Source: Parahoeflea alexandrii (GTDB lineage Bacteria > Pseudomonadota > Alphaproteobacteria > Rhizobiales > Rhizobiaceae). From it: a stretch of 64,000 nucleotides of DNA. Below the pieces are notes generated by a model, which did no database searches, was not told where the DNA came from, and worked only from the letters and a program-made list of their open reading frames with translations. Made by a program: the position numbers and the translations under genes. The stretch is from NCBI RefSeq assembly GCF_027214025.1, contig NZ_JAPWHB010000001.1, positions 1,178,001 through 1,242,000 of the forward strand, in the 5' to 3' direction. The first letter of the stretch is position 1, and every line of letters starts with the position of its first letter. Shown piece by piece: positions 1 to 64,000 of this stretch.

Positions 1-2765
<2,765 letters not shown>

Positions 2766-3045
2766 CCGGCAGTCCCCATCGATTCAAGCGCTTGCCCGAT
2801 CTGCCCCGACACTCTTGCACACCGGCTTTGAACAAAGCGTTAACCATCAATTACCAAATAGGCAGTCCGGCTTTCGCGAAACTGTATCTCGCTTTCAAGT
2901 TGCGTGAGACGGCACCGGCACCATGCGTCGCAAACCGGCTTGCCGGATTAATCGGTTCGGCATAGCGTCGCCTTTCAGGGAGCCCGTGGCCAACATATTG
3001 CGGCCGGGCAAGGCAACACACCGCAACCGGACAGGGCGCACGCGC

Positions 3046-4644
3046 ATGAGCAAGATCGAGGACATTGTCGCCACTGCAATCGAGAACACTGCAGGTGCTC
3101 CGGAAAGGCGCAGGCGGGCCGGCGGCGGGCGCGGCGGCGATCGCGGCAAGGGCAGAAAAGGCCCCGCAACGCTGCGCTACCGATCGATCCTCAACAGCCA
3201 GGACCCGTCGCTGCTGCTGTCCGAAGAAGGGCTGGAGGCCATCCATGAAGCCTCGCTCACAGTGCTTGAGCAGATCGGGATGGATTTCATGCTCGCGGAA
3301 GCCCGGGACCGGCTTGCGGCCGCGGGCGCCGATGTTGTCGCCGGCACCGAGCGGGTGCGGCTTGACCGCGGGCTGGTCATGGACCTGGTCGGCAAGGCCC
3401 CTGGACCGTTCACGCTGCATGCCCGCAATCCCGAGCGCAACATTGAGATTGGCGGACGCAACATGGCCTTCGCCCAAGTGGCATCGGCGCCCTACTGCTC
3501 GGACCGCGACAATGGACGCAGAACCGGAACACAGGAAGACTTCCGCAACCTGATCAAGCTTGCGCAATCCTACGACATCATCCACATGACCGGCGGCTAT
3601 CCGGTGGAACCGACCGATCTGCATGCCTCGGTGCGCCATCTCGACTGCCTGTCGGATCTGGTCAAGCTCACGGACAAGCCATTCCATGCCTATTCGCTGG
3701 GCAAAGAGCGCAATCTTGATGCACTCGAGATCGTGCGGATCGGACGCGGCGTGACCGCCGAGCGGCTGGAAGCAGAACCATCCCTGTTCACGATCATCAA
3801 TGCCTCCTCGCCGCTTCGCTACGACGCGCCGATGCTGCAGGGCATCATCGAGATGTCGGCCCGCAACCAGGTGGTGGTGATCACGCCGTTTACGCTTGCC
3901 GGGGCGATGGCGCCGGTAACGGTGGCGGGAGCGCTCGTCCAGCAGAACGCCGAAGCGCTGGCCGGCATCGCCTTCACCCAGCTCGTCCGCCCCGGAGCGC
4001 CCGTGGTCTATGGCGGATTCACATCCAATGTCGACATGAAGTCCGGCGCCCCGGCCTTCGGAACGCCCGAATACATGAAAGCCGTGATGGCCGGCGGACA
4101 GCTGGCGCGGCGTTACGGCGTCCCCTATCGCACGTCGAACACCTGCGCGGCCAATACGCTTGACGCACAGTCGGCCTATGAATCGATGATGTCGCTGTGG
4201 GCCGTGGTGCAGGGCGGCGGCAACTTCATCATGCATGCGGCTGGATGGATGGAGGGCGGGCTGACGGCATCGTTCGAGAAATTCGTGATGGATGTCGACA
4301 TGCTGCAAATGGTCGCCGAGTTCCTGGCGCCGATCGACACGAGCCCGGAAGCGCTGGCCATGGACGCCATCGCCGAGGTCGGGCCGGGCGGGCATTATTT
4401 CGGGACCGCGCACACGCTGTCACGCTACGAGACCGCGTTCTACTCGCCGATCCTGTCGGACTGGCGAAATTTCGAAAGCTGGAGCCTTGCCGGCCAGCCG
4501 ACCACCTATGACCACGCCAACCGGGTGTGGAAGGAGACGCTGGCGAACTACGAGGCGCCGGCGCTCGACGAGGCCATTTCGGAGGAGCTCGACGCCTTTG
4601 TCGCAAGGCGCAAGGAGGAAGGCGGCGTGCCGACCGACTTCTGA
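3046..4644 (+). CDS. Trimethylamine methyltransferase (MttB) family protein
   Basis: A 532-residue protein of the MttB superfamily (COG5598), which demethylates quaternary or tertiary amines and passes the methyl group to a corrinoid protein. The frame is uninterrupted, so it lacks the in-frame amber codon of pyrrolysine-containing MttB and belongs to the non-Pyl branch, some of whose members act on glycine betaine. The N-terminus carries a basic glycine-rich stretch (about residues 20-40); the TIM-barrel part follows from about residue 60. The ATG at 3046 is chosen over an in-frame ATG at 2923 because homology begins later and the upstream segment looks non-coding. No corrinoid protein or reductase gene is adjacent, so the substrate cannot be named. 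It ends one base from the convergent EamA gene. Confidence 0.85.
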   Translation: MSKIEDIVATAIENTAGAPERRRRAGGGRGGDRGKGRKGPATLRYRSILNSQDPSLLLSEEGLEAIHEASLTVLEQIGMDFMLAEARDRLAAAGADVVAGTERVRLDRGLVMDLVGKAPGPFTLHARNPERNIEIGGRNMAFAQVASAPYCSDRDNGRRTGTQEDFRNLIKLAQSYDIIHMTGGYPVEPTDLHASVRHLDCLSDLVKLTDKPFHAYSLGKERNLDALEIVRIGRGVTAERLEAEPSLFTIINASSPLRYDAPMLQGIIEMSARNQVVVITPFTLAGAMAPVTVAGALVQQNAEALAGIAFTQLVRPGAPVVYGGFTSNVDMKSGAPAFGTPEYMKAVMAGGQLARRYGVPYRTSNTCAANTLDAQSAYESMMSLWAVVQGGGNFIMHAAGWMEGGLTASFEKFVMDVDMLQMVAEFLAPIDTSPEALAMDAIAEVGPGGHYFGTAHTLSRYETAFYSPILSDWRNFESWSLAGQPTTYDHANRVWKETLANYEAPALDEAISEELDAFVARRKEEGGVPTDF

Positions 4645-5532
4645 TCAGGCGACTATCCGGGCCTTCCGGTTGGTCAGCCAGACCCCGATCACGACAATCA
4701 CGGTTCCGACGATCATCGGAACCGTCAGCGCTTCGCCGAACAGGAACCAGCTCTCGATGGCGACCGCGGGCGGCACCAGGTAAGTCAGCGAGGCGGCGCG
4801 CGAGACCTGGCCGCGCCGGATGAGATACAACAGCAGCATGATCGAGACCAGGGACAGGCCGAGCACCGACCAGCCCATGGCCAGCGCGAACTCCAGGTTC
4901 CAGTCAATCCGCAAGGGCTCGATCAGCAGCGCCAGCGGCATGACCACCAGAAATCCGCCGACATACTGCAGCGAGGCAATGGCGCGCAGGTCGCCTTCCT
5001 GCAGGTAACGCTTCTGGTAGATGGTCCCCGCGGTGACCGACGCCATGGCAAAGACATTGACCAGCAAGGGCGCAAGCGCGATCTGCAGCATCGATGTCTC
5101 GAGCGCCAGCAGCCGCGGCAGAATGGCAACGCTGAGCCCGGCGAATCCGAGGAGGACGCCAAGCTTTTGCGGGCCGGTCAGGCGTTCGCCGACAATTATG
5201 GGGGCAACAAGCGCTGTCAGCAGCGGCTGCAACGCCGCGATAAGACCCGACACCGACGAGGGCACGCCCTGCGCGATCGCCCACCAGACACCACCGAGAT
5301 AGATGCCGTGCAGGAACACGCCGGACAGAACCGCATGTGCCCATCCGGCCCGGGTCGACGGCCAGACGGCGCGGCTTGCAAAGGTGATCACCGCGAACAG
5401 GGCCGCGGCCAGGGTGAAGCGCAGGCTCAGGAAGGTCAGCGGATCGGCATGGGGGCTCGCGTATTTCGCCACGATCCAGCCGGTGGACCAGAGCAGAACG
5501 AACAGGGCCGGAGCGATGCGATCGAGAGTCAT
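4645..5532 (-). CDS. EamA/DMT-family inner-membrane transporter
   Basis: A 295-residue, very hydrophobic protein with about ten predicted membrane helices arranged as two EamA repeats (approximately residues 5-140 and 155-290), the usual size for drug/metabolite transporters. The family exports amino acids, nucleobases or other small metabolites. The ATG at 5532 starts just before the first helix (MTLDRIAPALFVLLWSTGW); an in-frame ATG at 5691 would add a 53-residue non-hydrophobic leader and is not preferred. Substrate unknown. It converges with the MttB-family gene without a spacer. Confidence 0.85.
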   Translation of the reverse strand: MTLDRIAPALFVLLWSTGWIVAKYASPHADPLTFLSLRFTLAAALFAVITFASRAVWPSTRAGWAHAVLSGVFLHGIYLGGVWWAIAQGVPSSVSGLIAALQPLLTALVAPIIVGERLTGPQKLGVLLGFAGLSVAILPRLLALETSMLQIALAPLLVNVFAMASVTAGTIYQKRYLQEGDLRAIASLQYVGGFLVVMPLALLIEPLRIDWNLEFALAMGWSVLGLSLVSIMLLLYLIRRGQVSRAASLTYLVPPAVAIESWFLFGEALTVPMIVGTVIVVIGVWLTNRKARIVA

Positions 5533-5797
5533 GAGGGAGATCCAAGCCTGTTGCGCGCCAGATGAGCCGGTCCCGGCGGTTAAGACAGGGCTGAGCGTTA
5601 AACCCGGCTTTTGCGAGAAGCAAGACCGGAGTGCCGCGTCATCCATGGCATGATGCGCGCCTGGCGTCCAATCGAGGCGCAACCGCAACACCCGCCAATA
5701 AAAACACGAAAATCCGGGAACCAGAGAAATCCTGCACGGTTCTTGCTTTCTAATTCATGATGCGATCTTATGATCTCAAAAGGGGAGCACCAAACAC

Positions 5798-7207
5798 GTG
5801 CCTTTCGACGAAATGCTGACTGCGGACAGCCTTCCGCGACCACCCTACAAGGGGTATTTCAACTGGCATTCGGAACAAAAGACTTCCGATCTCATCAGGA
5901 AGTCCCGCGATGCGGAGAACATCTTCCGGAAGACCGGCATCACCTTTGCAGTGTATGGCAAGGAAGATGCCTCGGAGCGGCTCATTCCATTCGATATCGT
6001 GCCACGCATCATTTCCGGATCGGAATGGCGAAAGCTGGCGCAGGGCATCGAACAACGGGTGATGGCGCTCAACGCCTTCCTCGATGACATCTACCACAAG
6101 CAGGAGATCATCAAGGCGGGCCGGGTGCCGCGGGCACTGATCGAAAAGAACGATGCGTTCCTGCCGGAAATGATCGGCATGCGCCCGCCGGGCGGCGTCT
6201 ACACGCACATCATCGGCACCGACATCGTTCGCACCGGCGAAGGCGAGTTCTACGTTCTGGAAGACAATGCGCGCACACCTTCGGGCGTGTCCTACATGCT
6301 CGAGAACCGCGAAACCATGATGCAGATGTTTCCCGAGCTGTTTCATCTCAACAAGGTGCGTCCGGTCGAAAACTATCCGAAGCTCTTGCGCCAGAGCCTT
6401 GCCGCGGTGGCGCCTCCCGGATGCGCCGGCAAGCCGCGGATTGCGGTCTTGACCCCCGGCATCTTCAACTCGGCCTTCTACGAGCACGCCTACCTCGCCG
6501 ACCAGATGGGCGTGGAGCTGGTCGAAGGCTCCGACCTGCGGGTGATCGACGGCAAGGTGGCGATGCGCACGACGCGGGGCTACCAGGCGATCGACGTGCT
6601 CTACCGCCGCGTCGATGATGATTTCCTCGATCCGCTGACATTTCGCCCGGACTCGACGCTCGGCGTCCCCGGTATCATGGATGTCTACCGTGCCGGCAAC
6701 ATCACGATCGCCAATGCGCCGGGCACCGGCATCGCCGACGACAAGGCGATCTATTCCTACATGCCGGAAATCGTCGAGTTCTACACCGGCCGGAAGCCGA
6801 TCCTGGAGAATGTGCCGACCTACCGCTGTTCCGAGCCGGACACGCTGCAATATGTGCTCGACAATCTGGCCGAGCTGGTGGTCAAGGAAGTCCACGGTTC
6901 AGGCGGTTACGGCATGCTGGTTGGACCGGCCGCCAGCAAGCGGGAACGGACCGAGTTTGCCGCCAAGCTCAAGAGCCGTCCGGGAAACTACATCGCACAG
7001 CCGACGCTGTCGCTGTCCACCGTTCCGATCCTGGTCAAGAAGGGGCTTGCGCCACGGCATGTCGATCTCCGGCCGTTCGTGCTGGTGTCCGACAAGATCC
7101 AGATCATTCCCGGGGGATTGACCCGGGTGGCGCTGAAGGAAGGCTCGCTTGTGGTCAATTCCAGCCAGGGAGGCGGCACCAAGGACACCTGGGTGCTGGA
7201 GGACTGA
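5798..7207 (+). CDS. Circularly permuted ATP-grasp family protein
   Basis: A 469-residue protein of the COG2308 family (circularly permuted ATP-grasp, formerly DUF404/407), expected to make an ATP-dependent carboxylate-amine or peptide bond. Typical stretches are visible: VYTHIIGTDIVR, EFYVLEDNARTPSGVSYMLEN and VVKEVHGSGGYGMLVGP. It starts with GTG at 5798 behind AGGGGAG, about 10 bases upstream. It is the first gene of a four-gene operon with an alpha-E protein (2-base gap), a transglutaminase and Anbu, a set that recurs in many proteobacteria. The product of the pathway is not fixed by the sequence. Confidence 0.9.
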   Translation: MPFDEMLTADSLPRPPYKGYFNWHSEQKTSDLIRKSRDAENIFRKTGITFAVYGKEDASERLIPFDIVPRIISGSEWRKLAQGIEQRVMALNAFLDDIYHKQEIIKAGRVPRALIEKNDAFLPEMIGMRPPGGVYTHIIGTDIVRTGEGEFYVLEDNARTPSGVSYMLENRETMMQMFPELFHLNKVRPVENYPKLLRQSLAAVAPPGCAGKPRIAVLTPGIFNSAFYEHAYLADQMGVELVEGSDLRVIDGKVAMRTTRGYQAIDVLYRRVDDDFLDPLTFRPDSTLGVPGIMDVYRAGNITIANAPGTGIADDKAIYSYMPEIVEFYTGRKPILENVPTYRCSEPDTLQYVLDNLAELVVKEVHGSGGYGMLVGPAASKRERTEFAAKLKSRPGNYIAQPTLSLSTVPILVKKGLAPRHVDLRPFVLVSDKIQIIPGGLTRVALKEGSLVVNSSQGGGTKDTWVLED

Positions 7208-7209
7208 AC

Positions 7210-8154
7210 ATGCTGGGAAGAACTGCAAACGGCCTTTTCTGGATGTTCCGCTACATCGAGCGCGCGGAAAACACCGCACGCCTGATCGATGCCGGCCTGC
7301 GCATGTCGCTCACCCGCATGCACGGACACGAGGAAGAATGGGAATCGGTGCTGCGCAGCTCCGGCGTCTACAGCGCCTATTCGGCGGCCAATTCCGAAGT
7401 CACCAGCGCGGATGCGATCAATTACCTGCTGCGTGACAAGTCCAATCCCTCGAGCATCCTGTCCGCCATCGAGGCAGCCAGAAACAACGGGCGCATGGTG
7501 CGAACCGCGCTGACCCGCGAGGCCTGGGAAGCAACCAACGAATGCTATCTCGATATCAAGTCGCAGCTCGCGCGCAGGCCTTCAAGCGCCGACATGCCGG
7601 CGATCATCGACAACATCAAGCAGCGCACAGGGCTGATCCGCGGCGCCTTTCACGGCACGATGCTGCGCAACGAGCTCTACAATTTCTCGCGCATCGGCAC
7701 CTTCATCGAGCGCGCCGACAACACGTCGCGCATTCTCGACGTCAAGTACTACGTGCTGCTGCCGGCGGTTTCCTATGTCGGATCGTCGCTCGACAATGTC
7801 CAGTGGGAATCGATCCTGCGATCAGTGTCCGCACACCGGTCCTATGGCTGGGTCTATGATGACGACTACAAGCCGTCAAACATCGCCGACTTCCTGATCC
7901 TGAACGGCCGCATGCCGCGTTCGCTGGCCTATTGCTACGACAAGATCAATGCGAACCTGTCGTATCTCGAACGGGAATACGGCGCCCGCGAGAGCTGTCA
8001 CGAGACGGCGGCTCAGACCCTGGGAATGCTGCGCGAGCGGGAGATCCAGGCGATCATGGACACCGGCCTGCACGAGTTTCTACAGGATTTCATCAGCCAG
8101 AACAGCCGGCTTGCTGCCGAGATCTCCGAAGCCTACCGGTTCTACCAGGACTGA
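7210..8154 (+). CDS. Alpha-E domain protein (DUF403)
   Basis: A 314-residue, mainly helical protein of the COG2307 alpha-E family. It opens with the characteristic LGRTANGLFWMFRYIERAEN segment and has a second copy-like motif, NFSRIGTFIERADNTSRILD, near residue 160. Its biochemical function is not established; it is nearly always encoded beside the circularly permuted ATP-grasp protein, as here, and probably works in a complex or pathway with it. The gap to the upstream stop codon is two bases, and the transglutaminase start lies four bases downstream, so the genes are presumably co-transcribed and translationally coupled. Confidence 0.9.
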   Translation: MLGRTANGLFWMFRYIERAENTARLIDAGLRMSLTRMHGHEEEWESVLRSSGVYSAYSAANSEVTSADAINYLLRDKSNPSSILSAIEAARNNGRMVRTALTREAWEATNECYLDIKSQLARRPSSADMPAIIDNIKQRTGLIRGAFHGTMLRNELYNFSRIGTFIERADNTSRILDVKYYVLLPAVSYVGSSLDNVQWESILRSVSAHRSYGWVYDDDYKPSNIADFLILNGRMPRSLAYCYDKINANLSYLEREYGARESCHETAAQTLGMLREREIQAIMDTGLHEFLQDFISQNSRLAAEISEAYRFYQD

Positions 8155-8158
8155 TTTC

Positions 8159-8953
8159 ATGCAGCTCAAGATTTCCCATGTGACTGAATACGCCTATGCG
8201 CACCCGGTCCGCTATGCCCTGCAGCGCCTCAGGCTGACACCGCAGAACAGTGCGCTGCAGAGGGTGCAATCCTGGAAGACAGAGGTTGAAGGCGGCAAGG
8301 TCGAGGCGCGCTATATCGATCATTTCGGCAACGTGGTGGAACTGGTCAGCGCCAGCCGCGACACCGAAGCCATCAGGGTGGTCGCCTCCGGTGTCGTCGA
8401 GACCTTCGACAAGATCGGCGTGTCCGGGCCGCACAAGGCCTATATGCCGCTGTGGCTCTACCAGCGCGAGTCGGCGCTGACCAAGCCCGGCAAGATGATC
8501 CGCGAACTGGCCCGCAGTATCGAAAAGGGCGAGCCGCTCGACCAGCTTCACGGGCTCAAGTCAGCGCTGCACCAGGCCATGGCCTATGTTCCGGGGGCAA
8601 CGCAGACCAAGACGGCGGCGGAGGACGCGCTGGCATCGGGCAAGGGCGTCTGCCAGGATCACGCCCAGGCTTTCGCCGCGGCGGCACGCGTCATGGGTTT
8701 CCCGGCGCGTTACGTGTCAGGATACCTGATGATGGAGGACACGCCCGATCAGGCCGCAAGCCATGCCTGGGCGGAAGCCCATGTCGACGGGCTCGGCTGG
8801 GTCGGTTTCGATCCCGCCAACGACATATCGCCCGACGACCGCTATGTGCACATAGCCTATGGCCTCGACTACAAGGACGCAGCGCCGATCTCGGGTGTCC
8901 GCACCGGAAGCGGTGAAGAACAGCTTGCAGTCCGGATCACAGTGGAGCAATAA
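8159..8953 (+). CDS. Transglutaminase-like cysteine protease-fold protein
   Basis: A 264-residue COG1305 protein. The N-terminal beta region (MQLKISHVTEYAYAHPVRYA) is typical of the bacterial transglutaminase N-domain. The catalytic core shows Cys in GKGVCQDHAQAF (about residue 164), His in SHAWAEAHV (about residue 201) and Asp in GFDPAND (about residue 218), i.e. the full Cys-His-Asp triad. It could cleave or form isopeptide or peptide bonds. The ATG at 8159 follows the alpha-E stop directly. No signal peptide is seen, so it is probably cytoplasmic like its operon partners. Confidence 0.9.
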   Translation: MQLKISHVTEYAYAHPVRYALQRLRLTPQNSALQRVQSWKTEVEGGKVEARYIDHFGNVVELVSASRDTEAIRVVASGVVETFDKIGVSGPHKAYMPLWLYQRESALTKPGKMIRELARSIEKGEPLDQLHGLKSALHQAMAYVPGATQTKTAAEDALASGKGVCQDHAQAFAAAARVMGFPARYVSGYLMMEDTPDQAASHAWAEAHVDGLGWVGFDPANDISPDDRYVHIAYGLDYKDAAPISGVRTGSGEEQLAVRITVEQ

Positions 8954-8990
8954 GAATCCTGCTGAATTTTTAAGGGCGGATTCGCGAATC

Positions 8991-9725
8991 ATGACCTATT
9001 GCGTCGGGCTGCGCCTCAACCGGGGCCTCGTCTTCATGTCCGACACCCGGACGAATGCAGGCGTCGACAATATCTCCACGTTCCGGAAGATGTACACCTG
9101 GTGCAAACCCGGCGACCGCCTGATCACGCTGCTGTCGGCCGGCAACCTGGCGACCACGCAGACCGTTGTAAGCCTGCTGGAAGAGCATACCAAGGCGGCC
9201 GAGGACCGGCACCCGGACATCATGGAGGTGCCCTCCATGTTCGGAGCTGCGCGCCTCGTGGGGGAAACCGTGCGTGAGGTGATCAAGACGGCATCGGACG
9301 GCGGCCACCAGAGCGAATCCACCTTCAGTGCCACCTTCATTCTCGGCGGCCAGGTCGCAGGCGGCGCGATGCGGATGTTCCTGATCTATCCGGAAGGCAA
9401 TTTCATCGAAGCCACGGAGGACAACCCGTTCTTCCAGATCGGCGAGCACAAATACGGAAAGCCGATCCTGGTGCGGGCCTACGATCCGGACATGAGCTTC
9501 GAAATGGCGACGAAGCTACTCTATGTCTCGTTCGATTCGACGCTGAAATCCAACCTGTCGGTCGGCCTGCCGCTGGATCTGCAGTTCTATGACCGCGACA
9601 GCCTGACCAAGGGCTACGAGAAACGCATCCAGGCGACCGATCCCTACTACCGCAAGATATCCGACGGATGGTCGGATGCGCTGCGGTCCGCGTTCAACAG
9701 TCTTCCGGATTTCGAACGGGACTGA
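8991..9725 (+). CDS. Anbu-type proteasome-like peptidase
   Basis: A 244-residue protein of the Anbu / BPH family (COG3484), a bacterial relative of the proteasome beta subunit and HslV. Removal of Met would expose Thr1 (MTYCVGLRL), and Asp17 (SDTRTNAG) and Lys32 (FRKMYTW) sit where N-terminal nucleophile hydrolases carry their catalytic residues. The start at 8991 is required to expose this Thr; an in-frame upstream start at 8859 lies inside the preceding gene. Family members form open helical or ring oligomers, and their physiological substrate is unclear. It is the last gene of the operon and converges with ureG. Confidence 0.9.
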   Translation: MTYCVGLRLNRGLVFMSDTRTNAGVDNISTFRKMYTWCKPGDRLITLLSAGNLATTQTVVSLLEEHTKAAEDRHPDIMEVPSMFGAARLVGETVREVIKTASDGGHQSESTFSATFILGGQVAGGAMRMFLIYPEGNFIEATEDNPFFQIGEHKYGKPILVRAYDPDMSFEMATKLLYVSFDSTLKSNLSVGLPLDLQFYDRDSLTKGYEKRIQATDPYYRKISDGWSDALRSAFNSLPDFERD

Positions 9726-9745
9726 GCCGGGTCATTGCCGGCCGG

Positions 9746-10378
9746 TTATTGCGCCGCCGTGGCGGTTCGCAGCCCTCCGGTTTCCTCGATGAAGGCAACC
9801 ACATCCTCGATGCCGGCGCCGCGGCGCATGTCAGTGAACAGATATGGGCGGCCCTTGCGGCCTGCGGATGCATCGCGCTCCATGACCGACAGATCGGCCC
9901 CGACATGCGGCGCCAGGTCCATCTTGTTGATCAGCAGCAGGTCCGAGCGGGTGATCGCCGGCCCGCCCTTGCGTGGGATCTCCTCGCCCTGGCAGACCGA
10001 GATGACGTAGATCGTCAGATCGGCGAGATCGGGCGAGAAGGTGGCGGCAAGATTGTCGCCGCCGGACTCGATGAAGATGATGTCGAGATCGGGATGGCGC
10101 TCATTGAGCGCATCGATGGCGCGCAGGTTGAGCGAGGCGTCCTCGCGGATCGCCGTGTGCGGACAGCCGCCGGTCTCGACGCCGACCACCCGGTCGGACG
10201 GCAGCGCCTGCATGCGCACCAGGGCTTCCGCGTCTTCGCGGGTGTAGATGTCATTGGTGATGACACCGATGGAATAGGTGTCGCGCATCGCCTTGCAGAG
10301 CTTGTCGGTCAACGCCGTCTTGCCGGAGCCGACCGGTCCTCCAATACCGATGCGCAAGGGGCCATTCGATGATGTCAT
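9746..10378 (-). CDS. ureG: Urease accessory GTPase UreG
   Basis: A 210-residue SIMIBI-class GTPase that powers nickel delivery to apo-urease with UreE, UreF and UreD/H. Visible motifs: P-loop GGPVGSGKT (about residues 13-21), the nickel-binding CPH in [22 protein letters not shown] in the switch region and the guanine-specificity NKMD. Its start overlaps the ureF stop by four bases, so it is translationally coupled and closes the urease cluster. Length is normal and no unusual residue was seen. Confidence 0.97.
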
Positions 10379-11037
10379 GTTCGAAAAATCCGTGAGTTAA
10401 GCGTTTCGTGGTTCATCGCGGCGATCTCTGCATTGAGCGCGGACGAGCCGAGATCGTCAAGTGTCGACCGTGCGCCACGGGCCGCGACCTGGGCGATATC
10501 CGGCTCGATCGCCGCCATAACCGCGACCCCTGCCGCCTGCCCCAGCGACATCAGCCGCAGCGCGGCCTGGACCTGGTTGGCGGAAAAGGCATGCAGGAAG
10601 GCGGCGAGGGTCGGCTCGAGAGGAACCCCGGAGGCGCCCGAGACAGCGCCCACCGCCACCGGCCAGGCCGCGCCGCGGTCAAGCGATTGATGCACAGGCA
10701 AGGTCCAGGCGCTGGAGGCCTTGAGAAAGGCAATCCCCTGGTTCATGGTCTCGAGATGCCGCTCGGCGGAACCGGCAAGCGCTTCCGCCAGTTCGGAAAC
10801 CGCGGCCAGGTCCCCTGCCGAAGCCGCCACTCTCCAGGCTTCAGCCAGAAGCACCGCGTCGTTCCATGCCGACCCCTCGGCCAGCAACAGCCGGATCCAA
10901 TCGAGCAACCCGGCAGCATCCGTCACCAGCCCGCTCGCCACAGCCTGTTCGAGACCATGGCTGTAGTTGAAGCCGCCGACCGGGAATGTCGGCGACAGCC
11001 AGGTCAGAAGCCGCACCAGGCTCACGGTGTCACTCAT
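10375..11037 (-). CDS. ureF: Urease accessory protein UreF
   Basis: A 220-residue all-helical UreF, a scaffold that couples UreG to the urease-UreD complex. Typical elements are [21 protein letters not shown] at the N-terminus and an [17 protein letters not shown]-type segment toward the C-terminus. It overlaps ureG by four bases. An antibiotic-monooxygenase-fold gene (11095-11394) lies upstream and separates it from ureE, which is unusual for a compact urease operon. Confidence 0.95.
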
Positions 11038-11094
11038 GTCGCCCCCGTTTTGCGGAGATCAGACCCCGGCGCGGCAGAAACCCGGCCCTTGGCG

Positions 11095-11394
11095 CTAGAG
11101 GTTTTCAACATCGCCCACATGCAGGATCTTGACTTTGCGATCGACCAGATGCGGCGCCGAGGCGGCCCGCCACACAGCCATGTGCGCGGTCTCGAAATGG
11201 GCGGAGAGATGTTCGCGCGATTGCCATTCCTCGACGAAGGTCAGGTGTTCGGGATCTTCGATATTCTGCATCAGGTCATAGCGGATGCATCCGTCCTCCG
11301 ACCGCGTCGCAGCCAGCATGTCGCGCGCGGCGGCGAAGAACACCTCGTTGCTTTCCGGCCTGATCCAAATATCGGCAATCACACAAATCATCAC
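11095..11394 (-). CDS. Small ABM-fold (putative quinol monooxygenase) protein
   Basis: A 99-residue protein of the antibiotic biosynthesis monooxygenase (ABM) dimeric ferredoxin-like fold. The pattern VIADIWIRPE near the start, RSEDGCIRYDL, FVEEWQSREHLSAHFET and a short C-terminal strand is typical. Members such as YgiN oxidise quinols without cofactors, and others have no known enzyme activity. It lies between ureE and ureF on the same strand, so it is probably co-transcribed with the urease genes, but a functional link to urease is not evident. MICVI (start 11391) is an equally possible start. Confidence 0.8.
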   Translation of the reverse strand: MMICVIADIWIRPESNEVFFAAARDMLAATRSEDGCIRYDLMQNIEDPEHLTFVEEWQSREHLSAHFETAHMAVWRAASAPHLVDRKVKILHVGDVENL

Positions 11395-11487
11395 ATGTCT
11401 CCTGTTCCATCCGAAACCGGCGGCGCGCCGACTCCCTGAATAGCTGCTGTCCGCATCCGATTGAGGTGGATAGGCAAGCCGCGCGCC

Positions 11488-12000
11488 TTAGTCATGGCTG
11501 TGGCCATGGGAATGGCCGTGGTCGTGACTGTGACCGGCATGATGGTGGCTGGCATGCGCCCCGCCATAGGCGCCGCCTTCGGGATCGAATGGTGCTTCGA
11601 TGTCCTGAACCGAAGCGCCGAGGCCGATAAGCATGTCGCGGATCACGTGGTCGCTTCTGAGCCGGATCGCGGTCTCGGTGATCTCCGCCGCCAGGTGACG
11701 GTTGCCGATCTGCCAGGCGAGCGACAGAAGGTGCCGGGCGTCCCTGCCCCGCACCTCCATCAGCTTTTCAGGTTCGGCGCGGATCTCGATTATGCGGCCA
11801 TCGTCAAGCACCAGCCCGTCGCCATGGCGCAACAGCCGCGCCTGCGGCAGATCGAGCAGGAAGGCTATGGTGGTGCCGTTTTCCATGCGGTCCGACACCA
11901 TCCGCATGCGCCGGCGATGCCGCGCTGTTTCATCCAGCGTTATGGTTGCGACGGGACTGTCAAACGACCTTGTGACTGATGTGACCGTCGGCAGATGCAT
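11488..12000 (-). CDS. ureE: Urease accessory nickel chaperone UreE with His-rich tail
   Basis: A 170-residue UreE, the dimeric metallochaperone that hands nickel to UreG. The peptide-binding N-terminal domain and the metal-binding domain (RGRDARHLLSLAWQIGNRH) are clear. The last ~25 residues are a His/Asp/Gly-rich tail (HHHAGHSHDHGHSHGHSHD), known in other UreE proteins to bind extra Ni or other metals. It starts eight bases after the preceding host-attachment-type gene, so the two are probably co-transcribed. Confidence 0.95.
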   Translation of the reverse strand: MHLPTVTSVTRSFDSPVATITLDETARHRRRMRMVSDRMENGTTIAFLLDLPQARLLRHGDGLVLDDGRIIEIRAEPEKLMEVRGRDARHLLSLAWQIGNRHLAAEITETAIRLRSDHVIRDMLIGLGASVQDIEAPFDPEGGAYGGAHASHHHAGHSHDHGHSHGHSHD

Positions 12001-12008
12001 GCGTTTGC

Positions 12009-12458
12009 CTATCCGAAAAGCAGTTTCTCAATTTCAGGCACCGGGTGCTTGGTGAGATCCTTCGCCACTTCCGCAACAATCCGGCTTGAAACCGAATCCG
12101 ACAGCGACTTGCGCAACTCACCCATGATCACCGCCGGTGCAACGATCACGATTTGCTCAAACCGGTCAGCCTGAGCGTCCTGATCGAGCAGTGAAGCGAT
12201 CTTATGGGCGAATTCGTGTTTGGCCAAGCGGTGCCAGTCGGTTTCCTGCACTGCACTCCGGTGAGCACTGCCCATCCCATCGGACAAGCGTCCCGGACGG
12301 TCTTCACCCTGGGCCGATGTTCTCGGATTGGACTGCCCGAAGCCATTGAATACCTGCAGTTCCGGCTTGTCGGGTGTGCCCCTGTTTTCCAGAAACAGCG
12401 CCTTTTCGCCGTCCGCGATCAATACCCAACCGTTGTGCTTCAACCTGATACCGGACAT
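12009..12458 (-). CDS. Host-attachment / baeRF-family protein
   Basis: A 149-residue protein of the host attachment protein family (bacterial relatives of the archaeo-eukaryotic release factor domain, baeRF). Family-typical blocks: NGWVLIADGEKALFLENRG at the N-terminus, WHRLAKHEFAHKIASLLD in the middle and IVIVAPAVIMGELRKSL toward the C-terminus. The name comes from an Agrobacterium gene implicated in plant attachment; the molecular role is not established. It sits between ureC and ureE on the same strand, a placement I would not predict from urease function. Confidence 0.8.
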   Translation of the reverse strand: MSGIRLKHNGWVLIADGEKALFLENRGTPDKPELQVFNGFGQSNPRTSAQGEDRPGRLSDGMGSAHRSAVQETDWHRLAKHEFAHKIASLLDQDAQADRFEQIVIVAPAVIMGELRKSLSDSVSSRIVAEVAKDLTKHPVPEIEKLLFG

Positions 12459-12578
12459 TGGCTTCTCCTTTTCGACGTTCGGAGTTCCAATATACGCCGA
12501 TATCCGGGCCGCATGGCTTGACGAGGATCAATCGGACAAGGAGGATCCAGACATTCGTCCGCAGACATGCGGGACTTC

Positions 12579-14291
<1,713 letters not shown>

Positions 14292-14347
14292 CGGCGGTCC
14301 TCGGTTCGTTTGCTACTCACCCGTTCAGGCAAGCAAGAAATAGGCCA

Positions 14348-14770
14348 TCAGCGGCTCTCGAGCGCATGGGACAGAACCTCGATGCGTTCGCGGGTCAACC
14401 GCGCCAGGCAGAGGCTTCCGACCATCGGCTGCATGGTCCCGCCGAAGACTTCATAGGCTTCGTATTCGCATTGCGCGTCACGGAACGTGATCCAGGCACG
14501 CTGGGCATTGCGCAGGGCCTCAAGCGTCGTCGGCACGCCGCGCTCGCGCGCCATGTCGGCCACGTATTCGTCATTCTGCTTTGCCGCCGCGACGATGCCC
14601 GGCCAGAGCGCGTTGAGGTCGGCATCGGCCTTGTCGTAGTCGACACCAGCGCAATAGGTCATTTCCATCTGGGTCTGCGGATCGATGCAATCGGGCTTGT
14701 CATCGGCCAGCGCGGAGGTGGCCAACAGACCTGCAACGGAACATATCAACCCGATTTGTATCATCGTCAT
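14348..14770 (-). CDS. LprI-like (DUF1311) periplasmic protein
   Basis: A 140-residue protein with an N-terminal signal peptide (MTMIQIGLICSVAGLLATSALA, cleavage after about residue 22) followed by a DUF1311/LprI-like lysozyme-inhibitor domain. The family signature of paired cysteines (CIDPQTQMEMTYCAG) and the segment RNAQRAWITFRDAQCEYEAY are clear. Related proteins inhibit lysozyme or have no known role. The ATG at 14770 overlaps the stop of the preceding small gene by four bases. It lies inside the urease cluster, and similar LprI-like genes are common within rhizobial urease clusters. Confidence 0.85.
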   Translation of the reverse strand: MTMIQIGLICSVAGLLATSALADDKPDCIDPQTQMEMTYCAGVDYDKADADLNALWPGIVAAAKQNDEYVADMARERGVPTTLEALRNAQRAWITFRDAQCEYEAYEVFGGTMQPMVGSLCLARLTRERIEVLSHALESR

Positions 14771-15105
14771 GATTTGCCTCTTGTCTTTTTCCCACGGGAC
14801 AACGCCTTGGCGGCGAGGCGCTTGCGGTTGGCCCGCGCGGTTCTTGTCAGCGGCCTGACGGCGGCCAGAATAACCTCGTCCGGCCGGCCGCCGGAGACTG
14901 CCTTTCCGGCCGCTGCGGTTGCGGCCCTGGAAAACGCCGGCGGTTTTTCCGCCAGCATTTTCCGGTTTTCGTTCCTGGCGACAGGCCAGGCTCCGGCCAT
15001 CCCGAGCAACCGCATTCCGACCACGGCCTGAGCCTCGAAAGCCAGCATGCCCAAGCCGGCACAGGTTTGCCAGATCGCAAGCAGATTTGCGGGTTTGCGG
15101 CGCAT
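14767..15105 (-). CDS. Small conserved protein of alphaproteobacterial urease clusters
   Basis: A 112-residue protein with an N-terminal helical part (LAIWQTCAGLGMLAFEAQAVVGMRLLGMAG) and a strongly basic C-terminus (RTARANRKRLAAKALSRGKKTRGKS). Similar short proteins, sometimes labelled antifreeze protein in databases, are recalled from Rhizobiales urease loci; the label has no functional meaning and the pattern is loosely phasin-like. It overlaps the cyclase stop by one base and the LprI-like start by four bases, so it is translated as part of the operon. Function unknown. Confidence 0.7.
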   Translation of the reverse strand: MRRKPANLLAIWQTCAGLGMLAFEAQAVVGMRLLGMAGAWPVARNENRKMLAEKPPAFSRAATAAAGKAVSGGRPDEVILAAVRPLTRTARANRKRLAAKALSRGKKTRGKS

Positions 15106-15920
15106 CAGACCATGGCCATGACGCGGGCGGGACCGCCTGTGCCGTTGCGGTGCTTCGGGGCTCCGACAAACAGGGTGGCGCCGGAGGCCGGGAGCTCATC
15201 AAGATTGGCGAGGTTCTCGATGCCGAAGCGCCCGCTCGGCAGCCAGGAATAGTGAACCGCGAAATCGGCGGAATTGCCCGGATCGAGCGAGAGCGTATCG
15301 ACGCCGATCGAGGCCGCGCCCATCTCCATGAGCATGTCGGTGGCGGCCTTGGAGAAGCCCGGGAAGGTGAAGTTGCCCTCGGCATCGTTGCGGTAGCCCG
15401 GCTCGCCAAGCTTGTCCTGCCAGCCGGAATTCATGGCCACACAGGCGCCTTCGGGAATGTCGCCGTGGGCGCTGACCCAGGCCTCGATGTCTTCTGGCTC
15501 GACCATGGAATTGGGCTCGTCCGCCGCCTTGGCCTTGATATCGATGATGCAGAGCGGGCAGATCAGGTTTTGCGGATCGAGTTCGGCGACCGAGGTGCCG
15601 TCCTTGGAAAAATGCAGCGGCGCATCGATATGGGTGCCTGAATGCTCAAAGATCGTCAGTTCCCAGATCTGGTAGCCGGAGGCATCGAAATTGACATTCT
15701 CGGTGTAGAGAATGCCCGGCTTGCCATCAAAAGTCGGGAAATCCCCATCGAAAGTATGGGTGAGATCGACCACTTTCCCGGTGGCCTGGGCAAGAGCGGG
15801 CCGGGCGGAAACGGCGCCTGCCGCGGTGGCGGCAAGCCCGGCGGCAGCCGATTTTCGGAAGAAGTCACGCCGTGACAGCATTGAGGATTTGACGTTGTTG
15901 ATCACGCATACATGGCACAT
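15105..15920 (-). CDS. Tat-exported cyclase-family (kynurenine formamidase-like) protein
   Basis: A 271-residue protein of the metal-dependent cyclase/formamidase family (COG1878). A twin-arginine signal is present (SRRDFFRKSAAAGLAATAAG, ending near AQA), so it is probably exported folded to the periplasm. The metal-binding motif HSGTHIDAPLHF is intact near residue 92, and GVDTLSLDPG follows near residue 208. The ATG at 15920 is backed by GGAAAGGA about eight bases upstream; ATG 15881 would start right at the Tat motif but has no ribosome site. It sits between ureB and a small urease-locus gene. An amide-hydrolysing role is likely, the substrate unknown. Confidence 0.85.
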   Translation of the reverse strand: MCHVCVINNVKSSMLSRRDFFRKSAAAGLAATAAGAVSARPALAQATGKVVDLTHTFDGDFPTFDGKPGILYTENVNFDASGYQIWELTIFEHSGTHIDAPLHFSKDGTSVAELDPQNLICPLCIIDIKAKAADEPNSMVEPEDIEAWVSAHGDIPEGACVAMNSGWQDKLGEPGYRNDAEGNFTFPGFSKAATDMLMEMGAASIGVDTLSLDPGNSADFAVHYSWLPSGRFGIENLANLDELPASGATLFVGAPKHRNGTGGPARVMAMV

Positions 15921-15959
15921 ATCGACTATCCTTTCCCCTGTTTCGGCGTGGTGGAAGGC

Positions 15960-16271
15960 TTAGAGCTTCCCCATCACCTTCTGTTGAAATCCATAGATCT
16001 CGCGGCCGCCTGACATCGGCACGAGCGTAATGTCGCGCTCCTGGCCCGGCTCAAACCGCACGGCGGTGCCCGCGGCGATATCAAGCCGCATGCCGCGCGC
16101 CTTTTCGCGGTCGAAGCTCAGCGCCTCGTTGGTCTCGAAGAAATGGTAATGGCTGCCCACCTGCACGGGCCGGTCGCCGGTGTTGGCGACCTTGAGCGTG
16201 ATGGAAGGCGCGCCGGAATTGAGCTCGATGTCGCCATCTTTCGTCAGAACTTCACCGGGGATCATGGGCAC
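15960..16271 (-). CDS. ureB: Urease beta subunit UreB
   Basis: A 103-residue beta subunit, starting [16 protein letters not shown] and containing [21 protein letters not shown] and [24 protein letters not shown], all diagnostic. It packs with UreA and UreC in the trimeric urease unit. It is separated from ureA by hupE/ureJ and from ureC by three unrelated genes. Confidence 0.97.
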
Positions 16272-16294
16272 GCCCTCCTGCTGTTTGTTTCAGA

Positions 16295-16885
16295 TCAACC
16301 GGCGAATGCCAGCAAAAGCCCGGTGGCGGCAGTGACCGCACCTGCGACCCGGGTCAGCCAGGACTTGCCATCACCGCCCTGCAGCTTGCCGAAGGCGATG
16401 CCGAGGCCGATGCCGACCGCATGCAGAACGGCAGTTGCCAGCATGAAACCGATGGCGAAGCTTGCAGCCCCCGCTTCACCCAGCTCGCCGCCATGGGCGT
16501 GTCCATGGAAGAAAGCGAAGAAAGCGACAGCCGCAGCCATGCCGGCGGTCGAGAACGGCAGCGCCAGCGCAACCATGATGCCGATGAAGATAATGGACGC
16601 CAGGATCACCGGCTCGACGAAGGGCAGAGGCATGCCGGCGATCGCGGCAATGAAGCCCAGGCCCATTGTGCCGACGAAGGCCGCCGGGACGATCAGCATC
16701 GCGCGGCCCTTCAGCGAGGCTGCCCAAAGGCCGACCGCTATCATGACGAGGATATGGTCAAGGCCGAAGAGCGGATGCGAAAAGCCCGCGGCAAAGGAGC
16801 CGTGCTCCGACGGGTCAAGATGGGCGAAGGCCGGCACAGTTGCCAGGCCGAGTGCGGCGGCGGATATAAAAAAACGTCTGATCAT
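16295..16885 (-). CDS. HupE/UreJ-family nickel transport membrane protein
   Basis: A 196-residue protein with a signal sequence (first ~21 residues) and about six membrane helices. The HupE/UreJ signature is visible: SEHGSFAAGFSHPLFGLDHILVM near residue 26, plus FFAFFHGHAHG with several His residues near residue 125. Family members supply nickel for hydrogenase or urease. Its place between ureA and ureB supports nickel uptake for urease. No hydrogenase genes are nearby, so ureJ is the better reading. Confidence 0.9.
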   Translation of the reverse strand: MIRRFFISAAALGLATVPAFAHLDPSEHGSFAAGFSHPLFGLDHILVMIAVGLWAASLKGRAMLIVPAAFVGTMGLGFIAAIAGMPLPFVEPVILASIIFIGIMVALALPFSTAGMAAAVAFFAFFHGHAHGGELGEAGAASFAIGFMLATAVLHAVGIGLGIAFGKLQGGDGKSWLTRVAGAVTAATGLLLAFAG

Positions 16886-17020
16886 CGTGAAAGTCCTTTA
16901 TGGGTAAGCACGGCGCCCGCAATTGGTCGCGCCGTCAGGATGAATGCACACACGTGCCTCACGAGTATTGCCTTCGCGAGAAGGCTGCGTCGAGGGGCGT
17001 GTTGCATTGAGAACATGTTT

Positions 17021-17323
17021 CTACCGGATGGGTTCGTGCACGGTCACCAGCTTGGTTCCGTCGGGAAAGGTTGCCTCGACCTGGATGTCGTGGATCATCT
17101 CGGCGATGCCGTCCATCACCTGATCGCGGGTGATCACGTGGGCGCCGGCTTCCATCAGGTCGGCGACCGCGCGGCCGTCACGGGCGCCCTCGACCACGAA
17201 GTCGGTGATCAGCGCGATGGCTTCGGGATGGTTGAGCTTGACGCCCCGCTCCAGCCGCTTGCGCGCCACGATGGCGGCCATGGCGATGAGCAGCTTGTCT
17301 TTTTCCCTCGGTGTCAGGTTCAT
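17021..17323 (-). CDS. ureA: Urease gamma subunit UreA
   Basis: A 100-residue gamma subunit beginning [20 protein letters not shown] and containing [21 protein letters not shown] and the C-terminal [13 protein letters not shown], all diagnostic of UreA. It lies ten bases downstream of ureD. A 135-base gap without a gene follows before the hupE/ureJ start. Confidence 0.97.
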
Positions 17324-17333
17324 GGCGTCTCTT

Positions 17334-18209
<876 letters not shown>

Positions 18210-18545
18210 CGGCGTCCTTTTGGGTTGCAGGGCCCGATCATCGGAAAAGCCATGCGCTGACGCAAGGGGTTTCATCACCGATGCAGATGAATCGAGCGCC
18301 TGGCCTTGAGCTGATCAATTCGCAGGCACAAGGGCTATTTTTTGCGCACCCCGCACTGCTCCTTGCCCGGCCTTTCCGGCAACAGCGATTCGGTGCCGGT
18401 GAAGCCCTGAACGGCTCCTCCCGGCCGGGACACCCAAATCCCGCGCGCAATTCGGGACAAAAATCTCGAAGCCAGACGCAACCAAAACCCGGCTTGCAGC
18501 GTTGAACAGGCGAAACGATCGAAGATTTTGGCGAAAGGACTGACC
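18210..18545. other. Intergenic region, divergent ureD / small ORF
   Basis: No credible gene seen. It must hold the urease promoter on the minus strand and one for the 36-codon gene on the plus strand. I could not single out promoter hexamers or an NtrC/sigma-54 site with confidence. Confidence 0.4.
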
Positions 18546-18656
18546 ATGTTGATTTCAACGCTTGCACTTGCGATGAGCATTGCCATGATGGTGTCGGCCA
18601 TCGTTATCCTGTACAATGAAACGGTGACCCGGAAGCACAAACCCTCATTCGAGTAG
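18546..18656 (+). CDS. Small single-helix membrane protein (36 aa)
   Basis: ATG at 18546 preceded by GAAAGGA about six bases upstream opens a 36-codon frame ending in TAG. The product is one hydrophobic helix (MLISTLALAMSIAMMVSAIV) followed by a short polar tail ending in KHKPSFE. The strong ribosome site and the membrane-helix composition support coding. Function unknown; comparable tiny membrane proteins are common in Rhizobiales. Confidence 0.5.
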   Translation: MLISTLALAMSIAMMVSAIVILYNETVTRKHKPSFE

Positions 18657-18699
18657 GTTTGCGCCCGTTGGTATAGTGTACATCACGATGGAGCCTTAG

Positions 18700-18963
18700 A
18701 TGACCAGACTCGTTCTTTCCGCCTTCGCAGCGATTTCCCTTCTTGCCGCGGCTGGCTGCACCACAACCGAGCAACGGGCCGCAGGCGGCGCCGCTGTCGG
18801 TGCAGGAACAGGCGCACTGATCGCCGCAGCAACCGGCAACAACGTTGCAGGCGGAGCCCTGATTGGCGGCGCCGCCGGCGCCCTTATCGGGGTCGCGACC
18901 ACACCGGGCATGTGCCGCTACCGTGACTCCCGCGGCGTCATCTACGAGGCACGCTGCAACTAA
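18700..18963 (+). CDS. Glycine-zipper lipoprotein
   Basis: An 87-residue protein with a signal peptide and lipobox LLAAAGC (lipidated Cys20), followed by a glycine/alanine-rich glycine-zipper region (GGAAVGAGTGALIAA, GGALIGGAAGALIG). A short C-terminal part has two Cys (MCRYRDSRGVIYEARCN). Similar small outer-membrane lipoproteins (YMGG-like, 17 kDa antigen-like) are widespread in Rhizobiales. A strong terminator follows 24 bases after the stop. Confidence 0.8.
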   Translation: MTRLVLSAFAAISLLAAAGCTTTEQRAAGGAAVGAGTGALIAAATGNNVAGGALIGGAAGALIGVATTPGMCRYRDSRGVIYEARCN

Positions 18964-18986
18964 CGGACGCTGAGAATACCTGACAC

Positions 18987-19016
18987 AGCCTCCCCGGACC
19001 CATGTTCGGGGAGGCT
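18987..19016 (+). terminator. Intrinsic terminator after the lipoprotein gene
   Basis: A perfect 10-bp inverted repeat, AGCCTCCCCG and CGGGGAGGCT, with a 10-base loop, followed by TTTCAT. The stem is very stable, but the T tract is short. Confidence 0.75.
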
Positions 19017-19057
19017 TTCATGCATGCCGCGCCTGGCGTGTCCGGCAATCAGACAGC

Positions 19058-20170
19058 TTAACGGATAGGCTGTCCGGATAGGAATTCTTGATCACAGGCG
19101 AGCTTGCGAGCGCCGCCGGTGCAAAAGTGCAAGATCAGACCGTCGTCTTGCATCGATACATCGCCCAGCCTGCCCTCCCCCTGACCGGCTGCACAGGCGC
19201 CAACAACCTGACGCATGACAATCCTTCGCTGACTGGCGAGATCGAAGGCGGTTGGAATCCCTGCCCGGTTGAGTTCGTTTTCCCGGACCGAATCTGCATG
19301 TCCCGAGGCTGACGCTCTTCCATCCTCGATGCCGAGCACTCCGGTGTGGCGGCCCGACCAGGGTGCGTAATCGCGTCCGCCGTTGCTCATCCACAGCATG
19401 GTGACCGGCAGCACATCGGGACGTTTGAGCACGATGATCCGGTCCTGTTCCGCCTTGCGGCTGACAACGCTCCAGCCGAGAGGGTTTCCGGGCATTTCGA
19501 CAAGCGTGAGAAAATCCTCGTGGTTTTCAGCAACGGGATAGTTTGTCAGGTCCGCCATGGCGCCATTTGCCAGCGGAAATGCCGCCAGGTCGGCGGTCCT
19601 CGCAGGATAGGCAAGGATGGAGCGGCCCCGCGCCGGATCGGCTTCCAGGGCGTCGGGCGGGGTTTGGGCGCTCAGCTTGGGCGAGACCGCCAGATCGCCG
19701 CCATCGGCCATGTGAACCATGACATGATGGGCGGCGGAAACGGCACCGACGCCACCCGAAAAACTGTGCTCCTGATAGATAAATGGATGCCCGGCGATCA
19801 GGGTGATCCGTTTCTCAACGGTTGCGCCCATGACGGTTTTCTGCAGCCGGAACACTGCCGTCAGCCGCCCCTCCCCTCCAATGGTCTCGATGTGGTCCCA
19901 GGCGCTGTTGGCGGGCCATCCGTGCGAGGGGGCGGGCTCGACATCGTTGCGACCGAACGGCGCGCAGAGAAAATCGCCCGACAGACGCTGGACGTTGGGA
20001 GGCGTCCCGTCCGGAAACCCGGCGGTGGGATTGTCGACCCACGGCGCACGGTGCAGCGGGGAGAGCATGCGCCCACCCTCGCGAATTCTCAGCTCGGCGA
20101 TATGTCCGACGCTGAGATCGATGCTGATGGAAACGGGATCGAGATCGAAAGAGACAATGGCCATGGTCAT
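19058..20170 (-). CDS. Aldose 1-epimerase / mutarotase-fold protein
   Basis: A 370-residue protein resembling the galactose mutarotase-like sugar-binding superfamily: GHIAELRIREGGRMLSPLHRAPW near the N-terminus, LSGDFLCAPFG near residue 65, ITLIAGHPFIYQEHSF in the middle and NGGRDYAPWSGRHTGVLGIED toward the C-terminus. It is expected to bind or epimerise a carbohydrate in the cytoplasm; no signal peptide is seen. The start at ATG 20170 is chosen because an in-frame upstream ATG at 20314 would add a 48-residue stretch without family character; ATG 20164 is also possible. Substrate unknown. Confidence 0.7.
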   Translation of the reverse strand: MTMAIVSFDLDPVSISIDLSVGHIAELRIREGGRMLSPLHRAPWVDNPTAGFPDGTPPNVQRLSGDFLCAPFGRNDVEPAPSHGWPANSAWDHIETIGGEGRLTAVFRLQKTVMGATVEKRITLIAGHPFIYQEHSFSGGVGAVSAAHHVMVHMADGGDLAVSPKLSAQTPPDALEADPARGRSILAYPARTADLAAFPLANGAMADLTNYPVAENHEDFLTLVEMPGNPLGWSVVSRKAEQDRIIVLKRPDVLPVTMLWMSNGGRDYAPWSGRHTGVLGIEDGRASASGHADSVRENELNRAGIPTAFDLASQRRIVMRQVVGACAAGQGEGRLGDVSMQDDGLILHFCTGGARKLACDQEFLSGQPIR

Positions 20171-20340
20171 ATCCGGTGAACGCTTGAGCCTTCCTACAGT
20201 CGCTGATGTGCCGCTGGCAATTGCCCGAACCAAGGGGAAGTTGACGGTCCGGGGTTTGTTGCAGGCGTCCGGTCTGCTAATGGGTTCGCTCGCAAACGAG
20301 GCGGCCTGCTCCAACCGGCGGCGCTTTTTCCGGAGACCGC

Positions 20341-21531
20341 ATGCCAGCCATCAGCAAAACGGATGTCGTCGTTCTGGGCGCTGGCGCTGCCGGCATGATG
20401 TGCGCGATCGAGGCGGGACGCCGCGGGCGATCAGTAACCGTCATCGACCATGCGAAAGCACCCGGGGAGAAGATCCGGATTTCCGGCGGCGGACGCTGCA
20501 ATTTCACCAATCTGCACTGCACGCCGAAAAACTTCATTTCAAACAACCCGCATTTTGCCATCTCGGCGCTGAAATCGTTTACCCAGCACGATTTCATCGA
20601 GCGGGTTAAGGCGCGCGGCATCGCATTTCATGAAAAGACGCTGGGGCAGCTGTTCTGTGACGGGTCAGCCCGGGAAATCATCGCGATGCTGACAGGCGAC
20701 ATGCGCGAGGCCGGGGCCCGGCTGGAGCTGGCGACCGAGATCATCGAGGTCAGGCAGGTAGACGGCGGCTTTGAAACACGCACCAGCGCCGGCACATGGC
20801 ACTCCCGGTCGCTGGTCGTGGCCACCGGCGGCAAGTCGATACCCAAGATGGGCGCCACCGGCCTGGGCTACGACCTGGCCCGGCAGTTCGGCCATGAAGT
20901 CACCGAGACAAGGGCCGGGCTGGTGCCGTTCACCTGGGCTTCCAACATGCACGAGAGCTGGGGAAGCCTGTCAGGCGTCGCACTTGATGTCCATGCCTCA
21001 TGCAATGGCGTGGCATTCGACGAAGCCATGCTGTTTACCCATCGAGGGCTCTCGGGCCCTGCGATGCTGCAGGTCTCGTCCTATTGGCGCGAGGGTGACA
21101 CGGTCATGATCGATCTCGCGCCAAGCGCCGATCTTTCTTCCCGTCTCAAGGCGGAACGGATGACGCGGCCCAAGGCCTCGGCCTGGACGGTTCTCGGAGA
21201 AATCCTGCCCAAGCGGCTGGCGCAGCAACTGGGCAGCGAGGCCGACACCACACCGTCGCGGCTGGCGGATCTGAGCAACGCCGCGATAGAACAGATCGTC
21301 GCCGGCATCCGCAATTTCCGGATCGTCCCCGGCGGCACCGAAGGCTATCGCACGGCGGAAGTTACCCTTGGCGGGGTTGATACAAACCAGCTAAACCAGA
21401 AGACCATGGAAAGCCGGCTGGTTTCCGGCCTGCATTTCATCGGCGAAGTGATGGATGTGACCGGCCATCTCGGCGGGCACAATTTTCAGTGGGCGTGGTC
21501 TTCCGGGGCCGCGGCGGGACGCAGCGTCTGA
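20341..21531 (+). CDS. HI0933/YhiN-family FAD-dependent oxidoreductase
   Basis: A 396-residue flavoprotein of the BaiN/HI0933 family (COG2081). It has an N-terminal dinucleotide-binding motif VVLGAGAAGMMCAIEAGRRG, the family block PGEKIRISGGGRCNFTN near residue 41, LVVATGGKSIPKMGATGLGY near residue 160 and a C-terminal GGHNFQWAWSSGAAAG that completes the FAD site. Family members are flavin oxidoreductases of mostly unknown substrate; one bacterial relative acts in bile-acid metabolism. The gene stands alone between a divergent mutarotase-like gene and the downstream epimerase. Confidence 0.9.
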   Translation: MPAISKTDVVVLGAGAAGMMCAIEAGRRGRSVTVIDHAKAPGEKIRISGGGRCNFTNLHCTPKNFISNNPHFAISALKSFTQHDFIERVKARGIAFHEKTLGQLFCDGSAREIIAMLTGDMREAGARLELATEIIEVRQVDGGFETRTSAGTWHSRSLVVATGGKSIPKMGATGLGYDLARQFGHEVTETRAGLVPFTWASNMHESWGSLSGVALDVHASCNGVAFDEAMLFTHRGLSGPAMLQVSSYWREGDTVMIDLAPSADLSSRLKAERMTRPKASAWTVLGEILPKRLAQQLGSEADTTPSRLADLSNAAIEQIVAGIRNFRIVPGGTEGYRTAEVTLGGVDTNQLNQKTMESRLVSGLHFIGEVMDVTGHLGGHNFQWAWSSGAAAGRSV

Positions 21532-21570
21532 CGCGCTGCATCGAAAGCATGAATGATGGAGGAGACAGCG

Positions 21571-22455
21571 ATGCGCATATTGTTCACCGGAGGATCCGGC
21601 AAGGCCGGCAAACATGTGGTTCCCTACCTTCTCGACCAGGGGCACCGGGTGGTCAATGTGGATCTCACGCCACTCAACCATCCCGGCGTTGATAATCTGA
21701 CCGCCGACATCACCCAGTCGGGCGAGATGTTCAACGTCATGACCAGCTACGCCAATTTCGACGAGCTGGAGCCCGGCACCGGCGTGCCGAAATTCGATGC
21801 GGTGGTGCATTTCGCCGCCGTGCCCAGAATCCTCATTCGTCCCGACAACGAGACCTTCCGCGTCAACACCGTCGGCACCTACAACGTCATAGAAGCAGCG
21901 GTGAAGCTCGGCATCCGCAAGATCATCATCGCCTCGTCGGAGACGACCTACGGCGTCTGCTTTGCCGATGGCGAGGTCAACCCTGCCTCCCTTCCCGTGG
22001 AAGAGGACATGGATGTCAATCCGATGGATTCCTACGGCCTGTCGAAGGTCGTCAACGAGCAGACCGCACGCAGTTTCCAGCGCCGCTCCGGCTTCGACAT
22101 CTACGCGCTTCGCATAGGCAACGTGATGGAACCGCACGAATATGACCGGTTCCCCGGCTTCTTCGCCGATCCCGGCGTCCGCCGCCGCAACATCTTCTGC
22201 TACATCGACGCGCGCGATCTCGGCCAGATCGTCGACCGATGCCTGAGCACGGACGGCTTGGGCTTCCAGATCTTCAATGCGGGCAACGACACCAATTCGG
22301 TGGACACGCCGACGGCAGAACTTGCCAGCCGCTTCTTCCCCGGCGTTCCGCTGACACGCGAGATGGGCGAGCATGAAGCGCTCTACTCGAACCGCAAGAT
22401 CCGCGACATGCTCGGCTTCAAGGAAGAGCACGACTGGCGCAAATATGTGAAGTGA
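21571..22455 (+). CDS. NAD-dependent epimerase/dehydratase (extended SDR)
   Basis: A 294-residue extended short-chain dehydrogenase. The Rossmann motif FTGGSGKAGKHVVPYLL opens the protein, VVHFAAVPR and the catalytic SSETTYG / YGLSK (Tyr and Lys about residues 149-153) follow, and the substrate part contains ALRIGNVMEPHEYDRFPGFF. The ATG at 21571 is chosen over 21553 because GGAGGAG lies at the right distance before it. Likely acts on a nucleotide sugar or sugar acid. Confidence 0.88.
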   Translation: MRILFTGGSGKAGKHVVPYLLDQGHRVVNVDLTPLNHPGVDNLTADITQSGEMFNVMTSYANFDELEPGTGVPKFDAVVHFAAVPRILIRPDNETFRVNTVGTYNVIEAAVKLGIRKIIIASSETTYGVCFADGEVNPASLPVEEDMDVNPMDSYGLSKVVNEQTARSFQRRSGFDIYALRIGNVMEPHEYDRFPGFFADPGVRRRNIFCYIDARDLGQIVDRCLSTDGLGFQIFNAGNDTNSVDTPTAELASRFFPGVPLTREMGEHEALYSNRKIRDMLGFKEEHDWRKYVK

Positions 22456-22486
22456 GGCGTGTCTGAATGTTTCAGGCACTCCATCT

Positions 22487-22960
22487 TCAATATTGCGAGT
22501 GGGGAATTGGCTTCGCGCATGCATTCAGCATCGTAATCTGCTTTTGCTTATGCGAGACGACCCTACCCTGATATTTGTAGCTGAAGTGGAGTTCAACAAG
22601 AACTGCCTTCGGAAATCTATTCGTAATCCTCGCCCATAAACCTGGAGACGTGATCAAATCGGCCGGCGGCCCAAGATATATCTCACAACACTCCGGAAAC
22701 TGCGCCTCCAATTCATCAATTGAACTCGCATAAGGTGCGGATGCGAGGCTGCTTCCGGAACTCCAAAAGTAAGCGTGAACTTTGCTTGCTTCGTACTCAA
22801 ACGCATTTCTGAGGAAAATCTCGTCGGCACGGACTGTTCCGGTTTCCCAACACCTATGGTCCAGTTGCCACGAATATGGCCTCAGGCCGTAATAGGTATA
22901 AGCAATAACTATCCCGCATATGGCAATCCCGGCTGCCCATTTCTTGCGTGGCCTGGCCAT
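22487..22960 (-). CDS. Hypothetical single-pass membrane protein
   Basis: A 157-residue frame with a basic N-terminus and one hydrophobic helix (WAAGIAICGIVIAYTYYG, residues 8-25), then a soluble domain containing three Cys and ending KPIPHSQY. No family recognised. Base composition is more A+T-rich than the neighbours, which suggests an acquired gene. It converges with the epimerase gene with a 31-base gap. Confidence 0.55.
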   Translation of the reverse strand: MARPRKKWAAGIAICGIVIAYTYYGLRPYSWQLDHRCWETGTVRADEIFLRNAFEYEASKVHAYFWSSGSSLASAPYASSIDELEAQFPECCEIYLGPPADLITSPGLWARITNRFPKAVLVELHFSYKYQGRVVSHKQKQITMLNACAKPIPHSQY

Positions 22961-23054
22961 ATGGCGTCACAACTCCGAACAGGTTTGGCGACGCCTGAAG
23001 ATCATCGCTCTGAGGCATAAAGCCACTATTCCGGCGAGGTAGCGCCGGATTGTG

Positions 23055-23525
23055 TCACGGCAGCGGCACGCCCAGCGCGAAGCGGAACAAGGCGTAGAAG
23101 CCAGCCATGATAGCGATGCCCGAGGCGGAAAAGACCACCGCGCTTCGGGCATCCCAGCCCTCGTGCCGCGCGGCGATCAGCCCGCCGGCGAACGCGATTG
23201 CCGTTGCCGGCAGAAAACCGCCGACCGGCATGATGGCGCAGGCAACCAGCATGGTTGCCACCAGCAGTAGTCTCCGCCACCAGTCGCCGTTGCCGAAACC
23301 GTTGTCCCGGCTTGGCCTGAGCCAGGACGCGATGATCACCAGCACCGAACAGAAGATCATCGCATAGGCGACAAAGGTCGGGAACACCACGGAATCGGTA
23401 TCCGAATAGGTCGTCACATCGTGCAACGTGATCAAACCGAGACCGATGAACAGGCTCGCAACGATCAGCGTTCCGACGTCTTTGCCGCCGGATCTGGATG
23501 ATGTCTCAATCGTCTGTCTTGGCAT
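23055..23525 (-). CDS. Tripartite tricarboxylate transporter, small membrane subunit TctB
   Basis: A 156-residue protein with four predicted membrane helices, the size and layout of TctB. It lies immediately downstream of the large membrane subunit, overlapping its end by about 20 bases. I use the ATG at 23525; an earlier ATG at 23546 adds seven residues. Its role is as the accessory membrane subunit of a secondary transporter fed by the TctC binding protein. Confidence 0.85.
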   Translation of the reverse strand: MPRQTIETSSRSGGKDVGTLIVASLFIGLGLITLHDVTTYSDTDSVVFPTFVAYAMIFCSVLVIIASWLRPSRDNGFGNGDWWRRLLLVATMLVACAIMPVGGFLPATAIAFAGGLIAARHEGWDARSAVVFSASGIAIMAGFYALFRFALGVPLP

Positions 23526-25032
23526 TGGAGCCCGCCTGCATTTCAAGAAGTTTCTTGGCTCTCCTGCCCTGGATCACCGGATAGACCAGCGACAGGACGG
23601 TGAAGGCGATGATCGCCAGCGAGATCGGCCGGCCGAAGAACATGCCGGTGAGATTGCCGGTTGCCTCACCGATGATCCAGGCCTGAACGAAGCCCTGCTC
23701 GGCGATCGGACCGAGGATCAGGCCCAGCACGATGGGCGATGCGGCAAAGCCGAACCGCGACAGGACCCAGCCGACCGTTCCCAGCACGATCATGATGATG
23801 ACATCGGAGATCGAATTGCGGATGGCGAAGGTGCCGATGATGGTCATGAAACCCACTGACGGCACCAGGATGGTCTTGGGGATGGTGACGATGGTCTTGT
23901 AGGCATAGCGTCCAATCAACAGACCTGTCGGCAGCATCAGGATGGTGGCGATGAAAAGGCCGAAAATGAAGGTGTAGACGATCGACCCGCCGCTATCGAA
24001 CAGGGTCGGGCCGGTCCGGACCCCTTGCACCAGCAGGGCACCCAGGATCACGGCATCGGGCGGCGTTCCGGGAATGCCGAGTACCAGGGTCGGGATGAAG
24101 CCGCCGCCGACGGTCGCGTTGTTGGCGGCTTCGGTTGCCATGATGCCATCGGGTTCGCCTTCGCCGAATTTCTGGCCGGGTTTTGCCGTGCGCTTGGCCT
24201 CCGAATAGGCGACGAGGCCCGCCACCGAACCGCCCGCCCCTGGCAGGATGCCGATGACGGTGCCGATGATCGAGGAGCGCAGCAGGTTGAAGCGCGAGCG
24301 CCAGGCAAGGAGTGCTCCTTCGCGGAAGCGGACGGCCCGGCCGCCCTCCTCCACCTTGAGATGGCGTTCGGGCGTGGCGACCAGATCGATCAGCACCGGA
24401 ATGCAGTAAAGCCCTATCAGAGCGCCGACCACCTCGATGCCGCCGATCATGGTGGAACTGCCGAAGGTCAGGCGGATGTCCGCGGAGATCTCGGCAACCC
24501 CGACGCAGGACAGAAGCAGGCCGAAGGCGCCGCCGGCCAGTCCCTTGAGCAGGTTGCCGGTGGACAAGGAGGCAATCAGCGACAGTCCGAAGATCGACAG
24601 CCAGAGATACTCGACCGGCCCGAAGGCGAGCGCCACGGAAGACAAGGGCGGCGCGAGCAACAACAGCGCCAGCGCGCCGATCATGCCGCCGAAGACGCTG
24701 GCATAGCAGGCAATCGCAACGGCAAGGTCGCCGTCTCCGCGTTTGGCCATGGGGTAGCCGTCGAAGGTTGTTCCGATGGCGGACGGGGTCCCCGGAGTGT
24801 TGAGCAGGATGGCAGAGTAGGCGCCGCCGTAGATCGCGCCCGTGTAAATCGCACCGAGCAGGATCAGCGCCGAAGCCGGCGGCATGGCGAAGGTGATCGG
24901 CACCAGCACCGCGACGGCCATGGTCGCCGACAATCCCGGTATCGACCCGATGATGGTGCCCGCGACCACGCCGAACAGCGCCAGCGCCAGATTGGTCAGC
25001 GTCAGTGCATTGGCCAGATGTTCAAAACCCAT
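23506..25032 (-). CDS. Tripartite tricarboxylate transporter, large membrane subunit TctA
   Basis: A 508-residue, highly hydrophobic protein with about 11-12 membrane helices and the TctA family blocks GTIIGSIPGLSATMAVAVL, GGAYSAILLNTPGTPSAIGT and GILPGAGGSVAGLVAYSEAK. It forms the ion-driven transport channel for carboxylates such as citrate. Order in the operon is tctC-tctA-tctB, a common variant. A hairpin separates it from tctC. Confidence 0.95.
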   Translation of the reverse strand: MGFEHLANALTLTNLALALFGVVAGTIIGSIPGLSATMAVAVLVPITFAMPPASALILLGAIYTGAIYGGAYSAILLNTPGTPSAIGTTFDGYPMAKRGDGDLAVAIACYASVFGGMIGALALLLLAPPLSSVALAFGPVEYLWLSIFGLSLIASLSTGNLLKGLAGGAFGLLLSCVGVAEISADIRLTFGSSTMIGGIEVVGALIGLYCIPVLIDLVATPERHLKVEEGGRAVRFREGALLAWRSRFNLLRSSIIGTVIGILPGAGGSVAGLVAYSEAKRTAKPGQKFGEGEPDGIMATEAANNATVGGGFIPTLVLGIPGTPPDAVILGALLVQGVRTGPTLFDSGGSIVYTFIFGLFIATILMLPTGLLIGRYAYKTIVTIPKTILVPSVGFMTIIGTFAIRNSISDVIIMIVLGTVGWVLSRFGFAASPIVLGLILGPIAEQGFVQAWIIGEATGNLTGMFFGRPISLAIIAFTVLSLVYPVIQGRRAKKLLEMQAGSNAKTDD

Positions 25033-25125
25033 GTCGGACTGTCCATTCAGCTTGCGTGCAAGCGACTGCCGGCCAGCGACCGCAGAAGACGGCTTGCCGG
25101 TTATCTCGCCTCACACTTCACAAAA

Positions 25126-25154
25126 GGAGCATCCGGGCCTGTCCGGCCCGGATG
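25126..25154 (-). terminator. Hairpin between tctC and tctA
   Basis: An inverted repeat of 10 bp, CATCCGGGCC and GGCCCGGATG with a 5-base loop. On the minus strand it follows the tctC stop and is trailed by CTCCTTTTG. It could act as an intrinsic terminator or as a partial one that lets the binding protein be made in excess over the membrane subunits. Confidence 0.6.
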
Positions 25155-25166
25155 AAGGGAAATGGA

Positions 25167-26123
25167 TCAGTTGAGCAGCCCGGCTTCCGTTGCCGCCTCG
25201 ATATACTCGTCCTTGCGGGCCTTCATGAAATCGCCCATGCCATCGACGCCGACATCGAGAAGCGCGAATCCGCCATCGAGCATCTGCTTGCGGAAAGCCT
25301 CGTCGGCATTGATTTCGCCGAACATGTCCGACAGGGCCTTGACGGTCTCGTCCGGCGTGTCCTTGGGAACGGCCATGCCGCGATAGGCGCCGCCGACCAT
25401 GTCGAAGCCGAGTTCCTTGAAGGTGGGCACGTCGGGGAACAGCGGATGACGCTCTTCCATGGCAACGGCGAGCATCCGCACCGCATCGCCTTGCGCGGCG
25501 CCGACGGTGGTGTACCCCCACTGTGCCTTGACCTGCTTGCCGAGCATGGCGGTAACCGAAGCGCCGGTTCCCTTGAACGGCACATAGGTGGTCTTGATGC
25601 CGGCCATTTTGTCGAACCGGATCTGAGCAAGATGGTTGGCAGTCGCCTTGCCGGAGCCGGACATGGTCACAGATCCGGGATTGGCTTTCGCGTCGGCAAT
25701 CAGGTCTTCAAGCGTCTGGTAGGGGCTGTCCGCCGTCACCACGATCGCGTCAGGCGTGTAGTGGAACATGTAGAACGCCTTGATGTCCTCGGTGGTGTAA
25801 CCGACATCCTTTTGCGCGGGCTGAATGACAATATGCGGCAGGTTGATGCCCATGATCGTGTAGCCATCGCCGGCCATGGAGTTGAGCTGGGCCCAACCGA
25901 CCGCGCCGCCGCCGCCGGGCTTGTAGGAGACCACGAGATCCTGGCCGAACTTGTCCTTGAAGAAAGGCTGCTGGAAGCGGGCGGAAATGTCTGATTCACC
26001 CCCCGGACCGAACGGTATGATGTATTCGATCGACTTTTCCGGAAACGCCAGGGCACCGGTCGCGGCAACAAGCGAGACCGCGGATGCAACCACCAGCGTC
26101 TTGACGAATTTCAGTTTCAACAT
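25167..26123 (-). CDS. Tripartite tricarboxylate transporter substrate-binding protein TctC
   Basis: A 318-residue periplasmic binding protein with a clear signal peptide (MLKLKFVKTLVVASAVSLVA, cleaved near ALA-FPEK). Family blocks are IEYIIPFGPGGESDISAR, VVSYKPGGGGAVGWAQL and MSGSGKATANHLAQIRF. The start at 26123 has TTGGGAGGAAAGC directly upstream; a longer in-frame start at 26240 would bury the signal peptide. It captures the substrate, probably a carboxylic acid, for TctAB. Confidence 0.93.
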   Translation of the reverse strand: MLKLKFVKTLVVASAVSLVAATGALAFPEKSIEYIIPFGPGGESDISARFQQPFFKDKFGQDLVVSYKPGGGGAVGWAQLNSMAGDGYTIMGINLPHIVIQPAQKDVGYTTEDIKAFYMFHYTPDAIVVTADSPYQTLEDLIADAKANPGSVTMSGSGKATANHLAQIRFDKMAGIKTTYVPFKGTGASVTAMLGKQVKAQWGYTTVGAAQGDAVRMLAVAMEERHPLFPDVPTFKELGFDMVGGAYRGMAVPKDTPDETVKALSDMFGEINADEAFRKQMLDGGFALLDVGVDGMGDFMKARKDEYIEAATEAGLLN

Positions 26124-26631
26124 GCTTTCCTCCCAAATAATTCTGGATGCAAGCGCTTTCATCGCCGCTTGCAATGAAACTGTCGATTGCCCCCTCACCC
26201 ATCCTTCTCTCCCAGGTCGGAGGCCCTGCAGCCGGATCATTTAATCAGGTGAAATCCGGTTTGTCATGCGTGTTGAGGAAAATGTGGCCCAGATAAAAAC
26301 GATGCTCTGACACCGGTTTCAACCACAGGCGTGACAACGCGGTGCTGACAAGTCTCGTCTCACGCGCGCTTCAGACCTCCGTGCAGGACACATCAAAGCC
26401 GGGCACAGTCACACAGGCCGAGACCAAATCCGATCTACTGGACCGGACGGAAGAAAGTACCCGCTTTTCATGGAGTTGCGCTACCCGATCTACATTCCGG
26501 GGCCAGATTTTGGCAAAAACATTAGTCATTTATTACAATCCGCTGAATTAGCATTGCCCCGAAGTGAGATCCGCCCTGCCGTGCCCCATCCATGGCTTCC
26601 GGCACTCACCAACGGTTACCTGTGGATTGCG
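26124..26631. other. Intergenic region, divergent tctC / GGDEF-EAL gene
   Basis: About 500 bases without a credible gene. It holds the promoters for the two divergent flanking genes. The frame of the downstream gene stays open back to 26470, but that part has no domain character. Confidence 0.4.
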
Positions 26632-29298
26632 ATGTCAAGAAGTTCCAGCCTCAATTTGAAACGCGGTCACCTGTTCCTGAGACCAAGTGTCATTGCAGGC
26701 GTCATAGCACTTGTCGTTGCGGTCGCCGCAGGCGTGTTCGCCGAATACCAGAACCGCATCGTTCATTATCAGGCTTCCCACGCCAAAGTCAGCGAACAGC
26801 TTGGACTGGTGCGGGCGAAACTGGAAGGCAACATCAACAGCAACATCCAACTTGTCCGCGGCCTGGTCTCGGTGATTGCAACGCAACCCGACATGGACCA
26901 GGCGCGCTTTGCCAGCATTGCCAGAGGGCTGGTCGGCAAGCACTCGCAACTGCGCAATATTGCCGGCGCACCCGGGCTGGTCGTCAGCCTGATGTATCCG
27001 ATGGAGGGTAACGAGCAGGCAATCGGCCTTGATTACCGGACGAACAAAAGCCAGCGCGAAGCCGCAATGCGCGCGGTCCATACGGAAGAAATGGTGCTGG
27101 CTGGTCCGGTAAATCTCTTGCAGGGCGGACAGGGGTTTGTCGGCCGCTTTCCGGTTTTCGTCAGGGACGATGCCGGCAGCAAGGAACTGTGGGGGCTTGT
27201 GTCAGCCGTCGTCGACGTGGAGATGCTCTACGAAGCAAGCGGCCTCCTCTCCACCGAGTTGCCGGTCAGGATTGCCATTCGGGGGCAAGACGCAACCGGC
27301 GGAGAAGGCGATATTTTCTTTGGCGACCCGGAAATCTTCAGTAACGATCCGGTGACATCCCAGGTTTCCCTGCCAAACGGAAGCTGGCAGATTGCGGCCA
27401 TTCCCGCAGCCGGCTGGTCCAGCACGCCCGAGAATGCCTGGCAGATGCGGTTTCTCATCCTGCTTGCCGGCTTGCTGGTTATCCTTCCGATCTCCATCGC
27501 CGGATACCTGAACGATCTGCGCCACACCCACATGCAGGAGCTCGCCCGCCGCCAGCGCCAGCTTCAACGGCTGTCAGAACGCCACCAGCTCGCCCTCGAC
27601 ACCTCGAGGATCGGCGTCTGGGAGCTCAACCTCGGCACGTCGGAACTGACATGGGACAGCCGGATGCGGGAACTCTACGGGGTTTCCAGCGATGTCGGGC
27701 AAGTCACGCTCGACACCTGGCGCAAGGCGGTTTTTGCCGAAGACCGCCTGCAAGCCAAAACGGCATTCGACCAGGCACTCAAAGACGGCAGCACCTATCA
27801 TTCCAACTTCCGCGTGATGACCCACGACGGCGTGACAAGGTGGATTCGCTCCGTCGGCGCCGTGCACACGAATCCCGACGGCCAGCGGTACATCGTCGGG
27901 GTGAACTGGGATGTCTCGTCTGACATCGAACTCAACGCGAGCCTGCTCGCAGCCAAGCAGAGCGCCGAGCAACGCAACAGGGAGCTTGAAGAAGCCCGCG
28001 CCCAGATGGAGCGCAACTCGCTGCACGACAGCCTGACCGGACTGCCGAACCGCCGGTTCCTCGACAAGAAGCTTGCCGGCGAACCGGCCGGGGCCACTGT
28101 TACCGCACTGCTGCATATCGATCTCGACCGCTTCAAGCAGATCAACGACACGCTGGGTCATGCCGCCGGAGACGCCATGCTGACCCATGCCGCTTCGGTG
28201 CTGTCGAGCAGCGTGCGCGCCGGCGATTTCGTTGCCCGGATCGGTGGCGACGAGTTCATCATTGCCATTGCATCGAAGACCAGCGAGGTGCAACTGGCGG
28301 CGCTGGCCAGCCGGATCATTATGAAAATGCGCGAGCCAGTGCCCTATGAGGGACATGAATGCCGTTTCGGCGTCAGCATCGGCATTGCGATGGCCGACCC
28401 GGACAAGGCGCATTGCGGCAAGCGCCTGCTTGTCGATGCGGATATCGCGCTCTACCGGGCCAAGAGCAACGGACGCAACCGCCACGAGTTTTTCAATGCC
28501 GCGCTGAAAGCCGAAATCATCCGCACCAAGCGCGTCGCCGATGACATTCTCAACGGGCTCGACCGGAACGAGTTCGTACCGTATTTCCAGCCCCAGTTCG
28601 ATGCCAGGACGCTGGATATTGTCGGCGTCGAGGCGCTGGTGCGCTGGATCCATCCAACCGAAGGCGTGCTCGCGCCGGACAAATTCCTCAAGACCGCGGG
28701 CGAGCTCAATGTGGTGCCGCTGATCGATCGCTCCATCCTTGAGCAGACCTTGTGGCAATCGACCCGCTGGAAGGCGGCCGGCATTTCGATCCCCAAAATG
28801 TCGGTCAATGTTTCAGCCGGAAGGCTTTACGATGACGATCTGATCGAGAGTCTGAACGGCCTGGCTTTCGATCCCGGCACGCTCTCGTTCGAATTGCTCG
28901 AATCGATCTTCCTGGACGACAAGAACGAGACCATCGTCTCCAACATCGCCCATCTCAAGGCCCTTGGCATCGACATCGAGATCGACGACTTCGGCACCGG
29001 CTTCGCCTCCATTGTCAGCCTTGTGCAGGTCAAACCGAACCGGCTGAAAATCGACCGGCAGCTGATCGCACCGCTGGTCCGCTCCGCCAGCCAGCGCAAC
29101 CTCATCGCATCGATCATCGACATCGGCCAATCGCTGGGCATCAAGGTTGTGGCCGAAGGCGTCGAAACACGCGAACATGCCGCCATCCTGCGTGATATCG
29201 GCTGCGACACGCTGCAGGGCTTTGCGCTTGCCCGTCCGATGGCTTCGGATGAGCTGATGGCCTTCGTGCGCAGGGAAGGCTGGCGGCAGGTGGCCTGA
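26632..29298 (+). CDS. Membrane sensor with PAS, GGDEF and EAL domains
   Basis: An 888-residue c-di-GMP enzyme. Membrane helices near residues 15-36 and 280-300 flank a periplasmic domain resembling CHASE sensor domains. A PAS domain follows (about residues 320-435; GVWELNLGTSELTWDSRM and WDVSSD), then GGDEF (RIGGDEFIIAI, about residue 535) with an RAGD inhibitory I-site five residues before it, then EAL (VEALVRW, about residue 666, with IDDFGTGF about residue 785). Both catalytic signatures are intact, so it may make and degrade c-di-GMP depending on signal. ATG 26632 is chosen because the basic N-terminus and first helix follow it; an open frame extends upstream to 26470. Confidence 0.9.
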   Translation: MSRSSSLNLKRGHLFLRPSVIAGVIALVVAVAAGVFAEYQNRIVHYQASHAKVSEQLGLVRAKLEGNINSNIQLVRGLVSVIATQPDMDQARFASIARGLVGKHSQLRNIAGAPGLVVSLMYPMEGNEQAIGLDYRTNKSQREAAMRAVHTEEMVLAGPVNLLQGGQGFVGRFPVFVRDDAGSKELWGLVSAVVDVEMLYEASGLLSTELPVRIAIRGQDATGGEGDIFFGDPEIFSNDPVTSQVSLPNGSWQIAAIPAAGWSSTPENAWQMRFLILLAGLLVILPISIAGYLNDLRHTHMQELARRQRQLQRLSERHQLALDTSRIGVWELNLGTSELTWDSRMRELYGVSSDVGQVTLDTWRKAVFAEDRLQAKTAFDQALKDGSTYHSNFRVMTHDGVTRWIRSVGAVHTNPDGQRYIVGVNWDVSSDIELNASLLAAKQSAEQRNRELEEARAQMERNSLHDSLTGLPNRRFLDKKLAGEPAGATVTALLHIDLDRFKQINDTLGHAAGDAMLTHAASVLSSSVRAGDFVARIGGDEFIIAIASKTSEVQLAALASRIIMKMREPVPYEGHECRFGVSIGIAMADPDKAHCGKRLLVDADIALYRAKSNGRNRHEFFNAALKAEIIRTKRVADDILNGLDRNEFVPYFQPQFDARTLDIVGVEALVRWIHPTEGVLAPDKFLKTAGELNVVPLIDRSILEQTLWQSTRWKAAGISIPKMSVNVSAGRLYDDDLIESLNGLAFDPGTLSFELLESIFLDDKNETIVSNIAHLKALGIDIEIDDFGTGFASIVSLVQVKPNRLKIDRQLIAPLVRSASQRNLIASIIDIGQSLGIKVVAEGVETREHAAILRDIGCDTLQGFALARPMASDELMAFVRREGWRQVA

Positions 29299-29604
29299 AG
29301 CCTTGCCTGGCGGCCCTCCGCCGATGCCGGCGAGGAGTTGCAACCGGCAACCGGGCGCCCGTGCGGCACGGATGGCTGCAACAGTCCTGACGCTTCGTCG
29401 CACCGCAGACAGATAACTCGCCGCAGCCGCATCGCGCCTGATGCCAGCGGTCCGAGGCCAGCAGTCCGCGAATTCGGACCGGAGAAACCATTTTCGGCGT
29501 TGATGCGCCGCCCGCGATCAGCTAGAAGACCGCTTGTCAGCTGCTTTGCGCCGCACAGGTCATGCCCTTTCCGGCAGACCCGCCGTACGCCAAGCGCCAC
29601 GGAT
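29299..29604. other. Intergenic region before tRNA-Arg
   Basis: About 300 bases with no credible gene on either strand. It should contain the tRNA promoter. The long minus-strand frames here continue antisense to the EAL domain and are not coding. Confidence 0.4.
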
Positions 29605-29681
29605 GCACCCGTAGCTCAGCTGGATAGAGTGCTGCCCTCCGAAGGCAGAGGTCACAGGTTCGAATCCTGTCGGGTGCGCCA
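29605..29681 (+). tRNA. tRNA-Arg (anticodon CCG)
   Basis: A complete 77-base cloverleaf. The acceptor stem GCACCCG pairs with CGGGTGC, followed by a G discriminator and encoded CCA. The D arm is AGCTCAGCTGGATAGAGT. The anticodon stem CTGCC/GGCAG encloses loop CTCCGAA, with CCG at 29639-29641. The T arm is CACAGGTTCGAATCCTGTC. It marks the left boundary of an island-like region, and tRNA 3' ends are common integration targets. Confidence 0.97.
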
Positions 29682-29762
29682 ATAAATTCAAAAGCTTAGC
29701 TGGGTTTCGATATTCCTGACGCGACCGTTAACTCACCAGAAACTCACCAATTATTGGCGCAC
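29674..29762. repeat. 12-bp inverted repeat spanning the tRNA 3' end
   Basis: GTGCGCCAATAA (29674-29685), formed by the last bases of the tRNA and what follows it, is repeated in exact inverse as TTATTGGCGCAC at 29751-29762. The 65 bases between hold a tandem-like ACTCACCAGAA/ACTCACCAATT. It may be an integrase core site or the arms of an old attachment region, or a terminator-like structure for the tRNA. Confidence 0.6.
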
Positions 29763-29886
29763 TGACTCGTGTTTTCGAGGGTTTTTGGCGTGTGTCCAAT
29801 TTCTCTAATCACATGACCTTGCAAGATCGGCCATCGAACCGAAGTAAGCGCACGGTCCGACCCGGACAGGAGAGACAGCGCTCGCG

Positions 29887-30171
29887 CGCGTGGAATCGCC
29901 CATCAAACGCCTCAACGGCGAAATCAAGCGACGCACCAAAGTCGTCGGCATCTTTCCCAACGAAGACGTCCTCATCCGTCTCGTCGGTGCTCTGCTCCTC
30001 GACAGAACTACGAATTGGCGGTCCAGCGGTCCCTATACATGACGTTGGAAACCATCGCGCAGATGAGCGATGATCCGCTCATCTGCCTGCCTACCGTGGC
30101 ACGATGATATCCCTGCCCAAACCGGAAGGCGTCACGGATGTCAAAAGCTATGCCACGCTACGGGACACGAT
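29887..30171 (+). pseudogene. Remnant of an IS256-family transposase
   Basis: Only the C-terminal part survives. One frame reads ESPIKRLNGEIKRRTKVVG then IFPNEDVLIRLVGALLL, and after a frameshift near 30000 a second frame continues QNYELAVQRSLYMTLETIAQ to a stop at 30105-30107. Both match the end of IS256/Mutator-type transposases. The sequence GGGACACGA at 30162-30170 looks like the right terminal repeat of such an element. The 5' part of the element is gone. Confidence 0.75.
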
Positions 30172-30378
30172 GTGTCGCAGCGTAATATTGCCTAATTCGA
30201 TCTTTTGCTGAATTGCTCCGCCTCAAGCTGATTTTGCGAGCTTCCCTCCGCGCATATTTGAGGCATCGCCATATTTCGTGGAAAGCTTTCAATCCTTTCC
30301 TTGGCCGGCATTTTAATGTTCGTTAATACACGCTGGAACAAACGTTCGCAGATATCGGTACAACAGGAGAGGTCAGGT

Positions 30379-31395
30379 TTGGAAACTCAACTGTCTACGC
30401 ACGAGGACATGGAGGTTGCCCGCCTAGCGCAGCTTTTCCGAAATTGCACTCAATCGTACAAATTTCTGTTTTTTCGGGCTATACTTGCCCGGTTAATCGA
30501 AAAGGATTGCGCTCGTATCGCTTTCAGCGAGATCCTAGCCGAGATGCTAATTTCCGCGTGGTGGCCCGCAGTGGTTGGACGCTTGGCGATTGGGAATGCC
30601 GCCGGCAACGACACCTTAACGAAGCTTGTGGCCTCGATTGGTGATGTGGTGAACGAGAAGCTCAGACAACGGGAAGCACTCGCTCTTGCGCTGAAGGCGG
30701 TAAAGACTGAAAGAGCCAGAGGCTGCCTGCGTTATGTTCCCGAGGCATTGCTCAGCCCGTGGAAGACGAGCGCGCAGTTTAATCCCCTCTACAAAGTTCA
30801 TGATGATGGGATCGAACTTTATCCTGAATGGAAGGAATATCTAAAGGTCAATATACCAATAGTAAGAGGATGGGCAGACGGCGCCTGGCTTGCGTGGGTT
30901 CAGGCTCGAAACCCGAATATACCTGTGACACTTGAGAAGCTGGCGCCGCCGGCGAGACATAACAATCTCGCTCGCGAAAAGACGTTTTTCCTGCAGAATA
31001 TGTTAGGCAAGCCAATCGTCTGCATCTACACCCAGCAAAATGTCTGTGAGTCCGATCTGACACTCGATCACTTTTTGCCTCGAAGTTTTGTAGGCCACGA
31101 TCGGATCTGGAATCTTGCGCCTGTTTCGAAAAAGGTCAACTTTTCGAAAGGGGCTCGCCTCCCGCTAGACGGACATCTTGATGAGCTGATTAAGCTACAC
31201 CATCATGTCGTAACCGCAGCTCTGGGGCACGCGAGGAAATCTGAAAGCACGTTCTTGGATCAGTATTGTACGGATCTTCGGTTGTCGCCAGAGCAACTTA
31301 GTGATGAGAGGGCTCTCCGAGAGGCCTACGTGGGAAATGTGTTGCCGATGTTGGCAATAGCTAAGCGAATGGGATTTCCTACTGATTGGCCCTGA
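30379..31395 (+). CDS. HNH endonuclease-like protein
   Basis: A protein of about 338 residues, mostly helical in its first 200 residues, with an HNH-type site toward the C-terminus: VCIYTQQNVCE, then LTLDHFLPRSFVGHDRIWNL, then SKKVNFSKGARLP (His about residue 233, Asn about 244, Asn about 253). The second Cys pair of classic HNH proteins is not evident. The TTG start at 30379 is preceded by AGGAGAGG at good spacing; ATG 30316 is the alternative. It is A+T-rich, follows the IS remnant, and lies on the same strand upstream of the Dnd-like operon. A restriction-type nuclease is the likely role. Confidence 0.7.
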   Translation: METQLSTHEDMEVARLAQLFRNCTQSYKFLFFRAILARLIEKDCARIAFSEILAEMLISAWWPAVVGRLAIGNAAGNDTLTKLVASIGDVVNEKLRQREALALALKAVKTERARGCLRYVPEALLSPWKTSAQFNPLYKVHDDGIELYPEWKEYLKVNIPIVRGWADGAWLAWVQARNPNIPVTLEKLAPPARHNNLAREKTFFLQNMLGKPIVCIYTQQNVCESDLTLDHFLPRSFVGHDRIWNLAPVSKKVNFSKGARLPLDGHLDELIKLHHHVVTAALGHARKSESTFLDQYCTDLRLSPEQLSDERALREAYVGNVLPMLAIAKRMGFPTDWP

Positions 31396-31448
31396 GCATG
31401 ACGGCGCAGGGCAGTGTTAGCTTCAGCTATTTGCAGGCTGGGCGCCGT

Positions 31449-32519
31449 CTAAGTTTCGATTCTTCTCAAAATGACACTCATCCATTTTATCTCAGGTCGA
31501 TCAAGGAGATCATCTCTTACGCCTTTCTCCTCCACCTGAAGACCTAACGGCAACGCTATCGTTCGGAGCTCATCTAGGGAGACATTAAACATGGCCCGGT
31601 CAGGATCTGCAGGCCCCAGCCGTAAAGTCAGATATACTTTGCCGGATACCGTCAGCAGAGATTTCAAACGGGCAAGCGCTGCCGGACGATCAGCTGGATG
31701 GATGTGCATCCAAACAGCACTTACAACTATCCAATCGAACCGCTCCGCTTTAATTGCCTTCAGGCCGGGAAGTCTGTCGTCAATCCATATGACACGTGGG
31801 TTCACGTGGATTTTTTGTGCAATGCGCCTGAAAGATTCGGAAGGCTCGGCTGCGATAACGACGTGGCCTTGTTCAGCTATCCACGATGCGTCGCGCCCAG
31901 TCCCCGCCCCCACATCGAGGACACTCAGGGGAGATTTGCCTTTCAGACCATCCACTAGGGCTGGATGCGCAGCCTCGAACGGTACGACTTCATACAGGTC
32001 AGCAAGGTTCTGAGCCTGCTGGTTGTAGAACTCTACCGATGCCCCGCTGATACCGTTTCCGATCCAGCCGGCCTGCTTCGCTGTAATTGCCATCAATATC
32101 ACGCTCGCTAACGCTGCAAGCACTAACATGATTTGGAAGGTTCTTCGAACCAGAAATGGTTTCGTAAACCAACCATCACCGGGGGCGCCCACGAACACAG
32201 ACGGCTCGAAGTTCCGCAGCCAAATGAGGTGACACTCCATGATGTAACGCAGTCGTGTGAGCACGAGGCAGAGACCGAAATTCCCGGCAGCCGCCAAGCC
32301 TAAAAGACAAAACTGAAATAGCGGGGCGGAGTCCGCCATCGAAACCCCGAACCAAAGCCCCCCGGTTAGCGTCATCGCCAGCAAGGGAATTTGCCACATG
32401 AGCTGATTTAGCGCTCGGAAGTTCTCGGAATTCTGGCCGTAGGCCTCGAGCATCCTCTGTTCGATGCGGTCGTCGGCTCGGACCGGAACATCCTGATTGG
32501 TAGTCATCGACCCTCTCAT
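31449..32519 (-). CDS. Membrane-anchored SAM-dependent methyltransferase
   Basis: A 356-residue protein. The first half has membrane helices near residues 42-60, 66-88 and 128-150. The second half is a class I methyltransferase with motif I VLDVGAGTGRDASW near residue 201 and IVVSAVWMHI (motif IV region) near residue 264. Methyl acceptor unknown; the fold is of the type 11/12 small-molecule group rather than a DNA methylase, as no NPPY/DPPY motif is present. Starts at ATG 32519 or 32507. It is transcribed away from the downstream operon, and the intergenic 32520-32679 must hold divergent promoters. Confidence 0.7.
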   Translation of the reverse strand: MRGSMTTNQDVPVRADDRIEQRMLEAYGQNSENFRALNQLMWQIPLLAMTLTGGLWFGVSMADSAPLFQFCLLGLAAAGNFGLCLVLTRLRYIMECHLIWLRNFEPSVFVGAPGDGWFTKPFLVRRTFQIMLVLAALASVILMAITAKQAGWIGNGISGASVEFYNQQAQNLADLYEVVPFEAAHPALVDGLKGKSPLSVLDVGAGTGRDASWIAEQGHVVIAAEPSESFRRIAQKIHVNPRVIWIDDRLPGLKAIKAERFDWIVVSAVWMHIHPADRPAALARLKSLLTVSGKVYLTLRLGPADPDRAMFNVSLDELRTIALPLGLQVEEKGVRDDLLDRPEIKWMSVILRRIET

Positions 32520-32679
32520 CTGCGCACTTTGGTAAGCGGCGTATTTTACTCCAGTATTAGGCTATTGCCTGAGCACTGAGGTTGCACTATTGGCTGAAAA
32601 AGTGGATGACTGCAACGGAGGGTTAGTAAAGTCGATATAGTGTGCGCAATGAAATAATCGACGGGGCGAAAAAACATAA

Positions 32680-33162
32680 ATGAGAGCGTTTTTAGAGGGT
32701 ATGGCGGGTCTGGAGTTGCGTTTGATAACCTGCCAGCCGATCCCTGCTCGGTGGGCAACTTTCGATAGCGCGAATGCGTTAACATGGGAAGAAATACCCT
32801 TTCGGCCCCACTCGATTACACAAGTCCCACAAGTCAAAGGGGTTTATTGCTTCGTTGTCGGGCCCCCTCCATTTGCGCTCCCGTCCGTTCGATACCCCAT
32901 GTATGTAGGGCGCACCAAGCGTCCCCTGCGTGAGCGGTTTCAGGAGTATCTGAGGGAGCAGCACAGCCCGACCGGCCGGTACCACGTCAAGAAATTCCTC
33001 AACGTGTTTGAGGGCGAGCTTACGTTCTTGTGCGCCCAATTTGCCGGCACCTATCAAGAACTCGTGCGAGCAGAGCGGGACGTCATGGACGCAATGATGC
33101 CAGCATACAGTGATTCGGGCTATAGCGCTGAAGTGCGCGCAGGACGAGGAGCTTGGCAGTAA
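32680..33162 (+). CDS. GIY-YIG nuclease-like protein, first gene of the Dnd-like operon
   Basis: A 160-residue protein with a GIY-YIG-like core: KGVYCFVVG (first strand, GVY), RYPMYVGRTKRPLRERFQEY (YVG plus the following conserved Arg), and a downstream ELVRAERDVMDAMMPAY with the glutamate at the metal-site position and the Pro of the usual ending. The N-terminal 50 residues are extra. Its stop codon overlaps the ATG of the DndB-like gene (TAATG), so they are co-translated. It could be a nuclease that acts on unmodified or modified DNA. ATG 32701 is an alternative start. Confidence 0.65.
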   Translation: MRAFLEGMAGLELRLITCQPIPARWATFDSANALTWEEIPFRPHSITQVPQVKGVYCFVVGPPPFALPSVRYPMYVGRTKRPLRERFQEYLREQHSPTGRYHVKKFLNVFEGELTFLCAQFAGTYQELVRAERDVMDAMMPAYSDSGYSAEVRAGRGAWQ

Positions 33163-34433
33163 TGGCCGGAAAACTATTTATGCCCGCCATGCAGGGCACC
33201 TTCGGCGACTGGAATTATTACTCGGCCTTGGTCACCTTGGATGATATCGTCGAGAGGGTCGGCTATGCGAGTCTTCTGACTGAAAACTCCAGCTTGGGCG
33301 AACAGATCCAGCGCCGCCTGGACGATCGATCGCGAGCCTCCGACATTGCGGACTACCTCATTCGCAACCAGGATCGTTTCTTCAACTCGCTGGTGGTCGG
33401 GGTCCTTGGCGGTCAGCCTGAATGGCACCCGTTTTCGCTTTCCAGTCAGGTCGCTGAGCATGAACTCGGAGACGTTACGGAACGCGATCAGGATCTAGTC
33501 GGTTACCTTCAGCTCAGCGGCGAGGAAACGCTGTTCGCGCTGGATGGGCAGCACCGCCTCGCCGGTATCCGACAGGCGCTCGCTGAACAGCCCGACCTTG
33601 GTCAGGAAAAGCTCTCTCTTATATTTGTTCCGCATTTGGATACCCCTGCAGGCAAGATCCGGACGCGAAGTCTGTTCATTTCGCTGAACAAAAAAGCTGT
33701 CCCCGTGAACCGCAAAGACATCATCATCCTCGACGAGGTGGATATCGCAGCCATTATCACAAGGCGCCTGGTCGACTCCCACCCACATTTCAATGGCGGT
33801 GTCATCGATGTTACTCGGTTTGGCAATGCCATCCCGTCGTCGTCGCCTTTTTGGACGACGATCGGCACCTTTTATGACGTGAACGATGTCATCATTCGTC
33901 GCTTTGTCGAAGGCAGGGATGAAGGCGAGCTCGAGGATGCGGGAAAGGTGCGGCTTTCAGAAGACCGGCTGGTGTTCTATCAGGCCGGCGTCCTTGATTT
34001 CTACGATCGGCTGGCGCGGATGGAGCCCTTGCTGTCAACTGTGTTTGGTGAGGATGTCGAGCAGAAGGCAACGGCGCTTCGCCACGCGCGAACAGCCGAA
34101 AACCCCCGCTTACTCTCAAGACCCGTCGGATTGAAAATATTTGTCAACGCGGCGGCCGAACTAAGAGAGGGACGCACAGTCGCACAGACCTTCAAAGAAC
34201 TGAGAAGAGTGCCGCTTTCCTTGGATCGACCTCCTTTCAACGACATTATCTGGGACGCAGACCGCGCTCGGATGGTAGTATCCGGACAATCTCTGTCCAG
34301 CCGGCTTTTGCTCTACATGCTCGGGCTCACGAATTTCGGTGAGCGTTTGCGGCAGAGTTATGCCGATCATCTCGGAGTGGAACCAGAGACGGTTCGGCCA
34401 CCGCGCCGACTGCCTGCGGTCAGAGCCCGGTAG
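33162..34433 (+). CDS. DGQHR-domain protein, DndB-like
   Basis: A 423-residue protein with the diagnostic DGQHR motif at residues 128-132 (ETLFALDGQHRLAGI), followed by RSLFISLNKKAVPVNRKD near residue 170, the pattern of the DGQHR/DndB family. In known phosphorothioation systems DndB is a DNA-binding regulator that limits dnd transcription. ATG 33162 overlaps the preceding stop, and GAGGAG lies upstream. The gene precedes dndC, the canonical order, with only a small DNA-binding gene in between. Confidence 0.85.
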   Translation: MAGKLFMPAMQGTFGDWNYYSALVTLDDIVERVGYASLLTENSSLGEQIQRRLDDRSRASDIADYLIRNQDRFFNSLVVGVLGGQPEWHPFSLSSQVAEHELGDVTERDQDLVGYLQLSGEETLFALDGQHRLAGIRQALAEQPDLGQEKLSLIFVPHLDTPAGKIRTRSLFISLNKKAVPVNRKDIIILDEVDIAAIITRRLVDSHPHFNGGVIDVTRFGNAIPSSSPFWTTIGTFYDVNDVIIRRFVEGRDEGELEDAGKVRLSEDRLVFYQAGVLDFYDRLARMEPLLSTVFGEDVEQKATALRHARTAENPRLLSRPVGLKIFVNAAAELREGRTVAQTFKELRRVPLSLDRPPFNDIIWDADRARMVVSGQSLSSRLLLYMLGLTNFGERLRQSYADHLGVEPETVRPPRRLPAVRAR

Positions 34434-34525
34434 ACCACGCAAGGATAGTGGACAACCGTAACTGCCAATTGTTATTTGCAGTTTTGTGGTGCATGTTGGT
34501 GCGAACGATTTGCACAGGTAGTGGA

Positions 34526-34735
34526 ATGGGACGACCGAAAGGCAATCGCTATCCAGTTCGGCTTTCCGTCAGCGTCAACGCCGCGGACCATGCTGCTCTG
34601 TCAAAACTGGCGGCGGATCTTAATTTGTCAGCTGCTTGGCTTGTTCGCCGGGCCGTAACGGAGTTCGTGGAGCGGAATTGCCGAAATGAGCAGGCTGAGC
34701 TCCTGTTGGTCAAGGCCGCCGCGAAGAAAGAGTAA
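34526..34735 (+). CDS. Small ribbon-helix-helix DNA-binding protein
   Basis: A 69-residue protein: MGRPKGNRYPVRLSVSVNAA forms the ribbon strand, then DHAALSKLAADLNLSAAWLV and RRAVTEFVERN form the two helices, typical of CopG/Arc-type regulators. ATG 34526 is chosen because the fold begins there; the frame remains open to 34448. It sits between dndB-like and dndC with a four-base gap to dndC, so it is a candidate repressor of the operon. Such a gene is not part of standard dnd clusters. Confidence 0.7.
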   Translation: MGRPKGNRYPVRLSVSVNAADHAALSKLAADLNLSAAWLVRRAVTEFVERNCRNEQAELLLVKAAAKKE

Positions 34736-34739
34736 GTGA

Positions 34740-35879
34740 ATGTTCATGCTTCCCCAATCCAACGATTTTCCCGATACGATCGATACGATCTGGGCCGACG
34801 TCGTTGAAAACGTGCGCCAAGAGTATCTGTCAGAGCACCAGCGATACCCATGGATTATCGGATTTTCCGGCGGTAAGGATAGCACCGTTGTCACGCACGC
34901 GATCTTCGAGGCCCTGCTTCAGATCGCGCCGATTCGGCGCACTCGGCCGGTTCACATCGTCTCTAACGACACGATGGTCGAGTCCCCGCTTGTCATTGCA
35001 CACCTGAATGCAGTCACCGCAAAAATCGCCGCTGCATCGGAGAGCCTCGGCCTGCCGATTTCCGTTGCGAGGACCCATCCCGATCCTGACAAGACGTTCT
35101 GGGTTCTTCTGATCGGCAAAGGTTATCCGAGCCCCAATATGACAATGCGATGGTGTACCGATCGGTTGAAGATCCAGCCGACGAGCGGGTACATCAAAGA
35201 AAAGGCTTCTGAATCGGGCGCCGCTATCGTTGTGCTGGGTGTGCGCCGGGACGAAAGCCAGTCGCGTCAGCGTTCGATCGACAAGTGGAAGAACCATCGT
35301 GGAGGAAACCTGACGCCGCACGAAAGGTTGCCGGGAGCCCTTATCTATCGCCCGATCGTCGATCTTGCGATCGAGGAAGTCTGGGAAATCTTGGGGACCT
35401 TCCACGCACCATGGGGTGGTGATCACTCGGCGCTGATTAAACTCTATCGCGATTCGGAGGGTGGTGAATGCCCCGTCGTCTTAAGTGCGGATGAGGCCCC
35501 CGGTTGCGGCACCTCAAACAGTCGCTTCGGATGTTGGACCTGCACCGTGGTCGAAAAGGATAAAAGCCTGCAAGGCTTCGTTGATGCCGGGAAGCATCAC
35601 TTTCAGCCACTGATTGATTTTCGTGACTGGCTCCGTTCCATCCGCAATAAGCCCGAAATGCGACAGGCCATCCGCCGCAATGGCAAACTTACGTTCGATC
35701 CCAATGGAAAACACATTCCCGGTCCGTTTACGATCCAGGCGCGACGCGAAATTCTCACGCGTCTTCTCAAAGTGCAGTCCCAGTTTGGCGACGAACTGAT
35801 CACACAGCCCGAGCTACAGCAGATCCAGAAACTCTGGGCCGATGAACTCCAGTCGCAAGGAGCTATTGCCGGTGTCTGA
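34740..35879 (+). CDS. dndC: DNA phosphorothioation protein DndC (PAPS reductase-like)
   Basis: A 379-residue protein of the DndC family. It has the ATP-pyrophosphatase P-loop GFSGGKDSTVV (residues 41-51) and the Fe-S cysteine group C244, C256, C265, C268 (GCGTSNSRFGCWTCTVVEKDK), both typical. DndC is thought to activate the DNA backbone with ATP and, with its 4Fe-4S cluster, help pass sulfur into DNA. The next gene's start lies inside its 3' end. This is the clearest marker that the operon is of the phosphorothioation type. Confidence 0.92.
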   Translation: MFMLPQSNDFPDTIDTIWADVVENVRQEYLSEHQRYPWIIGFSGGKDSTVVTHAIFEALLQIAPIRRTRPVHIVSNDTMVESPLVIAHLNAVTAKIAAASESLGLPISVARTHPDPDKTFWVLLIGKGYPSPNMTMRWCTDRLKIQPTSGYIKEKASESGAAIVVLGVRRDESQSRQRSIDKWKNHRGGNLTPHERLPGALIYRPIVDLAIEEVWEILGTFHAPWGGDHSALIKLYRDSEGGECPVVLSADEAPGCGTSNSRFGCWTCTVVEKDKSLQGFVDAGKHHFQPLIDFRDWLRSIRNKPEMRQAIRRNGKLTFDPNGKHIPGPFTIQARREILTRLLKVQSQFGDELITQPELQQIQKLWADELQSQGAIAGV

Positions 35880-36087
35880 TTTTTACAATGAAGACAGCAT
35901 AGTCGGCGATTTGCCGCTCTGGTCGGACAAGGAAGCCATGGCGGTTCTCGACAAAATTGCTGAGGCTCATAGTGTCCCGATCGATGTTTTAACTGAATTG
36001 GTCGTCCTTCAACGTACGCGCCAACATCAGGAACGCGCCGCAGGGATTTATCAAAGGATAGAAGAAATCCTGGGGCGAATGGACTGA
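35872..36087 (+). CDS. Small DNA-modification-system-associated protein
   Basis: A 71-residue acidic protein (SDFYNEDSIVGDLPLWSDKE, then LVVLQRTRQHQERAAGIYQR). Similar short proteins are encoded between dndC-like and dndD-like genes of DNA modification loci; function unknown. The GTG at 35872 is preceded by AAGGAG at 35857-35862 (nine bases), making it a better start than the upstream ATG at 35842. It overlaps dndC by eight bases and lies two bases before dndD. Confidence 0.75.
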   Translation: MSDFYNEDSIVGDLPLWSDKEAMAVLDKIAEAHSVPIDVLTELVVLQRTRQHQERAAGIYQRIEEILGRMD

Positions 36088-36089
36088 TA

Positions 36090-38159
36090 ATGTGGATTTC
36101 CAAGATAGAGCTCGTATGTTTCAAATCGTACCAACGGCAAGAGTTTGAGTTTCCCGAGCCGAGCGAGGGTCGCAACGTCGTCCTCATCGGTGGCATGAAT
36201 GGATATGGCAAGACTTCCATTTTGGAAGCGCTTTATCTTTGCCTTTATGGGAAAGACGCAATGTCACACCTTGCGCGTGCCGGCCTCAAGACGGACGATT
36301 CGCGTGGATATCCATCTTTTCTTGAGAAAGCTTTCAACGGCGAAGCCCTCCGCGAAGGCCGAGACACGATGATCGTCAAGGTCGTGATACAAAAGAACAA
36401 GACGCGTGCCGTCGAGATCAGCCGCAAATGGTATTTTCGATCGAACGGCGCTTGGATCGACGAAGAAACTACCTTCAGGGAAATCGTTCGTGGGATTCCA
36501 GAGTTGCCGCGGTCAGATGGCAAAGGCGGATTTCATTTATCGAACGTCCTTGACGACGCTTTCATTCCTGCCCATATCGCTCCCTTTTTCTTCTTCGACG
36601 GTGAAGAAGTTAAAAAGCTGGCGGATCAGAACCGTATCGAACAGGTCAAAGTGGGCTTGGAGGGCTTGCTCGGGGTCGTGCTGTTGCGATCACTGGCAGA
36701 GCGCATGCGGAATTTTGAGCGCTCGAAGCGCGAAGGGGTTGCAAATGTGGACGAGGACCGCCTGGCGCGGCTCTTTCAAGAGCTGTCGGAAACCGAAAGA
36801 GTGAGTTCCGATATCCAGCTGCGGCTCAGTGAGATCAAGGAGCGCCGCATCGCACTGAGTGGTGAGTTTGATTCGCTAATGGAGCGCATCACAACGGCGG
36901 GAGGCGGTGGTGGTGATACGGCCACCTACAAGGATTTGATTGAGGAGCGCGAGCAGGTCAAAAACCGGTTGCGCGACATTCAGCGCCGCCTCGAGGAGAT
37001 CCTCACTTCACGCCTTCCGTTTCATTTTGTATCGCGCGCTGTCAAGGATGTTTTCCGTGAGCAGCTCCTCGGAGAGACCCGACTTCATCAGTGGGATTCC
37101 GAAAAGCGCGCCCTTGAACCAAGGCAGCGCGAATTCGAAGCTGCGTTTGCCGGACAGTATGACCCTCCCCTTGATCCTCCGCTCACAGACCAGCAGTTGG
37201 AAGCGATCCGGACACGGATCAATGCCGCCTGGGCGGCCCTGTTCTATCCGCCTCCGGAGGACTGTGCCAAAGTTGTCGAACACGACTATCTTTCGCCCGA
37301 AGAAAGAAATCGGACGTTGGAAGCGCTCGAAACCGTATCGCTGGGACAACAGGAAATCCAAGATGTCTTGCGGGCACAGTCCGAACACCAAGACCGCATC
37401 GAGGACCTCAGCCGGAAAATCTCCCGCCTTGAGGGGATAGACCGGGATGGTACGCTTTCAGGGCTGACCGACGAACTAAAGCGTGTGCAATCGCAACTTG
37501 GCGAACTTGAAGAAGAAGCGCGTGGTGAGGATCGACGTCTTGTGGCCCTTGAGGCACAGGGATCGTCGCAACGGGCCGAATATGAACGAGAGCGTCGTAA
37601 GCTCGACGAGTCATCCCCTGCGAGAGCCGTGATCGAACGGTCGGAACGGGTCCGCAAGGTCATTGACGAAGTAATCCCGTCCCTCTTCCCGCTCAAGGTT
37701 AAAGAACTCGCGGCAAGCATGACCCAGGTTTACAAGCAGCTTGCCCATAAGGGCCAAGTTGCGAAGATCGAGATAAGGGACGACGGAACAACTGTCATCC
37801 TGAGCAAGTCTGGCAAGGCTCTGACTTTCGACCGGTCAGCAGGCGAAAACCAGATATTTGCCACTGCGCTCATTGCTGGATTGGCGAAAGTTTCAGGAGT
37901 AAAAGCACCGCTTGTCGTAGATACGCCGCTCGGCCGTCTCGACAGCCGTCACCGTGACAACATTTTGCGTTTCTGGACATCTGACAAGAACCGCCAAGTT
38001 ATCCTGCTTAGCCAGGACGAAGAAATCGACGCTGCCTTGCACACCAGGATCGGCGGGAGCATTGCGAAGACGTATCTTCTAACCCATGTGGACGTAGGTG
38101 ACGGAATTGGTCGGACGACGGCAAAGGCCGATCAATATTTTGCGGAGGAGAAGGCGTGA
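36090..38159 (+). CDS. dndD: DNA phosphorothioation protein DndD (SMC-like ATPase)
   Basis: A 689-residue SMC/RecN-like ATPase. Walker A is GGMNGYGKTSILEAL (residues 34-48); the ABC signature SAGENQIFATALI lies near residue 588, and Walker B VVDTPLGRLDSRHRDNIL contains D611. Residues about 215-540 are rich in coiled-coil heptads; no CxxC zinc hook is visible at the centre. DndD hydrolyses ATP and is proposed to alter or nick DNA structure during sulfur insertion. It overlaps the next gene by four bases (GTGA). Confidence 0.92.
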   Translation: MWISKIELVCFKSYQRQEFEFPEPSEGRNVVLIGGMNGYGKTSILEALYLCLYGKDAMSHLARAGLKTDDSRGYPSFLEKAFNGEALREGRDTMIVKVVIQKNKTRAVEISRKWYFRSNGAWIDEETTFREIVRGIPELPRSDGKGGFHLSNVLDDAFIPAHIAPFFFFDGEEVKKLADQNRIEQVKVGLEGLLGVVLLRSLAERMRNFERSKREGVANVDEDRLARLFQELSETERVSSDIQLRLSEIKERRIALSGEFDSLMERITTAGGGGGDTATYKDLIEEREQVKNRLRDIQRRLEEILTSRLPFHFVSRAVKDVFREQLLGETRLHQWDSEKRALEPRQREFEAAFAGQYDPPLDPPLTDQQLEAIRTRINAAWAALFYPPPEDCAKVVEHDYLSPEERNRTLEALETVSLGQQEIQDVLRAQSEHQDRIEDLSRKISRLEGIDRDGTLSGLTDELKRVQSQLGELEEEARGEDRRLVALEAQGSSQRAEYERERRKLDESSPARAVIERSERVRKVIDEVIPSLFPLKVKELAASMTQVYKQLAHKGQVAKIEIRDDGTTVILSKSGKALTFDRSAGENQIFATALIAGLAKVSGVKAPLVVDTPLGRLDSRHRDNILRFWTSDKNRQVILLSQDEEIDAALHTRIGGSIAKTYLLTHVDVGDGIGRTTAKADQYFAEEKA

Positions 38160-39682
38160 GCACACTCAGCCTGCAGCAAGTGATGTCATCACGATTTCGC
38201 ACCTCTGCGGTTGCTGATGGCCAAACGAAGTACCTGATGGAAGCACTTGGTCTGTCAACAAAAGCGAATGTGGCGCGTCTTGCAATTGGCCGCTCACTCG
38301 GACTTGCGTCACTGCCAGACGAAAATCTCGACGCCAAAGGCCTTGAGATACCGGCCTCGTCGCTCTTTAGCCAAGAGGATGTAGCGCTCTGGATTGGCTT
38401 TTTCGTATCACATGCGCAGTTGTTTAACGGCCTCAAAATCGATTCGATGGAAGCTTTGCGCAACCAGTTGCGCGCGCACTGGCACAGGGGAGCTAAACTC
38501 CTGATCGACGACTGGCGGGATAGTGCCGAGAACTACGATACATTCGTCACGACCTTAGCCCGTAGGCGCGCCGAACTCCCCGAGATTGCATCCGACGCCG
38601 CGCGTTCGAGCGAAGCGGCACAGGTTTTTCAACCGATAGAGGACATGTCATCCACCCTGACGAAGGCGCTGAAGGAGATCGGTGTCTCGGCCGAGGTTCG
38701 CAGTGTCATGCATGGCCCCCGCTTGTCGAGGTACCGCGTTACATTGAAAGACGTCAACCAGTTTGATCGCCTGCGGCGCGGTGCCGACAGTCTGGCGCTC
38801 GTACTCGGACTACAAAATCAGCGACCGGTCATCGCCACCAGTGATGTGGCAAAGACCGTAACGATCGACATCGCGCGTCCAAAGGACACATGGACCGTCG
38901 CCGGGCCACGTGAATTTCTCGACGCGGTCGCAAAACAGCCACAGGACGGCCTCTATGTTTGCCCCGGTGTGGACGTCACCGGGAACCCCGTCGCTTTTAA
39001 CCTTCAGGCAGTGCCGCACCTGTTGGTTGGCGGTTCAACCGGTCAGGGAAAGAGCGTCTGCGTCCATGCGCTGCTCACCTCGCTGATCGAAAAGTATACA
39101 CCTTCCTACCTCAAGCTTGCGCTGATCGATCCAAAGCGTGTCGAGTTCAACAAATACACAAAGAGCAAATTCCTCTGGAATGAACAGATTGCCGCTGGCG
39201 AACAGGCGTCAGCGGATCTGCTCGATAATCTCATTGAGGAAATGGATGGCCGGTACAAGCGGTTCGAAACGCTGGGTGTCGATAACATAAAGGACGCAAA
39301 TGGCAGAGGAACGCAACTCCCCTACATCGTCGCCTGTGTTGATGAACTGGCTGAGCTTGTCCTAGTAGATCGGTCGGCAGAAACGAAGATCGCCAGACTT
39401 GCCCAAAAAGCTCGCGCCGCTGGCATCCACTTGATCCTAGCAACGCAGCGTCCGGACGCCAAGACATTCAGTGGTCTCATTCGATCGAACATTCCTGGAC
39501 GCATAGCTTTAACTGTACAAAAGGCGACCGAATCGCAAATTATACTTGACGATGTCGGCGCAGAGGATTTGCTTGGCGCTGGTGACATGATCATCAAGTT
39601 GCCGGCGAGCGAGCCCATCAGGGCCCACGGATATTTTCTATCGACCGCCGACGTCAACACGATCGTGAGCAGGACGAGATGA
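38156..39682 (+). CDS. DndE-like domain fused to an FtsK/HerA-type DNA translocase
   Basis: A 508-residue protein starting with GTG 38156. The first ~90 residues (FRTSAVADGQTKYLMEALGL, then RLAIGRSLGLASLP and GLEIPASSLFSQED) resemble the small DndE protein, which binds nicked DNA. The C-terminal half is an FtsK/SpoIIIE motor: Walker A GGSTGQGKS (K299), KLALIDPKRVEFN near residue 320, Walker B IVACVDELAEL near residue 396, and HLILATQRPDAKTFSGLIRSNIPGRIALTV. There is no membrane segment or gamma domain. It replaces a free dndE in the operon. The FtsK call is firm, the DndE call is by pattern and needs a profile search. Confidence 0.8.
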   Translation: MSTLSLQQVMSSRFRTSAVADGQTKYLMEALGLSTKANVARLAIGRSLGLASLPDENLDAKGLEIPASSLFSQEDVALWIGFFVSHAQLFNGLKIDSMEALRNQLRAHWHRGAKLLIDDWRDSAENYDTFVTTLARRRAELPEIASDAARSSEAAQVFQPIEDMSSTLTKALKEIGVSAEVRSVMHGPRLSRYRVTLKDVNQFDRLRRGADSLALVLGLQNQRPVIATSDVAKTVTIDIARPKDTWTVAGPREFLDAVAKQPQDGLYVCPGVDVTGNPVAFNLQAVPHLLVGGSTGQGKSVCVHALLTSLIEKYTPSYLKLALIDPKRVEFNKYTKSKFLWNEQIAAGEQASADLLDNLIEEMDGRYKRFETLGVDNIKDANGRGTQLPYIVACVDELAELVLVDRSAETKIARLAQKARAAGIHLILATQRPDAKTFSGLIRSNIPGRIALTVQKATESQIILDDVGAEDLLGAGDMIIKLPASEPIRAHGYFLSTADVNTIVSRTR

Positions 39683-39909
39683 ACGTCCAGATTCTAGACA
39701 CCCGCGGCCTCAAGTGCCCTCTCCCCGTGATCAGGGCCCGAAAGGCCATAAAAACCATTGGAAACGGTCAGCTGCTTAGGGTCGAGTGCACCGACCCGTT
39801 GGCTGAAATCGATATCCCACACATGGTCAACACGGACGGGCACGACCTGATTGGAAAGGGAAAAGACGTTGAGGTGCTCTGGTATCTTATCAAGATCGTA
39901 AAAAGATAG
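39679..39909 (+). CDS. TusA-family sulfur carrier, last gene of the Dnd-like operon
   Basis: A 76-residue TusA/SirA-family protein: ILDTRGLKCPLPVIRARKAI carries the CPxP motif with the persulfide cysteine C13, and VECTDPLAEIDIPHMV is typical of the second half. TusA proteins receive sulfane sulfur from a cysteine desulfurase and relay it. ATGA overlap with the translocase stop shows it belongs to the operon. No cysteine desulfurase (DndA) is encoded in the cluster, so TusA may take sulfur from housekeeping IscS/SufS. Confidence 0.88.
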   Translation: MNVQILDTRGLKCPLPVIRARKAIKTIGNGQLLRVECTDPLAEIDIPHMVNTDGHDLIGKGKDVEVLWYLIKIVKR

Positions 39910-40604
39910 GCATTGGGAAAGGTAAAAGGTTCGGGGGGAGATGCATATCTAAAGCGTGAGTTCGGCCATCGATTATTTTCACCGATGGGACATTTCACAT
40001 TTGGGTCTATCTACTGGTCGGCGTCATTTTTTTGGCGGCTTCGGGTTTTGGTATGAGGCTTTGCCGCTCATGCTGGAGCTTCTCGGAGGCACTAGTGATG
40101 GCGTATTCACTGCCATGTTGACGTTATTTCCCGCCCTCGCGGGATCCTCCGCCTTGCAGCTGCCTTTTGCCGATGGCGAAAAACCTCTCAGGGCTTTCTC
40201 TGTCTTTTACAGCTCGTCCTCGTCGCGCTTGCTGTACGGCTCGATCTTGCATGACCGTCATCGGAATGGCAAGCCTTCACTGTAGCAAGCTTTGCGAGCA
40301 TACTGGCAATCTTGATGTGGTGGCTGACAAGCGGCGCTGATCCCGCCTTCGATGACGCCGTCGATGATCGAAAAACGCTAGGTCCCGATCCAACGGTGAA
40401 ACCCCAGAGCGATCTTGGTGGATATGGGGTCTGATATGACGCATTTTCAGTCATTGTGTTCTCCGCGAATTTGGTTCGCGTCGGGTCTGAAGCATCGGTC
40501 ATATTGTGAGCCCTTTGGGTCTCGACCCTCGTGTCTATCGCTCTCGATCCGCTGACGAATGAATTTTGACGATTCACGAGTGGCCGCGGCAGCCAACCTA
40601 CGTC
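39910..40604. other. Region without intact gene; possible decayed membrane-protein gene
   Basis: About 700 bases with no convincing intact gene. Plus-strand pieces look like membrane-protein fragments broken by stops or frame changes: VYLLVGVIFLAASGFGMRL near 40005, then ILRLAAAF and GFLCLLQLVLVALAVRLDLA near 40144-40251 ended by TGA, then in the same frame SSEWQAFTVASFASILAILM to a stop near 40438. No terminator was recognised after the tusA-like gene. Confidence 0.35.
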
Positions 40605-41834
40605 TTACAGGTTCAACCGCAAGGCTTTCCGCGATTCGGTGTGCTCAAATGCATCGGCATAAGTTCGCAGGTCACCGGATGAGGCGCCTTCATCGCGCAG
40701 GGCCTGCTTCCAGTTGCTCGCGATCGTCTCGGCCATCTGAAATGCTTGCTGCCTGGCGTCGGCCGGCGTCAGTTCGAAGAACCCGCACGCCTCCAGCGCG
40801 ATGTCGAGGGAGGCATCGAACGAGCCGCCTTCGATAATGCCGGTTTCCAGTACTCTGTGGCGTGACGGAGAGGGGTTAATGTCGAAGGCCGGTGACAACC
40901 TCCATCGATCGCCACCGGCATAGATGAAACCATGGTTCTTCAGATGGTCGTCCGAGTTGGACACGAGGATGGTGAAGACGATCCGCCGCCAGAGTTCGTG
41001 CAGATCGTAGACGGGCTTGCTGGAAATCTGCCGGATGACGTCGGCGATATCGGTGTAGAACCCGCCTTCGTCGCTGTCCCAGTCGAGCGCGGTGCGGGCC
41101 GAAATATAGGGGATGCGTGTATTGCCGCGGCGATCGAACCTTTTAATGAGCGCGATCGGGCTGTCGCTGTCGCGCAGTTCGAGCTTCGCCTCGGCGGCCC
41201 GCAATCCGCATCGGGCCGCGAGTTTCAACGCGGCGACCTCGACTCGCTCGACAGGTCTGGTGTCCTGGGCGGAGGTGAACTTGGCGATCCAGAGATGTCC
41301 GTCGCCCTCGACATTGGCCTTCGGACGGGCGCCGCCAAGCGACCCGGCCACGCCGGCCAGGTCGCGCGCTTCCGCCTCCGCGCCGCCGGGATCCCGCTCG
41401 AACCGCTGCGCAAGCGCACGCAATCGTTCCAGTTCGACCAGTCGCGGGATGGGCGGCGTCAGATCCGACAGCGGCTCCATGTCTTCCCCGAGAAATCGCA
41501 ACGCGCCTTGCCGTGTTCGATCATCGGACAACACCAGATAATCGAACTCGCTGAGACCACCGCCCAGGACCCTGGTCATCAGCGCGCGACCCCAGGAATC
41601 CGGGGCGGCATCGGCAAAGCATCCCGGCAACGCCGAGCGCCTGTCGTTGCGGCCCGCGCTGTAATGGCTCCCCTCGCGCAGAGGCAAGCCGGGAGAGAGA
41701 GCGAAACGGTCGGGGGCCGCCAGCCACTCGGCGGCGTATTCGAATTGCGAATGCTGGCGCCGCCCGTCGCTCTCGAAGCGCAGACGGCCAACGACACGCT
41801 TGCCCTCGCCGAGGGCGACGATCGCTTCGGGCAT
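40605..41834 (-). CDS. hipA: HipA-type toxin kinase
   Basis: A 409-residue Ser/Thr kinase-fold toxin. The HipA N-lobe begins MPEAIVALGEGKRVVGRLRF; PGCFADAAPDSWGRALM, GSLGGARPKANV (ATP-binding loop) and LWIAKFTS follow. The catalytic segment NSDDHLKNHGFIYA lies near residue 300 and the metal-binding LSPAFDINPSP near residue 320. HipA kinases phosphorylate aminoacyl-tRNA synthetases and cause growth arrest. It overlaps the hipB stop by one base, and the antitoxin is translated first. Confidence 0.9.
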   Translation of the reverse strand: MPEAIVALGEGKRVVGRLRFESDGRRQHSQFEYAAEWLAAPDRFALSPGLPLREGSHYSAGRNDRRSALPGCFADAAPDSWGRALMTRVLGGGLSEFDYLVLSDDRTRQGALRFLGEDMEPLSDLTPPIPRLVELERLRALAQRFERDPGGAEAEARDLAGVAGSLGGARPKANVEGDGHLWIAKFTSAQDTRPVERVEVAALKLAARCGLRAAEAKLELRDSDSPIALIKRFDRRGNTRIPYISARTALDWDSDEGGFYTDIADVIRQISSKPVYDLHELWRRIVFTILVSNSDDHLKNHGFIYAGGDRWRLSPAFDINPSPSRHRVLETGIIEGGSFDASLDIALEACGFFELTPADARQQAFQMAETIASNWKQALRDEGASSGDLRTYADAFEHTESRKALRLNL

Positions 41835-42217
41835 CAGAAACCGACCCCTTCATCATCGTCGCTGTTCGGAAGAGCGGTTTCGTCCTTTGCGGACCCTGTC
41901 GGCCTGGAGCCTCGTTTCCGATCGATCCGCTTGGGGAGTGCTTGTCTGTCGAGAAGCAGTCCGGTGTCGTCGGATCCCGGATCGAGGAAGTCCGAAATCC
42001 GCCCGATCTCGCCAAGTACGAGGCAGGCCATCGCCAGCGTGCCGATGCTGACGCCATCGTCCCCCTTCTCGAGGCGGCTGATGGTGCTCTCGGACACGCC
42101 GACCCGCTCGGCGAATCCCTGCACGGAGATGCGCCGCTTCCGACGCGCCGTCTTGATATTCGCGCCCAGAGCCTCAAGGGCTCGCCGCGCGTTCAAGGAA
42201 CTTACCTTAACCACCAT
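41834..42217 (-). CDS. hipB: HipB-type Xre antitoxin
   Basis: A 127-residue protein with an Xre helix-turn-helix (about residues 15-70: LGANIKTARRKRRISVQGFA, RVGVSESTISRLEKGD) and an acidic, disordered-looking C-terminal tail ending DDDEGVGF. HipB proteins neutralise HipA and repress their own operon. A 7-bp inverted repeat lies 16 bases upstream of the start and is a plausible operator. Confidence 0.88.
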   Translation of the reverse strand: MVVKVSSLNARRALEALGANIKTARRKRRISVQGFAERVGVSESTISRLEKGDDGVSIGTLAMACLVLGEIGRISDFLDPGSDDTGLLLDRQALPKRIDRKRGSRPTGSAKDETALPNSDDDEGVGF

Positions 42218-42232
42218 ATCTGATGTTCATTC

Positions 42233-42253
42233 CATATTTAGCCTTCAAATATG
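42233..42253 (-). promoter_or_regulatory. Inverted repeat upstream of hipBA, candidate operator
   Basis: CATATTT (42233-42239) and AAATATG (42247-42253) form a perfect 7-bp inverted repeat with a 7-base spacer, immediately upstream of hipB in an A+T-rich patch. Its place and symmetry fit a HipB-type dimer binding site overlapping the promoter. Confidence 0.5.
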
Positions 42254-42604
42254 ACTGTTAGCAGGTTGTGAATACGACTGCAACCGGCGGCCATCAACGA
42301 GCATGCAACATAGCTTGAAAGGACCCCTCTCCGAAAAATGTAAACGGTTTCGGGCAGGCCTCTTGCGGCGTCTGAAACGGTCACGAGCCACATTGAGCCA
42401 TCACAGCCCCAATGGAGGGCGCACAAGCCGGATTTCGGCCAATTGTAAGTCAAAAACCGCTGATTGGAACTGTACGGATCGCGATCTGGCAAGATGGGAA
42501 GGGGAAAGCCTTCCCCTGCGGCCGAGGCCCGTGGTCTCGGCCGACCCCTTCTGCGGGGACACCCCGCAACGCCCCGAGAGTGAGAGTGCGGACCGGTTGG
42601 CAGT
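42254..42604. other. Intergenic region between hipB and ardC
   Basis: About 350 bases with no credible plus-strand gene; the long minus-strand frame here runs antisense through ardC and has no family features. A promoter for the ardC transcript must lie here, but I could not place it. Confidence 0.4.
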
Positions 42605-42657
42605 GACGGGTTGGAAGCCGAGGGAGAGACCCTTGGCGCCCGTCGCGGAGAACCGCG
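42605..42657 (+). promoter_or_regulatory. Structured 5' leader of ardC (radC-motif-like RNA)
   Basis: Outer stem GACGGG (42605-42610) with CCCGTC (42639-42644), inner stem GCCGAGGG (42617-42624) with CCCTTGGC (42630-42637) around loop AGAGA. A second small hairpin, CGCGG-AGAA-CCGCG (42644-42657), contains the GGAG ribosome site and abuts the ATG. The same architecture occurs before parB and radC in this window. Position and gene association match what is described for the radC RNA motif, but identity needs a covariance-model search. Confidence 0.7.
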
Positions 42658-43617
42658 ATGTCCAGACACAAGCGAAATACAGGCGCCAGGCGCGACCGGA
42701 CCAGTCTCTATTCCGAGATCACCGACAAGATCATCGCCGAGCTTGAAGCCGGCAGCGTGCCCTGGGTCCAGCCCTGGGGCACAGCGGCGGCGAAGGCGCC
42801 GGTCGCCATGCCGAAGAATGCTTCGACCGGCCGGACCTATTCCGGAATCAACGTGCTGCTGCTCTGGGGCACGGTGATTGAGCGCGGCTTTTCTGGCCAG
42901 AGCTGGCTCACCTTCCGTCAGGCGCTTTCGCTTGGCGGCAATGTGCGCAAGGGCGAGCGCGGCACCACCGTCGTCTATGCCGACCGCTTCGTGCCGGAAG
43001 ACGAGAAGCGTCGTGCGCGAGAGACCGGTGAGGACGCCCAGGCGATCCCGTTCCTGAAGCGCTTCACTGTCTTCAACACCGACCAGTGCGAAAACCTGCC
43101 CGAAGACGTGGCGACGGCCGCGCCGCCGGTGCCGACGGGTTTGATAGAACCGCGTGTCGAGGCCCTCATCAAGGCGACCGGCATCAATTTCCGCATCGGC
43201 GGAAATCGGGCCTTCTATGTGCCGGCTCACGACTATGTGCAGGTGCCGCCGCCGCAGGCCTATTTCGAGCCGATCGACTGGCACCGTACGGCCCTGCATG
43301 AACTTGGCCACGCCAGCGGCCATACGTCCCGGCTGAACCGCGATATGACCGGCTCCTTTGGATCGAAGAGATATGCCTTCGAGGAGTTGATCGCGGAAAT
43401 CAATGCCGCCTTCTGTTGCGCCTCGCTCGGCATCACCCCTACTGTCCGGCACGCCGACTATATCGGCTCCTGGCTCGAGGTGCTGCGCGAGGACAACCGC
43501 GCAATCGTCCGTGCCGCCAGTCAGGCGAGCAAGGCTGCAGACTGGCTTCTGTCCTTCCTTCCGGATGCCGACAGCTCCACCGTCGGCGCCGACTTGATCG
43601 GCAGGAGGGCGGCATGA
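42658..43617 (+). CDS. ardC: ArdC-family antirestriction / ssDNA-binding zincin protein
   Basis: A 319-residue protein. The N-terminal ArdC domain (IIAELEAGSVPWVQPWG, then GRTYSGINVLLLW and FRQALSLGGNVRKGE) binds single-stranded DNA in plasmid ArdC. A zincin metalloprotease-like C-terminal domain has HELGHASGH near residue 217 (HExxH) and a downstream AFEELIAEI glutamate. ArdC protects incoming conjugative DNA from restriction. Its stop overlaps the start of the DUF2958 gene by four bases. Confidence 0.9.
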   Translation: MSRHKRNTGARRDRTSLYSEITDKIIAELEAGSVPWVQPWGTAAAKAPVAMPKNASTGRTYSGINVLLLWGTVIERGFSGQSWLTFRQALSLGGNVRKGERGTTVVYADRFVPEDEKRRARETGEDAQAIPFLKRFTVFNTDQCENLPEDVATAAPPVPTGLIEPRVEALIKATGINFRIGGNRAFYVPAHDYVQVPPPQAYFEPIDWHRTALHELGHASGHTSRLNRDMTGSFGSKRYAFEELIAEINAAFCCASLGITPTVRHADYIGSWLEVLREDNRAIVRAASQASKAADWLLSFLPDADSSTVGADLIGRRAA

Positions 43618-44018
43618 ACCTCCTGACACCCGATCTGCGCCTTCGCCTGCTCGCCAACGGTCGTCGGAGCGACGTCGACAATGTGCCGGTCGTGAAATTC
43701 TTCAATCCGCTCGGCGAAGGCGTCTGGCTCGCGACCGATCTGGATCCGGACGGCGATACCCTGTTCGGCCTTGCCGATCTCGGCTGTCCGGAACTTGGCA
43801 GTTTCTCGCTGGAGGAAATGGAGTCCATCCAGTTGCCCTTCGGTATGCGGATCGAGCGGGACCTGCTCTTTACCGGGGATTTCCCGATCTCGGTCTGGGC
43901 TGAGGCGGCAAGAGAGGCTGACAGCATACGTGCGGTCGAGCGCATTCTTTACGCCCGCGCCCGCGGCGATGCCGCGCTCACCCGGAAATCCGCCGACACG
44001 GAAACCCGGAAACCCTGA
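43614..44018 (+). CDS. DUF2958 domain protein
   Basis: A 134-residue protein with the DUF2958 pattern: VPVVKFFNPLGEGVWLATDL, LFGLADLGCPELGSFSL and a C-terminal FPISVWAEAAREA. The function of the family is unknown; it is regularly encoded next to ArdC, RadC and strawberry-notch genes on Rhizobiales mobile elements. The ATG overlaps the ardC stop by four bases, with GGCAGGAGGG upstream. Confidence 0.85.
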   Translation: MNLLTPDLRLRLLANGRRSDVDNVPVVKFFNPLGEGVWLATDLDPDGDTLFGLADLGCPELGSFSLEEMESIQLPFGMRIERDLLFTGDFPISVWAEAAREADSIRAVERILYARARGDAALTRKSADTETRKP

Positions 44019-44086
44019 TTTCCGGCTCTCCGGCTTTGCGATCCTGCGCCGCTCTCTCAAAGGACGAGGGCGGCGCCTTGCCTCGT

Positions 44087-44130
44087 GACGGGTTTAAAGC
44101 TTCGGCATCGGGCCTGCTGCCCGTCGGGAG
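44087..44130 (+). promoter_or_regulatory. Structured 5' leader of radC (radC-motif-like RNA)
   Basis: The outer stem GACGGG (44087-44092) and CCCGTC (44120-44125) are identical to those before ardC and parB, again directly followed by a ribosome site (GGGAG) ahead of the ATG. The inner arm has diverged and pairs less clearly. Confidence 0.6.
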
Positions 44131-44138
44131 ACGTGATC

Positions 44139-44627
44139 ATGACCCGACATCAGAAGACATTTGCTATGGAACCTCAATCCGCGCCGCTGTCGGCTGAGGA
44201 ACAAGTCGTCATCTATGAGGCGCGCCAGATCCTGCTGCGTCACCTCAATCAGAACCCGGTCCTGTCATCCTGGCAGGCGGTGCTGGATTATTGCGCGCTG
44301 ACCATTCGCGGCGAAGTGGAGCGGTTTCATGTCCTCTATCTCGATCGGAAGAACCGTCTCGTGTCGGATGAGTGCCTCTCCATCGGGACTGTCGATCACG
44401 TGCCGGTCTATCCCCGGGAAGTTCTCAAACGTGGTCTCGAGCTTAACGCGACTGCGCTGATCCTCGTGCACAACCATCCTTCCGGTGATCCTGAACCGTC
44501 GCGAGCCGACATATCAATGACGAAGGAAATTCAGAAAGGCTGCACGGTTCTGGGTCTGACGCTGCATGACCACATCATCGTCGGCATCGGCCAGGAGGTC
44601 AGTCTGCGCGCTCGAGGCGAAATCTGA
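44139..44627 (+). CDS. radC: RadC-family JAB-domain protein
   Basis: A 162-residue RadC-like protein of the MPN/JAB1 fold. The metal site is intact: glutamate in GEVERFHVLYLD, then HNHPSGDPEPSRADISMT (HxHPSGxxxPSxxD). It lacks the N-terminal helix-hairpin-helix of chromosomal RadC, as is common for plasmid and ICE forms. Its role in mobile elements is not settled (DNA repair or anti-defence). ATG 44139 is supported by GGGAG eight bases upstream. Confidence 0.9.
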   Translation: MTRHQKTFAMEPQSAPLSAEEQVVIYEARQILLRHLNQNPVLSSWQAVLDYCALTIRGEVERFHVLYLDRKNRLVSDECLSIGTVDHVPVYPREVLKRGLELNATALILVHNHPSGDPEPSRADISMTKEIQKGCTVLGLTLHDHIIVGIGQEVSLRARGEI

Positions 44628-44750
44628 ATGCCTGTCGGATAATCTGGCGGGCTCGGGTGTATCCGCGCGCGACTTCCCGGAATGTTGGCTTCCAGTCACC
44701 GAAAGCCAACCCCGCGGTCCGGAGAGTTAGAGAAGGGATGGGGTTTTCGT

Positions 44751-44796
44751 GACGGGTTGGAAGTCGAGAGAGAGGCTCTCGGCGCCCGTCGTGGAG
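44751..44796 (+). promoter_or_regulatory. Structured 5' leader of the parB-like gene
   Basis: Outer stem GACGGG (44751-44756) with CCCGTC (44785-44790); inner stem GTCGAGAG (44763-44770) with CTCTCGGC (44776-44783), loop AGAGG; then ribosome site GTGGAG. Compared with the ardC leader, a G-C pair has become A-T and a G-T pair G-C, i.e. changes on both sides that keep pairing. Confidence 0.7.
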
Positions 44797-44805
44797 TACA
44801 TCATC

Positions 44806-46905
44806 ATGGCGAATGCCAATCAGAAGATCACCCTCAGCGCCTCGCGCGACATCCCCTTCAACAAGCTCGTGCTCAGCCAGTCCAATGTCCGGCGCCTGAA
44901 GGCCGGCGTCTCGATCGAGGAACTGGCCGAGGACATCGCCCGCCGCGGCCTCCTGCAAAGCCTCAATGTGCGGCCGGTCCTCGACGCCGACGGCAAGGAG
45001 ACCGGCATGTTAGAGATCCCGGCCGGCGGCCGGCGCTACCGGGCGCTCGAGCTCCTCGCCAAGAAGAAGCGCCTCGCCAGGACCGCGCCCGTGCCCTGCA
45101 TCGTGCGCGAGGCCGGCAGCGACATTTCGGCGGAGGAGGATTCGCTGGCCGAGAACGTCCAGCGCGCGCCGCTGCACCCGCTCGACCAGTTCCGCGCCTT
45201 CCAGACCTTCCGGGACCAGGGCATGACCGAGGAGGAGATCGCCGCGCGCTTTTTTATTTCCGTCAATATCGTCAAGCAGCGGCTCAAGCTGGTCACAGTG
45301 TCGGAGAAGCTCCTCGATCTCTATGCCGAAGACGGGATGACGCTCGAGCAGCTCATGGCCTTCACCGTCTCCGCCGATCATGCACGTCAGGAACAGGTCT
45401 GGGAGTCGATCCAGCATAGCTGGTCGAAGGAACCCTACCAGATCCGCCGCATGCTGACGGAAAACACCGTGCGCGCCGCCGACCGACGCGTGCGCTTCGT
45501 GACCGTCGAGGCCTATGAAGAGGCTGGAGGCACCGTCATGCGCGATCTCTTCCAGGACGATGATGGCGGCTGGGTCGAGAACGTGCCGCTGCTGGAGCGT
45601 CTCGTCGCCGACAGGCTCAAGGCCGAGGCGGAGACTATCGCCGGCGAAGGCTGGAAGTGGATCGAGGTCGCCGCCGATTTTCCCTACGGCCATACGCAAG
45701 GCCTGCGACAGCTTGCCGGCACACCGGTCGATCTTACCGACGAGGAACGCGCGACGCGTGAGGCGTTGCGTGACGAATATAACCGTCTCGAATCCGAATA
45801 TGCCGAGGCCGACGAATTGCCCGACGAGGTGGATGAACGGCTCGGTGAGATCGAGGCAGCACTCGGCGCGTTCGAGGACAGGCCGAAGCATTACGATCCT
45901 GCCGAGATTGGCCGTGCCGGCGTGTTTGTCAGCATTGGTCATGATGGCAGGCTGTCGGTCGACCGGGGTTATGTGCGGCCCGAGGACGAGGCCCCGGCGG
46001 ACGGCGACACCGGCGTTGGCGGCCAAACGCCGGGCAGCGACGGTCAGCACAAGGTCATTTCGGTCTGCGGCGAACCTGAGCCGCAGGATGACGAGGACGA
46101 TGCTATCAAGCCGCTGCCCGAGCGGCTGGTGATCGAACTGACCGCACACCGCACGCTGGCGCTGCGCGACGCGCTGGCCAACAATCCGCACATCGCCATG
46201 ACCGCGCTGCTACACAAACTGGTGTGCGATACCTTCCAGCGCCTCTCCTCGCCGGGATGCCTGGAGGCCTCGGTCCGACATGTGTTCTTTCCAGTGCAGG
46301 CCGATGATCTGAAGGACAGTGCATCCGCCAAGTCCGTTGACGACCGGCAAGAGGCGTGGAAGGGCGATCTTCCCCTCGGCGACGATGACGCGCTCTGGGA
46401 GAGGCTCGATGCTCTCGACGACGCAAGCCGCATGGCCCTCTTGGCCCATTGCGTCTCCTACGGTGTCAACGCGCTCCACGAGAAGGCCAACCCCTACGGC
46501 GCCGGGCCGAGCGTGCACGGTGTGCAGCAGCGCATCCACGAAGCGGACCGGCTGGCGCGGGCTACCGGTCTCGACATGGTGGAGGTCGGCTGGCGTCCGA
46601 CCGTCGACAACTATTTCGGCCGGGTGACGAAGCCGCGTATCCTCGAAGCGGTGCGCGAGGCGAAGGGCGAAGAGACCGCGCAGCTCATCGACCATCTGAA
46701 GAAGCCAGACATGGCCAAGGAAGCCGAGCGCCTCCTCGCAGACAGCGGCTGGTTGCCCGAACCGCTTCGCCTTCCGGCGCTGGACGATGACGTGACCTCC
46801 GGGGCGAACAGTGGGGAATCCGAACCGCTGCCGGCCTTTCTCGCCGACGAGGAGGAGATCAACGGTGAACCCACCGACGAGCCTCAGCCCGTGGCCGCCG
46901 AATAG
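44806..46905 (+). CDS. Long ParB/Spo0J-like DNA-binding protein
   Basis: A 699-residue protein. The N-terminal ParB/Srx domain (LVLSQSNVRRLKAGVSIEEL, ILEIPAGGRRYRAL-like LEIPAGGRRYRALELL, and ENVQRAPLHPLDQFRAF) and a helix-turn-helix (MTEEEIAARFFISVNIVKQR) are clear in the first ~200 residues. The remaining ~480 residues form an acidic, helical region typical of the long ParB-like proteins on Rhizobiales plasmids and ICEs. Probable roles are element partition or maintenance; no adjacent ParA is seen. ATG 44806 follows the structured leader; an in-frame start at 44749 would lie within the leader. Confidence 0.88.
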   Translation: MANANQKITLSASRDIPFNKLVLSQSNVRRLKAGVSIEELAEDIARRGLLQSLNVRPVLDADGKETGMLEIPAGGRRYRALELLAKKKRLARTAPVPCIVREAGSDISAEEDSLAENVQRAPLHPLDQFRAFQTFRDQGMTEEEIAARFFISVNIVKQRLKLVTVSEKLLDLYAEDGMTLEQLMAFTVSADHARQEQVWESIQHSWSKEPYQIRRMLTENTVRAADRRVRFVTVEAYEEAGGTVMRDLFQDDDGGWVENVPLLERLVADRLKAEAETIAGEGWKWIEVAADFPYGHTQGLRQLAGTPVDLTDEERATREALRDEYNRLESEYAEADELPDEVDERLGEIEAALGAFEDRPKHYDPAEIGRAGVFVSIGHDGRLSVDRGYVRPEDEAPADGDTGVGGQTPGSDGQHKVISVCGEPEPQDDEDDAIKPLPERLVIELTAHRTLALRDALANNPHIAMTALLHKLVCDTFQRLSSPGCLEASVRHVFFPVQADDLKDSASAKSVDDRQEAWKGDLPLGDDDALWERLDALDDASRMALLAHCVSYGVNALHEKANPYGAGPSVHGVQQRIHEADRLARATGLDMVEVGWRPTVDNYFGRVTKPRILEAVREAKGEETAQLIDHLKKPDMAKEAERLLADSGWLPEPLRLPALDDDVTSGANSGESEPLPAFLADEEEINGEPTDEPQPVAAE

Positions 46906-46946
46906 TCAGACGCGGGGCGGTCCCGCGCCGCCCCGTGTCCTACACC

Positions 46947-47135
46947 ATGAACTCGACAACGCCCGGTCTCCGCACCGGGCGTTTTTCGTGTCCGGAGTGT
47001 GTCGACGTCGCGACGGACACAGCGCGCGACGTCATCGGCGCCGTCGGTCGCGACGGCGAGGCCTTCGTCTTCACACCCTTCTGCCACCTCGCCGAGGGCA
47101 ATCCCTACGAGGCCTATGTGCCGCCGGAGCCGTGA
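46947..47135 (+). CDS. Small hypothetical protein with a CPEC motif
   Basis: A 62-residue frame between parB-like and the strawberry-notch leader (FSCPECVDVATDTARDVIGA, FVFTPFCHLAEGNPYEAYVP). It has a CxxC pair and a third Cys. It may start at GTG 46935. No family recognised; the reading is supported mainly by its fit between neighbours and its protein-like composition. Confidence 0.4.
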   Translation: MNSTTPGLRTGRFSCPECVDVATDTARDVIGAVGRDGEAFVFTPFCHLAEGNPYEAYVPPEP

Positions 47136-47155
47136 GAGGGAGAGGATGGCCAGGG

Positions 47156-47205
47156 CGGGTTTGAACCGGGACAGTCAAAGAGAGAGCGCTGTCTGGTTCG
47201 ACCCG
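47156..47205 (+). promoter_or_regulatory. Long hairpin in the leader of the strawberry-notch gene
   Basis: CGGGTTTGAACCGGGACAG (47156-47174) pairs with CTGTCTGGTTCGACCCG (47189-47205) with a few bulges, around a 14-base loop rich in AGAGAG. It ends 25 bases before the ATG at 47231. It has the same position and overall style as the ardC, radC and parB leaders, but a different primary sequence. Confidence 0.55.
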
Positions 47206-47230
47206 TTCCCGCTCTCCCGAGGTCTCCTCC

Positions 47231-50200
47231 ATGACGCAAATGATCCCCGCCGCGGCCCGCGGCGCCGCCACACATCCGCTCGCCGATGCCGAACCGATCC
47301 CGCACGCCGCCGATGCGGCCCGGACGCTTCTCGTTCATCTCGAACAGGGCCGCAAAATCGATGCGCCAATCCTGAGGAACGCCATGGAGACCGCCTATGG
47401 CGGCTCCGATGCCGACGGCGCCTGGGACTGGAAGCTGGCCTATGACGCCTGCGAGGCGGCGACCATCCTGTTCCTGCGCAAATACGGCAAAGTGCTTTTG
47501 CGCAAAGCCGGCTCTCCGGCCGCCGCGCTACCGCTGCTCGCGAAGATCACCGATCTTCTCCCGACCCATACCCGCCGCTCCGAAGAAAGTCAGGCCTTCC
47601 AGCAATTCTCGACGCCGATTCCGCTTGGCTTTGTCGCGGCCACCGCGGCCGCGATCACGCCGCAGGATGCCGTGCTGGAACCCTCGGCGGGCTCCGGGCT
47701 TCTCGCCATCCTCGCCGAGATCGCCGGTGGCAGGCTCATTCTCAACGAACTTGCCGACGCGCGCGCGGATCTTCTCTCCTCCCTCTTTCCGGCCATCCCG
47801 GTCACTCGCTTTGATGCGGCGCAGATCGATGACTATCTGGACGCCAACCTCGTGCCCAGCGTCGTCGTCATGAACTCGCCCTTCTCGGCGATGGCGAATG
47901 TCTCGGGACGCATGGCCGACTCCGCCTATCGCCATGTCGCCTCGGCGCTGGTGCGCCTGGCGCCGGGCGGACGTCTCGTCGCCATCACTAGCGCGGGCTT
48001 TGCGCCCGACGCGCCTAAATGGCGCGACGCCTTCGTCCGGCTGCAGGAGCACGGCCGTGTCGTCTTCACCGCCGCCATCGACGGCCATGTCTATGCGCGG
48101 CACGGAACGACCATCGATACGCGGCTTACCGTCATCGACAAGTTGCCGGCTGACGATCCGACCACGTTTCCTGCATCACCGGGTGTCGCGTCCGATCCGG
48201 CGACGCTGCTTGGCTGGACCGAGGCGAACCTTCCGCCGAGGGAGTCGGTCTCGCTTCCGACCATCGCGCCACTTCGTCCTGCGCCCTCCGACCCGAACAA
48301 TCGTTCGTCATGTCACGCGGGCGCGGTCGAGAAGGCCTCTGCCATTGCCGCCCCCGCGGGCGAAGAACTTGCCTATGAGACCCTCGAATGGAACCCGCCG
48401 GACGGCGGACGGCTCACAGATGCGCTTTATGAGGAATACGCGCTTCAGTCGATCCGTATTTCCGGCTCTCAGATCCATCCGACCAAGCTGGTGCAGTCGG
48501 CAGCCATGGCCTCGGTCGCACCGCCGATACCGAGCTATCGCCCGCATCTTCCGGCAAATTTCGGCGGAACCGGCCTCCTGTCGGACGCCCAGCTCGAAAG
48601 CGTCATCTATGCCGGCGAAGCTCATAGCCATCATCTGCCCGGCGCGTGGACCGTTGATGAGACCTTCGATGTCGTCACCGCTGCGGCGGACGATCAGGAC
48701 GGTGCCGTCCGCTTCCGACGCGGCTGGTTCCTGGGCGACGGCACCGGCGCGGGCAAGGGCCGCCAGGTCGCCGGCATCCTGCTCGACAACTGGCTCAAGG
48801 GCCGCCGCCGCGCGGTCTGGGTATCCAAGTCCGACAAGCTGATCGAGGACGCGCAGCGCGACTGGTCAGCGCTCGGACAGGAACGGTTGCTCGTCACGCC
48901 GCTGTCGCGCTTTCGCCAGGGCACGCCGATCCGACTCTCGCAAGGCATCCTTTTTGCCACCTACGCCACGCTGCGCTCTGACGAGCGCGGATTGAAGGTT
49001 TCGCGGGTCCAGCAGATCGTCGATTGGTTGGGCTCTGACTTCGATGGAGCGATCATCTTCGACGAAAGCCACGCCATGCAGAACGCCGCCGGATCGAAGG
49101 GCGAGCGCGGCGACCAGGCCGCATCACAACAGGGCCGCGCCGGGCTTCGCCTGCAGCACGCATTGCCCGATGCGCGCGTGGTCTATGTCTCGGCGACCGG
49201 GGCCACCACGGTGCACAATCTCGCCTACGCCCAGCGGCTTGGCCTGTGGGGCGGCGAGGACTTCCCCTTCGCCACCCGCGCAGAATTCGTCGAGGCGATC
49301 GAGGATGGCGGGGTCGCGGCGATGGAGGTGCTGGCGCGCGATTTGAAGGCGCTCGGCCTCTATCAGGCCCGTTCGCTTTCCTATGAAGGCGTCGAATATG
49401 AGCTGCTCGAGCACCAGCTCACCGACGAGCAACGGCGCATCTATGACGCCTATGCCGGCGCATTCGCGATCATTCACAACAATCTCGACGCAGCCATGCA
49501 GGCGACCAATGTCACCGGCAGCGAGGGAACGATGAACCGGCAGGCGAAATCCGCTGCCCGTTCGGCCTTTGAGAGCGCCAAGCAACGCTTCTTCAATCAC
49601 CTCATCACGGCGATGAAAACGCCGTCGCTGATCCGCTCTATCGAGGCCGATCTCGCCGCCGGCCATGCGGCGGCCATCCAGATCGTCTCAACCGGTGCAG
49701 CGCTGATGGAGCGGCGCCTGGCCGAGATTCCGACAGAGGACTGGAACGACATCCAGGTCGACATCACGCCGCGCGAATATGTGCTCGACTATCTGGCGCA
49801 CTCCTTCCCGGTGCAGCTCTACGAGCCCTTCACCGACTCCGAGGGCAATCTTTGCTCGCGGCCGGTGTTCCGCGACGGCCAGCCCGTCGAAAGCCGCGAG
49901 GCCATCGCCCGGCGCGACCGGCTGATCGAAAAGCTCGCATCGCTGCCGCCCGTGCCAGGCGCGCTCGACCAAATCGTCCAGCGCTTCGGCACGGACATGG
50001 TGGCCGAGGTGACAGGCCGATCGCGCCGCATCATCCGCAAGCCGGGTGCCGGCGCCACGGCCGACCGTCTTGCGGTCGAAAGCCGCGCAGTAGCCGCCAA
50101 CCTCGCCGAGACCCAGGCCTTCATGGACGACGCCAAGCGCATCCTCGTCTTCTCGGACGCGGGCGGTACTGGTCGCTCCTATCACGCCGATCTCGCGGCA

Positions 50201-51574
50201 AAGAACCGGCGGCTACGGGTCCACTATCTGCTGGAGCCGGGCTGGAAAGCCGATGCCGCAATCCAGGGCCTGGGGCGGACCAACCGCACCAACCAGGCCC
50301 AGCCGCCGCTCTTCCGGCCGGTGGCGACCGATGTGAAGGCGGAAAAGCGCTTCCTCTCCACCATCGCGCGGCGGCTCGACACACTCGGCGCCATCACACG
50401 CGGTCAGCGCCAGACCGGCGGCCAGGGCCTGTTCCGCGCCGAGGACAACCTCGAAAGCGTCTATGCGCGCGATGCGCTGCGCCGGCTCTATCTGCTGATC
50501 GTCGCCGGCAAGGTCGAGGGCTGCCCGCTCCAGACCTTCGAGGAGGCGACCGGCCTCAAACTCGCCGACGCCAATGGAATCAAGGACGAGCTGCCGCCAA
50601 TCACCACCTTCCTCAACCGGCTGCTGGCGCTCACCATCGACCTGCAGAACATTCTGTTCGCGAGCTTCGAGCAAATCCTGTCAGCCCGGATCGAAGGCGC
50701 GATCGCCAGCGGCACATATGATGTCGGGCTCGAAACCTTGCGCGCCGAGAGCTTCACCGTTCTCGAGCGCCAGGCCATCCACACGCATCCCGCGACCGGC
50801 GCAGTGACGACATTGCTCACCATCGCCCAGCGTGTGCGCAACCGGCCGGTGACACTCGATGAGGCGCTCGACCATCTCACCGATCCCCGCGCGGCGCTCC
50901 TAGTCAACGAGCGCTCCCGACGAGCCGCAGTGCGTATCCCGACCACAAGCGTGATCGACGATGACGGCGCGGTCAAGCGCCGCGTGCGCCTGATCAGGCC
51001 GATGGAGGCGACCAATGTGCCTGTCGCCATGATGGGCGACACCCATTGGGTGGAAGCCGACCGCGTGGCATTTACGAAAGCCTGGGAGGCGGAAGTCGCA
51101 ACGGTGCCCGAATTCACCGACAGCACCATTCACATGGTCGCGGGCCTCCTGCTGCCGATCTGGAAGCGCCTGCCGAACGAGTCGACGCGGGTCTATCGGC
51201 TCCAGACCGATACGGGCGAGCGCGTCATCGGCCGCAAGGTCTCGCCGGCCTGGGCGGCAAACGCAACAACAACCGGCACGACGGCGCTCTCTCCGGAAGA
51301 AGCGTTTGCGGCGCTGATGGGTGGGCGGACGATTTTCGACCTCGCCGAAGGCCTGCAGCTTCGCCGTGCGCGCGTCATGGGCGCGAACCGGATCGAGCTC
51401 TCCGGCTTCACCGACACCATGCGCGACCGCCTCAAGGCCTATGGGTTGTTTGGCGAGATCATCTCCTGGAAGTTCCGCCTGTTCGTTCCGACTGACACAT
51501 CCGGTCCTGCGACCCTCGCCGCACTGCTGGATCGCTTCCCGATCGAACGTATCGCCGACCGGGAGGCTGCATGA
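47231..51574 (+). CDS. Methyltransferase - strawberry-notch helicase fusion protein
   Basis: A 1447-residue protein. The N-terminal part is a class I methyltransferase with motif I VLEPSAGSGLLAI (about residue 147) and NSPF (about residue 214, N6-adenine-like motif IV). The central helicase core has FLGDGTGAGKGRQVAGILL (Walker A, about residue 500) and GAIIFDESHAMQNAAG (DESH box, about residue 609), and the C-terminal strawberry-notch domain includes VHYLLEPGWKADAAIQGLGR and TNRTNQAQPP (about residues 998-1025). Such fusions are frequent on alphaproteobacterial ICEs and plasmids and may protect or process element DNA. It overlaps the Toprim gene by four bases. Confidence 0.9.
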   Translation: MTQMIPAAARGAATHPLADAEPIPHAADAARTLLVHLEQGRKIDAPILRNAMETAYGGSDADGAWDWKLAYDACEAATILFLRKYGKVLLRKAGSPAAALPLLAKITDLLPTHTRRSEESQAFQQFSTPIPLGFVAATAAAITPQDAVLEPSAGSGLLAILAEIAGGRLILNELADARADLLSSLFPAIPVTRFDAAQIDDYLDANLVPSVVVMNSPFSAMANVSGRMADSAYRHVASALVRLAPGGRLVAITSAGFAPDAPKWRDAFVRLQEHGRVVFTAAIDGHVYARHGTTIDTRLTVIDKLPADDPTTFPASPGVASDPATLLGWTEANLPPRESVSLPTIAPLRPAPSDPNNRSSCHAGAVEKASAIAAPAGEELAYETLEWNPPDGGRLTDALYEEYALQSIRISGSQIHPTKLVQSAAMASVAPPIPSYRPHLPANFGGTGLLSDAQLESVIYAGEAHSHHLPGAWTVDETFDVVTAAADDQDGAVRFRRGWFLGDGTGAGKGRQVAGILLDNWLKGRRRAVWVSKSDKLIEDAQRDWSALGQERLLVTPLSRFRQGTPIRLSQGILFATYATLRSDERGLKVSRVQQIVDWLGSDFDGAIIFDESHAMQNAAGSKGERGDQAASQQGRAGLRLQHALPDARVVYVSATGATTVHNLAYAQRLGLWGGEDFPFATRAEFVEAIEDGGVAAMEVLARDLKALGLYQARSLSYEGVEYELLEHQLTDEQRRIYDAYAGAFAIIHNNLDAAMQATNVTGSEGTMNRQAKSAARSAFESAKQRFFNHLITAMKTPSLIRSIEADLAAGHAAAIQIVSTGAALMERRLAEIPTEDWNDIQVDITPREYVLDYLAHSFPVQLYEPFTDSEGNLCSRPVFRDGQPVESREAIARRDRLIEKLASLPPVPGALDQIVQRFGTDMVAEVTGRSRRIIRKPGAGATADRLAVESRAVAANLAETQAFMDDAKRILVFSDAGGTGRSYHADLAAKNRRLRVHYLLEPGWKADAAIQGLGRTNRTNQAQPPLFRPVATDVKAEKRFLSTIARRLDTLGAITRGQRQTGGQGLFRAEDNLESVYARDALRRLYLLIVAGKVEGCPLQTFEEATGLKLADANGIKDELPPITTFLNRLLALTIDLQNILFASFEQILSARIEGAIASGTYDVGLETLRAESFTVLERQAIHTHPATGAVTTLLTIAQRVRNRPVTLDEALDHLTDPRAALLVNERSRRAAVRIPTTSVIDDDGAVKRRVRLIRPMEATNVPVAMMGDTHWVEADRVAFTKAWEAEVATVPEFTDSTIHMVAGLLLPIWKRLPNESTRVYRLQTDTGERVIGRKVSPAWAANATTTGTTALSPEEAFAALMGGRTIFDLAEGLQLRRARVMGANRIELSGFTDTMRDRLKAYGLFGEIISWKFRLFVPTDTSGPATLAALLDRFPIERIADREAA

Positions 51575-52617
51575 TGCCCCGCGATGCATCCGAACTGGCG
51601 CACCGTCTCGGCCGGCAGGCCGAGGCGGTGTGCCGCAAATATCTCTCCAGCGGACGGCGGGAGGGCCGCTACTGGATGGTCGGCGATGTCCGCAATACGC
51701 CCGGTCGCTCCATGTTCGTCCGCTTGATCGGACCCGAAACCGGCAAGGGCGCGGCGGGCAAATGGACCGACGCGGCGACCGGCGAGCATGGTGATCTGCT
51801 CGACGTGATCCGGGGGAGCTGCGACCTTGTCGACTTCAAGGACGTTGCCGACGAGGCGCGGCGGTTTCTCAGCCTACCGCATCCTGAAGCGGAGCAATCC
51901 GCGAACAGACGCACGATGACGTCTGCTCCAATGGGTTCGCGCGAAGCGGCACGACGGCTCTTCGCCATGTCGCAGCCGATTACGGGTACAGTCGCAGAAG
52001 CGTACTTACGGAAACGCGGCATTACGGCTTTGCACGGAGCCGGATCGCTCCGCTTCCACCCGCGCTGCTATTATCGGCCCGACGAGCATTCGCCGACCGA
52101 GACCTGGCCGGCGATGATTGCTTCCGTCACGGACCTCGACGGCCAGATCACCGGCGCGCACCGCACCTGGCTTTCCCCCGATGGCGACGGCAAGGCGCCG
52201 ATCGACACGCCGAGGCGGGCAATGGGCGACCTTCTCGGCCATGCGGTCCGGTTCGGCGTGGCGCACGACGTGATAGCGGCGGGAGAAGGCATCGAGACGA
52301 TCCTGTCGTTGCGTTGTGTCCTGACCCACATGCCGAAGGTCGCCGCGCTGTCGGCCGCACACCTTGCCGCTATCTTGTTCCCGGCGGCACTGCGCAGACT
52401 CTACATCGTCCGCGACGACGATCCGGCCGGCGATGGCGCGCGCGACAGCCTGATCGAGCGGGCGAACGCCGCCGGCATCGAGGCGATCGTGCTGTCGCCG
52501 GCGCTCGCGGACTTCAACGAGGATCTCCGCACCTTCGGCATCGACGCTCTGCGGGCAGCGGTCCGCCAGCAGCTCGCCCCGGAGGACGTCGCCCGTTTTC
52601 TTGTCCTGGCGACATAA
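51571..52617 (+). CDS. Toprim-domain primase-like protein
   Basis: A 348-residue protein. The N-terminal region (CRKYLSSGRREGRYWMVGD and GKWTDAATGEHGDLLDVI) resembles the zinc-finger/CHC2-like part of plasmid primases but lacks the full Cys set. The C-terminal Toprim domain has the conserved glutamate in VIAAGEGIETILSL (about residue 234) and the acidic YIVRDDDPAGDGA (about residue 280). Likely primes or processes element DNA. Coupled to the strawberry-notch gene by an ATGA overlap. Confidence 0.85.
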   Translation: MMPRDASELAHRLGRQAEAVCRKYLSSGRREGRYWMVGDVRNTPGRSMFVRLIGPETGKGAAGKWTDAATGEHGDLLDVIRGSCDLVDFKDVADEARRFLSLPHPEAEQSANRRTMTSAPMGSREAARRLFAMSQPITGTVAEAYLRKRGITALHGAGSLRFHPRCYYRPDEHSPTETWPAMIASVTDLDGQITGAHRTWLSPDGDGKAPIDTPRRAMGDLLGHAVRFGVAHDVIAAGEGIETILSLRCVLTHMPKVAALSAAHLAAILFPAALRRLYIVRDDDPAGDGARDSLIERANAAGIEAIVLSPALADFNEDLRTFGIDALRAAVRQQLAPEDVARFLVLAT

Positions 52618-52943
52618 CCGGAAGGGATAAGCGCGGGGCAGCGGCAGCCATCGCCGCATCGCACGAGGCTGCATCCCGTTGCGGCGGAAAGGCCCGCGAC
52701 CCGGCCTTCGAGAGGGCGATCGGCCGTCAAGCGGGCCGGACCGGCAATGGCTGCGCCCAGCTATTTTCCGGCGCGCTCCAGAGGAGCGCTTTCCATCGCG
52801 AAGCAAAATAGCCGGCCTTCGCCATCCTCCGCTATCGCTTCGGCCCTCTCGCTTGCGCTTCGGGTGCAGGTCCGGACCGCCCGTCGGCTGGTCTCGCCAT
52901 GAAGGCCGCGAGGGTCGCGGTCAATCCGACGAAGGAGCATCCC
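52618..52943. other. Intergenic region before the DUF2493 gene
   Basis: About 325 bases; no credible gene. The AAGGAG ribosome site of the next gene lies near its end. No leader of the ardC/parB type was found here. Confidence 0.4.
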
Positions 52944-53885
52944 ATGGCGAGCGAACACGACGACGGCTTCGAACCTCACCACGCCTCATCCCCCACCGAC
53001 CACGTTCTCACCGAACTCCAGCTCTACGGATACCGCCCATTCCAGGACGAACCCGATCCGAGACCACTCCCGGAGGTCGACCACGTCGCCGGCGCCATCG
53101 CCGACATCTTCGACGCCCTGATCGCCACCCTGGAAGACACTCGCCTCGAGCCCGACCTCGACGACCTACTGTGGTCGGCCGTCAACCTCTTCCATCGGGC
53201 CACCGGCCGGATCGAGCGGGAACTCGACGACAACGAGCAGGCGCAACGCCGCGGCCAGCGCGAACAGGATGGCTCCGAGGTCAAGTCGGTCGAACTGGAG
53301 CGCCTCACCGCCGAAGGGCAGACGCTGATCGAGCGCCGCAACGCCTTCGAGATGATGCGCGACCAGGCCGCTGAGCATTTCGAGCGCCACACCGGCTCCA
53401 ACTGGCGTCCCCGCAGCAGATCGATGGTCAACCACCGCAACCTAACCTCTGCCATGATCGACAGCCGCGATTTCCTCGCCGCCAAGCGTCGTGCCGAGAC
53501 CGAGGTGTTGTTGCCGGCGGGACCGAAGATCGCTTTTACTGGCGGGCTCGATTTCAACGATCACCACCTGATCTGGGCCAAGCTCGATAAGGTCCACGCC
53601 AAACACCCCGACATGGTTCTGCTGCACGGCAAGTCGCCGAAAGGCGCCGAGAAGATCGCGGCCAAATGGGCCGACACCCGCAAGGTGCAGCAGGTCGGCT
53701 TCGCCCCCGACTGGACGAAACACGCCAAAGCCGCACCGTTCAAGCGCAACGACGCCTTGCTGGACGTACTGCCGATCGGGGTCATAGTCTTTCCCGGAAC
53801 GGGCATTCAGGACAATCTCGCCGACAAGGCCAGAAAGCTCGGCATACCACTCTTCGACTTCCGCCCGAAGGGAGACCGGGCGTAA
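52944..53885 (+). CDS. DUF2493 (SLOG-like) protein
   Basis: A 313-residue protein. The first ~190 residues are acidic and helical; residues about 198-310 form a DUF2493 Rossmann-like domain (PKIAFTGGLDFNDHHLIWAK, MVLLHGKSPKGAEKIAAKWA, PIGVIVFPGTGIQDNLADKA), related to the SLOG nucleotide-ligand-binding superfamily. This pair of domains is common on Rhizobiales plasmids and ICEs; ligand and role unknown. ATG 52944 has GAAGGAG upstream. Confidence 0.85.
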   Translation: MASEHDDGFEPHHASSPTDHVLTELQLYGYRPFQDEPDPRPLPEVDHVAGAIADIFDALIATLEDTRLEPDLDDLLWSAVNLFHRATGRIERELDDNEQAQRRGQREQDGSEVKSVELERLTAEGQTLIERRNAFEMMRDQAAEHFERHTGSNWRPRSRSMVNHRNLTSAMIDSRDFLAAKRRAETEVLLPAGPKIAFTGGLDFNDHHLIWAKLDKVHAKHPDMVLLHGKSPKGAEKIAAKWADTRKVQQVGFAPDWTKHAKAAPFKRNDALLDVLPIGVIVFPGTGIQDNLADKARKLGIPLFDFRPKGDRA

Positions 53886-54260
53886 GCGCCGTTCTCTCAA
53901 AGCCTTCACCGGCAGAAGTCGACCTCGTCTCTGTCGTTCCAAGGTCAAGGACAGCTTCTCGAAAGCCGCCGTTCCTAGCACGCCCAACGGTCGACTTGGT
54001 CGGGGCCGGAGGAAGTCTGTCAGCTTTGAGCCAATTGATGGCGATAGCAGATATCAATAGGCTTGCGATAACCGGGGCACCATTGGGCGTGCGTCCCGGG
54101 TGAAACATGAAGGGGGGAAATCAACGCGCCGCCGGCGTCGAGCCTGCGTTCTGTTGATAACTACGAGTTCCTACATCCGATCGTTTGTATGTTTCATGCA
54201 CTAGTATAGGTTGCGGGCTGCCGCTATTGTAGCAGAACACCTTCAAGTAAAGCTTTAAAC
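53886..54260. other. Intergenic region before the AAA ATPase gene
   Basis: About 375 bases. Composition becomes A+T-rich toward 54150-54260, as expected for a promoter; TATAGG at 54203-54208 might be a -10 element but no good -35 was identified. No gene seen. Confidence 0.4.
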
Positions 54261-56873
54261 ATGCACCCAGCTCCCCCGCCGAAAACTGTGCTTCAAACGA
54301 TACTGGATTGGTCGCAACGGCGTCCTATGTGGCAGCGAGATGCACTGCGGCGTATTGTAACAGGCGGTACACTTGATGCTTCCGCCATCAACGAAGTTCT
54401 GGACCTCTGTAAGAAGGAGCACGGCGCGCCCGATATCTCCCTGACGGCCGCGGCGCTGGAAGCGGTCCACTTGCCGGCGAATCCCGGTAACGGCGCGACC
54501 ATCGCCTTGGTCTCCCTTGGCGATGTCGTCGGCGTGAACCAATTGGCTCCGAAGCAGACCCTTGTGTTCGAGCAACAGGGCCTGACAGTTATTTGCGGAC
54601 CAAACGGAGCCGGCAAATCGGGATATGGGCGGGTGTTGAAGCGCGCCTGTAGGGCACGCAAGGCCGGTGAAATCATGCCCGACGCATTTTCCTTAACGAT
54701 CGGCGGCAAGGCTACGGCCAGTTTTACAATCTCGCAGGACGGTGTGCAGCAGCCTGTGCTGCCATGGGGGGACAACGCGAATCCTGATCCTGTGCTTTCC
54801 GCCGTCAGCGTATTCGACCGCGAATGCGGCGCCGTCCACATCCAGGACAAGACAGAGGTTGCCTTCCGGCCGTTCGGGCTCGACATTCCCGACGACCTAG
54901 CGGCGGTCTGCACGCAGATCAAGGTGCGGCTGCAGACCGAAGAGACTCAGTTCAAGGCGCTGCGCGATCCCGTGTTCGACAAGCCTACTTGGCGGGCGAC
55001 CACGGCGGTCGGGCGTATCATGTCCGGTCTCAAACACAATACGAAGCTGGAGCCGCTGGCGACGCTCGCAGTCATGACCGATGCAGAACGGGCACGCCTC
55101 CAGCAACTCACCGAAGACCTCGCCAAGAATCCGGTCGAAGCGGCCGCCGAGCAGCACCAGTTCGCCGATGGCATCGCGAGGATTCTGCGCTATCTCAAGA
55201 AGGTTGAGGAATGCTATTCCGACGACACCCTCAACACACTGAAATCGCTTGCAGACGATGCAAGAACCAAACGGGTTGCCGCGACGATCGCCGCAGGAAA
55301 CGCCTTCAAGGACGCCACCTTCCCCGGCGTTGGCGCGGAAGTATGGCGGGAGCTATGGGAGGCGGCGCGGCACTATTCGAAGCATGTTGAACGGCGGTTC
55401 CCGGCGGTGGAGGGTGAAAAATGCGTGCTGTGCCATCAGCCGCTGAGCGCCGAGGCCGGTGCGCGGCTGGGCGGCTTCGAGGGTTTCATCCGCGATGATA
55501 CGGGAAAGCAGGCTGACGCGGCCGAGAAGGTCTACACGAAGACATTCACGGAGTTCCGGACGCGTCAGCCGGATATTCGACTAGTCGCGGACATACGGAG
55601 GCGAATTGCCATCCAGCACGCTGATTTGGCCGCCGACGTGCTGCGCTTTATGGCCACCGCCGATCTGCGCAGATTACAGTGTCTGCGAGATATCGAGCAC
55701 GGCGGTGTTATGACCCTGTTGCCGATGTCGGCAATCCCGGAAACAGAGCTGCTGGCACTTGAAAGTGACACCCGCACATATGCCGGTCAGTTGGAGGCAG
55801 CAGCCGACGTCGAAGGCCGCCAGATCCTGCAGGCCGAGCACGACGAGCTAGAAGACCGAGCTGCAGCTACCGCTCTTCACGAGGTCGCCACGAAAGAGGT
55901 CGAGCGGCTGGCAAAGCTCGAGCGCATTGCCAAGTGCTTGGCGCAGACCGCGACCACCACTATCACGAAACTTGGCAACGAACTTGCCGATGACATCATC
56001 ACTCCCCGGATGCGTGACCGCTTCCAGAGAGAGATCGTCAGGCTTGCGGCGGAGAAGGTGCGTGTTGAGGTGGTGCGTTCCGGCGGCCAGTACGGCTCGC
56101 CAAACTACCAGATTCGTCTGTTCGCAAATCCCAAGACCAAGGTGCATCTGGTGCTGAGCGAAGGCGAGCAAACCTGCGTAGCACTGGCGGCTTTCCTGAC
56201 CGAGCTCGCGACAGCCACACACAAGTCCGCACTCATCTTCGACGATCCTGTAACATCGCTCGACCACCGGTGGCGCAGGAAGGTCGCACAAAGGCTCGTG
56301 GAAGAGGCGAAGGAACGTCAGATCATTGTTTTCACCCACGACCTGGTGTTTGTGAACGACCTGAATGATACCGCTCGCGGCCAAGGCATTCCCGCCAAAC
56401 TTGCAAACCTTTCACGCGGGCCGGAAGGTACTGGTATCGTGGGCGATGGATTGCCGTGGGATCATGCTGGCGTCAAGGCGCGCTTGGACCGGCTTGAGAA
56501 AGACCAACGGGCTGCCAAGGCTCTTTATGATGCCAACGACGAGGACAGCTACCGCAGCTCCGCCGTCAGACTTTACGGTTTTCTGCGGGCCACGTGGGAG
56601 CGGGCGCTCGAGGAGATCGTATTCGCTGGTGTGCTGATAAGGCACCGGGATTACATTGATACCAAGCATTTGAAGAAGGTCACCGCGCTGTTGGAGATGG
56701 ATGCGGAAGCATTCCGAGCAGCGTTCAAGAAATGCAGCGACATCATCGAAGCGCATGATCCGTCGCGCGTTCGTAATGAGGAGCCACCACCACCTTCGGA
56801 GATCTCGGACGATATTAAGGCCCTCAAGGACTGGGCCGACGCTCTTCGTATTCGGCAGAATGCCGTAGCATAA
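54261..56873 (+). CDS. AAA ATPase with zinc-hook coiled coil (RloC/PrrC-like)
   Basis: An 870-residue ABC/SMC-type ATPase of the AAA_13 kind. Walker A is ICGPNGAGKSGYG (residues 111-123), the ABC signature LSEGEQTCVALAAF lies near residue 633 and Walker B IFDDPVTSLDHRW near residue 660. The middle is coiled-coil with a CVLC zinc-hook motif at C388/C391, as in RloC. The C-terminal ~110 residues (FLRATWERALEE with R776 and E780, and H832) recall the anticodon-nuclease domain of PrrC/RloC, but spacing to the His differs from PrrC. An ATP-gated defence effector is plausible; the nuclease assignment is tentative. Confidence 0.75.
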   Translation: MHPAPPPKTVLQTILDWSQRRPMWQRDALRRIVTGGTLDASAINEVLDLCKKEHGAPDISLTAAALEAVHLPANPGNGATIALVSLGDVVGVNQLAPKQTLVFEQQGLTVICGPNGAGKSGYGRVLKRACRARKAGEIMPDAFSLTIGGKATASFTISQDGVQQPVLPWGDNANPDPVLSAVSVFDRECGAVHIQDKTEVAFRPFGLDIPDDLAAVCTQIKVRLQTEETQFKALRDPVFDKPTWRATTAVGRIMSGLKHNTKLEPLATLAVMTDAERARLQQLTEDLAKNPVEAAAEQHQFADGIARILRYLKKVEECYSDDTLNTLKSLADDARTKRVAATIAAGNAFKDATFPGVGAEVWRELWEAARHYSKHVERRFPAVEGEKCVLCHQPLSAEAGARLGGFEGFIRDDTGKQADAAEKVYTKTFTEFRTRQPDIRLVADIRRRIAIQHADLAADVLRFMATADLRRLQCLRDIEHGGVMTLLPMSAIPETELLALESDTRTYAGQLEAAADVEGRQILQAEHDELEDRAAATALHEVATKEVERLAKLERIAKCLAQTATTTITKLGNELADDIITPRMRDRFQREIVRLAAEKVRVEVVRSGGQYGSPNYQIRLFANPKTKVHLVLSEGEQTCVALAAFLTELATATHKSALIFDDPVTSLDHRWRRKVAQRLVEEAKERQIIVFTHDLVFVNDLNDTARGQGIPAKLANLSRGPEGTGIVGDGLPWDHAGVKARLDRLEKDQRAAKALYDANDEDSYRSSAVRLYGFLRATWERALEEIVFAGVLIRHRDYIDTKHLKKVTALLEMDAEAFRAAFKKCSDIIEAHDPSRVRNEEPPPPSEISDDIKALKDWADALRIRQNAVA

Positions 56874-57197
56874 TCATTCTGATATCGCTTGGATATCTTG
56901 CGGTTACCGAAATGGCTCGCAAAATCGCGCTGGCGTGATTAAGGGTCAGGAATCACGGGAACGTCGTGCTTGAACCTGACGAGCGCCATCGCAGGCCCTT
57001 AGAAGGTCGCCGTCGGAATCCGCGAAGGGGTCGGCCTGATTTAACGCGAGTGCGCTTTATGAATTGTCGGCTAGTGGGCAATTAAGTTGTTAGGCTGAAA
57101 GGCCGGAGTGAGGGCGCCTTGCGATCCGGCAATCCTAGGCCAACTTCTGCTTCTAACCTCCGGTTGGCTTTAATCGGCTACGTCGCAACAGCTCGCA
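56874..57197. other. Convergent intergenic region
   Basis: About 320 bases between the convergent AAA and DUF3883 genes; no gene. A weak 6-bp GCCGGA/TCCGGC inverted repeat near 57100-57135 is the only terminator-like structure seen. Confidence 0.35.
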
Positions 57198-60100
57198 TTA
57201 GCGACGTCTGCCGAACGCGTAGCGGATGCTGTCACCGACAATATTGAGAACGCCATCAGCGTCCGGTCCGAGCGGGTTTGGGAGGATGTCGATCGTCGTC
57301 GTGCCGGTCTGTCCGATATTGGCGACATAGGCGATCACGTACCGCTCGGCCGATCTTGACCGCGCGACTTCGCGTGCACGGCGAACCTCAGTCTCCCCTA
57401 ACTCAAACTGGCAGGGGTCCTCAGTGCTCGCCTTTACCTCGATGTACCATGTCTGCTTATTGAAGCTGATGCAGAAATCGTAACCGAGAGTGTCACTGCC
57501 CTCGCGACCGTTGAATGTGGTGCCGTTACTCGAAACCCAGCAGCGGTCTATGTCCTGGCCGGGTTGCCGCGACTTCAGCCAATGGTAGACGGTCAGCTCG
57601 CCGATCCGACCGATCATGTCCTTCTTTTCTTGCGGGATCCCGCTATAGGCCCCACCACTCCCGCGGCCTCTAGAGCCGCGACGCCTTCTGCGTGCCTCCT
57701 CGGCAGGTGCGAGGTCGGCAAACATGCCGATTGGCCGGTTCAACAATTTTCTGGACAGGCCTTGGGATATCTCCTCAGACAGCTTCAGCCAGTCGACCGC
57801 CTGCGGATCACGCAGATCGCCGTTTAAGCGCACCGACCGCGCTTCGCTATCACGGCGCTTGCGCTCCTCGCGCGCCTTCAGCGCCTCCGCTTCGATCTCC
57901 GTCCCCGCGACGCCAAGCTCAGCGCGGTCGAGGGTACGGGCCATGTCCGTCGGCCAGACTCCCAGCCGCGCGAACCAGATCAGGAGTTCGGCCTCGGCCC
58001 AGGTGCGGCAGTCGAACGCACCAGCTTCATCCAGCCGCCGCCGCAGCTCGGTCTCCGCCTGGCCCGGGTCGCGCCACAGCTCGTGGACCTTCGCCGATTT
58101 CTGAACGCCCCAGGCTCTGACCAGCGGCTGCGCTCTCCGCGTCACTTGTTTAAGCGTCGCTGCGTTCACAGTTCGCACGGTCGCCACTTCGGCCAGTCCG
58201 TGCAGATTTCCCCCCCTTGGTGGGGCTCCGTTGGCCACCAGCCATTTCGCGACGTGTTCGGCCAGTAGTTCATCGGGGATCCGCTCGTACCGATGGAGCC
58301 AGTCCGGGTCTGGCCGCAGGTTGGACAGCGCCTCGCAGGCGGCCGTGTAGCGCGAGTCCGGCTCGAACCCGAGGATGGTCGGTGCCACCATGTTCCTCAG
58401 CGCATCGGTGATCGAGATTCGGTTGTCCTCTACGAAATACTCAAGCTGCGACGCCTGCGCGGCCGGGTCGACGTCCGGTGGGCTACCGGTAGAGACAAGG
58501 CTCGTGTTGAACTCCGCAAAATCCAGATCGAGCCTCTCGCGCAGCTCGCCAGTTGAGAAGCTGATCTTCGCGGCCGCGACGATCTCCTCCGGCGCGGTCG
58601 CGTCGGAAGGCAGAGCCGAGCGCAGCAGGTCGATTAATGCAGCACGATCCTCGGTCGCGGCCAGTTCGCCTTGCAACCATCGCTCGAACGCCGACTCTCC
58701 GCCCAATTGAAAGACGATCGCTCGGAACCAGTGCAGCTGGCGGTCGATCCTTTCGCCGAGGGACTCCCTCGCGACCTGAGTCGCCTGTTCGCTCAGCTCA
58801 AGCATCCGACATAGGCGGAGCAGATCCTCCTGCCCCGTCGGCCTATCGTCGACGGCGACGCCCTCAAACGCGAGCTGCCGGGTCAACAGCTTCATATGAG
58901 GTACGACGGCCGAATGCTGGATCGCTTCGCCGATCGCGGGCAGCGCCGCCTCCACCTGCGACCAGGTCAGGCCGCCCTCGCCGATGAGGATAACGAGTGG
59001 CTCGCCCTCGGTGCGCTCGAATTGGTAGGCCGGCCGCGATGTCGGCGGGGTCACGTCACGTCCCTCGAGCATGAACCTAACGTCAATCTTCTGCTGCAGC
59101 TCAATGCGGTCGAGGGCCTGGACGATACCCGACCTATCCGACGGCAAGCGGTTGATATCCATGCTGTCTAAGGCCCCGAGCGCAACAGCTAGCATCGGGC
59201 GCAGCCATGGGCACCGCTCCACCAGTCTGGGCCCAACTGGCAATTCCTCCAACGCAGCGCCATCGACTTGGATGGCGTAGGCTAGTTGGGAGGTGCGGTG
59301 GATACGTTCGCCGTACAGCCTCTGCAGCAATACTCCCAAGCGACCCTGCTCGGCCGAGCGGATTTCGACCAGCGGGTCGCCGATCACTTCAACGAGGCTC
59401 GCCGCGATTGAATCCGCACTGTCGCGGACGTAAACTGTCTCGGCATCGCTCCCGAGGACCTTCGCAACCCCCAGCTGACCACGCCGCCGGACCAGTAGCT
59501 GGGCCGGTGCTTTGCCCGTCGGCAGGGCGGCCTCGGGCGTCCCGTGCTGCTCAGCTAACCGAATCCAGCAGCGGCTGTAAATGTTCATGAGCTCGCGTTC
59601 GTAGAAGCGCCTGACGCAGCCATCCGCGAACTGCTCGGCCAGGAAGCCGGCCTGCTCGAGCAGAGAGTCGTTCGCGTTGAAAGTTCGGAACTCCGCGTGC
59701 TTGCGCAAATTGTCGAGCGCACCGTCGGCTGCACGGTCAAGGGCCCGCCCCAATTTGTAGGACGGGCGTCGCAGGAACGGTGGATAGCGATCCGTGCTTT
59801 TCGACAGCCACACCTCACGCCCCGTGCAGCGCCGCCGCCTCAGGCCATCGTCGCTGGGTTCGTCGCACGGAACCCAAGCAGCAGAACGAAGGAATGCCGC
59901 GAGCGGAGTCGGCCAATCGCGATTGTCCGACCGGTGACTGTGCCGGTGCTTTACCACGGTCCATAGGTGTCTGCGCTCGATCCGGCCGATCCAATAGACG
60001 ATCAACTTCGAATAGGCGTCCAGCGCGTCGTCGCTGAACTCGTCGATATCGGCTTGGCCGGGCATCCACCAGAGCGCGCCTACGTCGTAGTCGGTCGAAG

Positions 60101-62759
60101 TGGGCAACCCGATCGAAACTCCGGGCCGGCTCTCGATGTCCTTATTGAGCAAAGAGCCGAATGAATCCGGCAGACCGAGATCTTTCAGGAAGTCGAAGTT
60201 CGTTACGCGCCACGCCGAGACGTAGTGCTTCAGCTCATCCGTCCGAGGCTCCAGCCCGCGCTGGACTCCTAGACCCGTTAGAAAGTCGGTCCACTCCTCG
60301 ATGAATCTTGTCCCGAACACCGAGCTGGAGGGCGGAGCGATCCGTCGCGCGCGCACTTCGTCGATGTCCTTCGAGCCGGCAGGCGCAAGCTCAAGGAACT
60401 GTTGGAGGTGGTAGCCGAACGTCCGTTCGGGCCATGACGACGAGAACACCGCCTCCGAGGCCTGTACGAACTCGCCGTCGATCGTCGGGACGAACAGGCG
60501 GTAGGTGGCGGAGAGCGCCACAGGCCGCTTGATGGCGACGGAACGTCGCCAGATCGCAAAGGCCCAGCGAAGACCTGCGGTCCGGACCTTCTTGGTGCCG
60601 TCTCGCTCGACGATCTGAGAGATGCGCGTCAGCAGCGCCTCGCTCTCGAACGGTGTCGCCAAATCCTTCTCGAGGAACTGGCGCGCGGCGGCCAGATCGC
60701 CGTACCAGGGGAGCGCGTCATGCAGGAACGCGAAAAACTCCCGGACCGGTGCCGGAGGATAGAAGTCCTCGCCGATGCTCTCCTCGGCGTCGCCGCGACG
60801 CGGAGGAACGAAGACCGAGGTCTCACGCGCGCTTCGGCGTCTGCGCCGCTTCGTCCCCTCGCCACCCAGCAGCTCCGCCGGAACGTGCAACCGCCTCGCC
60901 CTTAGGCTGCCGTCCTGGCAGATCAAGATCTCCCTCCCGGCAAGCACGGCGGTATTACCGCCCATGAAATCCGGCAGGTCGCGGTAGAAGGCCGTCCACC
61001 TGTTCCAATCGGGCTTTCTCAGCTTCGCAATCGCCTTCGCCAGGCTTTCTACGATCTCGGCGCGCTCGGCGGCGGTCATCTGGTCCCTGAAGCGCTCACC
61101 GGCATGGAGGCGGAGGAACTCCGCCAACTGCTCTGTCCGGCGCTGCCCTAATCCGGGCCAGAGCGGGGCGACGCCTGCCGAGCGCCCGTGACGCGCAACG
61201 ACCTCCAGCGAGAAGGACTTGCCGTCCGCGATCGGGCGTCTCGCGGAGGCAGGACTCACCCACGTGATCGGGCCGAATTCTGGCCGCACGAACGCATCGC
61301 CGGTCCGGTCGCCGAGGCACGGCACGAAATCCGCATCGCCCAGCCAAGGCGCAGACCAGCGACGCGCGATCTCGGCCGCCATGATCTTGCCGAGATCAAC
61401 GGCACCCTCGGCGTCTTCATTGTCTTCTCCGTCAGCCTCGAGCAAGCTCGCAGGTGTCCTCCAGATGAGAAGGTCCATTGCCGCCCTCGCGGCGGTAACG
61501 GTCGGAACGGTGGTCATCTGGGACGTCGAACCGTGCTCGGCGAGCCATTGCGCTGTCCCAGATGCCAGCCTGACCGCATGCTCCAGCACGAGCGAATTCA
61601 CCCGGACCGTCGGGTCCAAACTCATGCGGTTCGAATTCGGGAAGAAGCTGCCATGCATGTGGCCTTGGAACGGCGAAGTGGCGCCGCGCCCCATGGGCAG
61701 GAAAGTGTATAGACGGGGATTGAAGCTCGGACGGTCCTCGGCGATCGGCACGGCAACCGCCACCTCGCCTGCGCCTTTCCAGCCTTTCCAGTTCTGCGGA
61801 AGTGCTCCGGATTCCAAGCCTTCCGCCACCGCCGCCTGCATCTCCGCTTCAGGGATGTCAGCGCGCGCGGCCCAGAACCGACCGTTTTCGCCAAGGTCGA
61901 CCAGCATCGGGCCGGACTTGCCGGCTAGCGGCTCTTCGTTCCTGCTCAGTCCGAGTTCGAATGCGTCATCCTTTAAGCGCTCGCCGTCGATCCTGGCCTC
62001 CAGCGTGCCAACACGCCGCAGGAACAGCAGCATCGGTGCGTCAGCCTTCGCAAGGCCGACCATCTCCGTCCGAACCACATCCAGCGCCGCCTCGTTGCGG
62101 ATCGGCAGCCGGATCACGGTCGAGAAGCCGCGCTTCGCGAATTTCGCCACCGCGCTCGGCACCTCATCAATCCAGAGCGGGATATAGAACGCAGGCAGGT
62201 CCGAGCGCGCCAGCGCGCGTGTTGTCTTATCGGGTAGCAGCGGGTCGAGTTCCGCCCCGCGCGCGAAGGTGAAGCAGTACCCGTCGAAAACGTCGCCCGG
62301 ACTGCTCTCGACCAGTCGCGAAAATACCTGCGGCGCGTCGGTTACGTGACGTACACTTCGAAAGCCCAGGCCCTTGTTTCCCACAGCCTCGCCGGGCGGC
62401 TTGCTCGACAAACCCATATCGCAGAGCGCGTCGACATTCTTCGGCTCGAACGGCTTTCCCCGGTTGGCGACATAGAGCGTGCCGCTTTCACCCTCGTCGC
62501 TAGCCAGAAGAATTGCGATCTCGCCGTCTCTGCACTTCGTGTCGTGTGCGTCATGGCCGTTCTGGATCAGCTCGATCAGGAAGCGACCGTGGTAGTCGGC
62601 AATTATGTGCTCCGAGAGACTTTGGTTCTGCTTGTGGACAGAATCATAGTACTCGCCGTCTTTGTCGATCGTGCCGAGGAAGCCCGTGATCTTGCGGGTG
62701 GCAATCCGCTCGACGTGCGCGCGAGTACCCAGCTGCACGACCTCGCTTGCCTGCGCCAT
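57198..62759 (-). CDS. Giant sacsin-type ATPase with C-terminal DUF3883 domain
   Basis: About 1853 residues. The N-terminal GHKL ATPase has FLIELIQNGHDAHD (N box) and GNKGLGFRSVRHV (G box), the sacsin/Hsp90-like layout. A long middle region without recognised domains follows. The last ~150 residues are DUF3883, a PD-(D/E)xK-like fold: GRIGELTVYHWLKSR, DTLGYDFCISF and WYIEVKAS give the Glu, Asp and ExK of the nuclease site. Such proteins occur in defence islands and are suspected nucleases gated by ATP. ATG 62759 is used; the frame is open to TTG 62852 with a GAGGGGGGA stretch but no good start after it. Confidence 0.8.
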   Translation of the reverse strand: MAQASEVVQLGTRAHVERIATRKITGFLGTIDKDGEYYDSVHKQNQSLSEHIIADYHGRFLIELIQNGHDAHDTKCRDGEIAILLASDEGESGTLYVANRGKPFEPKNVDALCDMGLSSKPPGEAVGNKGLGFRSVRHVTDAPQVFSRLVESSPGDVFDGYCFTFARGAELDPLLPDKTTRALARSDLPAFYIPLWIDEVPSAVAKFAKRGFSTVIRLPIRNEAALDVVRTEMVGLAKADAPMLLFLRRVGTLEARIDGERLKDDAFELGLSRNEEPLAGKSGPMLVDLGENGRFWAARADIPEAEMQAAVAEGLESGALPQNWKGWKGAGEVAVAVPIAEDRPSFNPRLYTFLPMGRGATSPFQGHMHGSFFPNSNRMSLDPTVRVNSLVLEHAVRLASGTAQWLAEHGSTSQMTTVPTVTAARAAMDLLIWRTPASLLEADGEDNEDAEGAVDLGKIMAAEIARRWSAPWLGDADFVPCLGDRTGDAFVRPEFGPITWVSPASARRPIADGKSFSLEVVARHGRSAGVAPLWPGLGQRRTEQLAEFLRLHAGERFRDQMTAAERAEIVESLAKAIAKLRKPDWNRWTAFYRDLPDFMGGNTAVLAGREILICQDGSLRARRLHVPAELLGGEGTKRRRRRSARETSVFVPPRRGDAEESIGEDFYPPAPVREFFAFLHDALPWYGDLAAARQFLEKDLATPFESEALLTRISQIVERDGTKKVRTAGLRWAFAIWRRSVAIKRPVALSATYRLFVPTIDGEFVQASEAVFSSSWPERTFGYHLQQFLELAPAGSKDIDEVRARRIAPPSSSVFGTRFIEEWTDFLTGLGVQRGLEPRTDELKHYVSAWRVTNFDFLKDLGLPDSFGSLLNKDIESRPGVSIGLPTSTDYDVGALWWMPGQADIDEFSDDALDAYSKLIVYWIGRIERRHLWTVVKHRHSHRSDNRDWPTPLAAFLRSAAWVPCDEPSDDGLRRRRCTGREVWLSKSTDRYPPFLRRPSYKLGRALDRAADGALDNLRKHAEFRTFNANDSLLEQAGFLAEQFADGCVRRFYERELMNIYSRCWIRLAEQHGTPEAALPTGKAPAQLLVRRRGQLGVAKVLGSDAETVYVRDSADSIAASLVEVIGDPLVEIRSAEQGRLGVLLQRLYGERIHRTSQLAYAIQVDGAALEELPVGPRLVERCPWLRPMLAVALGALDSMDINRLPSDRSGIVQALDRIELQQKIDVRFMLEGRDVTPPTSRPAYQFERTEGEPLVILIGEGGLTWSQVEAALPAIGEAIQHSAVVPHMKLLTRQLAFEGVAVDDRPTGQEDLLRLCRMLELSEQATQVARESLGERIDRQLHWFRAIVFQLGGESAFERWLQGELAATEDRAALIDLLRSALPSDATAPEEIVAAAKISFSTGELRERLDLDFAEFNTSLVSTGSPPDVDPAAQASQLEYFVEDNRISITDALRNMVAPTILGFEPDSRYTAACEALSNLRPDPDWLHRYERIPDELLAEHVAKWLVANGAPPRGGNLHGLAEVATVRTVNAATLKQVTRRAQPLVRAWGVQKSAKVHELWRDPGQAETELRRRLDEAGAFDCRTWAEAELLIWFARLGVWPTDMARTLDRAELGVAGTEIEAEALKAREERKRRDSEARSVRLNGDLRDPQAVDWLKLSEEISQGLSRKLLNRPIGMFADLAPAEEARRRRRGSRGRGSGGAYSGIPQEKKDMIGRIGELTVYHWLKSRQPGQDIDRCWVSSNGTTFNGREGSDTLGYDFCISFNKQTWYIEVKASTEDPCQFELGETEVRRAREVARSRSAERYVIAYVANIGQTGTTTIDILPNPLGPDADGVLNIVGDSIRYAFGRRR

Positions 62760-63338
62760 GCCTTTCACGCCTGCCTTGGCCGACTCTACTTCGATGTCGA
62801 TGGATTTTCCCCCCTCTATGTACAGTGTGCCAATCGCATCGACCCAAGGCAAGCATCATACACGAGCAGCCTGCCATCTTGATTAAACGGCAGGTTTCGG
62901 AAATGGCCAAACGGCGCACAGATGGCCGAAATGGGGGCGCTATGCCGTCGAAGCTCGTTGACCCTATGAAGGTCAGCTTTCCCAACGTAGTTGCCCGATA
63001 CCTGCCAGTCCGTTTTCCACCCCCTTTTGCAGTTGTAATCGAAAGTGAGCAGTCCCGCAGGGGCAGCCGTCAAATGGCAACACATCGGCTATGCTGTGGC
63101 GCCAAAGCTATGAGCGGCAATCCCGTCATTGCCCCGGCATGGCGGAAAGCCATCTCCCACTTCCAGTACGCTGATCCCTGGTCCGGCCGAGAGCCTTACG
63201 CCATCGACCCGAAACGGGTCCACTACGCGAGCGTGCCGCCTTGAGGCTTCGCCTCAGCGGTGATTTCGGCCCTCGGCCGGACACATCGGGCCCCTGTCGC
63301 GCGGAGGATGGTCCCGCCTCCAGACAGGAGCCGGAAAG
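62760..63338. other. Intergenic region left of small ICE-type genes
   Basis: About 580 bases. A 44-codon plus-strand frame (63110-63244, ending in RVHYASVPP) is protein-like but unsupported. A TGAGGC-TTC-GCCTCA hairpin at 63242-63256 overlaps its stop and lies in the leader of the next small gene. The promoter for the DUF3883 gene must be near the left end. Confidence 0.35.
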
Positions 63339-63506
63339 ATGTCCCTCAACGACGCTAACGCCTTCGCCTTCAGGCTCGCCATCACCCTCATGGACGCCAT
63401 CGTCATCTTCCAGACCGGCGACGGCAGCCTTTGGATCGTTCCCGCCAAGGAATACGATAGCGACACCGCCGCCATCATCCATGAATTCGATCCCTTCCAG
63501 CCTTGA
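63339..63506 (+). CDS. Small hypothetical protein (55 aa)
   Basis: ATG 63339, with CAGGAG nine bases upstream, opens a 55-codon frame (SLNDANAFAFRLAITLMDAI, FQTGDGSLWIVPAKEYDSDT, ending HEFDPFQP). Small proteins of this sort are familiar from Rhizobiales plasmid/ICE backbones; function unknown. A membrane-protein gene follows 117 bases downstream on the same strand. Confidence 0.6.
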   Translation: MSLNDANAFAFRLAITLMDAIVIFQTGDGSLWIVPAKEYDSDTAAIIHEFDPFQP

Positions 63507-63623
63507 CGAAGGGAGCGCCGATTTCCGCTCCCGTGACCGCTCAACTTCAGTTATGCTTCACATTGCGCCGTGGTGGTGGTGGAGGGTGCGACCGTCAGAC
63601 AATTTCTCACGGAGACCACCACC

Positions 63624-64000
63624 ATGATCTTCCTTGGCATCATCTTCGGCGTCGCGGCCATCGGCGTTCTCTGCTGGCTGCTGTTCACGCTTGCTATCTA
63701 CGCGCTCCCAGCCTTCGCCGGCGTCACCGCCGCCATGTGGGCCTATGACACCGGTGCCGGCTGGCCGGGCGGCATCGCGATCGGCCTGGTCGCGGCCGGG
63801 TCGATTTTCGGCGTCGGTCAATTGCTGCTTGCCTTATCGCGGCCGCTGTGGCTGCGCAGCGTCATTGCGCTTGCCTTCGCCGCGCCTGCAGTGATCGCGG
63901 GCTATCACGCGACCTATGGCATCGTGAAGCACGCCATGCCGTCGGAGAACTGGCAGATCGCATTTTCCATCGTCGGTGCGATCGCGGTCGGCGTCACGGC
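63624..64000 (+). CDS. Multi-pass membrane protein, cut by window edge
   Basis: ATG 63624 opens a frame that runs off the window (at least 125 residues) and encodes about four hydrophobic helices (IFLGIIFGVAAIGVLCWLLF, AGSIFGVGQLLLAL, SVIALAFAAPAVIAGY, IAFSIVGAIAVGV). No family recognised. Typical of small inner-membrane proteins of mobile-element backbones. Confidence 0.6.
   Translation, partial: MIFLGIIFGVAAIGVLCWLLFTLAIYALPAFAGVTAAMWAYDTGAGWPGGIAIGLVAAGSIFGVGQLLLALSRPLWLRSVIALAFAAPAVIAGYHATYGIVKHAMPSENWQIAFSIVGAIAVGVT

Follow-up and report, generated by a model that had tools for sequence, protein, structure and literature searches.

A Dnd-type locus of Parahoeflea alexandrii combining split DndC, FtsK-fused DndE and a TusA-type sulfur carrier

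A locus of Parahoeflea alexandrii, in which genes for DndC, DndD and a DGQHR protein stand together with genes for an FtsK-type motor, a TusA-type protein, a GIY-YIG protein and a ribbon-helix-helix (RHH) protein, raises the question of whether it encodes a variant of DNA phosphorothioation (PT) or a new chemistry. The window, i.e. the whole stretch of DNA that was analysed, comprises 64,000 nucleotides (contig NZ_JAPWHB010000001.1, positions 1,178,001 to 1,242,000), and all coordinates refer to it. The original prediction of eight same-strand, mostly coupled genes was confirmed: all eight open reading frames of 32680..39909 (plus strand) are present without internal stops. The scored junctions comprise a GIY-YIG/DndB overlap of 10 nt with a TTG start (reduced to 1 nt when ATG 33162 is taken as the DndB start), a gap of 92 nt between DndB and RHH (RHH start taken as ATG 34526), an RHH/DndC junction of 4 nt, a DndC/small protein overlap of 8 nt, a small protein/DndD junction of 2 nt, and overlaps of 4 nt for both DndD/DndE-FtsK and DndE-FtsK/TusA (ATGA). 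Two further genes are part of the story but lie outside the originally predicted extent, one at 31449-32519 for a methyltransferase and a broken one at 39983-40425. The features, with model scores and cutoffs, are:

31449..32519, minus strand: accessory class I SAM-dependent methyltransferase (Methyltransf_25, 44.6 bits)
32680..33162, plus strand: GIY-YIG nuclease-like protein, DndB partner (fold comparison and homolog)
33153..34433, plus strand: DGQHR/DndB-family protein of the GIY-partner subfamily (PF14072, 95.6 bits, cutoff 29.1)
34481..34502, plus strand: predicted operator for RHH, GTTTTGTGGTGCA and then another TGGTGC, with a repeat spacing of 10 bp
34526..34735, plus strand: ribbon-helix-helix (CopG-type) regulator, 69 aa (RHH_1, 29.1 bits, cutoff 20.5)
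34740..35879, plus strand: DndC catalytic core without the C-terminal docking domain (TIGR03183, 359.8 bits, cutoff 290.4)
35872..36087, plus strand: small protein Sp-DndD, 71 aa (PF20306, 52.5 bits, cutoff 27.2)
36090..38159, plus strand: DndD, Rad50/SMC-like ABC ATPase (TIGR03185, 261.3 bits, cutoff 245.85)
38156..39682, plus strand: fusion of DndE (residues 13-117) with FtsK alpha and motor domains (Pfam)
39679..39909, plus strand: sulfur carrier of the TusA type with Cys13 in a CPLP motif (PF01206, 63 bits, cutoff 28.6)
39983..40425, plus strand: broken remnant of a four-TM DndB-partner gene (tblastn pieces in different frames)

The identities proposed for DndC, DndD and the DGQHR protein held, as they exceed the cutoffs of TIGR03183, TIGR03185 and the DGQHR model, respectively. 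DndC carries the SGGKDS PP-loop motif at residue 43, and each of its Cys139, 244, 256, 265 and 268 is kept in 56/56 aligned DndCs, E. coli included; a PDB sequence search returned no relative of DndC. With this PP-loop and the five cysteines, and with DndD and DndE present, the sequence gives good support for a variant DNA sulfur modification system, while the proposal of a new chemistry built on DndC/DndD found no support. The core order DndC-small protein-DndD-DndE/FtsK was found again in relatives, mostly proteobacteria, and judged by these comparisons the locus belongs to a lineage of Dnd DNA phosphorothioation systems with that core. Because a DndE-FtsK fusion next to a DndD-related ABC ATPase has already been published as the clade 3 HerA/FtsK subset of Dnd systems (PMC10853773), the core is a variant and no new kind. 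We consider it likely that the locus as a whole is a DNA phosphorothioation system, probably mobile, in which DndC is split, DndE is motorised and sulfur has a dedicated carrier.

The division of DndC is evident from the small protein that follows it. The start of this protein was corrected to GTG 35872, matching the annotation of relatives. The window DndC has a tail of 0 aa, and the small protein aligns with the tails of other DndCs at 98.0% in hhalign (E 1.5e-13), compared with at most 0.6% for 30 column shuffles. It aligns with E. coli DndC 439-484; compared directly with E. coli DndC, the model of the free proteins reaches 8.6 bits only, the connection being made through the tail model (64.8 bits). 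Residues 433-482 of E. coli DndC are the reported DndD interface, and a triple mutant of L458, E462 and R471 is reported to abolish DndC-DndD binding (PMC12193691). All three residues fall within the segment aligned to the small protein. Position 458 is Leu in 58/58 free proteins and 14/14 DndC tails, while at the other two positions the free proteins have mostly Q and A, not E and R. The docking domain lies upstream of 88 of 96 DndD-type genes, free in 73 cases and fused to DndC in 15. From this homology we conclude that the small protein corresponds to the DndC C-terminal domain, produced as a chain of its own, and it is predicted to be a DndD-docking subunit.

It is highly improbable, in our view, that the small protein is instead a negative regulator or an interactor of a viral trigger, as proposed in PMC10853773 for SP, which is called there mostly disordered and probably regulatory; such a role sits poorly with its homology to the reported DndD-binding part of DndC and with its occurrence either free or fused to DndC. 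A search of 398 genomes of the phylum places PF20306 in 3, own genome included, and so indicates a rare family; two of the matches exceed the cutoff, and one of those two lies within a long DndC frame. The docking-subunit reading proposes a function, that of a DndC docking piece, for a family annotated merely as 'DNA modification system-associated small protein', and predicts in what way the sulfur enzyme is attached to the ATPase that scans DNA and by what route its chemistry might be swapped.

The best PADLOC model for DndD is PbeC (1078 bits), and its Asp611 is invariant among five sequences. In the protein that follows, one chain carries DndE PF08870 (25.4 bits, cutoff 25.0), FtsK_alpha (29.1, cutoff 22.9) and FtsK (141.5, cutoff 24). 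The DndE domain is weak, lying just above the Pfam cutoff and, at 21.3, below the cutoff of 71.85 of the NCBIfam DndE equivalog TIGR03184. Among 29 homologs of the fusion, DndE was detected in 27 (E 0.01 or better), FtsK_alpha in 26 and FtsK in all 29. The DndE/FtsK model matches the E. coli FtsK motor 6t8b (E 2.1e-28), a match of the motor fold; neither a PDB sequence search with the DndE part alone nor a DndE/FtsK-only scan of the genome contigs gave a relative. Across the order, the DndE/FtsK search matched 382 of 397 genomes, and the matches listed below the own copy involve the FtsK part alone and are taken for other FtsK-type proteins. Of 18 genomes of the genus, none but the own one has this DndD at E 1e-40. 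The expectation that the FtsK gene is a conserved neighbour of dndCD was borne out, since the FtsK gene is the DndE gene.

The predicted gene order DndC-DndD-FtsK-TusA recurs in part: the core with FtsK is found in other genomes, but TusA adjoins it in only 7 of 32 scorable loci, window included. These seven form one DndD clade (support 100/99) that spans three families, in which TusA is present in 7/7 members with an intact C-P-[LI]-P motif. Both the operon TusA (50.4) and the other TusA of the genome (55.4) are below the cutoff of 78 of the NCBIfam TusA equivalog; the two are 54% identical over 57 aa, and each of the five tested TusA-operon genomes has at least one further TusA. IscS exceeded its model cutoff in 0/5 tested TusA-operon genomes and in 23/27 others, a contrast that derives from one clade, with 3 of the 27 others not scorable for TusA. 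The earlier idea that the system has its own sulfur relay stands as regards the carrier; TusA is no sulfur source, and the scan of the locus proteins revealed no cysteine desulfurase. Elsewhere, the genome encodes SufS (539.6, cutoff 475.1) and a NifS/IscS-like enzyme that is below its cutoffs.

An E. coli tusA mutant is reported to keep making PT with the canonical system, judged by the Dnd phenotype, and therefore TusA is not generally needed (PMC3519819). This dispensability, the 25 of 32 loci without TusA beside the core and the further TusA in the genome would fit a PT core in which TusA is a hitch-hiking paralog and DndC obtains sulfur directly from SufS or the NifS-like desulfurase, as E. 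coli DndC may from IscS. We regard this as unlikely, given that tusA overlaps the dndE/ftsK gene by ATGA and that all members of the clade of seven, across three families, keep TusA with its motif while the surrounding cassettes are exchanged. The locus also offers a test of the sulfur route to DndC in bacteria without a typical IscS.

The RHH start is most likely ATG 34526, as five homologs (L036, L037, L043, L044 and L058) begin at the same M[AG]RP. A tandem TGRTGCANNNTGRTGC, with the unit TGRTGC, occurs once per locus in 6/6 RHH loci, beginning 37-41 bp upstream of the RHH ATG. There were 0 occurrences in the 29 RHH-less loci (468,272 bp), and none when the six RHH loci were shuffled base by base 20 times; across the whole genome there are two matches. 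When 32400-34760 was scanned for promoters and terminators, the counts differed from those of shuffled sequence by no more than about one standard deviation. The conserved repeat indicates that the RHH protein is probably an autorepressor acting at this predicted operator, which suggests that PT systems have another kind of regulator besides the one known, here with a specific predicted DNA site.

The GIY-YIG label is backed by fold comparison and by one homolog barely above the Pfam cutoff; the window protein itself has no Pfam match, and a PDB sequence search with the GIY profile gave no relative. Its Y56, Y75, R86 and E132, which we take to be the catalytic Tyr, Tyr, Arg and Glu, are invariant in eight sequences, and no Asn is among the columns invariant in these sequences; UvrC has N88. 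The adjacent DndB-like protein passes the DGQHR model TIGR03187 (94.8, cutoff 58.85) and fails the DndB equivalog (65.1, cutoff 328). The pair is one of three DndB cassette types, whose partners are nuclease-like or membrane proteins (four-TM proteins in L036 and L037). In a DndB tree built without L049, L069 and L095, which are below the 90-bit seed limit, the GIY partners (100/100), a second membrane type (100/99) and the main membrane type (89/91) form separate clades, with long branches meeting among them and the window sequence on a long branch. Repeated swapping of partners within one DndB lineage was considered and rejected, since the three partner types sit on three DndB clades, and therefore whole cassettes seem to move. 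The GIY-YIG/DndB pair is a separable cassette, probably an effector or surveillance arm; the suggestion that the system perhaps has its own effector remains plausible, and the exchangeable cassettes are candidate effectors in systems without DndFGH.

The remnant downstream of tusA consists of tblastn pieces in two frames, at 40031-40207 (57.6% to L102) and at 40255-40425 (40.4%); at E 0.01, a search of 39600-43000 gave no piece of DndB. The methyltransferase has a hydrophobic N-terminus (membrane segments judged by eye). Among the other 33 core loci, a homolog was detected by the model only in L037 and L058, in both beside tusA and DndB, so that it occurs in 3/7 TusA-bearing loci, window counted. 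An HNH_4 protein at 30301 was left out of the system because it has no homolog by model in the other 89 loci searched. No direct repeat of tRNA-Arg was found within 29.5-47 kb.

The nature of the DndB partners, together with related cores lacking DndC in the sequence stretches examined (L112 and L116), could point to a main role other than DNA modification, namely motor-driven surveillance and killing, in which DndD-DndE/FtsK scans DNA and triggers a DndB-linked nuclease or membrane protein. This is quite improbable: 32 of 34 core loci contain DndC, the contigs of the other two start at or inside DndD, and several core loci lack DndB in the flanks examined, e.g. L046, L050, L055 and L090.

Comparison of sequences and structures establishes the gene content, the homologies, what the docking domain is, the conserved site and the exchange of cassettes. 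Under the preferred reading of a PT system, we infer the chemistry, the sulfur route, the role of the motor, the repression and the nuclease activity as follows. SufS or the NifS/IscS-like enzyme of the host would act as the cysteine desulfurase that loads TusA, and TusA would pass the persulfide to DndC. The small protein would dock DndC onto DndD, and DndC would swap a backbone oxygen for sulfur at sites located by DndD with DndE, with the FtsK motor fused to DndE driving the complex along DNA. The RHH protein would repress the block from rhh and dndC to tusA through the tandem repeat ahead of its own gene, and the GIY-YIG/DndB cassette would probably serve as the separable effector or surveillance arm. 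More broadly, we tentatively propose, at somewhat less than even confidence, that the Dnd machine is a modular platform, in which a DNA-reading core is regularly accompanied by one small docking domain for varied catalysts, and a DndB-linked slot has interchangeable nuclease or membrane effectors. The DNA-reading core would be DndD with DndE or DndE/FtsK, and in the window a split DndC, supplied with sulfur by its own TusA, would be the catalyst. The stretch of L116 examined has no DndC; an N6-adenine methylase there is followed on its 3' side by a free docking protein, DndD and DndE/HerA. To our knowledge, with a dedicated TusA, the window system would be the first DNA-modifying system having a dedicated sulfur-carrier protein.

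The canonical DndBCDE system with IscS of E. coli and S. enterica shares with the window DndC, DndD, a DGQHR protein and probably a host-supplied desulfurase. Its DndE is free and its operon is not known to include TusA, and its DndC is one piece (544 aa in L123), whereas the window DndC is split. L123 has DptF, DptG and DptH; DptH was found in 0/32 genomes, own included, in a first search without control matching, and in a repeat search it was absent from the own genome while the E. coli record, the positive control, matched. DptF and DptG were not among 10 window proteins scanned with NCBIfam. The predicted lack of DndA, free DndE and DndFGH holds for the desulfurase among the scanned locus proteins, for free DndE in the window locus and for DptH genome-wide. 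The PbeABCD/CxC-ATPase system resembles the window in PbeC being the best DndD match and in a small protein preceding the ATPase (PbeB weak, E 0.0082). It differs in that the window DndD has no CxC or CxxC motif (zinc-hook; read by eye), the window locus has DndC, and the HKD nuclease-helicase PbeA is not among 19 window proteins scanned with Pfam. SspABCD-SspE likewise has a PP-loop sulfurtransferase (SspD model 41.7 bits), but is described with an ORC/Cdc6-type ATPase and SspB (PMC10853773) where the window has a DndD/DndE core. The DndE-FtsK/HerA subset shares with the window the fusion, the small protein and URI/GIY-YIG nucleases near Dnd genes; in the main text of PMC10853773, TusA, which the window operon has, occurs 0 times, and no membrane partner of DndB is named ('transmembrane' appears in the reference list only). 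Compared with these systems, the fused motor is known; three things appear to be new, namely what the docking piece is, the sulfur carrier and the predicted control switch.

The operon at 32680-39909, encoding a GIY-YIG protein, DndB, a ribbon-helix-helix (RHH) protein, DndC, a small protein (PF20306), DndD, a DndE/FtsK fusion and TusA, is most likely a variant DNA phosphorothioation (PT) system, as predicted from its sequence. All eight genes claimed by the original prediction are intact, and seven of the eight family labels were upheld over curated cutoffs; the GIY-YIG label was not recovered in the Pfam scan of the window copy. Loci in other genomes were sampled by searching genome contigs with a profile of four close DndDs and taking the best 80 of 348 confirmed stretches. 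Core loci were defined by a DndE/FtsK match of at least 400 bits to our own HMMs; there were 34 in this sample, among them the window and three plasmid loci. The proposed DndC-DndD-FtsK-TusA order recurred elsewhere in part: DndC and the small protein were found in 31 of these 34 loci (first models; among the matches listed), but tusA follows DndE/FtsK in only 7 of the 32 listed loci whose contig extends 300 nt or more beyond that gene. The small protein of locus L084 was missed by the first models and matched by a later one, and the contigs of L054 and L075 start at or inside DndD.

The small protein is a separately encoded docking domain of DndC, with a predicted role in docking to DndD. Among the loci listed, 14 have a long DndC with 86-114 residues beyond the core; DndC of the other scored loci ends 0-21 residues past it, and in nearly all short-DndC loci one or other of the models finds a free small protein. 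Profile comparison of 58 free small proteins with the 14 DndC tails, which were picked by length without regard to likeness to the small protein, gave 98.0% probability (E 1.5e-13), against at most 0.6% for 30 column shuffles and at most 0.3% for unrelated families. The aligned segment in E. coli H240 DndC comprises residues 439-484, counted from the start codon; the tail model matches there with 64.8 bits, and the free-protein model matches this DndC directly but weakly (8.6 bits). In E. coli B7A, residues 433-482 of DndC are reported to contact the globular domain of DndD, based on AlphaFold3 and conservation, and L458D/E462A/R471A disrupts the interaction in pull-downs (PMC12193691). The numbering of these three residues is identical in H240 and B7A. 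Position 458 is Leu in 72/72 sequences (free proteins and tails), while the free proteins mostly have Gln at 462 (41/58) and Ala at 471 (44/58), indicating that the DndC-DndD contact has drifted. The Pfam entry says of the family only that it is a small protein found with some Dnd systems, and one report calls it mostly disordered and probably regulatory (PMC10853773); we recognised no published link to DndC docking in the open-access literature searched.

Counting matches to both models (E ≤0.01, within 1.5 kb, same strand) in the best-80-of-348 sample and the other loci searched, a docking domain lies upstream of 88 of 96 DndD-type genes, as a free protein in 73 cases and fused to DndC in 15, with L039 and L102 being one record within the 96. 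Four of the eight exceptions (L054, L075, L104, L115) begin no further than 239 nt from the end of a contig. The other four (L039, L102, L098, L099) have a 60-74-residue extension ahead of the DndD match, whose weak likeness to the second half of the docking domain (best 12.9 bits, three-sequence search) is suggestive only. Free docking proteins, some of them with E values up to 0.005, are also encoded ahead of a second, divergent DndD-type gene in L039, L098, L113, L121 and L122 and, in L112 and L116, ahead of a core that lacks DndC within the stretch examined. The M. amorphae plasmid stretch L039:4721-17321 carries DndA-DndC-DndD-DndE, the DndD of which may include a portion of the docking domain in its N-terminal region, and a second module of docking protein, divergent DndD, DndE/FtsK, AAA ATPase and unknown protein with a membrane-type DndB cassette. 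L116 (Methylotuvimicrobium buryatense, 2937-12522) has a free docking protein, DndD, a DndE-HerA fusion and unidentified ORFs; upstream come an HSDR_N plus N6-methylase protein and another whose TaqI_C match is sub-threshold, and our model found no DndC within the stretch examined.

A Pfam scan of 29 DndE/FtsK homologs detected DndE in 27 and FtsK in all 29. Structure prediction for the fusion protein gave a model (mean pLDDT 82) that matches FtsK motor 6t8b (E 2.1e-28); a sequence search gave no PDB match for the DndE part. In the more distant relatives L066, L067, L112 and L116, DndE is fused to other HerA/AAA-type ATPases. A DndE-FtsK fusion next to a DndD-type ATPase has been described (PMC10853773), and the fused-motor part of the operon is therefore already known.

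The seven TusA-bearing loci (the window, three Aureimonas, R. phaseoli, M. wenxiniae and Ectorhizobium) form a single clade in a 35-row DndD tree (support 100/99), corresponding to one change, and the CPxP motif is intact in all seven proteins. IscS exceeded the TIGR02006 cutoff in 0/5 genomes with an operon TusA versus 23/27 others (Fisher p 6e-4, 32 genomes), or 20/24 when L056, L057 and L060 are omitted, whose contigs are too short for TusA scoring and all of which have IscS. Because this contrast rests on one clade, it is a lead and not proof. L046, L055, L083 and L090 have neither an operon TusA nor an IscS over the cutoff; the L083 contig, binned as Bacteroidia, may be misbinned, and its locus is nearly identical to betaproteobacterial (Rhodocyclaceae) loci (DndD end branch 0.039). 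TusA genes occur in 30 of the 32 genomes, and each of the five with an operon TusA has two or more, including a second copy in the window's own genome. With a canonical system, PT reportedly persists when tusA of E. coli is mutated, possibly through direct action of IscS (PMC3519819). The own genome encodes SufS over its own model cutoff and a NifS/IscS-like desulfurase, which are the presumed sulfur source. The gene at 31449-32519 (METHYLTRANSFERASE), probably an accessory of the TusA clade, matches PADLOC mad2 (48.2 bits). It precedes the GIY-YIG gene in the window; its homologs, in L037 and L058 among the loci listed, are flanked by tusA and DndB and encoded on the minus strand.

An RHH gene precedes dndC in six of the loci listed. 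The pattern TGRTGCANNNTGRTGC, two repeats 10 bp apart, occurs once per RHH locus and starts 37-41 bp 5' of the RHH start in 6/6; as L036 is almost a copy of L043, these are at most five independent cases. A tandem arrangement with helical spacing fits RHH repressors, and we therefore read the protein as a putative autorepressor acting on this predicted site. The pattern was absent from 20 single-base shuffles of the six loci, from which it was derived; the real controls are 29 RHH-less loci (468,272 bp), with no match, and the whole own genome, with two. The sole genome match outside the operon is at G000:C10:603344-603359.

The closest loci among the matches listed are in Hyphomicrobiales. 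Within the genus, this DndD is present in 1 of 18 genomes, the own genome (5.54 Mb) alone. The G+C content of the operon is 0.552, versus 0.624 for the rest of the sequence compared. Its surroundings comprise:

29605, tRNA-Arg gene, 5' of the low-G+C block
30301-31395 (+), HNH_4 nuclease-like protein, between tRNA-Arg and operon
40605-42217 (-), HipA_C/Couple_hipA protein with HTH (HipB-like) partner, directly adjoining the operon
42658-56873, ArdC-like anti-restriction protein, ParB-like protein, strawberry-notch-type helicase, Toprim protein and large AAA/SMC-like ATPase; probably the backbone of a mobile element

With its low G+C, the tRNA on one side and the HipA/HipB-, ArdC-, ParB-like, helicase and Toprim genes on the other (3') side, the operon looks like the cargo of a mobile element; a search reaching to position 47 kb of the window found no attachment repeat. 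Our model found no homolog of the HNH_4 protein in the other loci searched.

As far as the literature was searched, novelty lies in what the small protein is, in the TusA clade and the RHH site, and in the cassette rule, by which DndB and its partner (GIY-YIG or one of two membrane-protein types) are exchangeable beside the core. In canonical Dnd systems DndB is the reported repressor (PMC10853773); in the window it belongs to such a separate cassette.
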